From Planctomycetaceae bacterium (lineage in GTDB: Bacteria > Planctomycetota > Planctomycetia > Planctomycetales > Planctomycetaceae), in the NCBI GenBank assembly GCA_020426325.1, contig JAGQQG010000033.1, positions 1 to 58,997 on the forward strand: a stretch of 58,997 bases of DNA, given 5' to 3'. Positions 1 through 58,997 of this stretch are shown piece by piece. Positions within the stretch are counted from its first letter, which is position 1. Each line of letters opens with the position of its first letter. The notes under the pieces were generated by a model, which ran no database searches, was not told the DNA's origin, and saw only the letters and a list, made by a program, of their open reading frames with translations. A program made the translations under genes and the position numbers.

Positions 1-1
1 G

Positions 2-1588
2 TCATCAGAGTCTCCTTCGACCATCATCGGTCTGTTGACTCTCATAACATCTGGATCAAAATTCGGGGAGCATGCCAAACAGGCTCACATGTTCGTGGTA
101 CGTCTGAATCAGATCCCTGCGAGCAACTGTTTTGTTGCGATCTCCGGCTCAGCGATTGACGGCACCGTCAAGCAGCACCTCTCTGAACTGAAACGACTGG
201 GCGTACACGTTCTTGATGCTGATAAGTCCCCCTTGTTGCGTTCACTCCAGCAGGTCTGCCGTCTAGCGAAGGACGATTCGAATCTGCTGATTGTCGGGAT
301 CTCGTCTCACGGATTCGATGATGGCACGGTTCCCTACGTCATGCCTCGCGACGGCCTTCGCAACCTTCTGTCCGACACGGCCATTCGCCTTCGGTCGGTT
401 GAAGACCAGATGCGGGATTCGCTCGCAGGCCACCGCCTGTTTCTGGTCGATGCCTGTCAGGAGAAACTTTCCGTCGCCTCCGAAAAGTCGACTACCATCA
501 GACCAACGTCTCGAATGAATGCAACGTTTTCGGAAGCCCTTAAAAGTCCGACTGGTCAGGCCAAGCTGACATCCTGCAATGTGGGTGAGTTCAGTTATGA
601 GTACGCCAATCTCCGAGGCTGTGGGCATGGTGTATTCACAGCCAATCTGCTTGATGCCCTTGATGGTGGCGCCGCTTCGGATGAGGACGGACTGATTCGG
701 ATGCGGGCTGTCGCTGACTATGTGCAATCTGGCGTCAATCAGTGGATTGACGACATGAACCGTCACAGTCGCGGCGACATGCAGCAGTCTCCCTCATGGT
801 TTGGCCCAAGGTCCGCCGAATCGCTGCCCCTTGCCGTAAAGCTTGGAGATATCGAAACACTGATCGCCACGCTCGAACAACAAATCCTCCCAGAGGGCTT
901 CGACTCCGCGTTACGTGATCAGTTGATCCTCAAACTGAAAACCGCCGATCTGAATCAGGCCGAAGGTCGTGAACTGATCGTTTCAACGCGGGACTACCTG
1001 AACGGCAAGCTGAGCTCCCGACTGTTTGTCCCATTCGTCAACAACATCACGAAGACCACGGTCAATGAAACTCGGAGGGTCGATCTGGCAGATCGCTGGT
1101 TGACGGCGACTGACGATGGAAGTGCCAACAATGTGACGGCCAAAGCATATCTCTCTGCCAATCGACTTACTGCAGGAGGAACAGTGCGTGTTGCAGTCGT
1201 GCTCGACATTGATGAGGGATATCACCTCAACGCAAATCCTAATCCAGATTACGACTTTCTGATCCTGACAACCCTCACCCTGGAATCAGAACATCAAACC
1301 ACACTTTCGGCCATTGAGTACCCCAAGGGTCAGGAGTATAAGATCGACGGTTTCGATGATCCCTTTCTGATCTATCGAGACCGTGTTGTCATCATTGGCA
1401 CACTCATAATCCCGACTGAATCAAGTCAGGAGTTTGAGGAGCTGTCACTGAATGTCAAGATTCAATGCAGTGACGACGCGTCCTGTTACCAGCCTGAGGA
1501 CATCAAGCTGACACTCAGGGCGTTCGTCGAACCTGAAGGTGTGCCGGTAACCGCGATCAACCGGGATGTGTTCACTGGTCTGAAGTAG
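2..1588 (+). CDS. Caspase-like (peptidase C14) protein with C-terminal DsbD-N-like domain, 5' truncated
   Basis: The frame is open to the left edge, so the true start probably lies outside the window; the first possible internal start is TTG at 35. Numbering from that TTG, residues ~15-240 look like a caspase/metacaspase fold. The catalytic His is in a SSHG motif (H92) and the catalytic Cys in VDACQ (C141), each after a hydrophobic strand as in peptidase C14. Residues ~363-495 resemble the N-terminal beta-sandwich of thiol:disulfide interchange protein DsbD and keep a CX5C pair (C477, C483) followed by YQPE, close to the redox CX5C-YPPE signature of that domain. Bacterial caspase homologues often carry extra sensor or effector domains; the pairing with a DsbD-N-like domain suggests redox control or partner binding, which is inference. 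The next gene is convergent. The caspase assignment is fairly secure and the C-terminal domain moderately so. Confidence 0.75.
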   Translation, partial: SSESPSTIIGLLTLITSGSKFGEHAKQAHMFVVRLNQIPASNCFVAISGSAIDGTVKQHLSELKRLGVHVLDADKSPLLRSLQQVCRLAKDDSNLLIVGISSHGFDDGTVPYVMPRDGLRNLLSDTAIRLRSVEDQMRDSLAGHRLFLVDACQEKLSVASEKSTTIRPTSRMNATFSEALKSPTGQAKLTSCNVGEFSYEYANLRGCGHGVFTANLLDALDGGAASDEDGLIRMRAVADYVQSGVNQWIDDMNRHSRGDMQQSPSWFGPRSAESLPLAVKLGDIETLIATLEQQILPEGFDSALRDQLILKLKTADLNQAEGRELIVSTRDYLNGKLSSRLFVPFVNNITKTTVNETRRVDLADRWLTATDDGSANNVTAKAYLSANRLTAGGTVRVAVVLDIDEGYHLNANPNPDYDFLILTTLTLESEHQTTLSAIEYPKGQEYKIDGFDDPFLIYRDRVVIIGTLIIPTESSQEFEELSLNVKIQCSDDASCYQPEDIKLTLRAFVEPEGVPVTAINRDVFTGLK

Positions 1589-1674
1589 AGAGCGGAACCG
1601 ATGGCCCCGATGTATTGAGTCGAGGTGTGTGCATTTGTCTGTACCGGTATTCGATGATCGGAAAGTGGTTCCCG

Positions 1675-2511
1675 TCACTCGCCCTTCGCGATCCCTTTGA
1701 CGAATCTCACAAGCAGGGGGTGGGCTGGCTCCGCCATCTGGCCGTGATTGTAGCCCTCCAGTTCGTAGAGCTCAGTGGAAGGATGGCCGACCTCCTGCAT
1801 CATGCGCCACATGTAGGCGTTCTCCTCATAGCGGCCCAGCAGTTCCATGTCACGATCACCCGTGATGAGCAGGAGCGGCGGGGCATCGTTTCGCACGTGA
1901 AACAGAGGGGCCATGTCATCGACGACAGGCTGCTTGCCATCGATGCCTCGCTCCCCCCGGATCGTGAAGTGCGTGATCGTGTGACCGCTGTAGGGGATGA
2001 GTCCCGCGATGTCGTCCGCGTCAATGTCATGAGCAGCGAGCCAGCGTTTGTCGAGGCCCACCATGCTCGTGAGGTATCCGCCCGCTGAGTGACCACTCAC
2101 GAAGATCCGCTCGCGTGAACCGCCGTATTCTTCAATGTGTCGAAACGTCCAGGCCACCGCAGCAGCCGCATCCTCGATGTACGCGGGCGACTTCACCTTC
2201 GGACTCAACCGATAGTTCACTGCGACGACCCCCAGCCCCTGCTCCCGAAGCCCTTCCGGCACCGATCGCTCCCCACGACTCAGACCGCCTCCATGAAACC
2301 ACACCACCGTGGGAAACTCCTTTAATTCAGCTGGATGATACACGTCGAGCCGGCAACGTTCCCGCATGTACTCCGTCAGGTCATCCCCTTCCCGATAAAG
2401 GATGTCGGTGGCAGTCTGATACTGTGACGCAGCCGTTGTTGTCTCCTCGCCGATGCAGAAAGACGTCAGCACGCAGACAGTCACGAGCGTCGACAGAATG
2501 AGGTTACGCAT
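1675..2511 (-). CDS. Secreted alpha/beta hydrolase (esterase/lipase-like)
   Basis: A 278-residue protein starting at ATG 2511, chosen because a typical signal peptide (MRNLILSTLVTVCVLTSFC) follows and a GAAGGGACC ribosome-binding-like stretch precedes it; the frame is open further upstream to 2733 but that extension does not look like protein. Alpha/beta-hydrolase hallmarks: oxyanion-hole HGGG (73-76), nucleophile elbow GHSAG with S142, acid within TGDRD (D219/D221) and a late His in YNHGQ (H256). This is the carboxylesterase/BD-FAE-like group acting on ester bonds outside the cytoplasm; the substrate cannot be read from sequence. It is divergent from another hydrolase of the same fold, from which it is separated by a pyrimidine-rich spacer. 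Confidence 0.88.
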   Translation of the reverse strand: MRNLILSTLVTVCVLTSFCIGEETTTAASQYQTATDILYREGDDLTEYMRERCRLDVYHPAELKEFPTVVWFHGGGLSRGERSVPEGLREQGLGVVAVNYRLSPKVKSPAYIEDAAAAVAWTFRHIEEYGGSRERIFVSGHSAGGYLTSMVGLDKRWLAAHDIDADDIAGLIPYSGHTITHFTIRGERGIDGKQPVVDDMAPLFHVRNDAPPLLLITGDRDMELLGRYEENAYMWRMMQEVGHPSTELYELEGYNHGQMAEPAHPLLVRFVKGIAKGE

Positions 2512-2695
2512 GTTTATGGTCCCTTCATGTGAGCGATTCGATGAAACACTATACGTGGTCTGCCTGCATAGAACACCCAAGTACGCTCGAAGTCTTCGCG
2601 TCATCCAAGATGTCACAACGAATCGAATCTTGAGGAGTGTTTGACTGAACGCAGTCGACACGTTATGACGCGCTGAAGGAGAGGGCTCGCAGAGA

Positions 2696-2725
2696 TTTTT
2701 TTTTCTCTCTCTCTTTCCTCCTGTC
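2696..2725 (+). repeat. Polypyrimidine tract (T9 then CT repeats)
   Basis: Nine T residues run directly into CTCTCTCTCT and TTCCTCCTG between the two divergent hydrolase genes, ending about 20 bases before the plus-strand start candidates. It is a low-complexity tract that could slip during replication or affect transcription start. No function can be assigned. Confidence 0.6.
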
Positions 2726-2747
2726 ACGTTCAATGTGGAGATCGTCG

Positions 2748-3986
2748 ATGCTGCCTCGTGTCATGTCTGCCTTCAGGATCGCGTTCGTGTTGGGAGTTGT
2801 CGGTATTCAATCCCCCGTGTTCGCAGAACCGCCCGAGCCGGTGCTGTTGTGGCCGGATGGTGCTCCCGGAGCAGTGGGGGAGGAGGATGTTGATCAGCCG
2901 TCGGTACGGATCTATGAAGCGGACCAGCCGAATGGGTGTGGGGTCGTCATCTGTCCGGGGGGAGGCTACGGCGGGCTGGCATTCGACCACGAAGGGCATC
3001 AGATCGCCCGGTGGCTCAACACCATCGGGGTGACGGGCATTGTGCTGAAGTATCGGCTCGGCCCGCGATATCATCATCCGGCTCCGCTCAACGACGTGCA
3101 GAGAGCCATCCGTTACGTGCGATCCCGAGAGGATGAGTTGAATGTTGACCCGCACCGCATTGGTGTCATGGGCTTTTCCGCAGGTGGCCACTTGGCATCG
3201 ACTGTCTCGACCCACTTCGACGACGGCGACCAACAGGCCATCGATCCCATCGAACGGGAAAGTTGTCGTCCCGACTTCACCGTGCTGGGGTATCCTGTTG
3301 TCAGCTTCAAAGAAGACTTCACCCACACCGGCTCGCGAAAGAATCTGCTGGGGGACGATCCGGACCCCGCATTGATTGAGTCGCTGTCCAACGAAACGCA
3401 AGTTACCGAACAGACCCCTCCTGCATTTCTCTTCCACACCAGTGAAGACAAAGCGGTTCCCGTTGCGAACAGCCTCGCCTACTACGCGGCCTGCGTCCAA
3501 CAGGGCGTCCCGGCCGAACTGCATGCCTACCAAAACGGTCCTCATGGTGTCGGCTTGGGGATCGCAGACCCGGTTCTGTTCACATGGAAGGAACGCCTCT
3601 CCGACTGGCTGCAGACGAACGGTTTCCTCGCCAGCATGGACGTCGAGCGAGTGGAAGTCAGTGGAATCGTTACGCTGAATGGTGATCCGATCCGCTGGGG
3701 CACGATCACCTTTGTCCCGACCACGGGTCAGCAGATGCCCATCGCCGGTGATCGAATCGGAGGCGGCAAATACAACATCCCACGATCACGAGGCGTCCCC
3801 AAAGGGACTCACAGCGTGATTATCCGCACCCTCGGCAACGTCGTCCCGGAGCCAACGATCGACGACGTGATCACCCTCTCTGGCCAATACGCTCGCGAAA
3901 TCATCGTCGACGTTGTGGCAGACACCGACGGGCTGAACTTCGATGTTGAGACGACCACACTGCCAGACTTGAAGCTCAAACCCTAA
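2748..3986 (+). CDS. Secreted alpha/beta hydrolase with C-terminal carboxypeptidase-regulatory-like domain
   Basis: Starts are possible at ATG 2733, 2748 and 2763. 2748 is preferred because GGAG lies 7 bases upstream; all give a signal peptide ending near PVFAEP. Numbering from 2748, residues ~30-295 form an esterase of the dienelactone-hydrolase/acetyl-xylan-esterase-like type: PGGGY oxyanion loop (70-74), GFSAG elbow (S144), D234 in TSEDK and H266 in GPHG. Residues ~300-412 (VSGIVTLNGDPIRWGTITFVP) resemble the transthyretin-like carboxypeptidase regulatory domain that planctomycetes often place in exported proteins. The natural role could be deacetylation or de-esterification of polysaccharide; this is family knowledge plus inference. 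The gene is divergent to the esterase at 1675-2511. Confidence 0.87.
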   Translation: MLPRVMSAFRIAFVLGVVGIQSPVFAEPPEPVLLWPDGAPGAVGEEDVDQPSVRIYEADQPNGCGVVICPGGGYGGLAFDHEGHQIARWLNTIGVTGIVLKYRLGPRYHHPAPLNDVQRAIRYVRSREDELNVDPHRIGVMGFSAGGHLASTVSTHFDDGDQQAIDPIERESCRPDFTVLGYPVVSFKEDFTHTGSRKNLLGDDPDPALIESLSNETQVTEQTPPAFLFHTSEDKAVPVANSLAYYAACVQQGVPAELHAYQNGPHGVGLGIADPVLFTWKERLSDWLQTNGFLASMDVERVEVSGIVTLNGDPIRWGTITFVPTTGQQMPIAGDRIGGGKYNIPRSRGVPKGTHSVIIRTLGNVVPEPTIDDVITLSGQYAREIIVDVVADTDGLNFDVETTTLPDLKLKP

Positions 3987-4355
3987 AAGTGCTTGTGCAG
4001 CAAAAGTGAATTGGAGAATCTTTCGGCTTACAGTCTGATTTGTGTCAGAGTTGTGATCCGGTTAGTCTGAACGAGAGCTTCGGTGAGGTTGTCAACGTCG
4101 AAGTGGTGTCCGAGACAGCAGTGTCAATAATCAATTTCGAGAATGACCCGCAAGAGTGTTGAACCACAACTCATGGCAAACAAATTCTTTCGCATCGAGG
4201 ACCTGTTTTTCTTCACATACTGACTGCATGGGCGCGCGATCGGACGGCTTTCTTGCCGCAGACCTCTTTGCACGACATCATGTGAAGACTCAGTAGCGGT
4301 TGTTGTTGCAATGGGTTCATATGCGAATATTGAGATGATGTCCCACTCATAGTAG
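3987..4355. other. Gene-free spacer before the transposase remnant
   Basis: About 370 bases with no convincing coding frame, RNA gene or clear inverted repeat. A short minus-strand frame near 4050-4140 is open for some 25 codons but matches nothing recognised. The spacer precedes the decayed IS4-type transposase and may itself be decayed mobile DNA. Confidence 0.4.
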
Positions 4356-5111
4356 AAGGTTGAACAAGGTGGGTGGTGGCTCCTGGGGGATGCCGGGTTT
4401 GTGGGGTACGACTTCGCTCAGGCCGTGCTGAGCAGTGGAGGTGGGCTGCTGGTTTGTGTGTGGGCGAACGTCTCTTTGTGGAAGCAGATGGGCTACGTCC
4501 GGGAATCCATGAAGACCGTCTATGGGTGGCCGGAGAAGGCTGCTGCCGGAAGCGATCCGCCGCTCGTGACTCGTCACTTCATCGCCCAAGGGCCACAGCA
4601 CCCGATCCATTTGATCGTCACCCTGCCGCCGGGCCAGCGGCTGAGTGATCGCCAAGTCGCCGATATCAATCGGGCGCGGTGGGTGATCGAAGTGTATTAT
4701 CGACACTTCAAACAGACCTCCGCCCGTCGGAAACTCCGCAGCCACGCAGCCAACAATACACGCGACGAACTGGAGTGGTCACTGGTCGGACTCTGGTTCC
4801 TGCTGCTGTACGCCAGTGATGAACTCAACCGGCAGGAGATTCTTCTGGATTGCCTCAGTGCCGCGGGCAGTCTGAAAGCATTCCGCCAAATCGCCCGCGA
4901 CTTCTACCACGCCGCCGAAACAACCAATACGCTGCTACAACGCCTTCGCCACGCGCTCATTGATACCTACCCGAGGACAAACAAGGTCAGCCGCGACTAC
5001 CACCAGATAAAACAAATCTGCCCCACCGCCGGTCCACCCAAGATTCACCGAGCCGACAAATCCCAAAGCCAACTCACAAGATCCATCACCCAACTCCAAC
5101 CTAACGGTTAA
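4356..5111 (+). pseudogene. IS4-family transposase, 3' remnant
   Basis: The open frame runs from just after a stop at 4353 and contains only the C-terminal part of a DDE transposase. The second catalytic Asp lies in LLGDAGFVGYDF. The YREK-type block follows as RARWVIEVYYRHFKQT, with the Glu and Lys in place. The N-terminal domain and the first catalytic Asp are missing, and the only possible starts (such as GTG 4401) fall inside the conserved domain, so this cannot encode an active enzyme. No terminal inverted repeats were seen at either end. It abuts a second gene fragment at 5113, consistent with an old insertion followed by deletion. Confidence 0.8.
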
Positions 5112-5112
5112 C

Positions 5113-5436
5113 GGCCTTCGGGGGCACTGGTTTCGAGGTCGTCATTTGCCGCCTCACCCGTTTCTCAAACGTGGGGCTTATCGCTGGTTTCTTCATCCGA
5201 TTTTTTCTCAGCTTTCTGAGATTGATCTGGTTTACCCCCCCCGAATGACGCTCGACCATGCCCTGCTGACCGGTTGGTGGACCGTCTACATCTTTCTGGG
5301 CAGTTATTTCAAGGACGAACGGCTCGCCTTCTATCTGAGTGTGAGCTGCCGGGGGTATCAACGACAGATTCCGGGCTACCCCGAGATGACGTTCGGTCCG
5401 CTCGATCTGTATCACAGAGTCGTGACAGCGCCATGA
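5113..5436 (+). pseudogene. NnrU/isoprenylcysteine-type membrane methyltransferase, C-terminal fragment
   Basis: The frame reads GLRGHWFRGR, then FLKRGAYRWFLHPIF, then MTLDHALLTGWWTVYIFLGSYFKDERL and GYQRQIPGYP. This is the C-terminal half of the integral-membrane methyltransferase group that includes isoprenylcysteine carboxyl methyltransferase-like, NnrU and methanethiol S-methyltransferase proteins: the RHP-like motif (here LHP), the last membrane segment, and the ERD-like plus YRRY-like block. The recognisable part begins immediately after the IS4 remnant and has no start or N-terminal membrane segments. Substitutions in the normally conserved RHP and YxxY positions fit decay. The fragment ends on a non-homologous tail overlapping a minus-strand transposase sliver. 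Confidence 0.7.
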
Positions 5437-5503
5437 AAACCATCTCCAGCAGATCGTGATTGTGCCCCCGATCAACTCGTGGGTCTGTCACATTTGCAAA
5501 ATG
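5423..5503 (-). pseudogene. ISAs1-type transposase, N-terminal sliver
   Basis: Twenty-seven codons on the minus strand read HFANVTDPRVDRGHNHDLL then EMVFMALS. This matches the start of ISAs1-family transposases (the DDE_Tnp_1-associated N-terminal domain, usually 'F..l.DPR.dR...H.LldilfiAl.A'). The homology stops abruptly where the methyltransferase fragment ends, and nothing of the catalytic domain remains. It is too short for full confidence but the motif is characteristic. Confidence 0.6.
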
Positions 5504-5709
5504 CCGTTGTTCAAAATTTCGCCAGCCCCAACATGCTGCTCTCCTCCGTGCTGAAAACCCTGCGCCGACCCCCACGACCGGTTGACTTCCAGAACGAAGA
5601 TGCAATCCTGAGACCAAATCCAAACTCAACGTGCGATTGCCGTGGGCTATTTTGGATGTGAGTGAGATCGAGTCCATTCCCCAACACGAACAACAGCGGT
5701 CATCCATTG
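5504..5709. other. Spacer, no gene seen
   Basis: Between the transposase sliver and the MFS gene. Short open frames exist on both strands but none has a recognisable domain. Any promoter for the MFS operon must lie here; no clear -35/-10 pair was found. Confidence 0.4.
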
Positions 5710-7014
5710 ATGAATTCGGCGACCGACTCAAATCTCCTCTCAGTCAGACAGCAGCGTCGAAACAGCTTCGTGTTTCTGCTGACGAATTCGCTCACATATC
5801 TCGTCGCACCGGTTTTTTATGTCGGGGTGTTACATGCGGCCATCCTCAATTCGATGGCAGCGAGTGATACGGTCGCCAATCTGCCTGAAGCCGTGTACTT
5901 GTGGGTCACACCGGTTCCAGTCCTGATTGCCTGGCTGTGGCCGTCGCCGGGATTGCTGCGTCCGATGCTGGCAGCGTCCATGATCCTGATGGGGGCCGCT
6001 GGGCTGCTGGTGTCGATCTTGTTTTTCGTCGCACCTGAGTCCTGGTTGATTGCGGCAATCGTTGCACACTCGGCGATCATCGGCATCTGCAACGGCGTCC
6101 GACAGATGTGTTCGTGGGAATTGATCGGACGCGGCCTCTCACCGGAGTGGCGCGGATGGACGCTGGGATTGACGTTCGGTTTGGGTCCCATTTTCGCGGT
6201 CGCCGGGTCGTGTGCCTCTCAACTCATCCTGAGCGGCAGCTTTCTCGACCTGATTCAGATAACGCCGTTGTCAGCTCCCTGGAGTTATGTGGTGCTATTT
6301 GGTGCGACCTGTCCGGTGATGTGGCTGGGAGCTGCCACGGTGGGACTCGTGGATGTCCCAGCTGCATCGACAACAGATGAAGGCATGCAGCTTGCGAAGG
6401 TTGTCAGTGGCCTGAAACAGTTTTTCTGCGAGCGGATACTGGTCATCGCTGCGATCGCATTTCTGCTGACCTATGGCGGAACGACGATCATCAACAATCT
6501 CTCGCTCTACACCCGCGATGCGATCGGCGAGTCCCCTGAGCAGTACGTTGGACTGCAACTGGCCTTGCGGTTTGGCTTCAAGTGTCTGGCGGGCTTTACG
6601 CTCGGTTGGCTGGTGACGCGAATCAATGCCAAAGCATCGCTCCAGGTCACGACGGCGACTTGTTTGTTGAGCGTGTGCTGGGCACTCGTCGTGCCTGGCA
6701 AATGGTATCTGGTGAGTTTCGGTCTGTTGGGTGCCGGTGAGTTGTTTTACGTCTATTACATGAACTACATCGTCGAGTCTTCCCCGACGGATCGGATTCA
6801 AGAGAATACGGCTTATACCAATCTCATCACCGTGATGATTGCTGTCATGCCGTTGCTGTTTGGAATGGTCTCCGACTCGTACGGGATACGCGCGAGTTTC
6901 GTTGTGTCAGCGATAATCTTCATCACAGCGTTGCTGATCGTCGGCTTCGGCTTGCCTCGCCGACCTTCCATGTCAGTCGAAGCGGACCTTTCTCATCCTC
7001 AGGTGGACTCATGA
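5710..7014 (+). CDS. MFS transporter
   Basis: A 434-residue membrane protein with about twelve hydrophobic segments and typical MFS loop features. ATG 5710 is preferred over an upstream GTG at 5662 because the extra residues are not protein-like. It belongs to the major facilitator superfamily, probably importing a small organic acid or sugar derivative, judging from its companions: its stop overlaps the start of a DHDPS-family aldolase by four bases (ATGA), and an amidohydrolase follows. The substrate is not deducible from sequence alone. Confidence 0.85.
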   Translation: MNSATDSNLLSVRQQRRNSFVFLLTNSLTYLVAPVFYVGVLHAAILNSMAASDTVANLPEAVYLWVTPVPVLIAWLWPSPGLLRPMLAASMILMGAAGLLVSILFFVAPESWLIAAIVAHSAIIGICNGVRQMCSWELIGRGLSPEWRGWTLGLTFGLGPIFAVAGSCASQLILSGSFLDLIQITPLSAPWSYVVLFGATCPVMWLGAATVGLVDVPAASTTDEGMQLAKVVSGLKQFFCERILVIAAIAFLLTYGGTTIINNLSLYTRDAIGESPEQYVGLQLALRFGFKCLAGFTLGWLVTRINAKASLQVTTATCLLSVCWALVVPGKWYLVSFGLLGAGELFYVYYMNYIVESSPTDRIQENTAYTNLITVMIAVMPLLFGMVSDSYGIRASFVVSAIIFITALLIVGFGLPRRPSMSVEADLSHPQVDS

Positions 7015-7931
7015 CTCAGAAACGCTACCCCAGTTGCCTCATGTCGACCTGCTGTATTCCCTGGAATGAGGACTTCCAATTCGACGAAGAGCGGTTTCGC
7101 AAAGGGGTGCGGACTGCACTGTCGGGGACGCAGCACCTTTACCTTTTCGGCACAGCTGGAGAGGGTTACGCTGTTACCGACAGGCAGTTCGACCTAATTG
7201 TGGGAGCCTTCGTCGAGGAGATGCGTGAGGCCGGAGCCGAGCCGATGATCGGCGTGATCCATCTGTCGCTGGGCACCATCATCGAGCGAATCGAACGCTG
7301 CCGAGAGAACGGGGTCCGACAGTTTCAGATCTCGCTGCCGAGTTGGGGCGCTCTCACGGAACCTGAACTGTTCAGTTATTTTGACGCGGTCTGTGGCAGG
7401 TTCTCTGACTGCGTTTTCATGCATTACAACCTACCGCGTGTCAAACGACTTGTGACTGGGGCAGAGTACGGACGTCTCGCGGAGGCCTATCCGAATCTGG
7501 TCGCAACGAAAAACACGGGGGATTCGCTGTCGCACATTTATAGTCTGCAGACCGACGCTCCGCAGTTGCAACACTTTCTCTCCGAAGCAGGATATGTCTA
7601 CGGATCGTTATTTGGGGAGTGTGGGATTCTGGCGTCCTTCGTCACGAACTGGTCCAAGCTGCGAACACTCCTCGATGCGGGCAAGCAGAGAGACATCATG
7701 ACAATCGTCTCACTTCAGCAGGAGTTCAACATTCTGATCGAAATACTCTTTGAAGCGATCCCGGGCGATCGCATCGACGGCGCGTATGATAAGTTGTTTG
7801 CCAAGATGTATGATCCGACCTTCCCGCTGCGTATGCAGCCGCCCTACACGGGATCAAGCGACGAGGAGTTTGCCTCATTCCTTCAACTTCTCCGCAAGCG
7901 GCTGCCAGAGTGGGTGCCGGCCACGAATTGA
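7011..7931 (+). CDS. Dihydrodipicolinate synthase/N-acetylneuraminate lyase family aldolase
   Basis: A 306-residue (beta/alpha)8 class I aldolase. The Schiff-base Lys sits in VATKNT (K167) and the conserved Tyr in MHYNLPR (Y139). The phosphate/carboxylate-binding loop reads FGTAGEG (46-52), matching the GTTGE motif of DapA-like enzymes with an Ala replacing a Thr. The family cleaves or condenses pyruvate with an aldehyde. Its position in an ATGA-overlapping operon with an MFS importer and an amidohydrolase argues for a catabolic 2-keto-acid aldolase rather than lysine biosynthesis; that is inference. Confidence 0.9.
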   Translation: MTQKRYPSCLMSTCCIPWNEDFQFDEERFRKGVRTALSGTQHLYLFGTAGEGYAVTDRQFDLIVGAFVEEMREAGAEPMIGVIHLSLGTIIERIERCRENGVRQFQISLPSWGALTEPELFSYFDAVCGRFSDCVFMHYNLPRVKRLVTGAEYGRLAEAYPNLVATKNTGDSLSHIYSLQTDAPQLQHFLSEAGYVYGSLFGECGILASFVTNWSKLRTLLDAGKQRDIMTIVSLQQEFNILIEILFEAIPGDRIDGAYDKLFAKMYDPTFPLRMQPPYTGSSDEEFASFLQLLRKRLPEWVPATN

Positions 7932-7953
7932 ACAGTCGATTGAATGAGGTCTC

Positions 7954-8772
7954 ATGGAATTGCACGAACCGATTCCCGCTATTGATGTGCACGGCCACTT
8001 TGGCACGTACGTCCGCAGGGGCGATCTGAGCGACGGTTTCTCGACGGGTGATGCCGCTGAAGTCGTTCGCCGCGCAAGTGAATCGCACATCGTGCTCACG
8101 TTTGTCTCGCCACTGTCTGCATTGCTGCCACGCTTTCAGGCAGATGCAGTCGCTGGCAACATTGAAGCAGCACGGATCGTCGCCGATCTCCCAGCTTTAA
8201 GGCAGTACGTCGTGATCGACCCACGGCGAGAAGAAACTTACACCCAGGCTCGCGAGATGCTCAAACAGCCTTGGTGCGTGGGCATCAAAATCCATCCCGA
8301 AGAGCATGGCTATCCAATCCGAGATCATGCACGTGAGATTTTCGAATTCGCTGCTGAGCATCGGGCGATCGTCCTCACTCACAGCAGCGAACAGAACAGC
8401 CTCGCAGCCGACTTCGTGCCTTGGGCGAACGAATTCCCCGAGGTGCGATTGCTCCTCGCTCACATCGGTTGCGGCTGGGATGGCGACGTCACACATCAGG
8501 TCCGTGCGATTCAGCAGTCTCGCCATCGAAACCTTTATGCAGACACCTCCAGTGCAAAGTCCATCACCCCCGGTTTGATCGAATGGGCTGTACGTGAAGT
8601 TGGCGACGATCGAGTCCTGTTTGGCACGGATACTCCCCTCTACCATGCGGCGATGCAGCGAGCCCGGATCGACCACGCCGAACTCTCAGAACGGGCCAAG
8701 CGAAAAATCCTCTTCGAGAACGCATGTGAACTCTTCGGGATTGACGAGGATTCGATTGATCCTCGGCCGTGA
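7954..8772 (+). CDS. Amidohydrolase-2 family metal-dependent hydrolase
   Basis: A 272-residue TIM-barrel hydrolase starting at ATG 7954 with GAGG a few bases upstream. Metal ligands expected for the amidohydrolase superfamily are visible: HGH (H13, H15) at the end of strand 1, H143 in VLTHSSEQ, H170 in LLLAHIG and D226 in LFGTDTP. Members of PF04909 hydrolyse or decarboxylate small organic compounds. It lies 22 bases after the aldolase gene and probably forms the last step encoded by the three-gene operon. No homologue-specific substrate signature was recognised. Confidence 0.9.
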   Translation: MELHEPIPAIDVHGHFGTYVRRGDLSDGFSTGDAAEVVRRASESHIVLTFVSPLSALLPRFQADAVAGNIEAARIVADLPALRQYVVIDPRREETYTQAREMLKQPWCVGIKIHPEEHGYPIRDHAREIFEFAAEHRAIVLTHSSEQNSLAADFVPWANEFPEVRLLLAHIGCGWDGDVTHQVRAIQQSRHRNLYADTSSAKSITPGLIEWAVREVGDDRVLFGTDTPLYHAAMQRARIDHAELSERAKRKILFENACELFGIDEDSIDPRP

Positions 8773-9060
8773 ACCTGATGCACTCTTCGGACAAGGCATT
8801 CCCAAGAGTGCTCGCTTGGCTCACGACCCAAGCCCGAGAGATTTGACGCCACGAGAATGAAGTCGGCAAGCGGTGGTTCTACGTCTGATGACAAGTGCCG
8901 AAAACCCATGAATTGATGCACTACCAACCATGCGGAACGGCACACATCCCCCAGTGCTGTTTCGTCATATCAATGCCACAGGATGAGATCTTGGTTATAA
9001 TGAGAGGTCTCGATGCTTTTCAAAAATGAATGACGGTTGTGTGCCAGTGTGCGTCTGGGA
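8773..9060. other. Spacer carrying probable promoter of the DUF1553-DUF1501 pair
   Basis: No gene is visible. A perfect TATAAT hexamer near the right end is listed separately. Confidence 0.5.
8996..9001 (+). promoter_or_regulatory. Candidate -10 box (TATAAT)
   Basis: A perfect sigma-70 type TATAAT lies about 60 bases before the ATG at 9061. No good TTGACA-like element occurs at 16-18 bases upstream, so this is only a candidate. The preceding GG gives GGTTATAAT; a related GGTTATAGC lies at 25085-25093, a similar distance before the other plus-strand DUF1553 gene. Confidence 0.3.
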
Positions 9061-12000
9061 ATGAGGGTTCAGATTGTGATGCGATCACTCGAAGTCCTGA
9101 AGTGTTGTTTTTTTCTCGTTGTCCTCTTACCGGCATCGCGGTCAGCAATTGCTGCTGATCGTCCCGTTCGCTTTAACCGCGATGTGCGTCCGGTCTTGAC
9201 GGACAAATGTTTTGCTTGCCACGGTCCGGATGCAGAAACGGTTGCGGGGGATCTGCGACTCGACCTGTCAGATTCCGTCACGAGTGAGGGGGGCGTGATC
9301 GTGCCTGGCAACCCGGAGGGAAGTGAACTCGTTCGGAGAATCTTCTCGAATGATGCCGAAGAAATGATGCCACCGGCAGAGACACACAAGCCTTTGACAC
9401 AAACTGAACGGGAGTTGCTACGCCGCTGGATCGCCGAAGGGTCAGAGTACGAAGCGCATTGGGCTTACACTCCTCTGCAACGTCCCGCTCTTCCCGAGGT
9501 GACGAACGCGACCGATGCTTTGAGTCCAGTTGATCAATTCATCGATCGACGTCTGATGGAGGAAGGAATTGCCCCCGCTCCCCTCGCTGATCGGATTACA
9601 CTCATCAGGCGGCTTTCCTTCGACCTGACCGGCCTCCCTCCCACTCCGCAGGAGGTTGACGAGTTTGTCAACGATTTGTCGGACGATGCGTATGGAAAAC
9701 TCGTCAACCGTCTTCTGGAGTCGTCACATTACGGTGAGCGGATGGCCATCTACTGGCTCGATCTTGTGCGCTATGCTGACACCGTCGGCTATCACGGCGA
9801 CCAGGATGTCTCTCAGTTCCCGTATCGTGACTATGTCATCGATTCCTTCAATGACAACAAACCGTATGACCAGTTTCTCCGCGAACAGCTGGCAGGTGAT
9901 TTGCTGCCTGAGGCGACAATCGTCCAACAGGTGGCCTCAGGTTACAACCGACTCAATCAGACGACTGAGGAAGGAGGCGCACAGGCGAAGGAATACCTGG
10001 CAATCTACTTTGCTGACCGTGTTCGAAATGTGTCGCAAGTGTTCATGGGGGCGACGATGGGATGTGCCCAGTGTCATGACCACAAATACGACCCGTACAC
10101 AATGCGAGACTTTTACTCGCTGGGAGCATTTTTTGCGGACCTCGAAGAACAGGGGAAATACTCAGCACGTGCACGACCGCCAGAGATACAGGTCCCGATT
10201 AAAGAACTGCAACAACAAATTGCTGCGCTCGACGAAAAACTTGCTGAGCTGAAAGCACAGCTTGTGCCACTTCGCCAGAAGCTTCTCGATGCTCAGAAAG
10301 AATGGGAAGCTGAAGTTCTCGCAGAGGGCGAAGAGAACCAGGAGGTCGAAACAGTCTGGATTAACGATGCTCAGGACACTGGCGGGGAGACTAGCGGGAC
10401 TTGGGACTTTGTCTCGGCTGAGCAGGGGCCTGTCCACAGCGGCGACAAGTCGCGGCGTCAGTCGTCGAACGAGTTGGTTCAACATTTCTTCATGGGTGCT
10501 CCAAATCCTGTCACTCTTTCGCCAGGACTTCGCTTCTTTGTGTGGGTTCATCTTGATCCAGAGAACCCACCGAAGGCGATTATGCTCCAGTTGAATGATG
10601 GATCATGGGAGCACCGGGCAGTCTGGGGCAGTGATGACATCAGCTTCGGTCGTCGGCCAGAGAGTTGGGCCGGCTACCGTCGATTTGGAAGTCTCCCTGA
10701 CACGGGTCAGTGGGTGCGATTAGAGATCGATCCGGCTGAACTTGGGATCCAGACCGAGGGCACAGTCAATGGGATGGCGTTCACGCAATTTGGTGGATTG
10801 GCCTATTGGGATGAGGCCGGCTGGGGCACGGCAAAGGTCCCAAGAAACGTTGCCGACGCGCTGAAGCTCGCATCGAATGAACGAACAGAGGAACAGTCAG
10901 CAGCTGTTCGCGAACATTATCTGGCCACCGTTGAGCCGATGGTTGAGTTGAAGACGAGGATCGCCGAGACCGAGACCGAGCGAAATGCAGTCGAGGCATC
11001 CGCACCCACCACGGTCGTCAGCAAGTCGGTCGCGCCTCGCGAGATTCGTATTCTCCCTCGCGGCAACTGGATGGACGACTCAGGCGATATCGTCGAGCCG
11101 TCGATTCCTGCTTTCCTGGGAGACTTGAACATTCGAGAACGTCGGGCGACACGACTCGATCTCGCGAACTGGCTCTGCGAGTCGGAGAACCCGCTCACCT
11201 CACGAGTCATGGTGAACCGACTTTGGAGCCTGCTATTTGGACGCGGCATCTGTCAATCGGTCGACGACTTGGGAGGGCAGGGAACATTTCCTTCAAACCC
11301 CGATTTGCTTGACTGGCTGGCCGTCGAGTTCGTGGAGTCCGGCTGGGACATCAAGTATCTCATCCGCACGATCGTGATGAGCAACGCCTATCAACGTTCA
11401 TCAAGGCCAATTCCGGAGTTGAAATCTGCTGATCCCGATAACGATCTCTTCGCGAGGCAGGGGCGATTCCGACTCGATGCGGAGATGGTCCGAGATGTGG
11501 CCTTACTGACAAGCGGACTCCTCGTCGAGAAAGTGGGCGGGGAAAGTGTCAAACCGTATCAGCCTGCTGGTTACTACGCCCAACTTAACTTTCCCAGACG
11601 AGAATACGCTGCCAATGAGGGTGACGACCAGTACCGACGCGGCGTCTATACCCACTGGCAGCGGACTTTTCTGCATCCCATGCTGAAGGCATTCGATGCC
11701 CCAAGCCGTGAGGAGTGTACGGCGAAACGATCGCGATCCAATACGCCGCTTCAGGCTTTAACGTTGTTGAACGACCCGACATTCGTTGAAGCTGCTCGAG
11801 TCCTCGCCGCACGAATCATGCGTGAAGGAGGGGAGCATGCAGACGATCAAATCAACTGGGCGTATCGGGCCGCGGTCTCCCGATCTCCAGAGACAGCAGT
11901 GGCTGACGAACTGAAGAGTCTGTTTGAACGTCACCTGGAGTATTTCAGCGATCATCCGTCCGAAGCGAAAGCACTGATCACCGAAGGGAACGCACCCGTT

Positions 12001-12090
12001 GCTACGGACTTAAACGCTGTGGAACTTGCCGCCTGGACAAGCGTAGCGCGAGTCGTCCTGAATCTGCACGAAACCATCACCCGTTACTGA
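9061..12090 (+). CDS. DUF1549/DUF1553 protein with planctomycete cytochrome-C motif and inserted sandwich domain
   Basis: Start ATG 9061 gives a signal peptide ending ASRSAIAA. A single heme-type CFACH motif (CX2CH) follows at about residues 50-54, within the PSCyt1 domain. Then come DUF1549 (PSCyt2; GDLLPEATIVQQVASGYNR, CAQCHDHKYDP), a coiled coil (about 10207-10330), an inserted beta-sandwich-like region (about 10345-10850, reminiscent of LamG/carbohydrate-binding folds), and DUF1553 (PSD1; LTSRVMVNRLWSLLFG through RSNTPLQALTLLNDP). This is the standard giant exported protein of planctomycetes, always paired with a DUF1501 partner as here (next gene 30 bases on). Biochemical role unknown; heme binding and extracytoplasmic location follow from motifs. 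Confidence 0.93.
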   Translation: MRVQIVMRSLEVLKCCFFLVVLLPASRSAIAADRPVRFNRDVRPVLTDKCFACHGPDAETVAGDLRLDLSDSVTSEGGVIVPGNPEGSELVRRIFSNDAEEMMPPAETHKPLTQTERELLRRWIAEGSEYEAHWAYTPLQRPALPEVTNATDALSPVDQFIDRRLMEEGIAPAPLADRITLIRRLSFDLTGLPPTPQEVDEFVNDLSDDAYGKLVNRLLESSHYGERMAIYWLDLVRYADTVGYHGDQDVSQFPYRDYVIDSFNDNKPYDQFLREQLAGDLLPEATIVQQVASGYNRLNQTTEEGGAQAKEYLAIYFADRVRNVSQVFMGATMGCAQCHDHKYDPYTMRDFYSLGAFFADLEEQGKYSARARPPEIQVPIKELQQQIAALDEKLAELKAQLVPLRQKLLDAQKEWEAEVLAEGEENQEVETVWINDAQDTGGETSGTWDFVSAEQGPVHSGDKSRRQSSNELVQHFFMGAPNPVTLSPGLRFFVWVHLDPENPPKAIMLQLNDGSWEHRAVWGSDDISFGRRPESWAGYRRFGSLPDTGQWVRLEIDPAELGIQTEGTVNGMAFTQFGGLAYWDEAGWGTAKVPRNVADALKLASNERTEEQSAAVREHYLATVEPMVELKTRIAETETERNAVEASAPTTVVSKSVAPREIRILPRGNWMDDSGDIVEPSIPAFLGDLNIRERRATRLDLANWLCESENPLTSRVMVNRLWSLLFGRGICQSVDDLGGQGTFPSNPDLLDWLAVEFVESGWDIKYLIRTIVMSNAYQRSSRPIPELKSADPDNDLFARQGRFRLDAEMVRDVALLTSGLLVEKVGGESVKPYQPAGYYAQLNFPRREYAANEGDDQYRRGVYTHWQRTFLHPMLKAFDAPSREECTAKRSRSNTPLQALTLLNDPTFVEAARVLAARIMREGGEHADDQINWAYRAAVSRSPETAVADELKSLFERHLEYFSDHPSEAKALITEGNAPVATDLNAVELAAWTSVARVVLNLHETITRY

Positions 12091-12120
12091 CCAGGATCAT
12101 CGATCCCGTCTGGGAGCCTC

Positions 12121-13527
12121 ATGAAATCTTCAATGTTTCTGAATCCGTCAGCCGAATGCCAGCTAGCGCGTCGTACGTTCCTTCGTCGCACGGGAGTCGG
12201 TTCCATCGCTCTGGCATCGTTGATGAAGACCACAATTGCCAACGCGGCCACGCCAATCCATCATCCACCGCGAATCCGTCGCGTGATTCATCTTTGCATG
12301 GCGGGTGGCCCCAGCCATCTGGAGACCTTCGACTACAAGCCGGAACTGGCAAAGCACGACGGCCAGCCGATGCCGGAGTCTTTGACCAAGGGCCAGCCGA
12401 TCGCGCAACTTCAGGGACAGTCATTGAAGGTCCTGGGACCACAGCACGAATTCGCTCGATATGGTGAAAGCGACTTGCAGATGTCGACGGTCTTTCCGAG
12501 GACGTCTGCGCATGCGGATGACCTGTGCATCATCAAGTCGATGCACACCGAGCAGATCAATCACGATCCGGCTCACACGTTCTTCAACACGGGCACTGCG
12601 ATCAGCGGACGGCCATCCATGGGGGCATGGGTGCTCTATGGCTTAGGAGCCGAAACGGAAGAACTGCCCGGATTCATTGTGCTGACAAGTGAAGGAGGGG
12701 GGCAAAGTCAGCCAATCAGTTCCCGTCAATGGCATTCGGGATTTCTCCCCAGTCGCTTTCAAGGGGTCCAGATGCATTCGACGGGCAGCCCCGTGCATTA
12801 TGTTCGGAGCCCTGCCGGAGTCGGCCGAGAACAACAGCGGGATGTGGTCAACGCAGTCTCTCGCATTAACTCCCTGCGGAATGCAGAGCTGGAGGATCCG
12901 GAGATCATCACGCGAATCAGCTCGTACGAGATGGCCTTTCGAATGCAAACCTCGATTCCCGAATTGGCTGACGTCTCAGGTGAGCCGAAACATATCCTCG
13001 ATCTGTACGGCTGCACCCCCGGGGACGGATCGTTTGCCAGCAACTGCCTGTTAGCCCGGCGTCTCGCTGAGCGTGGAGTGCGGTTCATTCAACTGTATCA
13101 CCGTGGATGGGACCATCATGGCGGGGTGAAGGCCGGCGTGGCCACGACTGCCTCTCTCGTCGATCAGGGGACAGCGGCACTTCTCAGCGATCTGAAACAA
13201 AGAGGCATGCTGGAGGAGACCCTGATTATCTGGGGCGGCGAGTTCGGACGCACCCCTATGGCCCAAGGCTCAGGCCGAGACCACCACATCAAGGGATACT
13301 CGATCTGGCTCGCGGGCGGTGGCGTCAGGGGAGGGATGGCATTCGGCAAGACCGATGACTTCGGCTATCACGCTGTTGAGGACCGGGTCCATGTCCGCGA
13401 CTTTCATGCCACAATGCTGCACTTGTTGGGAATCGATCACCGTCGTTTCACGTACAAATATCAAGGCCTCGATTTCCGTCTGACCGGAGTCGAAGAATCA
13501 CGGGTCATCGAAGAGATCCTTTCGTGA
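12121..13527 (+). CDS. DUF1501 family protein, Tat-exported
   Basis: A 468-residue protein whose N terminus carries a twin-arginine signal (ARRTFLRRTGVG, then a hydrophobic stretch to ANAA). DUF1501 proteins share the alkaline-phosphatase/sulfatase metal-binding fold. The matching late motif is visible as WGGEFGRTP and GRDHH, and AGGPSHLETFDYKP is near the start of the domain. The formylglycine Cys/Ser motif of true sulfatases is absent. It lies 30 bases downstream of its DUF1553 partner and is presumably co-transcribed and co-localised outside the cytoplasm. Substrate unknown. Confidence 0.92.
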   Translation: MKSSMFLNPSAECQLARRTFLRRTGVGSIALASLMKTTIANAATPIHHPPRIRRVIHLCMAGGPSHLETFDYKPELAKHDGQPMPESLTKGQPIAQLQGQSLKVLGPQHEFARYGESDLQMSTVFPRTSAHADDLCIIKSMHTEQINHDPAHTFFNTGTAISGRPSMGAWVLYGLGAETEELPGFIVLTSEGGGQSQPISSRQWHSGFLPSRFQGVQMHSTGSPVHYVRSPAGVGREQQRDVVNAVSRINSLRNAELEDPEIITRISSYEMAFRMQTSIPELADVSGEPKHILDLYGCTPGDGSFASNCLLARRLAERGVRFIQLYHRGWDHHGGVKAGVATTASLVDQGTAALLSDLKQRGMLEETLIIWGGEFGRTPMAQGSGRDHHIKGYSIWLAGGGVRGGMAFGKTDDFGYHAVEDRVHVRDFHATMLHLLGIDHRRFTYKYQGLDFRLTGVEESRVIEEILS

Positions 13528-13656
13528 TGCGGCCATCTGCAAACTCAAGGGGTTCAGATCATCACGTAGCGGATTGAGGCATGCCCAGAACTCGTGGTTC
13601 AGAACCCATGATGATCGGTGTCACCGCCACCGCGGCCTGAAATCTTGAATGACGCC

Positions 13657-14991
13657 TCACACGTGAGAAAAGATGGAATCTTGTAAGACACCCGTACTGT
13701 CAGCAAACGAGTTTTCCTCGATTCCCATCGAATGCAGAATGCTGAGGTGGACGTTGGACATGCGAGTGTCGCCGCTGCGCCAGTGGACGCCGTGTTTCAA
13801 ACCCATATTGGCGCCTCCGGCGATCAATGTTGGCAGGTTTTTGGGATAGTGCGTCGTGCTCGCGCCGCTGCCGAACATCACGATGCTGTTGTCCAGGACG
13901 CTGCCGTCTCTGTCCTGGTACTCCTGTAAGCGGCCGAAGAAGTGAGCGAGTTGCTCCGCCAGGAACCGATCGTACTTGGCAAACTGAAGTTGCCCTTCCT
14001 TGTCTCCCGCGTGTGAGAGGTTGTGATGCGTGCGAGTGAGGCCGAGCTTCAGCGGGAACGTGTCGCTGATGCCCATACCGTCTTCCCGGTTCAGCATGAA
14101 AGTCACCGACCGCGTGATGTCGGCGTCGAATGCCAGGGCGATCAAGTCAAACATATTGCGATAGTATTCGTGAGGCTCGCCTTCATTCGTCGCATCAAGA
14201 TTGAGGTGCGAATGATCCTGTTGCTTCAACGGGATGTCGGCCCACTTCTCCGAGGCGATGAGCCGTGATTCGATTTCACTCAGCGATGCCAGATACTCGT
14301 CCATTTTCTGCCGGTCGGACTTGCCCAGCCGTTGGTTGAGCCGCCTGGTGTTGTCCAACACCGCATCGACTAGCTTGATTCGCCGACGGATTGTTTCTCG
14401 CTGCGATAACAACGACGCCCGATCGCCCTGAAACAGACGATCGAACACGCGACGAGGGTTGTTCTCCGCCGGGATCGGCCTGCCTTCGGTGTCGTAGGAG
14501 ATCGTTCCGGTCCGCGACAGAAACCCGACGCCCGCATCAATCGAAAGCACCAGCGAAGGCTGCCTGCAGAATTGCTTGGTGTGTTTCGCAATGACCTGGT
14601 CGAGCCCGACCGAGTTGAACTGGCCCGGCTTCGGGTTGTGCAGCGGCGCGCCCGTCAACCACATGTCTGAACAGATATGCGGATCGGCTTTAGAGCCATT
14701 GGGGTGATGCAGTCCGCCGAGGAAACTGACTTGCTGGCGGAAGGGACTCAATGGCTCGGTGGACTTGCCGAAGACGAAGTCTTTCCCCTCGATCTGTGGA
14801 AAGAAGTTCCATTCATCGATGCCATGTTCCGATTTCGGCAGCGACATCCCATTGGCCGTGTACAAGGCACAAAACCGCCGCGGCACCTGCTCAGCGATAT
14901 CGTCTCCCATTGCATCCAAAACAGGCAAAGCCAGCGAGGCCCCAGCGATTCCCTTGAGCACGGCACGGCGGTCGAGCTTCGTCAAAGTCAT
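13657..14991 (-). CDS. DUF1552 family protein, Tat-type signal
   Basis: A 444-residue protein starting [27 protein letters not shown], a twin-arginine-like leader with DRRAVLKG. The rest follows the DUF1552 pattern: early CALYTANGM, then a block with SVGLDQVIA, and a late [24 protein letters not shown]1552 proteins appear to be distant relatives of DUF1501. They are nearly always encoded after a DUF1592-type heme protein; here that gene ends 171 bases upstream in the same direction. Function unknown, envelope location inferred. Confidence 0.92.
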
Positions 14992-15162
14992 GAGCAGTCC
15001 CGATCAACAAGGTCACATTCGGTTTGATGTGGATGTCATCTGCTGAAAACAGATTGTAGCCCCTCAGGTGGGACGAAACAAAGACGAGCTTGCGGAGGAG
15101 TTGAGATTGCTCGTCAAGGTTCCGATCGTCCCCTGCCTGGGGATGACTGGGGATCGCGAGGT

Positions 15163-18135
15163 TCATTTCTTCAAGAACATGTCACTCTGAACGACAAACC
15201 GGATCAGATCCTGCATACGGTAATCGTGCAATCTCAGAGCGAGGGCCTGTTCCTCTAATTGGGCCGTTTCATAGAAGCTGAGTGTGCGGCCGGTCGCATA
15301 GCTCGTCAGGTGTTTGAGAAAACTGAATGCGACTCGGTCGAGCCGATCGTCAGCGAAATAGGCTTTCAACTCATTCAAGTCACGGACCTCGGTCTTGTCC
15401 GGCAGCGTCGAACTCGCATCGACATTGACGTCGTGCTTGAACAACCCACCGGCGTCGAACACCTCAAACGGCAGGCCCCACGGATCGATTCCCGAGTGGC
15501 AATTGACACACCCCTTTTGATTCCGGTGCACTTCCAGCTTTTCGCGGAGCGTCAACGTGGGATCTTCATCTGAAATCTGCGGAACGTTTGGTGGCGGGTC
15601 GTCAGGCGGTTCGGCGATGATCTTGCGCGCCAGCCAGGCTCCCCGTTTCACCGGGTTTGATTCGCGTCCGTCAGAGAGTCCCGCCAGGATGCTTGCTTGA
15701 GAAAGGATACCGCCGAGGTTCGCGTCGCCGTGCTCCACGGGCACAAACTCAAATCCACTTTCCGTCTTGTCACCTAATCCGTAATAGCTTGCCACAACGT
15801 CGTTCGCCAGAATGAGGTCCGACTGCACCAGATGCCGGAGTGGAAGATTCTGCTGGATCAGGTAGTTCAACGTACGTGCCGACTCCTGACGCAGGTGTGT
15901 CCGTGTGTCGCGTGTCAGTGTCGGGTAACGACTGCGGTCAATCTCCACCACATCGAACTTGTCGAGTTGCAACCACTGCGAAGCAAACTGTTCAATAAAC
16001 TGCTGAAACCGAGAGTCGGCGATCATGCGAGAAATCTCGATGTCGAGCGATTCGTGCAATGAGTCAGTCGCGGCCAGTTCCAATAACCGATCGTCCGGGG
16101 CTGAGTTCCAAAGGAAATATGACAGCTTGGATGCCAGTTCATACGGATCGAGCAATTCGTCTTCCGGTCCGCTGCTCGCTTCAATCAGGAACAAGAACTG
16201 GGGTGAGGTGAGCACCACGAGCAACGCATCTTTGATGCTTTGCTGGAAATCTTGCGTTTGATCGAATGACGCTCTCCAGATGTCCAGCAACGTCGCTTGC
16301 TCTTCTCCAGTGACGGGCCTGCGAAAGGCTCGTGATGCAAACGCCTCGATGACTTCGCTCGCATAAGCTTCCGGGTTATCCTGATTGTCGGATTCGATTA
16401 AGATCCCGCGATGCGTTGCCGGCGGCCATTGGTCGTAAAACGGCCCCTCGAACTCGACGGATCGAATCAACAGGCGGGGCATGTCGCGACCGTCGGTGAA
16501 TTCGCTTCTCACGCCGATCTCGTGGAAACCGGTCAGGTAATTAAAGTTCGTCGTCTGGTCAGGACTGGGGAAGTTGTTGATTGCACCTTCAAACACGTAC
16601 TCGGATATTTCTCCGCCGGTGACCTCCTGCGCTTTGCCGACTTGATTCAACGTGCTCCCACAATCCCGCCTGAGACCGAGGTGTACGCCCAGCAAAGGTG
16701 ACCGCTTCTCGAAGGCAGCGAAACGCTGGGAGACAGTCTGATCGGCATCGAGGGGCGTGAAAACGATTCGTGCAGGTGTTGCGTCGCCACCGTATCGTGC
16801 CTCGATGGGCAAAGCCCCGGCAGGTAATCGAACGACGAGGAAGGCGGGTTGGTTGAGTGTCCCGGAGAAGCCTCGGTCACCGATTGTCAACGCAAGACTC
16901 TGCGGCTTCGCGACGGACTGCCCGTCCGGATCGACGATTGGCTCCTCAATTGAGTTCAAGTACACGTCGGCCTGATAGATCCCCGGTCTCTCAATCGTCA
17001 CGGTCTGCGGTCGATTAAGGCCATCGACGGTGATAGCTCCGTCGGAATTTGCAGGCTGACTCGCCGCACCAGGGTCGAGCAACAGGCCGTCGTTATACCT
17101 GGCCGCTTTGACGATCACGCGGAAATTTCCGTGATCGGGCAGTTCCCGGAGCGATACTTTGAAGTTGGCCCGCGGTCCATATGTACTTTCGACCCCGAAC
17201 AACTCCGCACTCGGAATCGCTGGCCGGAGCAGAAGTCCTTCGGCAACAGTCTCGTAGGCCTTGCCTTTCGGATATCCCTCGTTACCCCGCATACAGGCGA
17301 AGACCGCGTGATAGATGCCGTGGAAATCACGCCAACCTCGAACGGTATCGTTCCCCTGATAGCCTTCGATGAAACGGAATTCTTTCTGCATCGAAAAGGG
17401 AACGAATTCGAACGATTTCTTCGGCTTCAGCTCTGTGACGACAAAATCCTGGTTCGCCAGTAACAAACTGTTCGCCCCCAGGATCAACTCGTCCGGACAT
17501 GGTTCCTTGTTGATTGCCTGACCCAGGTCCATGCGAAATGTTTGAATCACCGGAGGAGTCGATTCGTCGACGATGCACAGGTTGAGAGCCTTTTCAGCAA
17601 TGTCGAAATAAGATTCGACGAGCAAAGGTGAAAGCAGCAACGTCTGCCCATTGTTTGCAAAACCGTCTTTTGACAGACCGTCAGGGGGGAGCACGCCGGT
17701 CAGATCTTCTTTCAGCCCCAACAGATCCGCGAGAGTATTTCGATACTGCGAAACCGTCAGGCGACGGATTGTTCCATTGTTGTCCCTCTTGCGCGACAGT
17801 GCTTCGGCGAGAGACTGTTCAATCCAATCCGCGAACAATTTCCTCTGTTGGGCCGTCGGTTGAATCTCGTCCTCAGGCGGCATGGATTCGCTGACGAGTT
17901 GCCTGCGAATTCCTTTCCACAGTGCCAGGTTTCTGTCAGGAAATGTGCCATCCAAATGATCCACGCGAACCCCGGACTCCATTTCATTCGCGTTATGGCA
18001 ACGCACACAGTACGTCTTTAACAGCGGCTGCACGTCTTGTTTGAATGTCGGGTCCTCTGGGAAGCCTGCGTGCGCGACCGCTGCCATAATCATCGTGAAC
18101 AGCCAGGCTGACGAGAAAGAGAGCGGAGATGACAT
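15163..18135 (-). CDS. DUF1587/DUF1592/DUF1588/DUF1585 diheme-motif protein
   Basis: A 990-residue exported protein with a signal peptide ending AVAHA. The first CX2CH motif is CVRCH (43-47) in the N-terminal planctomycete cytochrome-C domain. DUF1587 follows (RRLTVSQYRNTLADLLGL), then a long family-variable stretch, DUF1595/DUF1592 (ASRAFRRPVTGEE, PQFLFLIE, ASKLSYFLWNSAPDD), DUF1588 with a second CVNCH motif followed by GIDPWGLPFEVFDA, and DUF1585 at the C terminus. Two c-type hemes are likely. Such proteins are always neighbours of DUF1552 genes, as here. A role in extracellular polymer handling or electron transfer is only a guess. Confidence 0.93.
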   Translation of the reverse strand: MSSPLSFSSAWLFTMIMAAVAHAGFPEDPTFKQDVQPLLKTYCVRCHNANEMESGVRVDHLDGTFPDRNLALWKGIRRQLVSESMPPEDEIQPTAQQRKLFADWIEQSLAEALSRKRDNNGTIRRLTVSQYRNTLADLLGLKEDLTGVLPPDGLSKDGFANNGQTLLLSPLLVESYFDIAEKALNLCIVDESTPPVIQTFRMDLGQAINKEPCPDELILGANSLLLANQDFVVTELKPKKSFEFVPFSMQKEFRFIEGYQGNDTVRGWRDFHGIYHAVFACMRGNEGYPKGKAYETVAEGLLLRPAIPSAELFGVESTYGPRANFKVSLRELPDHGNFRVIVKAARYNDGLLLDPGAASQPANSDGAITVDGLNRPQTVTIERPGIYQADVYLNSIEEPIVDPDGQSVAKPQSLALTIGDRGFSGTLNQPAFLVVRLPAGALPIEARYGGDATPARIVFTPLDADQTVSQRFAAFEKRSPLLGVHLGLRRDCGSTLNQVGKAQEVTGGEISEYVFEGAINNFPSPDQTTNFNYLTGFHEIGVRSEFTDGRDMPRLLIRSVEFEGPFYDQWPPATHRGILIESDNQDNPEAYASEVIEAFASRAFRRPVTGEEQATLLDIWRASFDQTQDFQQSIKDALLVVLTSPQFLFLIEASSGPEDELLDPYELASKLSYFLWNSAPDDRLLELAATDSLHESLDIEISRMIADSRFQQFIEQFASQWLQLDKFDVVEIDRSRYPTLTRDTRTHLRQESARTLNYLIQQNLPLRHLVQSDLILANDVVASYYGLGDKTESGFEFVPVEHGDANLGGILSQASILAGLSDGRESNPVKRGAWLARKIIAEPPDDPPPNVPQISDEDPTLTLREKLEVHRNQKGCVNCHSGIDPWGLPFEVFDAGGLFKHDVNVDASSTLPDKTEVRDLNELKAYFADDRLDRVAFSFLKHLTSYATGRTLSFYETAQLEEQALALRLHDYRMQDLIRFVVQSDMFLKK

Positions 18136-18324
18136 GACTTGAGATGTTCGTTGTAAAGTCGAAGCTTGCAGTCGGGTGTTCGACCAAATCCGTAGACAGC
18201 AGGGATCTACGCGGTCCAGATGTGATCGATAGCGTTTGCTTGTAATCGCGTTGGCCTTCCGATGTCAGTCAATCCGGTCGTGAGCAAGATGCAGGTGAGC
18301 ACGATACAGTCTTTTCCAGAGTGC

Positions 18325-19656
18325 TCAGATCAGTTCGGCGATCGGCTTGCCGGTGTTGACGATGCTCGTGGGTCTTCCTGCAGAGTCTGGAAAATGCAGG
18401 CTCAACGGGATGCCGAGGGTGTGATAGATGGTTGCGAGCAGATCGTGCGGGGTCGTGGGGCGGCTCAACACGTCACCGCCGCGCGGTTCGCTTTCGCCGA
18501 TGAGTTGCCCCCCCTTGAGTCCGCCGCCTGCAAACATCACGGAGAAACAGTTGGGCCAGTGGTCGCGACCGGCGTGACCGTTGATCAGCGGAGTTCGTCC
18601 GAACTCACCCGCACAGTAGATCAGCACATCATCGAGCATCCCGCGCGCTTCCAAGTCCTCGATCAGTGCTGCGATAGCCGTGTCGAGCGGAGGGAGATGC
18701 TGTTCCAGGTTCGGATGGACATTGTCGTGGTGATCCCAATAGCCCGTGTTGACCGTCACGCAGGTCGTGCCCGCTTCGACCAAACGACGGGCGAGCAACG
18801 CCCCCTGCCCATAGGCATGTCGTCCGTAGCGGTCACGAAGCTTGGGGTCTTCGGCGGAGAGATTGAACGCGTTGCGGACATGGTCCCCCGCGACCATTTC
18901 GAGTGCCTGTGATTTGAATTCGCTCAGCCCTGCCAGGCTACCTGTCGTGTCGAGTTCGTGCCGCATAGTGTCGAACGAGTTCAGCAGCTGCCGTCGGTCC
19001 TGCACATTGTCGAGCGACAGTCCGGCGGGGAGCGTAAGGTTGGGGACCTGAAAGTCATCAGCATTCGGGTCGCTGCCGACCTCGAATGGGTTGTAGGGCT
19101 TGCCGAGGTACACAGCTCCCTGATACCCAAACGCCTCGGCCTTGGGGATTGTGACATAGGGCGGCATCTCGGGCGAACGTGCCCCAAGAGCCCGCGAAAT
19201 AACCGAGCCGAACGAGGGCTTCTGCGGGGCGTTGCGGGCGAGTGTCGGACCAAAGTAGCCTGTCTGCATCCAATGGGCGGACGGGGCATGAATGCCGTTG
19301 CCGTGGTGCACTGACCGGACCACGCTCACGTGCTGCATCACCCGTGACTGCTCGGGGAACCGTTCCGTGACGAAGACTCCGGGGACTGACGTCGCAATCG
19401 GCTGATAGGGACCGCGATACTCCGGAGGAGCGTCGGGCTTCATGTCGTACGTATCCTGCTGGCTCATGCCGCCGGGCGTCCAGAACACGATCAATGATTT
19501 TGTTGGCTTGCTCCCCGTCGAGTCGAATGCTTCAGCTCGCAGGCGAAAGAGGTCCATCAGGCCGAGTCCGAGGAGAGGTGCCCCAAACTCGAGGAATCTC
19601 CGTCTGCTCAGTCGTGGAGGACGCAAGTTGTGTCCATCACAGGCAACAGTCTGCAT
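18325..19656 (-). CDS. DUF1501 family protein
   Basis: Start ATG 19656 is preferred to an upstream in-frame TTG (19662) because GGAGGA lies 7 bases before it. The N terminus has the twin-arginine pattern LSRRRFLEFGAP. DUF1501 hallmarks: IVFWTPGGMSQQDTYDMKP near the N terminus and CAGEFGRTPLINGHAGRDHWP near the C terminus. It is the third gene of a minus-strand group with the pre-peptidase-type protein (22048-24579) and the Big_2/DUF1553 protein (19732-22035), which ends 75 bases upstream. The pairing repeats the DUF1553-DUF1501 rule seen elsewhere in this window. Confidence 0.92.
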   Translation of the reverse strand: MQTVACDGHNLRPPRLSRRRFLEFGAPLLGLGLMDLFRLRAEAFDSTGSKPTKSLIVFWTPGGMSQQDTYDMKPDAPPEYRGPYQPIATSVPGVFVTERFPEQSRVMQHVSVVRSVHHGNGIHAPSAHWMQTGYFGPTLARNAPQKPSFGSVISRALGARSPEMPPYVTIPKAEAFGYQGAVYLGKPYNPFEVGSDPNADDFQVPNLTLPAGLSLDNVQDRRQLLNSFDTMRHELDTTGSLAGLSEFKSQALEMVAGDHVRNAFNLSAEDPKLRDRYGRHAYGQGALLARRLVEAGTTCVTVNTGYWDHHDNVHPNLEQHLPPLDTAIAALIEDLEARGMLDDVLIYCAGEFGRTPLINGHAGRDHWPNCFSVMFAGGGLKGGQLIGESEPRGGDVLSRPTTPHDLLATIYHTLGIPLSLHFPDSAGRPTSIVNTGKPIAELI

Positions 19657-19731
19657 CTTCAACTCCTCCCAAGCCCTGAGATTCTGTCAGGGCCGTAAAC
19701 CCTCGTGGGGCACAAGCTCAAAGTAGAATGA

Positions 19732-22035
19732 TCAATGGTTAAACAGGAATTCATTGGTCGCCAACAAGGACCACAGCAACGACTGGTAGGCCGTCGAGGC
19801 GTCCTCCTGTCCTTCGAGGAAGTCGACCGCGACGGCCACTTCCTCGGGGCGAGGAGGACGGGAAAAGATCCGGAGGAACGCGGAGTGCACGTTCTCCGCG
19901 TGTGACTTGCTGCCAGCCGCTAACTCTGCTGCGAAACCGTCCGGCGATGCGAGTTTCTCTTGGATCAACGGTGAGCTGACGAGTTCCAATGCCTGTCCCA
20001 ATGCGGGTGCATCTACACGCTCACATTCGCATGCAGATGAACGGGCAGGGCGACCGAAAACGTCCAGAAAGTTGCTGTCGACCGCTTCGTCAGGAAGATC
20101 AATGGCTCGCGTGCCTGTCAGGAACTCACCTCCACTGCCCGGAAACTTCGTCGGCACTCCCAGTGTATCACTGAAGGCGTCGAGTAGCACCTCGGCTGGC
20201 AACCGTCGGGGAGAGAACCTCGCGAAACACTGTCTGTCCTCCGCATTGGAAGCGGTCGGAACCATACTCAAGTGATAGGCGTAGGAGTTGGCGCAGATTC
20301 GAATCAGGTGTTTGACATCGTAGCCGCTCGCAACGAACTCCTGTGTCAGCGCCTCAAGCAACGCCGGGTTGCTGGGAGGATTGGTGCTTCGCGCATCATC
20401 GATCGGATGAATGATGCCTCGACCAAGGAAGTGAGCCCATATCCGATTGGCCATCGTCTGGGCAAAGTAGGGATTGTCCGGCGCGATCATCCAGTGGACA
20501 AACTCGTGACGCGGGTCGGAGTAGGAACTGTTTGAGAAATCGGGTCCGCCCAAGGGGCGGGGACTCATCACCTCGCCGGTCCGTGGCTGGATCGTCTCAC
20601 CGCTGGGCTTGAGGAAAATCACCTCATTCGTCGGCACCTCAGCATCGGCGAATCCCCCTTTGCGGCCAACCCGCGAGAACACCGCTGCGAGTCCGTAGTA
20701 GTCGTCCTGACTGAGTTGCTCGGTAGGGTGATGATGGCATTGAGCACATTGCAACCTGACTCCAAGGAATGCCTGCGAGACCGACTCCACGTATTCCTGC
20801 TCTGTCCGCACAGTGCGATACCAGACGGTTGGCGGATTGGTTTCCTGACTTCCCGTGGCCGTTAGAATCTCGGCGACGAATCGATCATACGGCAGGTTGT
20901 CCGCAATGGCGTCTCGAATCCATGCCGCGAAGAGTGCGGTCCCTTGTCTCTGTTTGCTCGTCGAGTATCCGCGTCCCCGGTTCTGGAGGATGTCGGCCCA
21001 CTTGAGCGCGAAGTAACTGGCGTAGCCCGGATCATCGAGCAGGCGATCGATCAGCCTTGCCTGTTTGTCCGGATGCGGATCGTCGAGATACGCCTGCACT
21101 TCTTCAGTTCGCGGCAACCGTCCGCAGATATCCAGCGTGACTCTCCGGACGAACGTCGCATCATCCGCAGGAGGAGACGGTTCGATCCCCAGCCGGTTCC
21201 ACGCTGCCAGCAGATGCCGGTCGACAGGATCCCGCTCGAGCCGCTCTTTAAGATCAAAAGTGATCGACGAATGTTTTTGTTCATCGGGGGCGAAAGGAAC
21301 CGTCCCGTGAAAGACCGCAAACTTCTCGCCATAGCGAACCATCACGGCGAACAGGCCACCACCATCGCTCGTGGAAAGCACTCCCATGTCGTCCACCTCC
21401 GCGACGTCCGGCTCGTTCGACTCGTAAACCGCTTGACGAGTCACATCGCGACTGTTGCCGTCGGAGAAGTGAGCGGTGACCTGAAGCTGCAGATGATCGG
21501 AAGTCGACAACACGGATTGATCCGGAGTGACACTCACCTTATCCACAAACGGATCCTCAGGCTTCGGGGCGGGTGCACCGGCGGAAATCCAATCGAGCAG
21601 CACGCGGTAGTCGTCGGAATCGACCTCAACCCTTTGACCGCCGCCGTGGGGTGTCTCGCCTGTTGCCTTTCGAAGCAGCAAACTCTGCGACGGATCAGCT
21701 GGGAACAGTCGTCGGCCTCGGGCCTCGACGACAATCGCCTCATAGTCCTCCGTCGGACCGTACCCGAGCAGCGAGAGTTTGAAGCCGTTTTGACCGGTTG
21801 ATTTGCCGTGACATCCGCCGCTGTTGCATCCCAGTTTCGTCAGCGCGGGAACAACATCACGGGCAAAGTAGACGTCGTTTTGTTCGGTAGCAGCAGGATT
21901 TTTGGCTGCGGCATCCTCAGCAGGCAAAGGGCGGATGAGAAACAGGAACGTGATGACCGGACACAGCAAGATCCCAGTTAACCTCACAACAGGCGCGCCG
22001 TACATGGTCCCTGGTTGTATCAAGCAGACGTGCAT
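19732..22035 (-). CDS. DUF1549/DUF1553 protein with CX4CH motif and Big_2 Ig-like domain
   Basis: A 767-residue exported protein (possible later start at 22005, MYGAPVVRL). The N-terminal heme-like motif is LGCNSGGCHG, that is CX4CH, not the CX2CH of the other DUF1553 proteins here. An Ig-like Big_2 segment follows (about residues 165-255; VSVTPDQSVLSTSDHLQLQ, SDGNSRDVT), then DUF1549 (CAQCHHHPTEQLSQDDYY) and a shortened DUF1553. This is the compact subtype of the family. It sits 12 bases after the pre-peptidase gene and 75 before the DUF1501 gene, so the three probably form one operon. Confidence 0.92.
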   Translation of the reverse strand: MHVCLIQPGTMYGAPVVRLTGILLCPVITFLFLIRPLPAEDAAAKNPAATEQNDVYFARDVVPALTKLGCNSGGCHGKSTGQNGFKLSLLGYGPTEDYEAIVVEARGRRLFPADPSQSLLLRKATGETPHGGGQRVEVDSDDYRVLLDWISAGAPAPKPEDPFVDKVSVTPDQSVLSTSDHLQLQVTAHFSDGNSRDVTRQAVYESNEPDVAEVDDMGVLSTSDGGGLFAVMVRYGEKFAVFHGTVPFAPDEQKHSSITFDLKERLERDPVDRHLLAAWNRLGIEPSPPADDATFVRRVTLDICGRLPRTEEVQAYLDDPHPDKQARLIDRLLDDPGYASYFALKWADILQNRGRGYSTSKQRQGTALFAAWIRDAIADNLPYDRFVAEILTATGSQETNPPTVWYRTVRTEQEYVESVSQAFLGVRLQCAQCHHHPTEQLSQDDYYGLAAVFSRVGRKGGFADAEVPTNEVIFLKPSGETIQPRTGEVMSPRPLGGPDFSNSSYSDPRHEFVHWMIAPDNPYFAQTMANRIWAHFLGRGIIHPIDDARSTNPPSNPALLEALTQEFVASGYDVKHLIRICANSYAYHLSMVPTASNAEDRQCFARFSPRRLPAEVLLDAFSDTLGVPTKFPGSGGEFLTGTRAIDLPDEAVDSNFLDVFGRPARSSACECERVDAPALGQALELVSSPLIQEKLASPDGFAAELAAGSKSHAENVHSAFLRIFSRPPRPEEVAVAVDFLEGQEDASTAYQSLLWSLLATNEFLFNH

Positions 22036-22047
22036 TCCTTGAATCCC

Positions 22048-24579
22048 TCAGGGAGTGATCTCCAAGTCGACAAAACATCCTGATCGATAGACCGGCTGGT
22101 CTTCAACAGTCCCGACCGCATCGAGGTGCAGAAACTTGACCGGGCCGAGCGGTGCGTCATCGCTGGCGATCACCTGGATCTCGCCTGTCGATGTTCCTCC
22201 CACAAATGTCACTCCCCGCCCGCGAAGGCCCCGCAGCCCGCCAGTCGCCCGCAATTCGGTATGAATCTTCCCGATAAACCCGTTCTGCCGATCCGCGGTG
22301 TAGTTCAATTTGATGATCTCGCCACGAGCGATCTTCCGGGGCGTCCGGGGATCAACACTCAACAGGAAGGGAGCCGGCGCGACGTTGATCGTGATCGGAT
22401 TGCTGACGGTCTTCACACTCGTCTTGTCGACACCATTGATAGCGGCTTCCGTCACCAGTTGAACTGCGAACGTGTACGGCCCCGGAGGCAGTTGTGCAGG
22501 GAGATCAAAACTGATCCATCCCTCATTCTCGCCGGCTGCGATTTCGGAGATTTCGTTACGCACCATCGGCGGAAGACAGACGCCCGACATCTCACAGGAT
22601 GCGGTCTGAGAGGTATCGTGTCGCTCAACTGTCACTTGGACTTCGACAAGCCCGCCTTGAGACACGTCCGATTGCAATGGCTGAGCGGTCACCAGGAATG
22701 GTGCTTGCGGACCGACGCCCAGTGTGATCTCAGATATCAACCGGCCCGCCGGCACGGGTGACTGTGAAACTGCTGAGGCCCCACCTCGAACAGCGCGGAC
22801 CAGTTGTTCCATCCCCATGTCCGCATGAGCTGTCAGTCGAAGCGATGTGACATCCAACGGCACATCACGTCCGGCAGTGATGACCAGTGGGGCGACATCA
22901 ACTTCAGGTCCTATCCAGACATCGGGACATTCGATACCGGTGGGAAGATCCTCGGCTGAGATGCGAATCGGTCCCGTCATCCCGCGATGCCTCAGTGCGA
23001 TGAGGTCCGCGAAGACTCGTCCCTGACGCCACACATTGAGTCCTGTCCGCTCGGCTGTGCGATGCGGAACAACGACCACGTCATAATCCTGCTCTACGCG
23101 GCGAATGCTCAGTCGGTAAACCCGTCGGAGATTATCCTGCAGGCTTGCCTGCAAATTTCGCAGGAGAAGCAGGTATCGACCATCGGCAGGGACCACCCAG
23201 TGTCCGACCGGATCGAGATGCGTCGTGGGGAACGAACCCGGCCCGATACTCTCCAGTTGGTCGCTCAGGTGCAGTAACTCGTACTCAGCCGTGTGGTCAA
23301 GCAATACGAGGTCGAGATCAACGGGCGATCCAATTCGTTCGCCAAAGGCCTCGAACCAGAGGACTTCTCCCCGCTTTGCTTCAAATGTGTACCAGTCCTG
23401 CTCATCACCCGCGATTAACCGGCCGCTGACCTCGCACGGCAAGTTGAGAAGCTGCGGTTCATCAGCTGAATGATTGTGTTCGTCATCTTTTACAACGGGA
23501 ACATCCGTGACGCTGATGAGTGCCGGCTCGTCCGCACCAGCGACGTCATTTGCCAGAAAGTCAACCGACGCCTGGGCAGATGACAATCGCATAGGGATCA
23601 CGGAAGGCGTCTCTCCCGGCGGAACAGTGATGTCCACATCGACCCAACTCAATGTCGAAGATCCGTCAACAGAATCAGCGATTGTCAGGTCTCGACGATT
23701 GACAGTGACGGTCGTGTCATCGTTGTTTCGCAAAACAGCAGCGGTCTCGATCACGTTGTCCGTGAGAGACCGAACACCCAGGTTCTGCCCGAAGAGCCGC
23801 ACTCGTGTGGTGGTGCCGCGGGTGACCACTATGGGGTCTGTAAAATCAACTCGTGGTCGGTTGCCGAGTGCAAGGCGATAGAAGTGCTGCCTGCTGCCGG
23901 AGTATGTCAGATCCGTCAGCGTCAATTCATACTCGCCGTCTGCAGGCAGTTGTACGTCAATTCGCGGATCAAGTTGCACCTCTCCACGGCTCACTGCCAG
24001 CCGTCGACCATTCGGATCGAACAGCTCCAGCACCCCTCGCAGTTGAGACTCGATGCGGTTGGCCCAGCACTCAATGCTCACCACCTCACTCGCAGTGCCG
24101 ACGAAACGGTAGCGGTCGATCTCGCCTCCGGATGCGATCCGACCACTGATGATTGAATTCATCGGCAATTCCAAAGGTGTACTTTCCCCTTCCGTTTCGA
24201 TCAGTTCCTGTTTCCGACTGACATGGAACAGACGCGGAGAAGTGATCCCCAATGGCACGACAGCAGAGACCTCGTAATACCGTGCGGGGACGTTCTCCGG
24301 GACCGTCAGTCGAAATGTTGTGTCCCCCGTCTTCTCGACCTGAATGCGAGGTTCGCTGATGTGCAAGGTGGTCACCTTCTCGAGTTGCGGGCCAGAGATG
24401 TTGACCACGACTGACTGCCCGGCTTGAACTCCAAGCGGAAAGAGATCCTCGAGCACCGGACTGGGAAGGTCCGCCTTCGCGTGAGCTGCGAAAATGAGGA
24501 ACAGACCCCAAAACCACGTCAGAAGATGAATGCTGGATGTGAAAAAGGAGACAAGCAGACACTCAAGAAACGACAACAT
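22048..24579 (-). CDS. Exported protein with two pre-peptidase C-terminal (PPC) domains
   Basis: The frame is open to 24792, but ATG 24579 begins a clear signal sequence (MLSFLECLLVSFFTSS through FAAHAKAD). The protein is about 843 residues, all beta-rich: an IPT/quinoprotein-like segment, then a first PPC domain (SGRIASGGEIDRYRF), an intervening sandwich, a second PPC domain (SGRLIAGDEQDWYTFEA) and further Ig-like repeats to the C terminus. No protease domain is present. In planctomycetes such proteins commonly precede the Big_2/DUF1553 gene, here 12 bases downstream, so it is likely an adhesive or substrate-presenting partner. The role is inferred. Confidence 0.85.
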   Translation of the reverse strand: MLSFLECLLVSFFTSSIHLLTWFWGLFLIFAAHAKADLPSPVLEDLFPLGVQAGQSVVVNISGPQLEKVTTLHISEPRIQVEKTGDTTFRLTVPENVPARYYEVSAVVPLGITSPRLFHVSRKQELIETEGESTPLELPMNSIISGRIASGGEIDRYRFVGTASEVVSIECWANRIESQLRGVLELFDPNGRRLAVSRGEVQLDPRIDVQLPADGEYELTLTDLTYSGSRQHFYRLALGNRPRVDFTDPIVVTRGTTTRVRLFGQNLGVRSLTDNVIETAAVLRNNDDTTVTVNRRDLTIADSVDGSSTLSWVDVDITVPPGETPSVIPMRLSSAQASVDFLANDVAGADEPALISVTDVPVVKDDEHNHSADEPQLLNLPCEVSGRLIAGDEQDWYTFEAKRGEVLWFEAFGERIGSPVDLDLVLLDHTAEYELLHLSDQLESIGPGSFPTTHLDPVGHWVVPADGRYLLLLRNLQASLQDNLRRVYRLSIRRVEQDYDVVVVPHRTAERTGLNVWRQGRVFADLIALRHRGMTGPIRISAEDLPTGIECPDVWIGPEVDVAPLVITAGRDVPLDVTSLRLTAHADMGMEQLVRAVRGGASAVSQSPVPAGRLISEITLGVGPQAPFLVTAQPLQSDVSQGGLVEVQVTVERHDTSQTASCEMSGVCLPPMVRNEISEIAAGENEGWISFDLPAQLPPGPYTFAVQLVTEAAINGVDKTSVKTVSNPITINVAPAPFLLSVDPRTPRKIARGEIIKLNYTADRQNGFIGKIHTELRATGGLRGLRGRGVTFVGGTSTGEIQVIASDDAPLGPVKFLHLDAVGTVEDQPVYRSGCFVDLEITP

Positions 24580-25156
24580 CGATGGTGTCGACCTTGGAGA
24601 CGGACGAGCGTTCCGAACGAGTTGTCTCAGTACTCCGCGATCGAGCATCATCAGGCTGAGTTCCCCCAAGAAGTCGTTCCCATGACTGGAAGCACGAGGT
24701 GCTGCGTATCGCGGTTGCAGGGATATGAAGCCCAGTGCAACAAAGTGACAATCAGGATACCACATCAGTCCACCGTGGACGACCACGATCACCGAAAACA
24801 GGTAAGCTCGGTTGTGGTCAATTCAGTCAGGTGAGAGGTGGTCCGAGGGCCTGCTGAAATGCAGAAAGGCTGACTGGCCGTACTGCTCGCGACAAGTCGT
24901 CACGCATCCTAACACTGCTGGAATGCCAATAATTCAGACTGAAAAGTCCGGAAGCTCGCAACATGAAGCTTGCCAGATTGCATTTCAGGTCTTCCGTCAC
25001 CCATGATCTCGATCCATTTGAACATCCAGAGATTGTGAATGTGACCCGTAGCAAACCTCAGGAATTCCTGTAATCTGTGGAAAGGGTTATAGCTGGAACC
25101 TGTGACTCTGGGTTTCTACAGTCGACCTGCGGAACCGAGTTGTTCCCAATGATCCT
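24580..25156. other. Divergent intergenic region
   Basis: About 580 bases between the minus-strand pre-peptidase gene and the plus-strand DUF1553 gene; part of it (to 24792) is open in the frame of the minus gene. No RNA gene, repeat or strong dyad was seen. GGTTATAGC at 25085-25093 resembles the element before the 9061 gene and is the only promoter-like trace noted. Confidence 0.45.
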
Positions 25157-28100
25157 ATGGTACTTCATTTACCAAAGTTCACGCTTCTGATTCAGCATTT
25201 GACCTTCAGCTGCATGTCATTGTTGCTGGTCAACGTCTCCGCATTCGCTCAAGAATCCGTCTCGTCTCTACTCGAATTCAATCGGGACATCCGGCCGATC
25301 TTGTCGAGTCAGTGCATGGAGTGTCACGGTCGTGATGATGAGGATCGACAAGCCGGGGTGCGATTTGATCTGCGCGCGTCGGCCCTCAGTCCGGCGGATT
25401 CTGGCGAGATCCCGATCGTGCCCGGAAATCCGGACTTCAGCGAACTCATTCGCCGGGTCGAAAGCACAGATCCGGCAACCGTGATGCCACCTGCCGGTTC
25501 AGGCAAAGAACTGAGTGAGCGGCAAAAGACACTGTTGCGACGATGGGTAACGGAAGGCGCAGAGTATGAAGATCATTGGGCCTTCGTCCCGCCAGATCGT
25601 CCTGAACCTCCCTCAGTCAAACAGAGCTCATGGCTCCGCAATCCGATCGACGCGTTCATCCTTGCCAGAATTGAGCAGGCCGGGTTGAACCCTTCTCCCG
25701 AAGCTGAACGGTCAACGCTGTTTCGACGCCTCTCACTTGATTTGACCGGGCTGCCTCCGACTCTAGAGGATTTTGCTGCATTCAGCCGCGAGATGTCTGC
25801 TGCTGAAAGGGAAGATCAGGAAAATTCAGAGCAGCCGGGCGAGAGAACATCAACCACATCGTCTTCTGCTGATCGGGTCTACTCACGATGGGTGAACAAA
25901 CTGCTGGCATCGCCACACTACGGTGAGCGCATGGCCGTTGACTGGCTCGATGCCGCGAGATTTGCTGACACGAACGGCTACCAGGTCGACCGTGATCGCG
26001 AGATGTACGCCTGGAGGGATTGGGTGATCAATGCCTTCAATGTCAATCTGCCCTTTGATCAATTCACGATTGAGCAAGTCGCGGGAGATTTATTGCCCGA
26101 CGCCACCCTCGACCAGAGAATCGCCACCGGCTTTCTTCGTAACCATATGCTCAACGAGGAAGGGGGCGTCATTCCGGAGGAGTTCCTGGCGGAGTATTGT
26201 GCTGACCGAGTCGAGACGACCATGACCGTCTGGCTGGGGCAGACGTTTCTCTGTGCCCGCTGTCATGACCACAAGTATGATCCGTTCACGCAACGGGATT
26301 ACTACAGCCTGTTTGCCTTCTTTCACAATGCTCCTGAGCAGGGGCTGGGGAATTACGGTGCTAACATTCGCCGCAACGCTCCCCCGATCCTCAAACTGCC
26401 GGCCCCGGAACTCGAAGCGAAAATTCAGTCGCTGAATCAGGATCTTGCGGAAGTCCAAAAACACCTTGCAGAAACCGAAGCAACTCTTGCATCAGAGAGT
26501 GCTGACTGGTCGGAACGAATCCGACATTCTGACATCGCATGGTCTACTGTCGAGGCCACATCAGCACGTCTGGGGGAGGCGATGCTCACTCTGGACGAAG
26601 AGCGCTCGTCGGTCCGCCTTCCTGCGCTTGAAGCAGGCGATTACAATTGCGTCATCGAAGCACAGTTGCCTCTCGCAGCAGTGACGGCCATGAAGCTGGA
26701 GTTCTCGCATGTAGAAGGGTCGTCGGAGCCAGAATCTGACCCTGGATCAGCGACTTCAAACATTCAGCTCACACATTTGCAGGTGTTGAGCGTTGGAGAA
26801 GAACCGGTCGAACCACAGCCTCTCCCAATACGGGCTGCTCAGATCGCAGATTCCCTCCCAGCGGCTGAGGTCGCAAAGGCACTTGATGAAGATCGAAAGG
26901 TCGGCACCATAGCATCGCTCGTGGGGGATGCCGAAGTTTCAGCTGCTGTCACACTGGAGGTTGCTGCCCCTGCAGTCCCTCCGGGTATCGTCCGCTTCGA
27001 GCTGTCGATTTCCGTCTCGGAACCAACATCTCCCTTGAGTCTACGGATCTATGCCACCGACGCAGACCAAGATCTCTTACTCCCCAGCGACATCGATCTC
27101 ATCGTTCAGAAGCTCCCCACCGACCGAACTGGAGACGAAGTAAAAAGACTCTCTGATTTCCGAAAAACACAATCTCAGGAGCATCGGCGACTGACGGAGC
27201 AGGTTGCGGCGATCAACGATCAGATTGACAATACAGATCTGGAGATTCCGACGACGTTGGTGATGGAAGAAATGTCGACGCCGCGCGCTACGCACATCCT
27301 CATGCGTGGTGCTTACAACAGACAAGGGGATGTTGTGACAGCCGAGACGCCGGTTGCCTTGCTGCCCATGTCACCCGATTTGCCGAGAAACCGCTTGGGA
27401 TTGGCAAAGTGGATTGTAGATCCAGAGAATCCTCTCACTGCACGTGTCGCAGTCAACCGGCTTTGGCAGTCACTCTTCGGCGTCGGGCTGGTAAGAACGG
27501 CTGAAGACTTCGGCACTCAGGGAGAGCCCCCTTCGCATCCAGAACTGCTCGACTGGCTGGCAACAGAGTTCGTCCGCAGCGGCTGGGATGTCAAAGCGAT
27601 GATGTCTCTGCTGGTCAACAGTTCCACATACCGGCAAAGCTCTCGGCAGACACCGTCGCTTCAGCTGCGAGATCCTGAAAATCGTTTGTTAGCACGCGGG
27701 GCACGATTTCGACTGCAAGCCGAGTTCCTGCGAGACCAGGCACTCGCTGCCAGCGGACTTTTAGTCCCGCAAATCGGCGGCCCCTCGGTCAAGCCGTATC
27801 ATCCCCCCGGACTTTACGAGCAGGTCGTGGCAGGCTCGAGCGCCAATACTTATGTCGTTGGAGAGGGAACGGATCTCTATCGAAGGAGCCTCTACACCTA
27901 CTGGAAACGATCGGTGCCCAACCCGGCCATGCTGTTGTTCGATGCCCCATTCCGTGAAACTTGCACGATGCGGCGGTCCCGGACAAACACGCCGCTCCAG
28001 GCACTCAACCTGATGAACGACCCAACCTATGTCGAAGCTGCCCGGTGTCTGGCTCAGCGCATGCGTCTTGAAAGGGGCGATACCCCGAGGGAGTGGATCG

Positions 28101-28336
28101 GCCACGGCTTTCGACTGGTGCTCGTTCGGCCACCAAATGAGACCGAACTGGCGATTCTGGTGCATGCATACGATCGATGCGTTGAGGAATATCGAAACGA
28201 GTCCGAGGGAGCGGATGGGCTGGTGAGCGTGGGGGACTCTCCGACGAATCCGCAGGTCGAGCAGGCTCAACTCGCGGCACTCACGACAGTGGCCAGCACC
28301 ATCCTGAATCTTGATGAAACCGTGACAAGAGAATAG
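25157..28336 (+). CDS. DUF1549/DUF1553 protein with planctomycete cytochrome-C motif
   Basis: A 1059-residue exported protein with a signal peptide ending VSAFAQ. Order of parts: CMECH heme motif in PSCyt1, DUF1549 (GDLLPDATLDQRIATGF, CARCHDHKYDPFTQRDYY), a coiled coil (about 26410-26510), an inserted beta-rich region (about 26530-27110) different from the one in the 9061 gene, and DUF1553 (PLTARVAVNRLWQSLFG, RSRTNTPLQALNLMNDP). An acidic, Ser-rich insert (about 25790-25870) lies within DUF1549. It heads a plus-strand run of five genes ending with the ankyrin gene. Heme attachment is expected; the reaction is unknown. Confidence 0.93.
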   Translation: MVLHLPKFTLLIQHLTFSCMSLLLVNVSAFAQESVSSLLEFNRDIRPILSSQCMECHGRDDEDRQAGVRFDLRASALSPADSGEIPIVPGNPDFSELIRRVESTDPATVMPPAGSGKELSERQKTLLRRWVTEGAEYEDHWAFVPPDRPEPPSVKQSSWLRNPIDAFILARIEQAGLNPSPEAERSTLFRRLSLDLTGLPPTLEDFAAFSREMSAAEREDQENSEQPGERTSTTSSSADRVYSRWVNKLLASPHYGERMAVDWLDAARFADTNGYQVDRDREMYAWRDWVINAFNVNLPFDQFTIEQVAGDLLPDATLDQRIATGFLRNHMLNEEGGVIPEEFLAEYCADRVETTMTVWLGQTFLCARCHDHKYDPFTQRDYYSLFAFFHNAPEQGLGNYGANIRRNAPPILKLPAPELEAKIQSLNQDLAEVQKHLAETEATLASESADWSERIRHSDIAWSTVEATSARLGEAMLTLDEERSSVRLPALEAGDYNCVIEAQLPLAAVTAMKLEFSHVEGSSEPESDPGSATSNIQLTHLQVLSVGEEPVEPQPLPIRAAQIADSLPAAEVAKALDEDRKVGTIASLVGDAEVSAAVTLEVAAPAVPPGIVRFELSISVSEPTSPLSLRIYATDADQDLLLPSDIDLIVQKLPTDRTGDEVKRLSDFRKTQSQEHRRLTEQVAAINDQIDNTDLEIPTTLVMEEMSTPRATHILMRGAYNRQGDVVTAETPVALLPMSPDLPRNRLGLAKWIVDPENPLTARVAVNRLWQSLFGVGLVRTAEDFGTQGEPPSHPELLDWLATEFVRSGWDVKAMMSLLVNSSTYRQSSRQTPSLQLRDPENRLLARGARFRLQAEFLRDQALAASGLLVPQIGGPSVKPYHPPGLYEQVVAGSSANTYVVGEGTDLYRRSLYTYWKRSVPNPAMLLFDAPFRETCTMRRSRTNTPLQALNLMNDPTYVEAARCLAQRMRLERGDTPREWIGHGFRLVLVRPPNETELAILVHAYDRCVEEYRNESEGADGLVSVGDSPTNPQVEQAQLAALTTVASTILNLDETVTRE

Positions 28337-28358
28337 TGCTGACAGAGACGAGGAACAG

Positions 28359-29795
28359 TTGCTCAATACCGACTCATCACAAAACGTTGCGAGACGGCAA
28401 TTTCTGGGGCGGAGCTCTGTCGGGATTGGCACGGCTGCACTGGCAGCTTTGCTGAACCGTGGCACGTCCGCAGCAGAAGTCGTACAGCAGCAACCGCACT
28501 TCCCGCCGCGCGCTCGACGTGTCATCTGGCTGACGCAAGCCGGTGCCCCGTCTCAGCTCGAACTGTTCGATTACAAGCCGGATCTCAAGCAGCGATTCGA
28601 TCAGGACCTGCCGGATTCGGTCCGTCAGGGACAGCGATTGACAGGCATGACATCGGGACAAGCGCGGTTGCCGGTCGCCCCTTCGGTTTATGACTTCCAA
28701 CAGTGCGGAGAATCGGGAATCTGGTTGAGCGAATTGCTGCCACACTGCGCTCGCATTGCCGATCGCATGTGCCTGATTCGTTCGCTCTACACGGAGGCCA
28801 TCAACCACGACCCGGCCATGACGCTGCTTCAGACCGGTCATCAGATCGCAGGCCGACCGTCGTTGGGAGCCTGGCTGTCATATGGTCTCGGGTCTGAGAA
28901 CGACAACCTGCCGTCGTACGTCGTGATGATTTCGCGGCCGAGCGGACCTACGAACGCTCAGCCGCTTCACGAACGGATGTGGGGGGCCGGGTTCTTGCCG
29001 TCGCGTCACCAGGGGGTCCGATTCAGTCCCGGCAAGGATCCGGTGCTTTTTCTTTCAAACCCGCCAGGAATCACGACCAATCGTCGCCGTGCGATGATCA
29101 ACGACATCGCTGCTCTCAATCGACTGAAGCTCGCCGATTTTCAGGATCCGGAAACGCAAACTCGGATCGACCAGTATGAACTGGCGTTTCGCATGCAGTC
29201 AGCGGTCCCCGAACTGGCGGATGTCTCAGACGAACCAAAGTCGGTATTAGAGCATTACGGACCGGAATCGCTAAAGCTCGGCACCTTCGCAGCGAACTGC
29301 CTGTTGGCTCGACGCCTGGCCGAGCGGGGAGTGAGGTTCATCCAGCTGTATCACCGTGGTTGGGATCAGCACAACAATCTGCCCTCAGGCATCAAGAGCC
29401 AGTGTTACGATGTTGACCAGCCCACAGCAGCCCTTGTCGAGGAACTCGCCGAGCGAGGATTGCTGGAGGACACGCTGGTGGTGTGGGGCGGCGAATTCGG
29501 GCGGACGGTCTATTCTCAGGGAACACTCACTGCTGAGAATTACGGACGCGATCATCATCCCCGCTGCTTCTCGATGTGGATGGCCGGAGCGGGAGTTAAC
29601 TCCGGGACCGTCATCGGTGAGACGGACGACTATTCCTACAGCATCGTTCGTGATCCGGTCCACATCCACGATCTGAACGCCACGGTGCTTCATCTGCTGG
29701 GCTTCGACCATACACGCCTGACATATCGCCATCAGGGCCGCGATTATCGTTTAACCGATGTTCATGGCAATGTTGTGACAAATGCCCTGACGTGA
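28359..29795 (+). CDS. DUF1501 family protein
   Basis: A TTG start at 28359 is likely: GAGGA lies a few bases upstream and a twin-arginine-like leader (ARRQFLGRSSVG) follows directly. DUF1501 motifs: TQAGAPSQLELFDYKP early, WGGEFGRTVYSQG and GRDHHPRC late. It is closely related to the protein at 12121-13527: both share the FRMQ(T/S)..PELADVS and CLLARRLAERGVRFIQLYHRGWD blocks, so the two DUF1553-DUF1501 pairs look like paralogous modules. It is 22 bases downstream of its DUF1553 partner. Confidence 0.91.
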   Translation: MLNTDSSQNVARRQFLGRSSVGIGTAALAALLNRGTSAAEVVQQQPHFPPRARRVIWLTQAGAPSQLELFDYKPDLKQRFDQDLPDSVRQGQRLTGMTSGQARLPVAPSVYDFQQCGESGIWLSELLPHCARIADRMCLIRSLYTEAINHDPAMTLLQTGHQIAGRPSLGAWLSYGLGSENDNLPSYVVMISRPSGPTNAQPLHERMWGAGFLPSRHQGVRFSPGKDPVLFLSNPPGITTNRRRAMINDIAALNRLKLADFQDPETQTRIDQYELAFRMQSAVPELADVSDEPKSVLEHYGPESLKLGTFAANCLLARRLAERGVRFIQLYHRGWDQHNNLPSGIKSQCYDVDQPTAALVEELAERGLLEDTLVVWGGEFGRTVYSQGTLTAENYGRDHHPRCFSMWMAGAGVNSGTVIGETDDYSYSIVRDPVHIHDLNATVLHLLGFDHTRLTYRHQGRDYRLTDVHGNVVTNALT

Positions 29796-29904
29796 GTCCA
29801 TTGACGTTCGTCTCTCGGTATTGGACGCTAACGTTGTACGCGATGCTGAGTTGATGTCATCGCCAGCCATGACGCTAAAACGTGCTGCAAGTAGACCTGT
29901 TGAA

Positions 29905-32253
29905 ATGTGGATCCAGAAGTCCATCCTGTTGATGCTCGTCGTCGCAGTGTTCCGGCCGAGTGCCTGCATTGGAGGCGAGTTTGCGGTGCCTGATGCAGAC
30001 GTCGTTCAACGCTTCGTCGACTCACATTGCATCGAATGCCATAACGATGGCTCAAGAGCGGCAGGACTGTCTCTTGACGGTCTGACAGCTACAAATGTCG
30101 CCCCGTCGGCAGATGTCTGGGAACGCGTCTTTCGGAAACTGGGGCGAAGGCAAATGCCTCCACTCGACAGCCCACGACCCAATGACGAACAATACGATCT
30201 CATCATTCGGGAGTTGGGTGCCCGGCTCGATCGCGTGGCGGAGGCCACCCCTCATCCAGGTCGCACTGAGACCTTTCGCCGCCTGACACGCACCGAATAT
30301 GCTCATGCGATTCGGGATCTGCTGTCACTTGAGATCGACGTCGAAGCACTGTTGCCAGTCGACGAGTCGAGTCACGGTTTCGATAATGTCACCGTTGGGA
30401 ATCTCTCGCCGACGCTGCTCAATCGGTACATCTCTGCTGCGGAGAAGATCAGCCGCATGGCAGTTGGCGGTCCGATGCGATCCCCAGGCAGCTACGTGAT
30501 TCGTCTGCGGCCCGACATGACTCAGGAGGAACATGTCGAAGGATTGCCGATCGGCACAAGAGGTGGTGTGTTGATCGAGTACACATTTCCGCGGGAAGGT
30601 GTGTACGAAATCCAGGCCCGCTTGATGCGTGACCGCGATGAACACGTTGAGGGTCTCAAGCAGGAGCATGAGCTGGAAATCCTGTTGGATCGAGCACGCG
30701 TGGAGTTGTTCACCCTGCAGCCACCCAACTCAAACGCAGAGCACGCAGCGGCCGACGCACATCTCAATGCGCGAATCCCAGTGACGGCTGGCCCGCATGT
30801 GGTCGGGGTGACATTCGTGAAGCAGTCGTCCTCACTACTCGAAACGAAACGACAGCCGTATGACGCTCACTTCAATTTCTACCGTCATCCACGTCTGTCA
30901 CCGGCGATTTACGAAGTCTCGATCACCGGTCCTTACGATTCACACAGGGCTGGTCAATCGCCCAGCCGAGAACGAATCTTCCTGAACAGCTCAGCATCCA
31001 CGGATGACGAAGATCAACGTGCAGAAGAGATCCTGAGCCGTCTGTTGCGTCGCGCGTATCGCCGCACCATCACGCCAGACGATTTGCAGCAACCGCTCCA
31101 GTTCTACCACGCGGCCCGCACGAACGGCGACTTTGAGCAAGGAATCCAGGCCGCATTGAGTGCAATCCTGGTCAATCCTCATTTTCTGTTCCGTGTGGAG
31201 CGAGATCCGCCCGGAGTGCCTTCAGGCACCGTATACAATGTCAGCGACTTTGAACTAGCTTCGAGGCTGTCGTTCTTTTTGTGGAGCAGTCTTCCGGACG
31301 ACGAACTTCTCGATCTGGCTGATCGAGGCGACTTGAGCCGCCCCGACGTGTTGGAAGCTCAGGTCAAGAGAATGCTGCATGATCAGCGGTCGCAATCCCT
31401 GGTGACCAATTTCGCAAGTCAATGGCTGTACCTGCGGAACCTGGAGTCGATGACACCGGACCTCAGGACCTTTCCCGATTTCGATGACAATCTCCGCCAG
31501 GCTTTTCAGCAGGAGACGGAACTGTTCGTTGAAAGCATTCTTCGCGAAGACCGCAGAGTGCTGGACCTGATTGACGCCGACTACACGTTCCTGAACGAAC
31601 GACTGGCCAAGCACTACGAGATCCCTCATGTGTATGGCAGCCGGTTTCGACGTGTCACGCTTGGAAATGATGAGAAGCGCGGCGGACTGTTACGCCAAGG
31701 AAGTATCCTGATGGCCACTTCGTATGCCACGCGGACCTCACCAGTCCTTCGTGGAAAGTGGGTTCTTGAGAACCTGCTCGGTTCGCCTCCACCTCCGCCA
31801 CCGGACAATGTGCCTCCCCTGGAGGACAATACCGTGGCAGCAGACCTGCCGGTTCGCCAGCGGCTTGCTGCCCATCGAGCCAACGCAACCTGCGCGAGCT
31901 GTCACAACTTGATTGACCCGATCGGACTCGCGTTGGAGAACTTTGACGCAGTTGGCCGCTGGAGGGATGTCGAGGCCGGATTACCGGTCGATGCCTCGGG
32001 AGGTCTTCCGGACGGAACCGTGTGTGTCGGGGTTGAGGAAATCGAGCAGGGATTGCTGAAGCGACCGGAAGTGTTTGTTGGTACGCTGGTGGAAAAGCTG
32101 TTGACGTATGCCTTGGGTCGAGGAATGGAATCGTGCGACGCACCGTCGGTCCGTCAGATTATCAGAGATGCTGAAAAGGCGAACTACCGGTTCTCTTCTC
32201 TGATTGTTGGCATCGCAAACAGCAAATCTTTTCAAATGAGGACGACGCCATGA
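29905..32253 (+). CDS. DUF1587/DUF1592/DUF1588/DUF1585 diheme-motif protein
   Basis: Several starts are possible (TTG 29821, ATG 29854, 29869, 29905); 29905 directly precedes the hydrophobic signal MWIQKSILLMLVVAVF, but none has a clear ribosome-binding site. Domains: CIECH in the N-terminal cytochrome-C domain, DUF1587 (RRLTRTEYAHAIRDLLSL), a carbohydrate-binding-like sandwich, DUF1595/1592 (RRAYRRTITPDD, ASRLSFFLWSSLPDDELL), DUF1588 with a second heme motif CASCH followed by LIDPIGLALENFDAVG, and DUF1585. It is shorter than the paralogue at 15163-18135. Its stop overlaps the start of the following DUF1552 gene by four bases (ATGA). Confidence 0.92.
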   Translation: MWIQKSILLMLVVAVFRPSACIGGEFAVPDADVVQRFVDSHCIECHNDGSRAAGLSLDGLTATNVAPSADVWERVFRKLGRRQMPPLDSPRPNDEQYDLIIRELGARLDRVAEATPHPGRTETFRRLTRTEYAHAIRDLLSLEIDVEALLPVDESSHGFDNVTVGNLSPTLLNRYISAAEKISRMAVGGPMRSPGSYVIRLRPDMTQEEHVEGLPIGTRGGVLIEYTFPREGVYEIQARLMRDRDEHVEGLKQEHELEILLDRARVELFTLQPPNSNAEHAAADAHLNARIPVTAGPHVVGVTFVKQSSSLLETKRQPYDAHFNFYRHPRLSPAIYEVSITGPYDSHRAGQSPSRERIFLNSSASTDDEDQRAEEILSRLLRRAYRRTITPDDLQQPLQFYHAARTNGDFEQGIQAALSAILVNPHFLFRVERDPPGVPSGTVYNVSDFELASRLSFFLWSSLPDDELLDLADRGDLSRPDVLEAQVKRMLHDQRSQSLVTNFASQWLYLRNLESMTPDLRTFPDFDDNLRQAFQQETELFVESILREDRRVLDLIDADYTFLNERLAKHYEIPHVYGSRFRRVTLGNDEKRGGLLRQGSILMATSYATRTSPVLRGKWVLENLLGSPPPPPPDNVPPLEDNTVAADLPVRQRLAAHRANATCASCHNLIDPIGLALENFDAVGRWRDVEAGLPVDASGGLPDGTVCVGVEEIEQGLLKRPEVFVGTLVEKLLTYALGRGMESCDAPSVRQIIRDAEKANYRFSSLIVGIANSKSFQMRTTP

Positions 32254-33596
32254 TGCTCACGAAGCGAGCCCTGCCCAGACGGACCTTCCTTCGCGGAGTG
32301 GGTGCTTCCATCGCGATGCCCCTGCTCGATGCGATGGTGCCTTCGATGACTGCTCTTGCTGAGACACCTGCCAGTCCTGCTCAGCTGCGTCGACTCGGAT
32401 TTGTGTACATCCCGATGGGCTGTGACCATACGCGGTGGACGTTGACTGGCGACACGCTTGAGGAACTCAGCCCCTCTCTGAGTCCATTGGCCAGGGTGCG
32501 ACAGCAGGTCTCGGTCATCTCCAACCTGGAGTTGAGAAACGCCTATCCCGGAACACATGCCACATCCAACGCAGCGTTTCTGAGTGCAGCCACCGCCAAA
32601 CGCACGGAGAGTACCGACTACCATCTCGGGACCACCGTCGACCAGATTGCAGCACAGCAGATTGGACAGGAGACCCAACTTCCTTCGTTGGAACTGGCCA
32701 TGGACCTTGTCTCCATGGTCGGTCAGTGCGATAACGGCTACGCCTGTGTCTACCAGAACAATCTCGCATGGTCATCGCCGACGACACCTCTCCCCGCAGA
32801 GGCGCACCCCCGGCTCGTCTTCGAGACGCTGTTCGGTGAAGGCGGGAGCACTGCCGATCGACTGGCAGCCATCCAGCAGCGAGCCAGCTTGCTCGACTCG
32901 ATCATGGAGGAGATGGGGCGACTTGAGCGCTCGTTGGGACCTGCGGATCGCAATCGCGTTCATGAGTACCTGGATGCTGTGCGTGAGGTCGAGCGGCGAA
33001 TTCAGAGGGCCGACGAAACTTCGCAGGAGAATCCGCTTCCCGACCTGGACCGTCCGCAGGGAGTTCCCGCCAATTATGGAGATCATGCCCGGTTAATGTT
33101 CGACCTGCAGCGACTGGCACTTCAGGGGGACATCACACGTGTGATCACGTTTCAGCTCGCGCGCGAGACGAGCAATCGTTCCTATCCCGAAATTGGGATT
33201 TCGGAAGGACATCATCCGCTCACGCACCACGGCAATGATCCGGAGAAGATCGCCAAGGTGGCGAAGATCAATCAGTTCCACGTCTCGCTGTTTGCCAGTT
33301 TCCTCGAATCTCTGCAGGAGACGCCCGAGGGAGATGGATCGCTGCTGGACCATGTGCTTTACCTGTACGGAAGCGGCATGGGAAACCCGAATGTCCACGA
33401 CCACCGCAACCTGCCGATTCTGGTCGCTGGAGGCGCGGCCGGAAATATGTGCGGTGGCCGCCACATCCGCCATGAACAGTCCACACCACTGGCGAACTTG
33501 CACCTCACGCTGCTCGATAAGGTTGGTGTGAAGCTGGATTCCTTCGCAGACAGCAATGGCACCGTGGACGAGTTGTTTGTACCTCTCAGTGTGTAG
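32250..33596 (+). CDS. DUF1552 family protein
   Basis: Starts at ATG 32250, overlapping the stop of the diheme gene, with GAGGACG just upstream. The leader LPRRTFLRGVGASIAMPLLDAM is of the twin-arginine type. The body has the DUF1552 blocks GFVYIPMGCDH, TDYHLGTTVDQIAAQ, SFQLARE-like (TFQLARETSNRSYPEIG), LTHHG and YGSGMGNPNVHDHRNLPILVAGG. Strict coupling to a DUF1592-type heme protein matches the arrangement at 13657-18135, suggesting that the two proteins work as a pair outside the cytoplasm. Confidence 0.92.
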   Translation: MMLTKRALPRRTFLRGVGASIAMPLLDAMVPSMTALAETPASPAQLRRLGFVYIPMGCDHTRWTLTGDTLEELSPSLSPLARVRQQVSVISNLELRNAYPGTHATSNAAFLSAATAKRTESTDYHLGTTVDQIAAQQIGQETQLPSLELAMDLVSMVGQCDNGYACVYQNNLAWSSPTTPLPAEAHPRLVFETLFGEGGSTADRLAAIQQRASLLDSIMEEMGRLERSLGPADRNRVHEYLDAVREVERRIQRADETSQENPLPDLDRPQGVPANYGDHARLMFDLQRLALQGDITRVITFQLARETSNRSYPEIGISEGHHPLTHHGNDPEKIAKVAKINQFHVSLFASFLESLQETPEGDGSLLDHVLYLYGSGMGNPNVHDHRNLPILVAGGAAGNMCGGRHIRHEQSTPLANLHLTLLDKVGVKLDSFADSNGTVDELFVPLSV

Positions 33597-33602
33597 GGGA
33601 AA

Positions 33603-35135
33603 ATGATGTTCCACCGACGACATCCTGTGACATCGCCAGCATCAATCCATTTGTTCTTTGGTGTTGTTGCCTTGGTCTTGACGTCGACCGATAACGTGTA
33701 CTCAGCTGATGTCGATGCTCCCTTGGCCGATGCTGCCGAATCGGGAGAATACTCGACAATTCGCCAACTGTTAGACAATGGTGCTGATCTCAATGCGGCA
33801 CAGGTCGATGGCATGACGGCCCTCCATTGGGCGACCTACGACGACGACCAGCCGATGGCCACACTCCTGGTTCAAAGGGGGGCCGACGTCAACACAGAGA
33901 ATCGCTATGGCGTGCCGCCACTGTCGCTCGCTTGTACGAACGGCAACGCTCAGATTGTTCAGCTGCTGCTGAATGCTGGCGCCAATCCAAACGCAAAGTT
34001 ACGCGGTGGCGAAACGGTCCTGATGACAGCCGCCCGCACAGGTCGGTTGGAGGCTGTACAAGCGATCATCGCAGCCGGAGCTGATGTCAACGCCCGGGAG
34101 CGCGAAGATCAGACCGCCATAATGTGGGCAGCCGCGGACGGTCATGCAGAGGTTGTTCAGGCATTGATCGATGCCGGGGCCGATTTTCTCACCCCGCTTA
34201 GCTCCGGATTCACACCTTTACTCTTCGCAATTCGAGAAGGACAGGCCGAAGCAGTACGTGTGTTGCTGGCAGCCGGGACCGATGTGAATGCCGAAATGAT
34301 GCCGCAGTCCGGCGGTCGTGACGAGCGGACGACACCGCTGATCCTTGCTGTCGACAATGGACATTTCGCATTAGCGACGGAGCTTCTGAAAGCAGGTGCC
34401 GATCCGAATGCAGCTCCGGCAGGATTCACGGCATTGCATGCAATCACTTGGGTCCGTCGACCGCTGGGTGGTGACACAGATCCCGCTCCGATCGGATCGG
34501 GAAGCCTGAACAGCCTTGACTTGGTGAGCCGGTTACTGGAGGCCGGAGCCGACATCAACGCTCGCTATCACCTGAAAGGCGCGGGAAAGGGGGGCTGGTA
34601 CTCCGGCGGAAATGCTCAGTTCACAAATGCCGGTTCCACAGCTTTCGTGCTGACTGCTCGGAATTCGGATTTAAACCTGATGCGAACGCTGCTGGACGCG
34701 GGGGCAGACTGGCAAATCCCGAATGGTGACAACTGCACAGCGTTGCTTGCTGCAGCGGGAGTTGGCGCACTGGGAAGCGGTGATGAACTCCCGGGAACCG
34801 AAGACGAGGCCATTGAAACGGTCCGACTGCTTCTCGACCTCGGAGCCGATATCAATGCCGTGAGCGACCAGGGCGAGACCGCGATGCACGGTGCTGCTTA
34901 TCAAGAGCGCCCTTTATTAGTGAAATTCCTTGTCGACAACGGGGCCGACATCAGCGTTTGGAATCGAGAGAACAAGTTTGGCTGGACCCCGCTGATGATC
35001 GCCCGCGGCCACCGCCCTGGCAATTTCCGTCCTTCTCCAAAAACCATCGAAGCGATCGAAGCAGCCATGCAAGCAGCTGATGTCCAAATCCCACCTGAGA
35101 TGAAACCGAAGGAGGATGAGGTTCAAACTCCGTGA
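33603..35135 (+). CDS. Exported ankyrin-repeat protein
   Basis: A 510-residue protein with an N-terminal signal sequence (about 30 residues, ending near VYSA), followed by roughly twelve ankyrin repeats covering almost the whole chain. Typical units read GxTALHWAT...LLVQRGADVN, GETVLMTAARTGRLEAVQ and GETAMHGAAYQERPLLVK. No catalytic domain is present. It starts 6 bases after the DUF1552 gene with AGGGG just upstream, so it is almost certainly co-transcribed. It may be a scaffold for the DUF1592/DUF1552 partners, an association also familiar from other planctomycete and acidobacterial loci. The functional link is inference. Confidence 0.92.
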   Translation: MMFHRRHPVTSPASIHLFFGVVALVLTSTDNVYSADVDAPLADAAESGEYSTIRQLLDNGADLNAAQVDGMTALHWATYDDDQPMATLLVQRGADVNTENRYGVPPLSLACTNGNAQIVQLLLNAGANPNAKLRGGETVLMTAARTGRLEAVQAIIAAGADVNAREREDQTAIMWAAADGHAEVVQALIDAGADFLTPLSSGFTPLLFAIREGQAEAVRVLLAAGTDVNAEMMPQSGGRDERTTPLILAVDNGHFALATELLKAGADPNAAPAGFTALHAITWVRRPLGGDTDPAPIGSGSLNSLDLVSRLLEAGADINARYHLKGAGKGGWYSGGNAQFTNAGSTAFVLTARNSDLNLMRTLLDAGADWQIPNGDNCTALLAAAGVGALGSGDELPGTEDEAIETVRLLLDLGADINAVSDQGETAMHGAAYQERPLLVKFLVDNGADISVWNRENKFGWTPLMIARGHRPGNFRPSPKTIEAIEAAMQAADVQIPPEMKPKEDEVQTP

Positions 35136-35224
35136 AGATAAGACGCTTCCTCTTTGCTGCTCGTCACAGCTTTCCGGAGTTTTTATTCCGCATTTTCGCG
35201 CCTCCGGCAGTACTCGTTCTTCAC

Positions 35225-36640
35225 TTAAAACAGGCGATTGAGGCCATTCAGTGCGGCGACTCGGTAGGCTTCTGCCATCGTGGGATAGTTGAAAGTCGAG
35301 TTGACGAAGTAGTTGAGTGAATTCTGTTCGGCAGGCTGTGACATGATCGCCTGACCGATGTGGATGATCTCGGACGCATTGGCGCCGAAACAGTGGACGC
35401 CGAGGATTTGCAGAGTCTCGCGGTGAAAGAGCAGCTTCAGCATGCCGACTGTCTGGCCGGTGATCTGCGCACGTGCGAGACTCTTGAAGATGGACTGGCC
35501 GACTTCGTACGGGACTCCAGCCTCTGTAAGTTCCCGTTCTGTTTTACCGAGTGAGCTGATTTCCGGACTGGTGTAGATCCCCGTCGGGATGTCCTCGATC
35601 ATGGCCCGTTCGCAGAAACCATTGATGAGGTGCAGAGCCGCATACCGTCCCTGCACGTACGCTGCACTGGCCAAGGCTGGCATGCCGATCACGTCTCCGA
35701 CGGCATAGATTCTCTCAGCAGCGGTATGGAAGTGTTCATCAACTTCAATCTGTCCACGATTGTTTGTCGTGATGCCTGCAGCTTCGAGGTTGAGGTCATC
35801 GGTGTTTCCACTTCGACCGGCTGCCCAGAGCAAGACATCCGTCTTGATCTGTTTCTTTGACTTCAAGTGCAGGATGACGCCGTCATCGACCGGTTCGACA
35901 TGGTCATAAACCTCACTATGGCGGATGACGACACCACGCTCTCGAAGGTGATAGCTCAGTGCATCAATGATCTCATCGTCGAGAAACTCCAGGAGCTTCG
36001 TGCGCGTGTTGATGAGATTCACTTTCACGCCGATGTTGCGAAACATGGAGGCGTACTCGCAACCGATGACGCCGGCCCCGTACACACATATGGATCGTGG
36101 CGTCTTCGGCAAATCCAGAATGGAATCGCTGTCGAAGATGCGTGGATGGCTGAAATCGATGTCCGGCGGCCGAAATGGTTTGGAACCGGTGGCAATAATG
36201 ACGGCATGGCTCTCCAGGACTCTGCGGCCGCCAAGTTCGTCGCAGACCTCGATTCGATTCGGGCCAGCAAACCGAGCGTGTCCTTGATAGACGGGGACAC
36301 CGTTTCGATCGTAGAAGCTGCGTCGCATGTCGACCTGCTTAGCGATCACCGCTCCCGCCGATCGCCGGAGGTTGGGAAACGAACGTGCTGCTGAGAGTGT
36401 GGCTGTGTCGACGAGTCCCGTGTTCTGGAGATTCACCGACTGGTAAATTGCAAATCGGAGAGCTTTACTCGGAATGGTCCCCTTGTGAGTACAGCTGCCA
36501 CCGATTGCAGGCATCCGTTCCACGGCTGCAACAGAGCGGCCCAGCTTGGTCGCCTGCATGGCTGCCCCCTCGCCGCCGGGCCCGGTCCCGATGACGATGA
36601 CATCATACCTGTGATTCTCGTGGTTCAATGATTCCCTCAT
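35225..36640 (-). CDS. sthA: Soluble pyridine nucleotide transhydrogenase
   Basis: ATG 36640 gives 471 residues, close to the ~466 of enteric SthA; the frame is open farther upstream (to 36850) without homology. It is a flavoprotein of the lipoamide-dehydrogenase fold with an FAD-binding [10 protein letters not shown] (18-27) and a second nucleotide motif [12 protein letters not shown]. The redox disulfide CxxxxC of lipoamide dehydrogenase is replaced by CTHKGT (C50, T55), the pattern specific to SthA. The C-terminal dimerisation domain ends in [21 protein letters not shown], typical of SthA. The enzyme interconverts NADH and NADPH in the cytoplasm. It is convergent with the ankyrin gene and divergent from the glycosidase gene. 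Confidence 0.93.
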
Positions 36641-36899
36641 TGCTGTCGATGGAAGATAGTCTCGGGATATTCTCTGGCTTCGCAAGTCCAATGCCGGATT
36701 GGGGGAAAGGAATCTGGCACCTGAGCGATCAGTCCGATGATTCGCTGGAAGGGTACGACATTCGCATCCAACTTCTCTCGACTCAGACTCCAACAGAATC
36801 TCGTCCGCTTGACGGCATCCTGCAATCTGATTAGGCAGGTGTCGCCTCACAAACGGGCAGGGAAACTTCCATCGGCATTCGTCGTCTGTCGTAAGTCGA

Positions 36900-39623
36900 A
36901 TGCAAGGCTCAAGAGTAGCTGGGATGCCGCAAGCTGAAATAGATCGCCTCGCAGCCGAGGCTCGTCGAGACTCGGGCGCTGACTGGAAGCGATGGGGACC
37001 CTATTTGGCGGAGCGGCAATGGGGGACGGTGCGCGAGGACTATTCGTCCGACGGTCGCCCGTGGCTCCACTTCACGTATGAGGAGGCTGTGTGGAGGACG
37101 TACCGTTGGGGTGAAGATGGCATGCTGGGCATCACTGATCGGAAATGCCGGCTTTGTTTCGCCCCGGCACTCTGGAACGGTGTTGATCCCATTTTGAAGG
37201 AAAGGTTTTTTGGACTGACGGGACCAGAGGGAAACCATGGCGAAGATGTCAAAGAGGCTTACTTTTACATCGAAGCGACCCCTACACATTCGTATCTGAA
37301 GGCCCTCTATAAGTATCCCCAGAACCGTTTTCCGTACGACGCCCTCAGGGCTGAGAATTCGCAGCGGACGCGAAATGATCCGGAGTTCGAACTGACTGAC
37401 ACCGGGATCTTTGATGAGGGACGATACTTCGACGTGCAGATTGAGTACGCGAAAGCATCTCCCGATGACATTTTGATTCGGATGAGCGTCTCAAATCGCG
37501 GGCCAGACGATGCGACACTCCATCTCTTGCCCGCATGGTGGTTCCGCAACACATGGAGTTGGGGAGAGACCGTCGAGCGTCCCTCTGTAAAGCCGCGGCT
37601 CAGAGAATTGCCAGACGGTTCCTTGCTGGCTGAGCATGAGTCGCTGGGGAATTACATCATCACTGTCGATCGTGGCCCCGATGGTCTGAAGCCGAAATGG
37701 CTGTTCACAGAGAATGAAACAAATACATGGCGCATCGATGATCCCTCCAGCCGTCGTCCTTCTTGTAAAGATGCCTTTCACCTCGCTGTCGTGGATGGAA
37801 TGCCCGGTGCAGTCAATCCGCAACAGCGGGGGACTAAGGCTGCGGCGCACTACGAGTGTGTGATTCCAGCCGCTTCGGAAATCGAATTCCGTTTCAGAAT
37901 GTCGCCACACAGAGACTCACAAGGCGATCCCTTCGATGATAATTTCGCCGCGACTTTCGAGCGACGAATCGAGGAGGCGGATGGGTTTGCAAATTCGATC
38001 GTCAAGCAGGGACTGACAGCCGACGAAACCCGTGTGATGCGCCAGGCAAACGCGGGATTGCTGTGGACGAAGCAGTTCTACCACTATGAGATTCCGTCGT
38101 GGCTGGAAGGAGATGGTCCCTCCAAGCGAAATCATCTCTCACGCAAAGTGTCAAGAAATGCCGACTGGGGACACCTCTTCAATCGGGATGTCATCTCGAT
38201 GCCGGACAAGTGGGAGTATCCCTGGTACGCCGCCTGGGACTCCGCATTTCACATGATCCCGTTTGCCAACCTCGACCCCTATTTCGCGAAAGAACAGGCA
38301 CTTTTGTTTCTTCGCGAATGGTATATGCATCCGAACGGTCAGATTCCGGCATACGAATGGAACTTCAGCGACGTCAATCCGCCTGTCCATGCCTGGGCGT
38401 GCTGGCGCGTATACCAGATGACGGGGCAACCCGGTCAGCGCGATCGAAACTTTCTGGCTCGGGCATTTCAGAAACTTCTGCTCAACTTCACGTGGTGGGT
38501 CAATCGCAAAGACGTCCGTGGCAAGCACGTCTTCACCGGCGGCTTCCTGGGACTGGACAACATCGGCATCTTCGACCGTTCCAAGCCATTGCCGACTGGA
38601 GGACATCTTGAACAGGCCGACGGCACTGCCTGGATGGCCTATTACTGTTCGAGCATGCTCTCCATTGCGTTCGAACTGGCAGATGGCAATCCCGCCTATG
38701 AGGACATGGCGTCGAAGTTCTTTGAGCATTACGTGGCCATTGCAGAGGCCATGAACTCACTTGATGGGACCGGGTTGTGGGACGAGGAAGACGGCTTCTA
38801 CTACGACCACCTTCATTTGAACGGACAGAGTATTCCCCTCAAGATCCGCTCGATTGTTGGTCTGATTCCGCTGCTGACTGTCGATGTGCTGTATGACCGC
38901 GTGATCGAACAGCTTCCCGGTTTCCGCAAACGGATGAGGTGGTTTCTCAACTACCGTCGAGATTTGCCAAACTTCATGACTTACATGGAGTCGGACGGCC
39001 AGACACCGGAGGGTGATGCCCTTCGGTTATTGTCCATTCCCACCCGGGAACGGCTCGAACGATTGCTTCGATATTTGCTCGATGAAAATGAATTCCTCTC
39101 CCCTTTCGGAATTCGTTCATTGTCCAAGTATCATGCGGAGCATCCATTTGAGTTTGAGCTGAACGGTGAACGACTGTGCGTAAGCTACGTTCCCGGGGAA
39201 TCCGACAGCGGTCTCTTCGGAGGCAACTCCAATTGGCGGGGACCGATCTGGTTCCCTCTGAACTATCTGCTCATTGAAGCCCTTGAGCGCTATCATCAGT
39301 TTTACGGAGAGAATCTGCGTGTCGAGTGCCCCGTGCGGTCGGGGAAATACCTGAATTTGAGACAGGTCGCTGACGAAATCCGGACTCGACTGGTGAGACT
39401 CTTCCTGACTGATTCTGCTGGGAGTCGTCCCTGTTATGCCCGTGGCGAACGCTTTCTCAACGATGAGCATTGGAGCAATCTTGTACTTTTCTATGAGTAC
39501 TTCCACGCAGAGACAGGGCGAGGTCTGGGCGCCAGTCATCAAACAGGCTGGACGGCCCTAATTGCACCCATTCTGTCAACGCTCGCCGACAGACGTGCGA
39601 CTGTTCCACATTCAGATGCATAG
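36900..39623 (+). CDS. GH63-like glycosidase (MGH1-type glycoside hydrolase)
   Basis: A 907-residue cytoplasmic protein (no signal peptide) of the bacterial 'glucosidase' group related to GH63 and mannosylglycerate hydrolases. Residues ~20-350 form the N-terminal sandwich ([35 protein letters not shown]). Residues ~390-890 form the (alpha/alpha)6 barrel, with [33 protein letters not shown] (candidate catalytic acid near E486) and [19 protein letters not shown] 36900 is used; M9 is an alternative. It probably trims an alpha-linked glucoside or mannoside. Pyruvate kinase follows in the same direction, linking it to sugar breakdown. Confidence 0.88.
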
Positions 39624-39772
39624 ACGAGGAGCGTTACGCGTGAAGCAGTTCAGTCCCATGCAAGAGCACAATGCATGCGACGTTGCAGTCAGTGACACAT
39701 TTCCGACAGGAATAGGATTTGCGTCTCTTGACCTCGTGTGAACGGACCGACGTCCCTGTTTTTGAGTCATCC

Positions 39773-41203
39773 ATGAACATTAAGGCCCAGAATTTCCGGC
39801 AGACAAAAATTGTGGCCACACTCGGTCCAGCCACAGAATCCCCAGATTGTCTTGCAAAGCTGATCACCGCAGGCGTCGATATCATTCGTTTGAACATGGC
39901 GCATGCGACGCGCGAATGGGTCGCGGAAATCGTCCAACGAATTCGTGACGTTTCGACCACATATGAACGCCAGATCGCTGTGATGATGGATGTCAAAGGT
40001 CCCGAGATTCGCACGGGGCCGGTTGATCACCCGATCCCATTGAAGTTGGGCGACCTGATTGACTTCTCTACAGAATCATCTGGTCAAAGGGATGACGCCG
40101 TGATCGGCGTTTCCGTCAATTATGCTCAGCTCCCACAGGACGTCGAAGTCGGTCAGACCGTCCTGGTGGACAGCGGCTTGATCCGCTTGAAAGTGCTTTC
40201 CAAGACCGAAAACTGTATTCGTTGCGAAGTGATGACTCCAGGTGAGCTCGGTTCCCGAAGGCACATCAATCTTCCCGGCGTACAAGTCAATTTGCCGGCT
40301 CTCACGGAGAAAGACTGCGCCGATCTGCGGGCGGGCGTTGCTGCAGGTATCGACTTCGTGGCGTTATCATTCGTACGGCAGTCAGACGATGTGCTGGCGC
40401 TACGCAGATTCCTCGACGACTTGGGGTCGACAGCCAAGATCGTCTCCAAGATCGAGGAGCAGGCTGGTGTCCGCAACATGCATGACATCATCCAAACATC
40501 GGATGCCATCATGGTTGCACGAGGTGATCTCGGAATAGAAATTGAATATCACCAGTTACCGCTCCTTCAAACTGAGCTGGTTCGCGCATGCCAGGCCGAG
40601 GGCAAGCCGGTCATCATCGCCACGCACCTCCTCGAATCGATGATCAGTTCACCGATGCCCACGCGAGCCGAGATTTCGGACGTGTCAAATGCAGTCCGTG
40701 AACAGGCCGACGCCGTCATGCTCTCAGGGGAAACAACGACTGGTGCCTACCCATTGGAATCGGTTGAAGTCCTCAAAAACATCATCCGGACGATCGAGCC
40801 GTCAGTTGAACGAAAGCTGAATTCTCAAATCCAACTGAAAGAACCGAAGGCCAAGATGCTCCGGGCCGCCGCCGCGCTGGCTCAGGATTTGGGGAAATCC
40901 GGTATCATCGTATTCACCCGAAGCGGCTTTTTAGCTTATGCGCTCGGGGCACTTCGTCCACGTGGCGTCCCGATCTATGCCTTTACGGATGTCGAAGCGG
41001 TGTTTCGCCAGCTGCTGCTCCCCTGGGGCGTCGAGCCTTTTCTCATGGAATTCTCCGATGATCCTGAGCAAACGATCCTCGATTCGCTCGACTACCTCAA
41101 GCGCAAGAACTGGTGCCAAACCGGGACATGGCTGGTGGTCATCACCAACGCCCTCGCCAACGAAAAAATCATCGACACCATGCAGCTCAGGATTGTGGAA
41201 TGA
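39773..41203 (+). CDS. pyk: Pyruvate kinase
   Basis: ATG 39773 gives 476 residues, the usual bacterial length; an upstream in-frame start at 39719 would add 18 unconserved residues. Conserved blocks: TKIVATLGPATES, DIIRLNMAHAT, MMDVKGPEIRTG, the catalytic Lys in IVSKIEEQAG, the metal/phosphate segment MVARGDLGIE, and ISDVSNAVREQADAVMLSGETTTGAYP. A complete C-terminal allosteric domain is present. It catalyses PEP + ADP to pyruvate + ATP in glycolysis. The canonical ATQMLESM is ATHLLESM here. The gene follows the GH63-like glycosidase by about 150 bases. Confidence 0.96.
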   Translation: MNIKAQNFRQTKIVATLGPATESPDCLAKLITAGVDIIRLNMAHATREWVAEIVQRIRDVSTTYERQIAVMMDVKGPEIRTGPVDHPIPLKLGDLIDFSTESSGQRDDAVIGVSVNYAQLPQDVEVGQTVLVDSGLIRLKVLSKTENCIRCEVMTPGELGSRRHINLPGVQVNLPALTEKDCADLRAGVAAGIDFVALSFVRQSDDVLALRRFLDDLGSTAKIVSKIEEQAGVRNMHDIIQTSDAIMVARGDLGIEIEYHQLPLLQTELVRACQAEGKPVIIATHLLESMISSPMPTRAEISDVSNAVREQADAVMLSGETTTGAYPLESVEVLKNIIRTIEPSVERKLNSQIQLKEPKAKMLRAAAALAQDLGKSGIIVFTRSGFLAYALGALRPRGVPIYAFTDVEAVFRQLLLPWGVEPFLMEFSDDPEQTILDSLDYLKRKNWCQTGTWLVVITNALANEKIIDTMQLRIVE

Positions 41204-41522
41204 ATTAAACTCAGCTGAGGTAGAAATCGCTGGAATTGTAAGGGCTTCGAGGATGGCTCCTCCCTTGGTAACGCTTGACTTCAAACGTTCCCGCGTAGAG
41301 CCATCATGACAACCTGCTGACTGAGCACGGACTCGTCGAACCAATCCATGCAACCGCCAACCACAAATCCGTCTGCAATTTTATTTGATCTTTCGCGATT
41401 CTTCATGGCCTATTCCCAAACGTGGTTCTGCATGCCAGAATGTCTGCATGTTCAATCACCGGTTGTGGGACGACCGGTATAATGTGTTTGCAGAAGATGG
41501 ACTGTCCACAACAGGAATCGAG
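41204..41522. other. Spacer between pyk and a DUF1501 gene
   Basis: About 320 bases without a supported gene. It holds a small hairpin at 41240-41266 (AAGG, 5-base bulge, GAGGA-TGGC-TCCTC, CCTT) about 40 bases after the pyk stop. It lacks a T-run and so is only a weak terminator candidate. The frame of the downstream gene is open from 41385, but those codons precede the Shine-Dalgarno and leader. Confidence 0.4.
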
Positions 41523-42881
41523 ATGCTTCAATTACTGGGTCGCCGAGTTGACGGGCATTGTGACGGGCACTCTCGCAGGCACTTCCTGAAGATTGGAGGG
41601 CTGGCACTGGGGGGTCTTTCTCTGCCGCAGATCCTGCAGGCGCAAGAGTCGTCGCCTGACAGCAAGGGAAGCTCGCTGTCACACAAAGCCGTCATCATGA
41701 TCTATCTGTCCGGCGGACCGTCGCATCAGGACATGTACGATCTCAAGATGGAAGCACCGTCGGAAATCCGCGGATCGTTCCGGCCGATTGCCACTAATGT
41801 CCCCGGCATCGAGATCTGCGAGCACATGCCGCGAATGGCGACGATGATGGATAAGTTTGCCATCATCCGCTCTCTGTACGGATGCCCCGACCAGCATGCG
41901 TCGGACCTTTGCATGAGCGGGTATCCGATCGGCCCCAAGGGACGGCAGGACAATCATCCGTCGCTCGGATCTGCAGTCTCGAGGTTGCAAGGTCCTGTCG
42001 ACCCGGCGGTTCCTCCGTTCGTCGGGTTGACCATCAAGACGCGGCATGCCCCTTACTGCAATCCGGGGATGTCAGGCTTCCTCGGACAGGCCCACGCGCC
42101 CTTTCAGCCCGAGGGGGAGGGCATGGCCGACATGAAACTGAACGGAATCAACCTCGATCAACTGCGTAATCGCCAATTACTTTTGAACAGTTTCGACCAG
42201 TTTCGTCGTCATGTCGACCAACTTGAACCGTATCGAGAAGTGGATGCTCTCTCCCGCAAAGCGTTCGACGTCCTGACCTCGAGCAGAATTGTCGACGCGC
42301 TCAATCTGGAAAAAGAAGATCAGACGGTTCGCGACCGTTACGGACGTGGCAGCGCCGATCCTGCGTTCGGCGAAGATGCCGGACCTCACTGGATGGATCA
42401 GTTCCTGATGGCCCGGCGACTGGTGGAAGCCGGGGTCCGTTGTGTCACGCTGTCATTCGGCAGCTGGGATCGGCACGGCGGAAACTTCGAACGTCTGCCT
42501 GAACAACTGGCCAAGTTTGACCAAGGGATCACGGCCCTCGTGGAAGACCTGCATCAGCGAGGATTGGATCAGGACGTGAGCGTTGTCGCCTGGGGCGAGT
42601 TCGGTCGTACTCCGCGTATCAACGCTGGAGGAGGACGCGATCACTGGCCGCAGGTCTCGTGTGGGTTGCTCGCCGGTGGCGGGATGCGCATGGGACAGGT
42701 GATCGGCTCAACGAACCGCTTGGGGGAAGTCCCTCAGGATCGACCGGTCCATTACCAGGAAGTCTTCGCGACGCTTTACAATCGACTTGGGATTAACGTT
42801 GAAACAGCCACAATCCCCGATCATGCCGGTCGCCCTCAGTATCTCGTCGATCACCGCGAAGTGATTCGCGAGTTGGTTTGA
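41523..42881 (+). CDS. DUF1501 family protein, solitary
   Basis: ATG 41523 is chosen because AGGA precedes it by about 8 bases and a twin-arginine leader (HSRRHFLKIGGLALGG) follows. The 452-residue product has the DUF1501 signatures MIYLSGGPSHQDMYDLKM and AWGEFGRTPRINAGGGRDHWP. Unlike the other three DUF1501 genes in this window it has no DUF1553 partner next to it: pyk lies upstream and a convergent glycoside-hydrolase-like gene downstream. It is most similar in pattern to the 18325-19656 protein (GSFRPIATNVPG against GPYQPIATSVPG). Confidence 0.91.
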   Translation: MLQLLGRRVDGHCDGHSRRHFLKIGGLALGGLSLPQILQAQESSPDSKGSSLSHKAVIMIYLSGGPSHQDMYDLKMEAPSEIRGSFRPIATNVPGIEICEHMPRMATMMDKFAIIRSLYGCPDQHASDLCMSGYPIGPKGRQDNHPSLGSAVSRLQGPVDPAVPPFVGLTIKTRHAPYCNPGMSGFLGQAHAPFQPEGEGMADMKLNGINLDQLRNRQLLLNSFDQFRRHVDQLEPYREVDALSRKAFDVLTSSRIVDALNLEKEDQTVRDRYGRGSADPAFGEDAGPHWMDQFLMARRLVEAGVRCVTLSFGSWDRHGGNFERLPEQLAKFDQGITALVEDLHQRGLDQDVSVVAWGEFGRTPRINAGGGRDHWPQVSCGLLAGGGMRMGQVIGSTNRLGEVPQDRPVHYQEVFATLYNRLGINVETATIPDHAGRPQYLVDHREVIRELV

Positions 42882-43008
42882 CACTGAACTGGCACATTCG
42901 ACCATTCGTCAGTCTGCTCTTTTGATGCACGGCACAGGCAATAGCTACTGCCTCGATCTCCGGGGGCGTACAACCCCATTCAAGTTCTATGCCTAGATGA
43001 AGGCTCGT

Positions 43009-45222
43009 TCATTCCTCGTCCAGTGTTTTTTCGTATTCGGCCAGGAGGGGACGGTATGCGTACTCGTTGAGGACCGCGATCAGTCCGCGATCACTCTGGT
43101 CCTGGGCGATGTCTGAGAGCGTGTTGATGCAGTTGAAAGTGAGTTCCAGTGCCTGCTCCAAATGTTCGATTGCGCCCTCCGTGTCACCCTCGTCCTTTGC
43201 CAAGGCTGCTTCTCGGACCGCTTTGATAGCGCCGAGGTACTCCAGGACATACTCGCTCCGCTTGGCGTAGTAAAACAGCACGGGTTTGGCTCCGCCGTCG
43301 ATAGCCCCATGGGCCCGGTACAACTCGACCAGGTATTGTGTGAAAGCGTCATTCACTTCCTGCCACCACTCGGGAATTGGCTGAGCGATGTATTGCTTCA
43401 TCAGCATGCCACGAACGGGGAAGGCGAAGCCGAGATCGTGGCTGTCGATCAAATTGGTCGCTTTCTCGAGTTGCTCCCATGCAATCCACAACCGTTCAGC
43501 GGCAGCTTGATTACCGGTCGTCGTCGCCCAGAGTTCGGTTTGGGCCTGCTGTGGGGTGAGGTCACGTTCCCATGAGGCACGTGCGAGGAAATAGACAGAA
43601 GGATCGAGTTCCGCCGGAACCCAGTAACGGGTGGAGAAACCCTGCCAGCCGAGTAGTTTGAGGTCATCCAGCAAAGTGCCGATGCTCTGCGAGGACGATT
43701 GCGGAAGGATGCCGACGTTGTCGTCCGCCAGCGTGAGAATCAGTTGTGAGTTCAGTTTGTTGGCTGGGACATCCCGTAGCAGTTCCCGATGCTCCGCCAC
43801 GCGGCGAGCCGTGTAGTCGATAAAATTCAGCGTCTCTGCCTGCTGCGGGACGATGCGATCGAGAACCGGAAACAGGGCCGGGTCGACACTCGTGATCACA
43901 AGCCCGAGAGACGAGCCATCCGGTCGCTTCAACAGCGTTTCGTCTTCGAACAGCGTATGCAGAAAGGCCAACCCGACGAGGTTCCCTCGCATGGCCTGTT
44001 CACCTCGTGAACCGGACGCAATCAAGTCTCTCTCTGAGGCCTTGGCAATCAGTTCTTCCAGATCAAGCGTGCCCGACGGGAGACGGGCGTTGAGGATCGC
44101 GATTGCTTTCTCCGCGTGCTGATCCCATTCCGGGAATTCGGGGAGAGTGAGGTAAAGCCTGTCGATGTTCGGATAGGTTTTCACATAGGCCGCGACCTTC
44201 GCTCTGACCAGTTGAAGTAGCTTCTCGTCCGTGGGCCCTTGCTCAGCAGCGGGGACGATCGTGAGCTGGTTGAGACTGCGTCCAACTCGCGATCCAGGGA
44301 GTGCCGACTGAAATTCTCGAGGGAACTCCAGCGCCGAAATACTGATGCCGACCGACATGCCCAGCTCGTGGGCCACGTCGATCAGGCCTAGCAGATGGTT
44401 GATCCCCGCAGCGGTCATCTCTTCGGATGTCTCGATCCCCGCGAAGTCCGGGTTCTCAAAAAGCTCAGCCCCACCGAAGACCTTCTTGCCGACGGTGTCG
44501 CCATCGACCGGATACTGTTCGCCGAACCACAACTTTGCTGTTTGTTTACGGACTCCGCCGAACTCGTAGTTGACGAATGGATGCCAAGGGTAGACGCTTA
44601 GCATCACCCGGTTGAACTTCATCTTCGCGAGCTGACGCAGAAACTCCCGATGCTCCTCCAGTCCCCATGACTCCGGACCAACCGCGAAGTCGTTCACCGT
44701 GCGCCAAGTCCGTACGCGCAGTTCAGGCTCCATCACGAGATCATGACCGCTCAGATCGAAGTCCCGTTGTTCGTTGGGATAGATGTCGCCGCGAAACAGA
44801 TACCGGATCCCCAATCGGTGTCCCAACTCATACACGGACCAGAGGGTCGCGACCGGACTTCCGCCACCGACAATCAGCGTGTCTTTGTCTGCATCTTTAG
44901 TTTGAATCACCAGCCCCTGATCGGTGACGGTCGGCCACTTCGACTGCATGGCCGCTCGTACAGCCGGATTCGTGTCCGGGCTGCCAACAAGCACGACATG
45001 CTGAGGATCAGCGGGAATCTTCTCAACAACCGAGGCTTCGACATCTCGAAACAAGCGGCCGAGCATCCCTGCCAATTCATCAGCCGCATATCGCTCGATC
45101 TGTGGGGCCTGCGGACCATAAACGACAGAGAGCTGCTCCACCGCCTCTGCTCGCATGCCTAATCCTGAGACCATGAGCAGGGCTGCCGCCCAAGTTGACA
45201 CCGATGACTGATTTCCGATCAC
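43009..45222 (-). CDS. Exported glycoside-hydrolase-like protein (alpha-glucuronidase GH67/GH20 N-terminal type)
   Basis: A 737-residue protein beginning at GTG 45222, whose first bases overlap the stop of the upstream propeller gene (GTGA), implying translational coupling. A signal peptide ends near MRAEAVEQ. Residues ~30-150 match the small alpha/beta domain preceding the barrel in alpha-glucuronidases and GH20 enzymes (ERYAADELAGML, HVVLVGSPDTNPAV, GSPVATLWSVYELGHRLGIRYLFRGD). Residues ~165-480 look like a TIM barrel (REFLRQLAKMKFNRVMLSVYPWHPF, YLTLPEFPEWDQHAEKA). A helical C-terminal region follows. It probably acts on an acidic or amino-sugar polysaccharide; the specific activity is uncertain. 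Confidence 0.72.
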   Translation of the reverse strand: MIGNQSSVSTWAAALLMVSGLGMRAEAVEQLSVVYGPQAPQIERYAADELAGMLGRLFRDVEASVVEKIPADPQHVVLVGSPDTNPAVRAAMQSKWPTVTDQGLVIQTKDADKDTLIVGGGSPVATLWSVYELGHRLGIRYLFRGDIYPNEQRDFDLSGHDLVMEPELRVRTWRTVNDFAVGPESWGLEEHREFLRQLAKMKFNRVMLSVYPWHPFVNYEFGGVRKQTAKLWFGEQYPVDGDTVGKKVFGGAELFENPDFAGIETSEEMTAAGINHLLGLIDVAHELGMSVGISISALEFPREFQSALPGSRVGRSLNQLTIVPAAEQGPTDEKLLQLVRAKVAAYVKTYPNIDRLYLTLPEFPEWDQHAEKAIAILNARLPSGTLDLEELIAKASERDLIASGSRGEQAMRGNLVGLAFLHTLFEDETLLKRPDGSSLGLVITSVDPALFPVLDRIVPQQAETLNFIDYTARRVAEHRELLRDVPANKLNSQLILTLADDNVGILPQSSSQSIGTLLDDLKLLGWQGFSTRYWVPAELDPSVYFLARASWERDLTPQQAQTELWATTTGNQAAAERLWIAWEQLEKATNLIDSHDLGFAFPVRGMLMKQYIAQPIPEWWQEVNDAFTQYLVELYRAHGAIDGGAKPVLFYYAKRSEYVLEYLGAIKAVREAALAKDEGDTEGAIEHLEQALELTFNCINTLSDIAQDQSDRGLIAVLNEYAYRPLLAEYEKTLDEE

Positions 45223-46673
45223 GGTGCTTCCTCCGCAAAGCAGTACAACTTATTCAGAGTGCGAACATAGAGTCGATTGTCCGCGATGGCTGGCGTTGCG
45301 ATGATGCTCTCGCCGATGTCGTTCGTCGCGAGCAACTCAAGTTCCGGTCCTGCTTCAAGCACAACAATCCGTCCGTTCTCGCCCGGCACATAGATCTTCC
45401 CACCACCTGCAATGGGAGAGGCATAGTAGTTGCCAAAGTTTCGGATCCGCTGCTTCTCCCAGATGGTGCTGCCGTCCGTGAGATCGAATGCTGCCGAAAT
45501 GCCTCCCTTTTTGACGAGAAACAGTCGACCGTCATACGCAAGGGGAGAGGAAATATCCGACGGAGCCTTGCTGTCCAGATTCCACACCATCGCAGACTCG
45601 GTCACATCGCCGCTGCCGCCTCCGCGGATGGACTGAATGATGTTGCCCCCTCCCACCATGTTATCCGGCGACTGAAACGCAGCATCAATCTCGTCTTCGA
45701 CCAGAAAGCCATCCTGATCAGCATCCCCGTTGTCGAACTTCTCGTGGAAGACCGCTTCGAGTTCCGACTTCTCCAGCTTGCCGTCCTGATTCGTGTCTCG
45801 CCACTGAAGCAGTGCGTACTTCAAAACGCGGCTTGTGTCTCCGAAACTCTGGACTGACAGATATATGTGGTCATCGACGACGACCGGGGTCGTCATGATC
45901 GTGCGCAGAAGAGAATTGCAGGTCCAACGTTCTTCACCCGTCTCCGGGTCATAGCCCTTCAACTTTCCGCTGCCGGCAACAACGACATCGGTTCGCCCGT
46001 CAGCTGTGCACAGGACGGGCACCGAGTATCCGCCGAGCATGTCCGGTCGAGGCGTTTGCCAGCGAATGCTTCCCGTCTGCTTGTCGAGTGCGATCAAGTA
46101 CGGATTAAGGTCATCATCGAGATTGAAGATGACCATGTCTTCATAAATGATCGGTGAGTTCGCTGCTCCCCAACCCATCAGGTAGAACGGCATCGGCAGC
46201 AGATGCCTCCAGCGTTCGGTTCCGTCCTTCGCGTCGAGTGCAATCAGCCCAATCGTGCTGAAGTGGACGAAGACTGTCTCTCCGTCAGATGCGGGCGTCG
46301 AGGAAGCATGCTCGTTGGGTGGAGTAATCTCTGGCAGTTCGCCCGTTTCAAACTCCGTCTTCCACAACTGTTCTCCGGTATCGGCATCGAAGCCAAGCAC
46401 TGCGAATCTGCCTTCGTCCGTCAGTTCCGTCTCGTAAACGCATCCGTCAACAACGATCGGACAGGCAACCCCCTTGCCCAGTTCGACAGACCACACAACG
46501 TTTTCATCCGCTGAGAATGTCACCGGCGGATTCATACTCTCAGCTGAGATCCCCGAAGCATTCGGTCCACGGAACTGGGGCCAGTCTTCTGCATCACTCG
46601 GGGTCTCAGCTGCGAATCCGTATAAAATCAGCCCAGCCAAATGCACCGCTGTCGTCCATCTCATGAGTTTCAC
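45219..46673 (-). CDS. PQQ-type beta-propeller protein with EF-hand pair
   Basis: GTG 46673 or ATG 46664 starts a signal-peptide-bearing protein of about 484 residues. Repeated propeller blades are visible (WPQFRGPNASG, VLGFDADTGEQLWKTE, LIALDAKDGTERWRH, LIALDKQTGSIRWQT, YDPETGEERW), the pattern of PQQ-like quinoprotein repeats. Two canonical EF-hand loops are inserted in mid-propeller: DTNQDGKLEKSE (293-304) and DADQDGFLVEDE (317-328), predicting calcium binding. Catalytic residues of alcohol/glucose dehydrogenases are not evident, so it may be a binding or scaffold protein. It is third in a four-gene minus-strand operon. Confidence 0.87.
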   Translation of the reverse strand: MKLMRWTTAVHLAGLILYGFAAETPSDAEDWPQFRGPNASGISAESMNPPVTFSADENVVWSVELGKGVACPIVVDGCVYETELTDEGRFAVLGFDADTGEQLWKTEFETGELPEITPPNEHASSTPASDGETVFVHFSTIGLIALDAKDGTERWRHLLPMPFYLMGWGAANSPIIYEDMVIFNLDDDLNPYLIALDKQTGSIRWQTPRPDMLGGYSVPVLCTADGRTDVVVAGSGKLKGYDPETGEERWTCNSLLRTIMTTPVVVDDHIYLSVQSFGDTSRVLKYALLQWRDTNQDGKLEKSELEAVFHEKFDNGDADQDGFLVEDEIDAAFQSPDNMVGGGNIIQSIRGGGSGDVTESAMVWNLDSKAPSDISSPLAYDGRLFLVKKGGISAAFDLTDGSTIWEKQRIRNFGNYYASPIAGGGKIYVPGENGRIVVLEAGPELELLATNDIGESIIATPAIADNRLYVRTLNKLYCFAEEAP

Positions 46674-46757
46674 GCTCTGTTCGAGTTCGGGAGGCTCACC
46701 AGCAAACTGAACTCCAGCCTACCGGTGGGGCTGCATGGCGACAACCATCTTGCTCTG

Positions 46758-48584
46758 TCACTCCTCGCCTGCGTGGCAGCCTGTGCACGTGCTTGTGAGG
46801 GCCAGCCGGTCGATGCGATGATGGTCTTCGTCGTACGGAGCAAGTTCAGCATGGCACTGCAGACAGTTCAATTCCTGCTGCAGGACGCGGCGATGCGCCT
46901 GCTCAAAGTGCCAGTATCCCTCACGTGGGGTCTCAATCATCGACTCGATGTCGTGACAGTCTGCACACCGTTCAGTTGACGAAGGCACTGTTTGGGGGGT
47001 GTCGATGTTAAATGGAATCTCTGAGTGAGCGAGAATCGACCGGGCAGCAACGCGCCCCGTCAGAATGCATGGGCCCAGGAACGTCCCCTCCAATGCCGCT
47101 TTGCCATTGATGCCCACCAGTCCCGTCAACTCGCCGACTGCGTACAGGCCGGGAATCGGAGTTCCTTTTCTGTCAGTCACGCGACACTCGCGATCGACCG
47201 CCACGCCTCCCATGCTCTTTCGCGTCAATGGCCATGACTGCATCGCGTAGTACGGTGGCGTGTTGATCTTGGGCGAAGCCGTGTTGTTGTACTCGGTGCG
47301 ATCAGGACCGAAACGTCCAAAATCATCATCTCGTCCGCTGTCCACCAGATGATTGTATCGTTCGATCGTCTCAATGAGATTCTCGGGCGGCAGACCAGCC
47401 AACCGGGCGAGTTCCTCGATCGTGTCTGCTTTCTTCACGAGTGCAGGATTATCCAGGATGAGCCGTTCGACTTTCTTGAAATCACTCCAGTCAGAGCCAG
47501 AAACGACGAACTCCGGCTTACTCGCTTCGTCGAAGATCCACCAGATGGTCACCCGTTTCTGCTGTAACATCGCAGGCATCACTGCCTTCGCCCAGTTATG
47601 CAGGTTCGCGAAGCGTCGGCCTTCAGGGTTCACGATGATGCCGTACATGTTCGCAGCACTCAGTCCGTGGTCGCCGTCCGGATGACGTGGATCCGGGATG
47701 CCGGTGAAGTAATTCCACTGTCGGTCCATCTCGACGAGTTGCCCGCCTGCCGCCTGAGCGAGGCGGTGACCATGACCGACGGAGTTTCGACCCGAGCCGG
47801 CGAGAATCCGCTCGGGAAACGTCATCTCCTGTGGCCAGAACTCGCGGACCATGTCGAGATTACTCTGAAACCCGCCGGTCGCAAGAATCACATGGTCTGC
47901 TGAGATTTGCACGGTCTCATCCTTACGGAGTTCACTTGCTTCTATCCCCACGACTCGCTCCTCTTCGGACAGCAGCTTGGTTGCCTGCATGTTCCAGACG
48001 AACTGAATGTTGTCGTGCTTCAGGCAAGCGCGATAGATCGGCGTGACCAGTCCAATCCCGCGGCCGACCGGCTGATGAAATCGATCGACCGTGTTTCCAG
48101 GTGCAGTGTCGATTTTTTTAAACCGGACTCCCAGATTTGTCAGCCAGTCATAGAGTTCTTGCCGCGAAGTATCGACGTACTGCCGGACCCAGCCCGCGTT
48201 GGCATCTTCACCCCAGGTCATGAAATCGCTGTAGGCAAGATCCGGCGAGTCAGAGAGTCCAGACTCATCCTGCAGCGGCGTGTCAACGATCGTCACTCCC
48301 CCCTGAGACATGACCGCATGTCCGCCGAAGACAGACGACATATCGACCACAGTGACTGCAACCCCGGTCTGTCCCAACTCCAGAGCAGCCGACAAACCAG
48401 AGATCCCGGCCCCGACGATGACAACTCGCGGCTGACGTGATCTCTCCTTCGAATCATCACCTTCAGAACCGGATGAATCCTCAGCTGCCATCACACCGGG
48501 GGCTAAACAAAGCACGCAGACGACTCCACTCAACACGAAGAACCATCGAACGAAAAAAGTCCGGAAGTGCGGGGTGTTGAACAT
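46758..48584 (-). CDS. FAD-dependent fumarate-reductase-like flavocytochrome with C-terminal triheme tail
   Basis: A 608-residue exported protein (hydrophobic N terminus MFNTPHFRTFFVRWFFVLSG, cleavage near VMAAED). Residues ~50-525 form the FAD_binding_2/flavocytochrome c domain: VVIVGAGISGLSAALELGQTG, VFGGHAVMSQGG, ILATGGFQSN, KSMGGVAVD, GLYAVGELTG. The last 70 residues carry three CX2CH motifs: CADCH (540-544), CLQCH (574-578) and CTGCH (600-604), for covalent c-hemes. Soluble fumarate or urocanate reductases of Shewanella have their heme domain at the N terminus, so this order is reversed. It probably reduces or oxidises a small unsaturated organic acid in the periplasm; the substrate is unknown. 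It lies between two propeller genes. Confidence 0.88.
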   Translation of the reverse strand: MFNTPHFRTFFVRWFFVLSGVVCVLCLAPGVMAAEDSSGSEGDDSKERSRQPRVVIVGAGISGLSAALELGQTGVAVTVVDMSSVFGGHAVMSQGGVTIVDTPLQDESGLSDSPDLAYSDFMTWGEDANAGWVRQYVDTSRQELYDWLTNLGVRFKKIDTAPGNTVDRFHQPVGRGIGLVTPIYRACLKHDNIQFVWNMQATKLLSEEERVVGIEASELRKDETVQISADHVILATGGFQSNLDMVREFWPQEMTFPERILAGSGRNSVGHGHRLAQAAGGQLVEMDRQWNYFTGIPDPRHPDGDHGLSAANMYGIIVNPEGRRFANLHNWAKAVMPAMLQQKRVTIWWIFDEASKPEFVVSGSDWSDFKKVERLILDNPALVKKADTIEELARLAGLPPENLIETIERYNHLVDSGRDDDFGRFGPDRTEYNNTASPKINTPPYYAMQSWPLTRKSMGGVAVDRECRVTDRKGTPIPGLYAVGELTGLVGINGKAALEGTFLGPCILTGRVAARSILAHSEIPFNIDTPQTVPSSTERCADCHDIESMIETPREGYWHFEQAHRRVLQQELNCLQCHAELAPYDEDHHRIDRLALTSTCTGCHAGEE

Positions 48585-48643
48585 GTTGAAGCGGTCATCC
48601 AGACTTCAGGTCGTGAGACGATGAACAGTTTCAAGCCTCCCCG

Positions 48644-49912
48644 CTACGGAGATTCTGCGATGCAGAACAAGTGCCTCTCACCACGAATGAAGAGTTGATT
48701 GTCCGCGGGCGCTGGTGTTCCTCCGATGGCTTCTCCCAATTCATTTGTCGCTACGATAGTCAACTCATCGTCATCTTTGATGACGACCGTCGTTCCGGTG
48801 ACTGACGTGAGATACACGTGCCCGCCTGCCGCGATGGGCGATGCATAAGTCTTTTCGACACCGGGAATCCTTTGGGCGGTGTAATGAGGGGCACCCGTCT
48901 TCGCGTCAACGCAGGAAAGCATGCCCGACTTTCCCTTGTGGAAATAGATACGTCCCGCAGAGAGCATTGGCGAAGAGATGTCACAGACATCACGATCGAT
49001 CACCCAGGCGACTTTGTCAGTTCCCGCGATGTCCCCGCGACCATCCAAGTGGAACGCCCCCATGAACGCCCCTTGGAATCCACTTCCGACAAACACCATG
49101 CCGTTTGTTGCAACGGGTGACGACACTGGGCGGACCGTCTGTCCACTGCATCGCCACAATTCCTCGCCAGTCTCAAGATCATAGCTTCGCGCAAAGTTCT
49201 GCCCGTTCATGACTACCTGTTTGCGTCCGGAATGTTCGACGACCAGCGGGGTCGCCCATCCGGTCGGCTCATCCCGGTCCACCTTCCAGATCGTCTCGCC
49301 GGTCGACTTATCAAGCGCATAGAGAGCGGACGGCCCTTGATGGTCAAAGGGGACAAGAACCATGTCCCCCTCGAGGGTTGGTGAACTCCCCTCACCAAAG
49401 CTGTTCAGCGTTTCCATTTGCCCAAAGTCATCGCGTTTCCACTTCAGCTCGCCATCCATCGAATAGCAGAACAAACCTCGTGAGCCGAAGTGCGCATAGA
49501 TCTGTTGTCCATCTGTACATGGAGAAGCCCCCGCATACCCGGTGGTCTCATGGGTCCCTTGATGCGGCCGGGCAATCGTGGCCGTCTGCTCCCAACGCAG
49601 GTCGCCGGTGTCTCGATCCAGGGAAAGAACTTTGAAGGCGAACATTGGCGGCTCACCTGCCCTCTGGTCATCCGCAGGATCAGCGACGGTGATGATGACC
49701 TGATCATCCCAGACGATCGGCGACGAATTCTCCCGCAGCGGCAGTTCGACCTGCCATTTGATGTTCCCGGTGCTGCTCCACTCAATCGGAGGCGAAGCAT
49801 CGACCGCAACCCCATTCCCATCCGGGCCACGCCAATGCCCCCAGTTATCAGCACGTGCCTGCTGACTATTCATTACGAGAAGGAAAGCAAAGTACGCCGC
49901 AGATATTCGCAT
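48644..49912 (-). CDS. PQQ-type beta-propeller protein
   Basis: A 422-residue exported protein (MRISAAYFAFLLVMNSQQARA signal). Propeller repeats: NWGHWRGPDGNGVA, VLSLDRDTGDLRWEQ, LYALDKSTGETIWKV, SYDLETGEELWRC, CVDAKTGAPHYTA. This is the planctomycete 'PQQ-binding-like beta-propeller' group, with eight short blades and no recognisable dehydrogenase active site. It is first in the minus-strand operon that continues with the flavocytochrome (59 bases on), a second propeller and the glycoside-hydrolase-like protein. It could bind a sugar or act as a scaffold for that system. Confidence 0.88.
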   Translation of the reverse strand: MRISAAYFAFLLVMNSQQARADNWGHWRGPDGNGVAVDASPPIEWSSTGNIKWQVELPLRENSSPIVWDDQVIITVADPADDQRAGEPPMFAFKVLSLDRDTGDLRWEQTATIARPHQGTHETTGYAGASPCTDGQQIYAHFGSRGLFCYSMDGELKWKRDDFGQMETLNSFGEGSSPTLEGDMVLVPFDHQGPSALYALDKSTGETIWKVDRDEPTGWATPLVVEHSGRKQVVMNGQNFARSYDLETGEELWRCSGQTVRPVSSPVATNGMVFVGSGFQGAFMGAFHLDGRGDIAGTDKVAWVIDRDVCDISSPMLSAGRIYFHKGKSGMLSCVDAKTGAPHYTAQRIPGVEKTYASPIAAGGHVYLTSVTGTTVVIKDDDELTIVATNELGEAIGGTPAPADNQLFIRGERHLFCIAESP

Positions 49913-50174
49913 GATAAGACTCTCGCTTGTAGCTGGGTGAATTCGAACAAGCTTCAGATCAAATCATTGCAGCATCTGAAACGATCGTACAGTCACTTGC
50001 ATGACATGAGTGCATGGGCCGGACAGCACAATCTGATTCCACATGAAGAATTGTGGTGAATTCTCATCGTTGGACACCGTGTCAAGCGTTCGACTCTGCG
50101 ATATCGAGGGTCCAATGACTCACATGCTCGCGATCAATCTCCACTTCGCATTCTTTGTATAGATATCTTTCTGC
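49913..50174. other. Spacer, no gene seen
   Basis: Between the propeller operon and the lanthipeptide export genes. It was searched for a second precursor peptide with a Gly-Gly leader; none was found. Confidence 0.4.
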
Positions 50175-51422
50175 CTAAAAACTGATGGTATGCCGAATCT
50201 GTTCGCCGAAGACGGCCAGCAGGCTTTTTTGCTGGGTGATGATCTCGGCTCGTCCTGCCAGCCCGAGGCGGATCTGGCCGATGCGGTCCCCTCTTCTCAG
50301 AGAGTGATCTGCCAGCGCAATCTTGACGTTGTAGACCACGAGGTCATCGGATACCTGCGAATCCGGTGAGACAAACGTCACTGTTCCAGAGGCCGTGCCG
50401 TACTGCTGATGGTCGAACGCGTCGAACTTGATTCGGGATGGCATGTCAGCTTTCAAGTCAGCGATCTCGTCGCCGGGGACGCCCGCTTCAAAAATGAACC
50501 CCTGTTGTTCAGCGACCTCAAATACCACTTCGCCCGATTTGACCAGATCTCCCGCACTCAGTTCGCCCGCTATCACCACACCGTCCACAGGACTGACAAT
50601 GACCGCTTGCTCGCGTTGCAGATGAAGGTTGGCCAGTTCCTTTCGGGCAGCCTCAGCTTCGCCTTGCTTGTTGATGCGGCGGACATCGAGTTCACCTTGT
50701 TCGACATCCAGCTTCCGCTTTGCAAGCTGGCGCTCCTGCTTCAGCACTTCCAGACGTCCTTGATCGACGGGGAGTTGGGCGTTCTTCAACGTCTCACGAG
50801 CCGATTTGGTGGCGAAGACTGCTTCGAGTAATTTCGACTCGGTTTCTGCTTTCACCCTGACCAGCCGGACGATGCGTCGCTCGTTCTCCAGAGCCTGCTC
50901 GACGGCCAATTCTGCCTGCCGGACATCGTTGTCCCGTCGTTGCTCGGACGCTGAAACGCGATCCTGTTCGGCCTGCAGTTCTGCGTTGATCCGCTCGTCG
51001 TCGGCCTGATGTTGATCGACCAGAAGAGTTTCAATTTGCTCCAGCTTCTCGAGTTCCTGAGTCGCGGCATCGATCCGGCGTTCGAGTTTCTCGATGTCGT
51101 TATCCAGCGAGCCGGTATCCAGGCGGAGGAGGACGTCTCCGGAGTGCACCTCGTCTCCCTCCGCAACGAGCGCATCGGCGACACGTCCCTCCAACCCAGC
51201 TGGAACTGAAGCGAAGACGCGTGTCGGTGTTTCCTCAGGACGGACACGCCCATGGGCCACGACGATCAAATTGACCTTGGTGTAAGCGGCCCAGCCGATC
51301 ACGGATGCAACCAGGAGAATCATCAGCCCGATAACCAGGTGCACAAACAGCGTCGGTCTTCGGTCCAGGGTTTGGCCAAACTCGGTGCATTCTGAGAAAT
51401 CAATGATTGTTGGAGTATTCAT
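50175..51422 (-). CDS. HlyD-family membrane fusion protein of the lanthipeptide exporter
   Basis: A 415-residue protein starting at ATG 51422 with AAGGA 7 bases upstream. There is one membrane segment near residues 28-48 (VIGLMILLVASVIGWAAY). The first half-lipoyl motif follows (VFASVPAGLEGRVADALVAEGDEVHSGDVLLRLD), then a long coiled-coil hairpin (~105-270), the second lipoyl half (VSPVDGVVIAGELSAGDLVKSGEVVFEV) and a beta-barrel tail. Such proteins bridge an inner-membrane ABC exporter to the outer membrane. It lies 60 bases after the C39 ABC transporter gene on the same strand and must be its partner. No TolC-like outer-membrane gene is in the window. Confidence 0.93.
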   Translation of the reverse strand: MNTPTIIDFSECTEFGQTLDRRPTLFVHLVIGLMILLVASVIGWAAYTKVNLIVVAHGRVRPEETPTRVFASVPAGLEGRVADALVAEGDEVHSGDVLLRLDTGSLDNDIEKLERRIDAATQELEKLEQIETLLVDQHQADDERINAELQAEQDRVSASEQRRDNDVRQAELAVEQALENERRIVRLVRVKAETESKLLEAVFATKSARETLKNAQLPVDQGRLEVLKQERQLAKRKLDVEQGELDVRRINKQGEAEAARKELANLHLQREQAVIVSPVDGVVIAGELSAGDLVKSGEVVFEVAEQQGFIFEAGVPGDEIADLKADMPSRIKFDAFDHQQYGTASGTVTFVSPDSQVSDDLVVYNVKIALADHSLRRGDRIGQIRLGLAGRAEIITQQKSLLAVFGEQIRHTISF

Positions 51423-51482
51423 GGTGTGTCCTTGATCGGCACGGGGCCGCAGTTCTGGTCGATGGAACCACTGAGTTGTTGC

Positions 51483-53723
51483 TCAGCAGCGGGAGGAACC
51501 GTTGATGACGTTCGTCAGGAGATCGTGGCGTTTTCCATTCACGTGTGTGAGTCCGTTCTGTTTGCATGAGTGTTCGATGTCACTCTGGGAGTTCCAAAGG
51601 GATGCATACCGTCCGTGCAGAGCGAGTAATTGCTCGTGCGTGCCGGACTCGACGATTCGTCCCTCGTGCATCACATGGATCACATCGGCAGTGCGAATGG
51701 TGCTCAGGCGATGAGCGACGAGCACGACGGTCTTGTCTTTGAAGTAAGAGCGGAGGTTCTGTTGGATGGACTGCTCAGTCGCCGTGTCGAGGTGACTGGT
51801 TGCTTCGTCGAAGACGAGCAGGTCCGGGTCCCGCAGGAGTGCCCGGGCGATGGCGAGCCGCTGACGCTGACCGCCCGACAGGTTGGCTCCCCGCTCACCG
51901 ATCATTGTGTTGTACCGGTTCGGTAAGCTGGAGATGAACGAGTCCAGACCTGCGGCCTGAGCCGCACGAATGATCTGCGGTAGCGAGGCACCGGGAGTGC
52001 CGAGTGCGATGTTCTCGCGAATTGTTGCATTGAAGATATGCGGTTCCTGCGACACGATGCCGATCTGGCTCCGTAATGAATCGAGATCGATGTCGCGGGT
52101 ATCCATTCCATCGATAAGCAGCTTCCCACTAGTCGGTTCATAGAACTGCATGAGTAACTTGAGCAGTGTCGACTTGCCGCACCCGCTCTCGCCGACGATG
52201 GCCACCGTCTGTCCAGCCGGAATGCTGAGGTTGACCTGATTCAACACGTTGGCCCGAGATCCATACCGGAAGTCGACATCCATCAACTCCAGTCCCTGGG
52301 TGATGCCGGAGCAGCGTGCCCGTCCTTCTCCCTTCGGCTCAGTCGGCAGATCCAGGATCTGATACAAACGGTCGACTGCCACGAGCGATTCTTGCCATTG
52401 TTGGTTCAACGTCGATAGCCTCATCAGCGGCTGCAACAGATAGCTGAGCAATGTGTAGAAGAACATCAGTTGCCCGACGGTCAGGACTCCGTCCATGACG
52501 CGGAATCCGCCGTACCACAAGACCGCGATGCCTGCTGCTGATGAGATGATCCCGGTCATCGACGACAGGCTCAGATTGACCATTCGCAGGCGAAACCCGG
52601 ACTGCACGAAGTCCAACAGTTTGGCATCGCTCATTTCAGACCGCTGCCGGGCAATCCCGAAGGCTTTGATGGTTTCGACAGCAGAAACGTCTTCGAATGT
52701 GTGTGCTGTATGTTCGGCGGCGTGCTCCATCGCTGATCGTGAAAAGCGACGGGTCACCGGATGATGAAACAACATGCACAGGGCAAGCAGCGGTACAAAA
52801 GCTGTGGCGACAGCCGCCAGGCGAACGTCGTAGTGCCATAGTAATCCGAGCAACATCACCACGATCACCCCGTCGGTCAGTGCGTTCAGTGCGGCACCAC
52901 CAACAGCCTCACGGATTTTGGCTGCGTCTCCCAGTCGTGAGAGGATGTCCCCCACCCGCCGACTCTCGGAGAAACTGATCGGCAGGCGGAGAATGTGTCG
53001 ACAGTAGGAGGACATCAAAGCCAGATCGATCCTGCGTCCGACGTGAGCCACGAGATAGTCACGGAGCACATTGAACAGCGTCTGGAACAACAGCATCAAC
53101 AGCATTCCCAACCCGAGTGCATTCAACAGGCCGCGTTCATCCCGGACAAGGACTGAGTCCACCAGGTGTTGTACGAAGTAGGAGGTGGTCAAACCGAGCA
53201 AGGTCATCAGCACCGCACAAAAGAATCCCTCGACCAGTGTCCAGATGTGACTGCTGAGGATGCCCATCAGTCGACGACTGGGGCTGCATGCCTCGATGAC
53301 TGTCGAAGTCTCCAGGGACTGAACCATCAGCAAGGCATTGCCGGTCCAGAGTTTCTCAAACTCGGCCCGCGACATTTTCTGAATCGACTTCGCCGGGTCG
53401 CCGATGATCACTGATCGGCGACGGACGCGAAGGATGACCACAAAGTGAGCCGAGCTGTCGGCACGGATGACGTGAGCAATCGCCGGTAAGGGGAGGTCTG
53501 TGATCGCCTCAGGAGTGGCGTGAACAGCTTGAGCGGTGAACCCCATCCGTTCGGCCGCCTCAGCCATGCCGAGCAGGTTGGTCCCCTCCTGATCGGTGCC
53601 CGCCAGATCACGGAGCTGCTGCAGGCTCACTCGCTGCCGATGGTAGAGCGCCACGGTTGCCAAAGCCGCTGCCCCGCAGTCGCTTTGATCTTCTTGTCGG
53701 ACTAATCGAAATCGTCGCCACAT
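51483..53723 (-). CDS. C39-peptidase-containing ABC transporter (bacteriocin/lanthipeptide exporter)
   Basis: ATG 53723 is chosen: GGGAG lies 8 bases upstream and the peptidase domain begins directly; the frame is open to 53861, but that extension covers the intergenic dyad. The protein is 746 residues. The N-terminal C39 peptidase has the full catalytic triad: C16 in QSDCGAAAL, H94 in HFVVI and D110 in GDP. A six-helix transmembrane domain (~155-440) follows. The ATPase has Walker A GESGCGKST, signature LSGGQRQR, Walker B LLVFDEATSHLD and the H-loop in VAHRLS. PCAT-type transporters cleave after Gly-Gly in the leader and export the core peptide, exactly matching the VVGG site of the precursor encoded divergently next door. 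Confidence 0.95.
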   Translation of the reverse strand: MWRRFRLVRQEDQSDCGAAALATVALYHRQRVSLQQLRDLAGTDQEGTNLLGMAEAAERMGFTAQAVHATPEAITDLPLPAIAHVIRADSSAHFVVILRVRRRSVIIGDPAKSIQKMSRAEFEKLWTGNALLMVQSLETSTVIEACSPSRRLMGILSSHIWTLVEGFFCAVLMTLLGLTTSYFVQHLVDSVLVRDERGLLNALGLGMLLMLLFQTLFNVLRDYLVAHVGRRIDLALMSSYCRHILRLPISFSESRRVGDILSRLGDAAKIREAVGGAALNALTDGVIVVMLLGLLWHYDVRLAAVATAFVPLLALCMLFHHPVTRRFSRSAMEHAAEHTAHTFEDVSAVETIKAFGIARQRSEMSDAKLLDFVQSGFRLRMVNLSLSSMTGIISSAAGIAVLWYGGFRVMDGVLTVGQLMFFYTLLSYLLQPLMRLSTLNQQWQESLVAVDRLYQILDLPTEPKGEGRARCSGITQGLELMDVDFRYGSRANVLNQVNLSIPAGQTVAIVGESGCGKSTLLKLLMQFYEPTSGKLLIDGMDTRDIDLDSLRSQIGIVSQEPHIFNATIRENIALGTPGASLPQIIRAAQAAGLDSFISSLPNRYNTMIGERGANLSGGQRQRLAIARALLRDPDLLVFDEATSHLDTATEQSIQQNLRSYFKDKTVVLVAHRLSTIRTADVIHVMHEGRIVESGTHEQLLALHGRYASLWNSQSDIEHSCKQNGLTHVNGKRHDLLTNVINGSSRC

Positions 53724-53814
53724 GAGTCGTCTCCCAATGTTAGATGTCCTCTGAAGCGACGAACGAACGGGCATGTTACGAATGCTGACCTTACTGTCCG
53801 AATGAAGTGAACCT

Positions 53815-53844
53815 GAAGAGGAATGTGTCGTAACACTCCTCTTC
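53815..53844. promoter_or_regulatory. 30-bp near-palindrome in the divergent intergenic region
   Basis: GAAGAGGA at 53815-53822 is mirrored exactly by TCCTCTTC at 53837-53844. After one mismatch, three further pairs (TGT/ACA) close on a six-base loop. It lies between the divergent exporter and precursor genes, about 90 bases before the precursor ATG. No T-run follows on either side, so an operator or 5'-UTR regulatory hairpin is more likely than a terminator. Its central TCGTAAC recurs inverted as GTTACGA at 53775-53781. Confidence 0.5.
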
Positions 53845-53884
53845 AAACTCCGCTTGAACACTCAGAGCGGCTGCAACAGTCGCA

Positions 53885-53913
53885 TTGAAACTCTTTCACC
53901 TCAAAGCTGTACT
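53885..53913 (+). promoter_or_regulatory. Candidate sigma-70 promoter of the precursor gene
   Basis: TTGAAA (53885-53890) and TGTACT (53908-53913) are separated by 17 bases, giving 5/6 and 4/6 consensus matches. Transcription would start near 53920, leaving a very short leader that still contains AAGG (53921-53924). This is a weak prediction in a GC-rich planctomycete. Confidence 0.28.
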
Positions 53914-53932
53914 GCAGCGAAAGGCAATTCCG

Positions 53933-54151
53933 ATGAAGAAGCTCGTTCTGAACAAAGAAACGGTTCGCTCGCTGAACGGTCCTGAAATGCAACAGGTCGT
54001 CGGCGGTATGATCAACATGAACTTTGACTGCCCCGTCAGTGGCACCGGTGACAGCACCACGGTTCAAACGATGAGCGCGAGCTGCCATGGCTGCGTCTCG
54101 CTCGATCCGCGATCGCTGCTCGTGAACCCCACGCGAATGATTGGGCGCTGA
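53933..54151 (+). CDS. Class I lanthipeptide precursor peptide
   Basis: A 72-residue peptide from ATG 53933, with AAGG 8 bases upstream; an in-frame upstream start at 53885 is less likely. Leader (1-25): KKLVLNKETVRSLNGPEMQ then QVVGG, the common LNKET-type leader of class I lanthipeptides, with a Gly-Gly cut site for the adjacent C39 exporter. Core (26-72): 47 residues with three Cys (C33, C51, C54) and eleven Ser/Thr (S36, T38, S41, T42, T43, T46, S48, S50, S56, S61, T67). Eight of the Ser/Thr lie between C33 and C51. LanB would dehydrate Ser/Thr and LanC would add Cys thiols to form lanthionine rings. C33 has no upstream Ser/Thr in the core, so it is free, disulfide-bonded or in a reverse ring. 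The Cys-free tail (55-72) is unusual. Confidence 0.9.
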   Translation: MKKLVLNKETVRSLNGPEMQQVVGGMINMNFDCPVSGTGDSTTVQTMSASCHGCVSLDPRSLLVNPTRMIGR

Positions 54152-54162
54152 ATGACCTTGCG

Positions 54163-54202
54163 AATCGGACCGGCCTTGCCTTCTCATGGCGCCGGTCCGA
54201 TT
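54163..54202 (+). terminator. Intra-operon terminator/attenuator between precursor and lanC
   Basis: AATCGGACCGGC (54163-54174) pairs perfectly with GCCGGTCCGATT (54191-54202). The loop can close further with GCC/GGC (54178-54180/54188-54190), leaving a 3-base bulge and 7-base loop. A T-rich stretch (TTTCATTTT) follows the stem. It lies 11 bases after the precursor stop and before the preferred lanC start at 54338. Such partial terminators commonly let precursor mRNA exceed that of the modifying enzymes. Confidence 0.7.
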
Positions 54203-54337
54203 TCATTTTGCGCGACGGCCTACATCAACAAAGCTCACCCCCTCTTTGCGTCACTCGCAGGCATTTGGTTTAATGAATTCAGGCTGTCGATCGAGACTGA
54301 ACTTCTTGCCGCGAAATTGCGTACGCAGGCACTTTCT

Positions 54338-55621
54338 ATGACCGCTGATACCCTGAAGTCACGAGGATCGCACTGGCAGCCCCTGTTCGAACCTGCGGAT
54401 CAAGATCGAGTTCGAGCGGTCATTCAGATGATCGACGTTGCCCTGCGTGAAGAACTATCCCGAGGCGTTTCATCGCCGGATCTGGGGAGCGGACTGTCGG
54501 GAATGGCGTTGTTTTTCGGGACGCTGGCACAATCCAGTGGCGACGAATCGACTCACTCGATCACTCACGAGTGCCTTCGACAAGCCACGGATCTGCTCGA
54601 AGTCACACCACTCGGACCCGGCCTGTATGCGGGATTTACCGGCGTCGCATGGACAGCGGCCCACCTCGAACCAGATGCCTCGGCTGAGATGTTTTCGACG
54701 GTCGACGACGCGCTTCTCGCTCACGTAAGCTCTCATCCGTGGCGAGCCGGGTTTGACCTGATCAGCGGGCTGGTCGGCATCGGTGTCTATTTCCTGGAGC
54801 GGCTTCCCGACTCACGAGCGAGCGCTGGTCTAGACGAGATTCTGTCACGCCTCGACGAATCTGCGGAGCACACCGACTGCGGAATCACCTGGAAGACACG
54901 CCGCGAATTGGTACCAGAACATCAACGATCAGACGGAGCAGACGGTTACTATAATCTCGGCGTCGCACATGGCGTTCCAGGTGTGATCTCGTTTCTGGGC
55001 TCGTGCTGTTCCCATCCGCAACTCGCATCCCGGTCGCGTCCGCTACTCCAAGACGCGGTCAATTGGCTGAATGAGCAGCGAATGCCGGCAGGCTGTCATT
55101 CCGTCTTTCCTTACTGGAATGACACGATCAATTCGCCGTCTCCTGCCCGAACCGCTTGGTGTTACGGCGACCCCGGTGTGGCAACGGCCCTATTGGTCGC
55201 GTCTGAGGGAGCGGATGTTTCTGAGTGGAAACAATTCGCTGTCGATATCGCCAAGCAAGCGTTGCATCGTCCGTTCGAGAATACGGAAGTTGTTGACGCC
55301 CCTCTGTGTCATGGTGCAGCCGGTTTGGGACATCTCTACAACCGATTCTGGAATGTCACCGGCGAAGAGATCTTTCGAGAGGCAGCGATTGACTGGTTTC
55401 GCGTGACCCTGGACTTACAAACGTCTCAGAACTCACTGGCAGGTTTCCCCGCTTGGAAGACAACTCCCGAAGGACTTGGCTGGGTCGATGAACCCGGATT
55501 TCTTGAGGGGGCCGCCGGTATCGGACTGGCCTTGCTGAGTGCTGTCAGCGACCAACCACCTCGATGGGATCGCCCACTCCTGACCTGCATCGACCCGGAA
55601 GAACAGGAGACAACACCATGA
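54338..55621 (+). CDS. lanC: LanC-like lanthipeptide cyclase
   Basis: ATG 54338 gives 427 residues, the normal LanC size; the same frame is open from an ATG at 54152 directly after the precursor stop, but that would place the terminator hairpin inside the coding region. The fold is an (alpha,alpha)6 toroid with repeated GLSGMALFFG, GFTGVAWTAAHL, GLVGIGVYFLERL, GAAGLGHLYNRF and GAAGIGLALLS. Zn ligands and the acid/base His of LanC are all present: H211 in VAHGVPG, C275 in WCYGDPG, and C324-H325 in LCHGAAG. It adds Cys thiols to dehydrated residues. Its stop overlaps the lanB start (ATGA). Confidence 0.95.
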   Translation: MTADTLKSRGSHWQPLFEPADQDRVRAVIQMIDVALREELSRGVSSPDLGSGLSGMALFFGTLAQSSGDESTHSITHECLRQATDLLEVTPLGPGLYAGFTGVAWTAAHLEPDASAEMFSTVDDALLAHVSSHPWRAGFDLISGLVGIGVYFLERLPDSRASAGLDEILSRLDESAEHTDCGITWKTRRELVPEHQRSDGADGYYNLGVAHGVPGVISFLGSCCSHPQLASRSRPLLQDAVNWLNEQRMPAGCHSVFPYWNDTINSPSPARTAWCYGDPGVATALLVASEGADVSEWKQFAVDIAKQALHRPFENTEVVDAPLCHGAAGLGHLYNRFWNVTGEEIFREAAIDWFRVTLDLQTSQNSLAGFPAWKTTPEGLGWVDEPGFLEGAAGIGLALLSAVSDQPPRWDRPLLTCIDPEEQETTP

Positions 55622-58600
55622 GCAAACCGATCGCGACTACTGATTTCTTTGCTTTTCGGGCACCATTGCTCCCTTTTCAGAAGTTCCTCGACTGGAGCGA
55701 TGGCCTGCAAGGCCCTTCGGTTGGTCAAGATGGAGACGCGCTCGAGCACGCCCTTGAAGCAGACCGGACACGGCTCCGAGATGGCCTGCGCAAGCAGTTG
55801 GACGATCCGCTTGTCCGCGAGGCGATCTTTCTTGCATCGCCTAGCTTGTTCGACCGTTTAGAGACGTGGCACTCCGAACCGGAAAGTAAACAGGGGCGAA
55901 AGGTCGAACGCGCCATCGTCCGCTACTTCGTTCGCATGGCTGGTCGTGCGACACCTTTCGGCCTGTTCGCAGGATGTGCCGTTGGCAGAATCGATACCGC
56001 AACACATCTCACGGTTCCCGATCGAACGACCCACCGTCGGCACACCCGACTAGACATGGAGTACGTTTTTCAACTCGCAGAGGCTCTGGCCACATCCACG
56101 CAACTTCGCTCGGAACTCAGATTTCGTCCCAACAGCACTCTTTACCGAGCTGCCGGGCGGCTCCGCTATGCTGAATCGCGTATCGTTGGTAACACTCGTA
56201 ATCATCGTCTCGTCGTTGTGGACGAGACGGACTACCTCCTCGCGACAATAGAACGTGCAGGTGCCGGAGCAAGTCTGGAAGCCCTTGCAGCCGCGCTCGT
56301 CGATGACGAAATCACCCTGGAAGATGCTGAAGCCTATCTCGCCGAGTTGATCGACAGTCAGATACTTGTTTCCGAGTTGGAACCACCCGTTACAGGGCCG
56401 GAACAAATCAGCCATCTCATTGAGCAATTGACTCCGCATCGACCAGTGAACGAAATCACACAGCGATTGTGTGAACTTCGCGAAGGGATGTCACAACTCG
56501 ATCACAACCGAACGGCAAACACTCCCGATGCTTACCGCAGACTTGCGGATTCCTTGCAGAAGTTTCCGGTTCCTGTGCAGTTGTCGAGGCTGTTCCAAGT
56601 CGACCTGATCCTTCCCAGCGATCATCTCTCGCTTGGTCAGAACGTCGTGCAGGAGATGCTTCGTGGGGTCGAGATCGTGCGGAGCATGTATCGCAGATTG
56701 ATCGATGACCTTGCCGAGTTCCGCCGCGATTTCGCCGAGCGTTATGGCGACCGTGAGATCCCACTTGTCGAGGCGCTGGATGAGGAATCCGGAATCGGAT
56801 TCCGAAAATCTCCCCTCCCGAACGTCGAGTCCGAACCATTGCTCGCCGGCATTCTGATGCCCATGGGACTCGACGCAACGATGACCTGGACACATCAGCA
56901 CACCGAATTGCTCCGACATTTCACGAAGACCATCGCTGCGGGCAAACAGGAAATGCGGCTGTCCAAGGCTGATATCGCTGCACTCGCGGGAAGCCCGGAC
57001 GAGCTTCCAGACGCATTCTCCGTGAAATGTACGCTGGCGGCTGCTTCGTGCGAAGATGTCGACCGTGGAAACTTTCAGATCGTCTTCGGTGGAGTCGCTG
57101 GTCCATCAGGGGCACGGCTACTGGGGCGGTTCTGTCACATTGACGACGATCTCAGGGAGCACGTCACGCAACACCTGCGAAGGGAAGAATCTCTCCAACC
57201 TGACGCGGTGTTTGCAGAGATTGTTCATCTGCCGGAAGACCGGATGGGAAACGTGCTCTGTCGTCCTGTGCTCCGAGACTATGAGATCCCGTATCTCGGT
57301 CGTTCAGGTGTCCCTGAGGAACGGCAGATCCCGATCACGGACCTGTTTGTGTCGCTCCGCGACGGTCGCATCGTGCTTCGTTCGCAGCGACTGAACCGGG
57401 AAGTCATCCCCCGATTGACCAGTGCTCACAACTTCCTGTTGAGAACTCTGGGGGTCTATCAGTTTCTGGGATCGATGCAGCATCAGGGGATTGAAGGGTG
57501 GTCCGCCTGGAATTGGGGACCACTCAAGTATGCACCGTTCCTGCCTCGCGTGACGACTGACCGCCTCGTCCTTTCAAGGGCATGTTGGAACCTGTCAATG
57601 CAGGAGATCGAGGACTTACGGAAGCGATCCGGGGCGAATCTCTATCAGCATGTGCAACAGTGGCGTGAGTCGCGCAGTCTGCCGAGGCATGTGTTACTCG
57701 CCGAGAGCGACAATGAACTTCCGATCGATCTGGATAACATTCTGTCGGTGGAAACATTGGCAGACCTTGTAAATCGCAAGAATGAGGTGCAACTGGTTGA
57801 GATGTTTCCCGGTCCGGAAGAACTCTGCGCGGCAGGGTCTGACGGCCGTCATGTCCACGAGTTGATCGTCCCTTTTGTCCGCACCCACGAACCACGCCGG
57901 TCGAGCGTAGGACCGGCCAAAGCGCCTGCTGCCGATCAGCAGAGAGTGTTTGGACAGGGCTCCGAATGGTGCCAGTTGAACCTCTTCGCCGGAAGTTCGA
58001 CCATCGACCGCCTGCTCGTCGAATATGTCAGACCGATTACGAACACAATGACCGAGAGCAGCGACATCGATTCCTGGTTCTTCCTGCGTTACAACGTGCC
58101 CGGCAATCACCTGCGACTCCGTGTCCATGGTGACTCACAGCGTCTGCAAAGAATTGTCATCCCTAAACTGAATCGCCTCTCTGCAAGACTTCAGAGTGAC
58201 GGCCTTGTCTCACGCGTGCAATGGGATACGTACGAACGTGAGGTGGAGCGGTACGGCGGAATGGAGGCGATGCCCTTGGTCGAACAGATCTTTCATGCGG
58301 ACAGCCAATCGGCTATTGAACTGGTCGCCAACTATGCCGGTGATGAGGGCGCACATCTGCGTTGGCAACTTGCCCTTTACGGTCTCGACCGACTGCTGGA
58401 TGATCTTGGTCTCCCATTGGAAGAAAAGCTTTCAGTTGCCCGCGATTGTGCCACCGTATTTGCACATGAATTTGGCTTTCACGGCCCGTTCCGCAAACAA
58501 CTGAGTCAGAAACAACGTGATCTTGGCAGCCAAATCGAGAAGCTCCTGAGCGGTGAACGTGACAATGAACCGGTCCTCACAGCAGGACTCGAGAGCTACC

Positions 58601-58821
58601 GGACACGTTCTCATCGCATCTCACCCGTTGCCGCCAATCTGCAGGACCTTTCTGCCCGCGGCCTCCTGTCAATGTCGGTCAACGGAATTGCCCGCAGCCT
58701 GTGGCACATGCACGTCAACCGCGTCCTACGTGCCGCACATCGGGCACAGGAACTCATCCTCTACGACCTGCTCACCCGTCAATATGAGTCACAACGGGCA
58801 AGAAGGCGCTTGAATATTTGA
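55618..58821 (+). CDS. lanB: Full-length lantibiotic dehydratase LanB
   Basis: ATG 55618 overlaps the lanC stop by four bases and has CAGGAG upstream; the product is 1067 residues. The N-terminal glutamylation domain includes the family signature RYFVRMAGRATPFGLFAG (RATPFG at 110-115), extending to about residue 690. The C-terminal elimination domain (SpaB_C/thiopeptide-type, ~780-1045) includes WFFLRYNVPGNHLRLRVHG. Both halves are fused, as in NisB, unlike the split LanB of some other phyla. The enzyme uses glutamyl-tRNA to glutamylate Ser/Thr of the precursor and then eliminates glutamate to give Dha/Dhb. It acts in the cytoplasm with LanC. Confidence 0.95.
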   Translation: MSKPIATTDFFAFRAPLLPFQKFLDWSDGLQGPSVGQDGDALEHALEADRTRLRDGLRKQLDDPLVREAIFLASPSLFDRLETWHSEPESKQGRKVERAIVRYFVRMAGRATPFGLFAGCAVGRIDTATHLTVPDRTTHRRHTRLDMEYVFQLAEALATSTQLRSELRFRPNSTLYRAAGRLRYAESRIVGNTRNHRLVVVDETDYLLATIERAGAGASLEALAAALVDDEITLEDAEAYLAELIDSQILVSELEPPVTGPEQISHLIEQLTPHRPVNEITQRLCELREGMSQLDHNRTANTPDAYRRLADSLQKFPVPVQLSRLFQVDLILPSDHLSLGQNVVQEMLRGVEIVRSMYRRLIDDLAEFRRDFAERYGDREIPLVEALDEESGIGFRKSPLPNVESEPLLAGILMPMGLDATMTWTHQHTELLRHFTKTIAAGKQEMRLSKADIAALAGSPDELPDAFSVKCTLAAASCEDVDRGNFQIVFGGVAGPSGARLLGRFCHIDDDLREHVTQHLRREESLQPDAVFAEIVHLPEDRMGNVLCRPVLRDYEIPYLGRSGVPEERQIPITDLFVSLRDGRIVLRSQRLNREVIPRLTSAHNFLLRTLGVYQFLGSMQHQGIEGWSAWNWGPLKYAPFLPRVTTDRLVLSRACWNLSMQEIEDLRKRSGANLYQHVQQWRESRSLPRHVLLAESDNELPIDLDNILSVETLADLVNRKNEVQLVEMFPGPEELCAAGSDGRHVHELIVPFVRTHEPRRSSVGPAKAPAADQQRVFGQGSEWCQLNLFAGSSTIDRLLVEYVRPITNTMTESSDIDSWFFLRYNVPGNHLRLRVHGDSQRLQRIVIPKLNRLSARLQSDGLVSRVQWDTYEREVERYGGMEAMPLVEQIFHADSQSAIELVANYAGDEGAHLRWQLALYGLDRLLDDLGLPLEEKLSVARDCATVFAHEFGFHGPFRKQLSQKQRDLGSQIEKLLSGERDNEPVLTAGLESYRTRSHRISPVAANLQDLSARGLLSMSVNGIARSLWHMHVNRVLRAAHRAQELILYDLLTRQYESQRARRRLNI

Positions 58822-58997
58822 ACCCCAGATACATGAACAGATCCGAGCAGACACTTTTATTCTGTGATGAGTTGTCCTGACTTCGTTACGTAATTGGATA
58901 CCACACGGAAATGATGAGATATTGTCGAAAGATGACGGGCCGGCAAAAAGTCGGTGGGTTGGGATTGTGGTTTTTCGCTTCGGCGCTACGCTGCTTC
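58822..58997. other. Right-edge sequence after lanB, no gene seen
   Basis: 176 bases to the end of the window. A short frame from 58911 is open to the edge but has no leader or domain. Cluster genes further right cannot be excluded. Confidence 0.35.

Follow-up and report, generated by a model that had tools for sequence, protein, structure and literature searches.

The planctomycete contig analysed here very likely carries a locus for the biosynthesis and export of a class I lanthipeptide with a leader of the LxLxKx5L/GG type, a reading drawn from the sequence that includes the chemistry proposed below. The window, by which we mean the whole stretch of DNA analysed, is the entire contig of 58,997 bases and belongs to an assembly of 6.85 Mb in 424 contigs (95.6% complete). 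The ORF list and profile scans placed genes for a precursor peptide, LanC, a full-length LanB, an ABC exporter with a C39 peptidase and its HlyD partner within bases 50175-58821, arranged as two divergent operons with LanT and HlyD on the minus strand and lanA, LanC and LanB on the plus strand (Table 1). A preliminary description of this DNA had named these five genes in this arrangement and had proposed that they serve to make and export a class I lanthipeptide in a planctomycete; each gene matched its family, and profiles, motifs and the comparison with a twin locus (L016, in genome G088 of the same family) support the proposal. The locus is real, coherent and of a known general kind, and it lies in an under-described phylum.

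Table 1. Features of the lanthipeptide locus, in window coordinates
Feature	Coordinates	Strand	Description
hlyD	50175..51422	-	415 aa, membrane-fusion partner of the exporter, gene 2 of the export operon
lanT	51483..53723	-	C39-peptidase ABC exporter, 746 aa from corrected ATG
intergenic region	53724..53932	.	between the divergent operons
lanA	53933..54151	+	precursor, 72 aa; NF038153 31.7 bits
hairpin	54163..54202	+	begins 12 bases past the lanA end; basis: folding
lanC	54338..55621	+	cyclase, 427 aa from corrected ATG; LANC_like
lanB	55618..58821	+	dehydratase, 1067 aa from corrected ATG; PF04738 + PF14028

Organisation of the locus

Searched across the whole 6.85 Mb assembly, the models for LanC and LanB, at E up to 0.001, and that for the leader, at E up to 10, returned one match each, the leader match having an E of 8.4e-7. 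All three lie here, and the locus is therefore not a product of chance. A chance leader match was likewise rejected, since no second match occurred in the 6.85 Mb up to E 10; in 14 control genomes the model found a match in five, never over its cut-off.

All five reading frames are open in the ORF list, and SD-like sequences precede lanB, lanT and hlyD. The gene models held with respect to the presence of all five genes, while three starts required correction. Comparison with L016 moved the start of LanC to 54338 (427 rather than 489 residues); the alternative start at 54152 would add a 62-residue extension that overlaps the hairpin behind lanA and whose best match at the twin locus has an E of 0.63, and it was discarded. 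LanB starts at 55618 (1067 rather than 1085 residues); AGGAG precedes this start, which overlaps the stop of lanC in an ATGA. The open frame of lanT extends to GTG 53861 (792 residues in the ORF list); comparison with L016 and an upstream GGGAG place its start at 53723. For lanA, the twin and the upstream sequence make 53933 the most likely start.

From the layout, the promoters of both operons are expected in the intergenic region. A sigma-70 scan, which found 1 site versus 3.0 expected in shuffles, listed no sigma-70-type consensus there.

A terminator- or attenuator-like fold is predicted directly behind lanA, consisting of a 12-pair outer stem followed by TTTCATTTT. The 70 bases past the lanA stop fold at -32.7 kcal/mol (z -5.04, 0/200 shuffles as good), and the stretch 54140-54240 gave a z of -3.78 (1/200 shuffles as good); as background, 43 stretches of 70 bases from the locus average -17.7 kcal/mol, the lowest being -27.1. 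In the twin, the 70 bases past lanA differ in their letters and reach -32.4 kcal/mol (z -4.62, 0/200 shuffles). Among ten precursors compared, z values of -2.9 or lower were obtained behind five (the window, L016, the second precursors of L017 and L018, and L043), and no strong hairpin was found behind the other five (L015, the first precursors of L017 and L018, L044 and L045). A terminator-pattern scan (8 found versus 6.8 expected) did not list the lanA hairpin, probably owing to its loop length. As lanC starts 186 bases past the lanA stop, the hairpin is likely to act as a partial terminator upstream of lanC-lanB; it would probably stop many lanA transcripts and let fewer continue into the enzyme genes.

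The preliminary description had also called the locus complete, which is too strong: the contig ends 176 bases past lanB, and none of the genes in the cluster was recognised as coding for immunity, a regulator or an outer-membrane protein. With Pfam and NCBIfam, no immunity gene was recognised among the nine window proteins from 43012 on, nor was one seen by eye beside the twin; a regulator or an extra protease was not recognised near the locus either. The genome contains 13 OEP (TolC-type) matches, which could supply the outer-membrane channel.

Modification enzymes and exporter

In Pfam, the single LanB ORF matched Lant_dehydr_N (PF04738; 587.5 bits, positions 2-649 of 649) and Lant_dehydr_C (PF14028; 208.3 bits, positions 1-254 of 255), which places the glutamylation and elimination domains on one chain. 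Solved dehydratases of three kinds (9g04, 5ehk and NisB, 4wd9) could be aligned to the protein. In the alignment to 4wd9, the counterparts of NisB R786, R826 and H961 in the corrected LanB are R835, R878 and H1030, the last through a second, sub-threshold alignment piece (score -1.5) with support from the motif and from a PF14028 match that extends to the LanB end. The available text of PMC4979651 describes the NisB mutants R786A, R826A and H961A as glutamylating without eliminating. The elimination motifs of the window LanB also occur in the twin LanB. Both proteins keep the arginine R110 of RMAGRATPFG, which we take to have a role in glutamylation. As to thiopeptide enzymes, NCBIfam gave a TIGR03891 match at the elimination domain of LanB, and NF045556, the model for pyridine synthase, reached 23.9 against a cut-off of 325.

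LanC matched LANC_like (PF05147) with 150.9 bits over profile positions 4-350 of 350. Motif and alignment to NisC (2g02), a weak match with an E of 1.2e-5, located the predicted zinc ligands C275, C324 and H325 in the sequence, together with H211 and D140, to which we presumptively assign functional roles. The C-gap-CH zinc motif of LanC is described in the accessible part of PMC10352776. Among NCBIfam models only those for class IV, II and III synthetases matched, all far under their cut-offs. LanC is a stand-alone gene beside lanB, and up to E 0.001 LANC_like has no other match in the genome; on these grounds a class II system with a single LanM was rejected.

The LanT ORF combines Peptidase_C39 (134.7 bits), ABC_membrane (175.5 bits) and ABC_tran (129.9 bits) in Pfam. 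Of the solved structures, 8vp3, annotated 'ABC-type bacteriocin transporter', is the best match (E 7.1e-167), and the stretches with the C39 Cys, His and Asp aligned to it; counted from ATG 53723 these residues are C16, H93 and D109. HlyD matched PF13437 (HlyD_3) with 53 bits and TIGR01843 with 134.8 bits, below the cut-off of 208.65. The earlier statement that the catalytic residues are intact was thus confirmed by motifs and alignments for the elimination residues of LanB, the zinc residues of LanC and the C39 residues.

Precursor peptide and proposed product

The lanA leader matched the class I lanthipeptide leader model NF038153 above its cut-off of 22 bits. The peptide divides into a leader (1-25), a core (about 26-54) and a tail of 18 residues without Cys (55-72). 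The leader, MKKLVLNKETVRSLNGPEMQQVVGG, fits LxLxKx5L plus GG, with the residues L4-V-L6-N-K8-ETVRS-L14 and GG at 24-25, and together with the C39 transporter in the cluster this places lanA in the LxLxKx5L/GG-leader group of class I. As expected for a class I precursor, a core with Cys and Ser/Thr residues follows the leader: Cys at 33, 51 and 54, and eight Ser/Thr between Cys33 and Cys51 (36, 38, 41, 42, 43, 46, 48 and 50).

In the proposed pathway, LanB would glutamylate core Ser/Thr and then eliminate glutamate to give dehydro residues, to which LanC would add Cys thiols to form lanthionine rings. These would most simply involve Cys51 and Cys54, as no core Ser/Thr precedes Cys33. LanT would cut after the GG while exporting the peptide, assisted by HlyD and by a TolC-like channel of the outer membrane whose gene lies elsewhere.

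The twin precursor shares all three Cys. Seven of the eight Ser/Thr between Cys33 and Cys51 are the same residue there, as against none of the three in the tail (56, 61 and 68); the one-sided exact probability, calculated by hand and post hoc, is 8/330 (about 0.024). Both precursors lack Ser/Thr between the GG site and Cys33. Identity between the two falls from 92% in the leader to 76% in the core and 56% in the tail.

L016 has the same five genes in the same order and divergent orientation as the window. Beyond its hlyD lies an unassigned ORF, and downstream of its lanB are two ORFs that by eye look similar to each other, together with ORFs that, again by eye, resemble polysaccharide-synthesis genes. 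Genome G088, a single contig of 7,744,989 bases, is very probably that of the cultured strain Maioricimonas rarisocia Mal4, given in the available part of PMC7716917 as a member of the Planctomycetaceae with GenBank CP036275 and type strain DSM 100296. Aligned identities between the loci are 76.4% for lanA (72 codons), 73.8% for lanT (741), 59.7% for lanB (1075), 52.2% for lanC (404) and 41.2% for hlyD (408; 40% in a separate protein comparison). Windows of 72 residues reaching at least the identity of lanA made up fractions of 0.487 of 669 in lanT (326 windows) and 0.106 of 1003 in lanB, and none was found among 332 in lanC or 336 in hlyD. For this one genome pair, the conservation of lanA exceeds that of lanC and hlyD, moderately that of lanB, and not that of lanT. 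The synonymous difference is also lower in lanA (pS 0.49 versus 0.62-0.71 in the other genes), and codon use or a younger common ancestor may thus explain part of this conservation.

Whatever its chemistry, the peptide could be a conserved signal, surface or developmental peptide and not an antibiotic, although we do not favour this function. A precursor kept at 76% beside LanB, LanC and HlyD at about 60, 52 and 41% would agree with it, as would the lack of a recognised immunity gene at either locus; however, only two sequences are compared, LanT is equally conserved, the low pS of lanA has the explanations just given, and immunity genes may be unlinked or unrecognised. A more specific version appears rather unlikely, namely that the twin precursors represent a planctomycete family with a fixed three-Cys core, a non-canonical Cys33 (disulfide or reversed ring), a ring-free conserved tail and a signal or surface role rather than that of a variable antibiotic.

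We consider it improbable that the enzymes act and yield a non-standard product, such as a peptide that is dehydrated and carries few rings, or one with Cys33 in a disulfide or a reversed ring. The eight Ser/Thr face only two Cys between Cys33 and Val55, and a canonical ring to Cys33 is unavailable in both twins for want of a preceding core Ser/Thr; on the other hand, the zinc residues of LanC are present, several conserved Ser/Thr precede Cys51 and Cys54, and lanthipeptides commonly have more Ser/Thr than Cys.

Distribution and genomic context

The distribution of the locus is sporadic. At E up to 0.001, the LanB domain PF04738 was found in 4 of 170 family genomes including that of the window (three over cut-off), in 6 of 397 class genomes (four over) and in 9 of 392 phylum genomes (seven over), the three genome sets overlapping. 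A gene-order search over the 170 family genomes returned the same four genomes. LanB scored over cut-off in nine genomes (G000, G034, G088, G174, G237, G363, G374, G457 and G623); the leader model (E up to 1) matched in five of these (G000, G088, G363, G457 and G623), over cut-off in all but G457. The four planctomycete genomes with an over-cut-off LanB and no leader match up to that E (G034, G174, G237 and G374) count against the lanthipeptide reading, as does the rarity of LanB in the phylum sample. This absence carries little weight for G374 and G174, as G374 is 67% complete and the LanB contigs are short in both (5,713 bases in G374, 8,908 in G174).

Several of these genomes differ in detail. 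L018, in genome G457 of another family, shows the five genes in a window-like order and divergent layout, with two precursors; these (leaders 12045-12119 and 11738-11812, minus strand) share a near-identical Cys-containing end and differ in the first halves of their cores. In G623 the precursors lie on contigs other than that of LanB: three leader-type GG precursors (L043, L044 and L045) occur on three contigs, and in L043 a terminator-like hairpin and a tail past the final Cys are also present. G363 contains a second LanB-like locus (L022, G363:C21:607000-624000; 3534-10436, minus strand), where the glutamylation and elimination parts sit on separate ORFs, adjoined by LanT- and HlyD-like genes. 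The N and C parts of LanB also form two neighbouring ORFs in L023 (G034:C15; 724-5544, plus strand), with a 612-residue ORF behind them that is LanC-like by eye. In L021 (G237:C83:14000-31000; 6585-15357, minus strand) a LanB-like ORF, 32% identical to that of the window, lies beside an open frame of 1855 residues; a leader-type precursor was looked for in L021 and not found.

Outside the phylum, a genome-collection scan reaching close relatives only found LanB at 46% in Corallococcus interemptor (L015), with a KLSLKKETLREL...VVGG precursor directly before it (18.8 bits, under the model cut-off). Between lanC and this precursor lies an ORF that by eye resembles a luciferase-like monooxygenase (5239-7800, plus strand), a possible tailoring enzyme. 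In a LanB tree of ten rows, which leaves out the split LanB of G034 (L023) and the sub-cut-off G127, G298, G494 and G540, only the pair of window and L016 was supported (100/100). As the position of Corallococcus among the planctomycete LanBs has no support, we claim no direction of transfer.

A model built from the two lanA rows matched in 6 of the 170 family genomes at E up to 0.01, two of them the twins. Three further matches, one in each of three genomes from a single genus (L051-L053), overlap a gene for an ATPase that by eye is MoxR-like; in L052 and L053 the match can be seen to lie on the other strand. Two matches in G019 contain internal stops, and these five were taken as chance.

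Neither LanB nor lanA was found in four other genomes of the window's genus, one of them only 72% complete. Bases 44000-50000 of the window showed 78-80% DNA identity to G066 and 72-73% to G067, both of that genus, and only short matches to the same-genus genomes G064 and G065. Together with the kinship to the same-family genome of the twin, this identity of 72-80% in the flanking genes identifies the contig as planctomycete and supports the host group and the binning. Bases 45219-49912 of the flank hold a flavocytochrome c-like gene with a PQQ-like beta-propeller gene on either side, and the lan locus begins right after; G066 has these genes in the same order, with a DNA identity of about 77-80%.

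In G066, the block matching 43457-49859 directly adjoins the block matching 29768-25198 in reverse, and blastn found nothing of the lan region in 19.9 kb of G066 or in 19.5 kb of G067 at the flanking gene. The lan genes are hence absent at that place in both genomes, and the neighbourhood is rearranged. Either a gain in the window lineage or a loss in the other genomes of the genus may account for this pattern; base composition gave no signal of a recent import (G+C 56.9% versus 56.5% for bases 1-49912). That the locus is a decaying or silent import without a product in the window lineage is most improbable: a LanB over cut-off in three of the 170 genomes of the family and in no congener among four, and the direct junction of gene blocks in G066, would fit, but open frames, SD-like sequences and catalytic motifs are kept, and lanA has fewer non-synonymous than synonymous changes between the twins (dN 0.171 versus dS 0.80).

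Relation to known systems

A close parallel by description is found in Bacteroidetes. Walker et al. 2020 (PMC7268733), in the available text, report LxLxKx5L in a number of class I precursors from Bacteroidetes; GG ends many of these leaders, and the clusters often include a C39 protease. The leader motif, GG end, C39 transporter, LanB and LanC are shared with the window locus, which differs by its Planctomycetota host, a full-length LanB and the 18-residue Cys-free tail. Some Bacteroidetes class I LanCs are described there as related to LanM domains. Among lanthipeptides of Gram-negative hosts, clusters of Chitinophaga pinensis are described in the accessible part of PMC3091789. The pinensins share class I enzymes and the Gram-negative host with our locus, and their LanB is split according to the same portion of PMC7268733; the window LanB has both domains on one ORF, and membership in this group, judged by the enzymes, was rejected on that point.

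The nisin system has the two-domain LanB, the zinc LanC and the corresponding residues in common with the locus, and a different leader type. Its transporter lacks a C39 domain, a separate protease cuts the leader, and immunity and regulator genes are present. The twin shares the layout, a 76% identical precursor and a hairpin in the same place, and has strongly diverged LanB, LanC and HlyD.

Lanthipeptide clusters have been predicted in planctomycetes before (unspecified, class II and class V), and one paper describes Planctomycetota as RiPP-rich in ocean metagenomes, according to part of the available texts (PMC7794033, PMC11588811, PMC12639061, PMC4334474, PMC10805854, PMC9692418, PMC11118758). 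The suggestion that such a locus is undescribed consequently needs narrowing: it fits a product, of which we found no description in the literature searched, a body that includes few subscription papers, and it does not fit predicted clusters. A 2022 review (PMC8868522) states, in its accessible part, that the specialised metabolites identified until then in planctomycetes were all relatively simple.

The present analysis contributes the corrected anatomy of the locus, a twin in a very probably cultured strain, and predictions on the rings, the tail and the hairpin. The LxLxKx5L/GG class I leader, described for Bacteroidetes in the available text of PMC7268733, also occurs in planctomycetes and in a Corallococcus genome. 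If the locus works, it would provide a defined modified peptide for Planctomycetota, and the twin locus, whose host is very probably a deposited type strain, would offer a practical route to this peptide.
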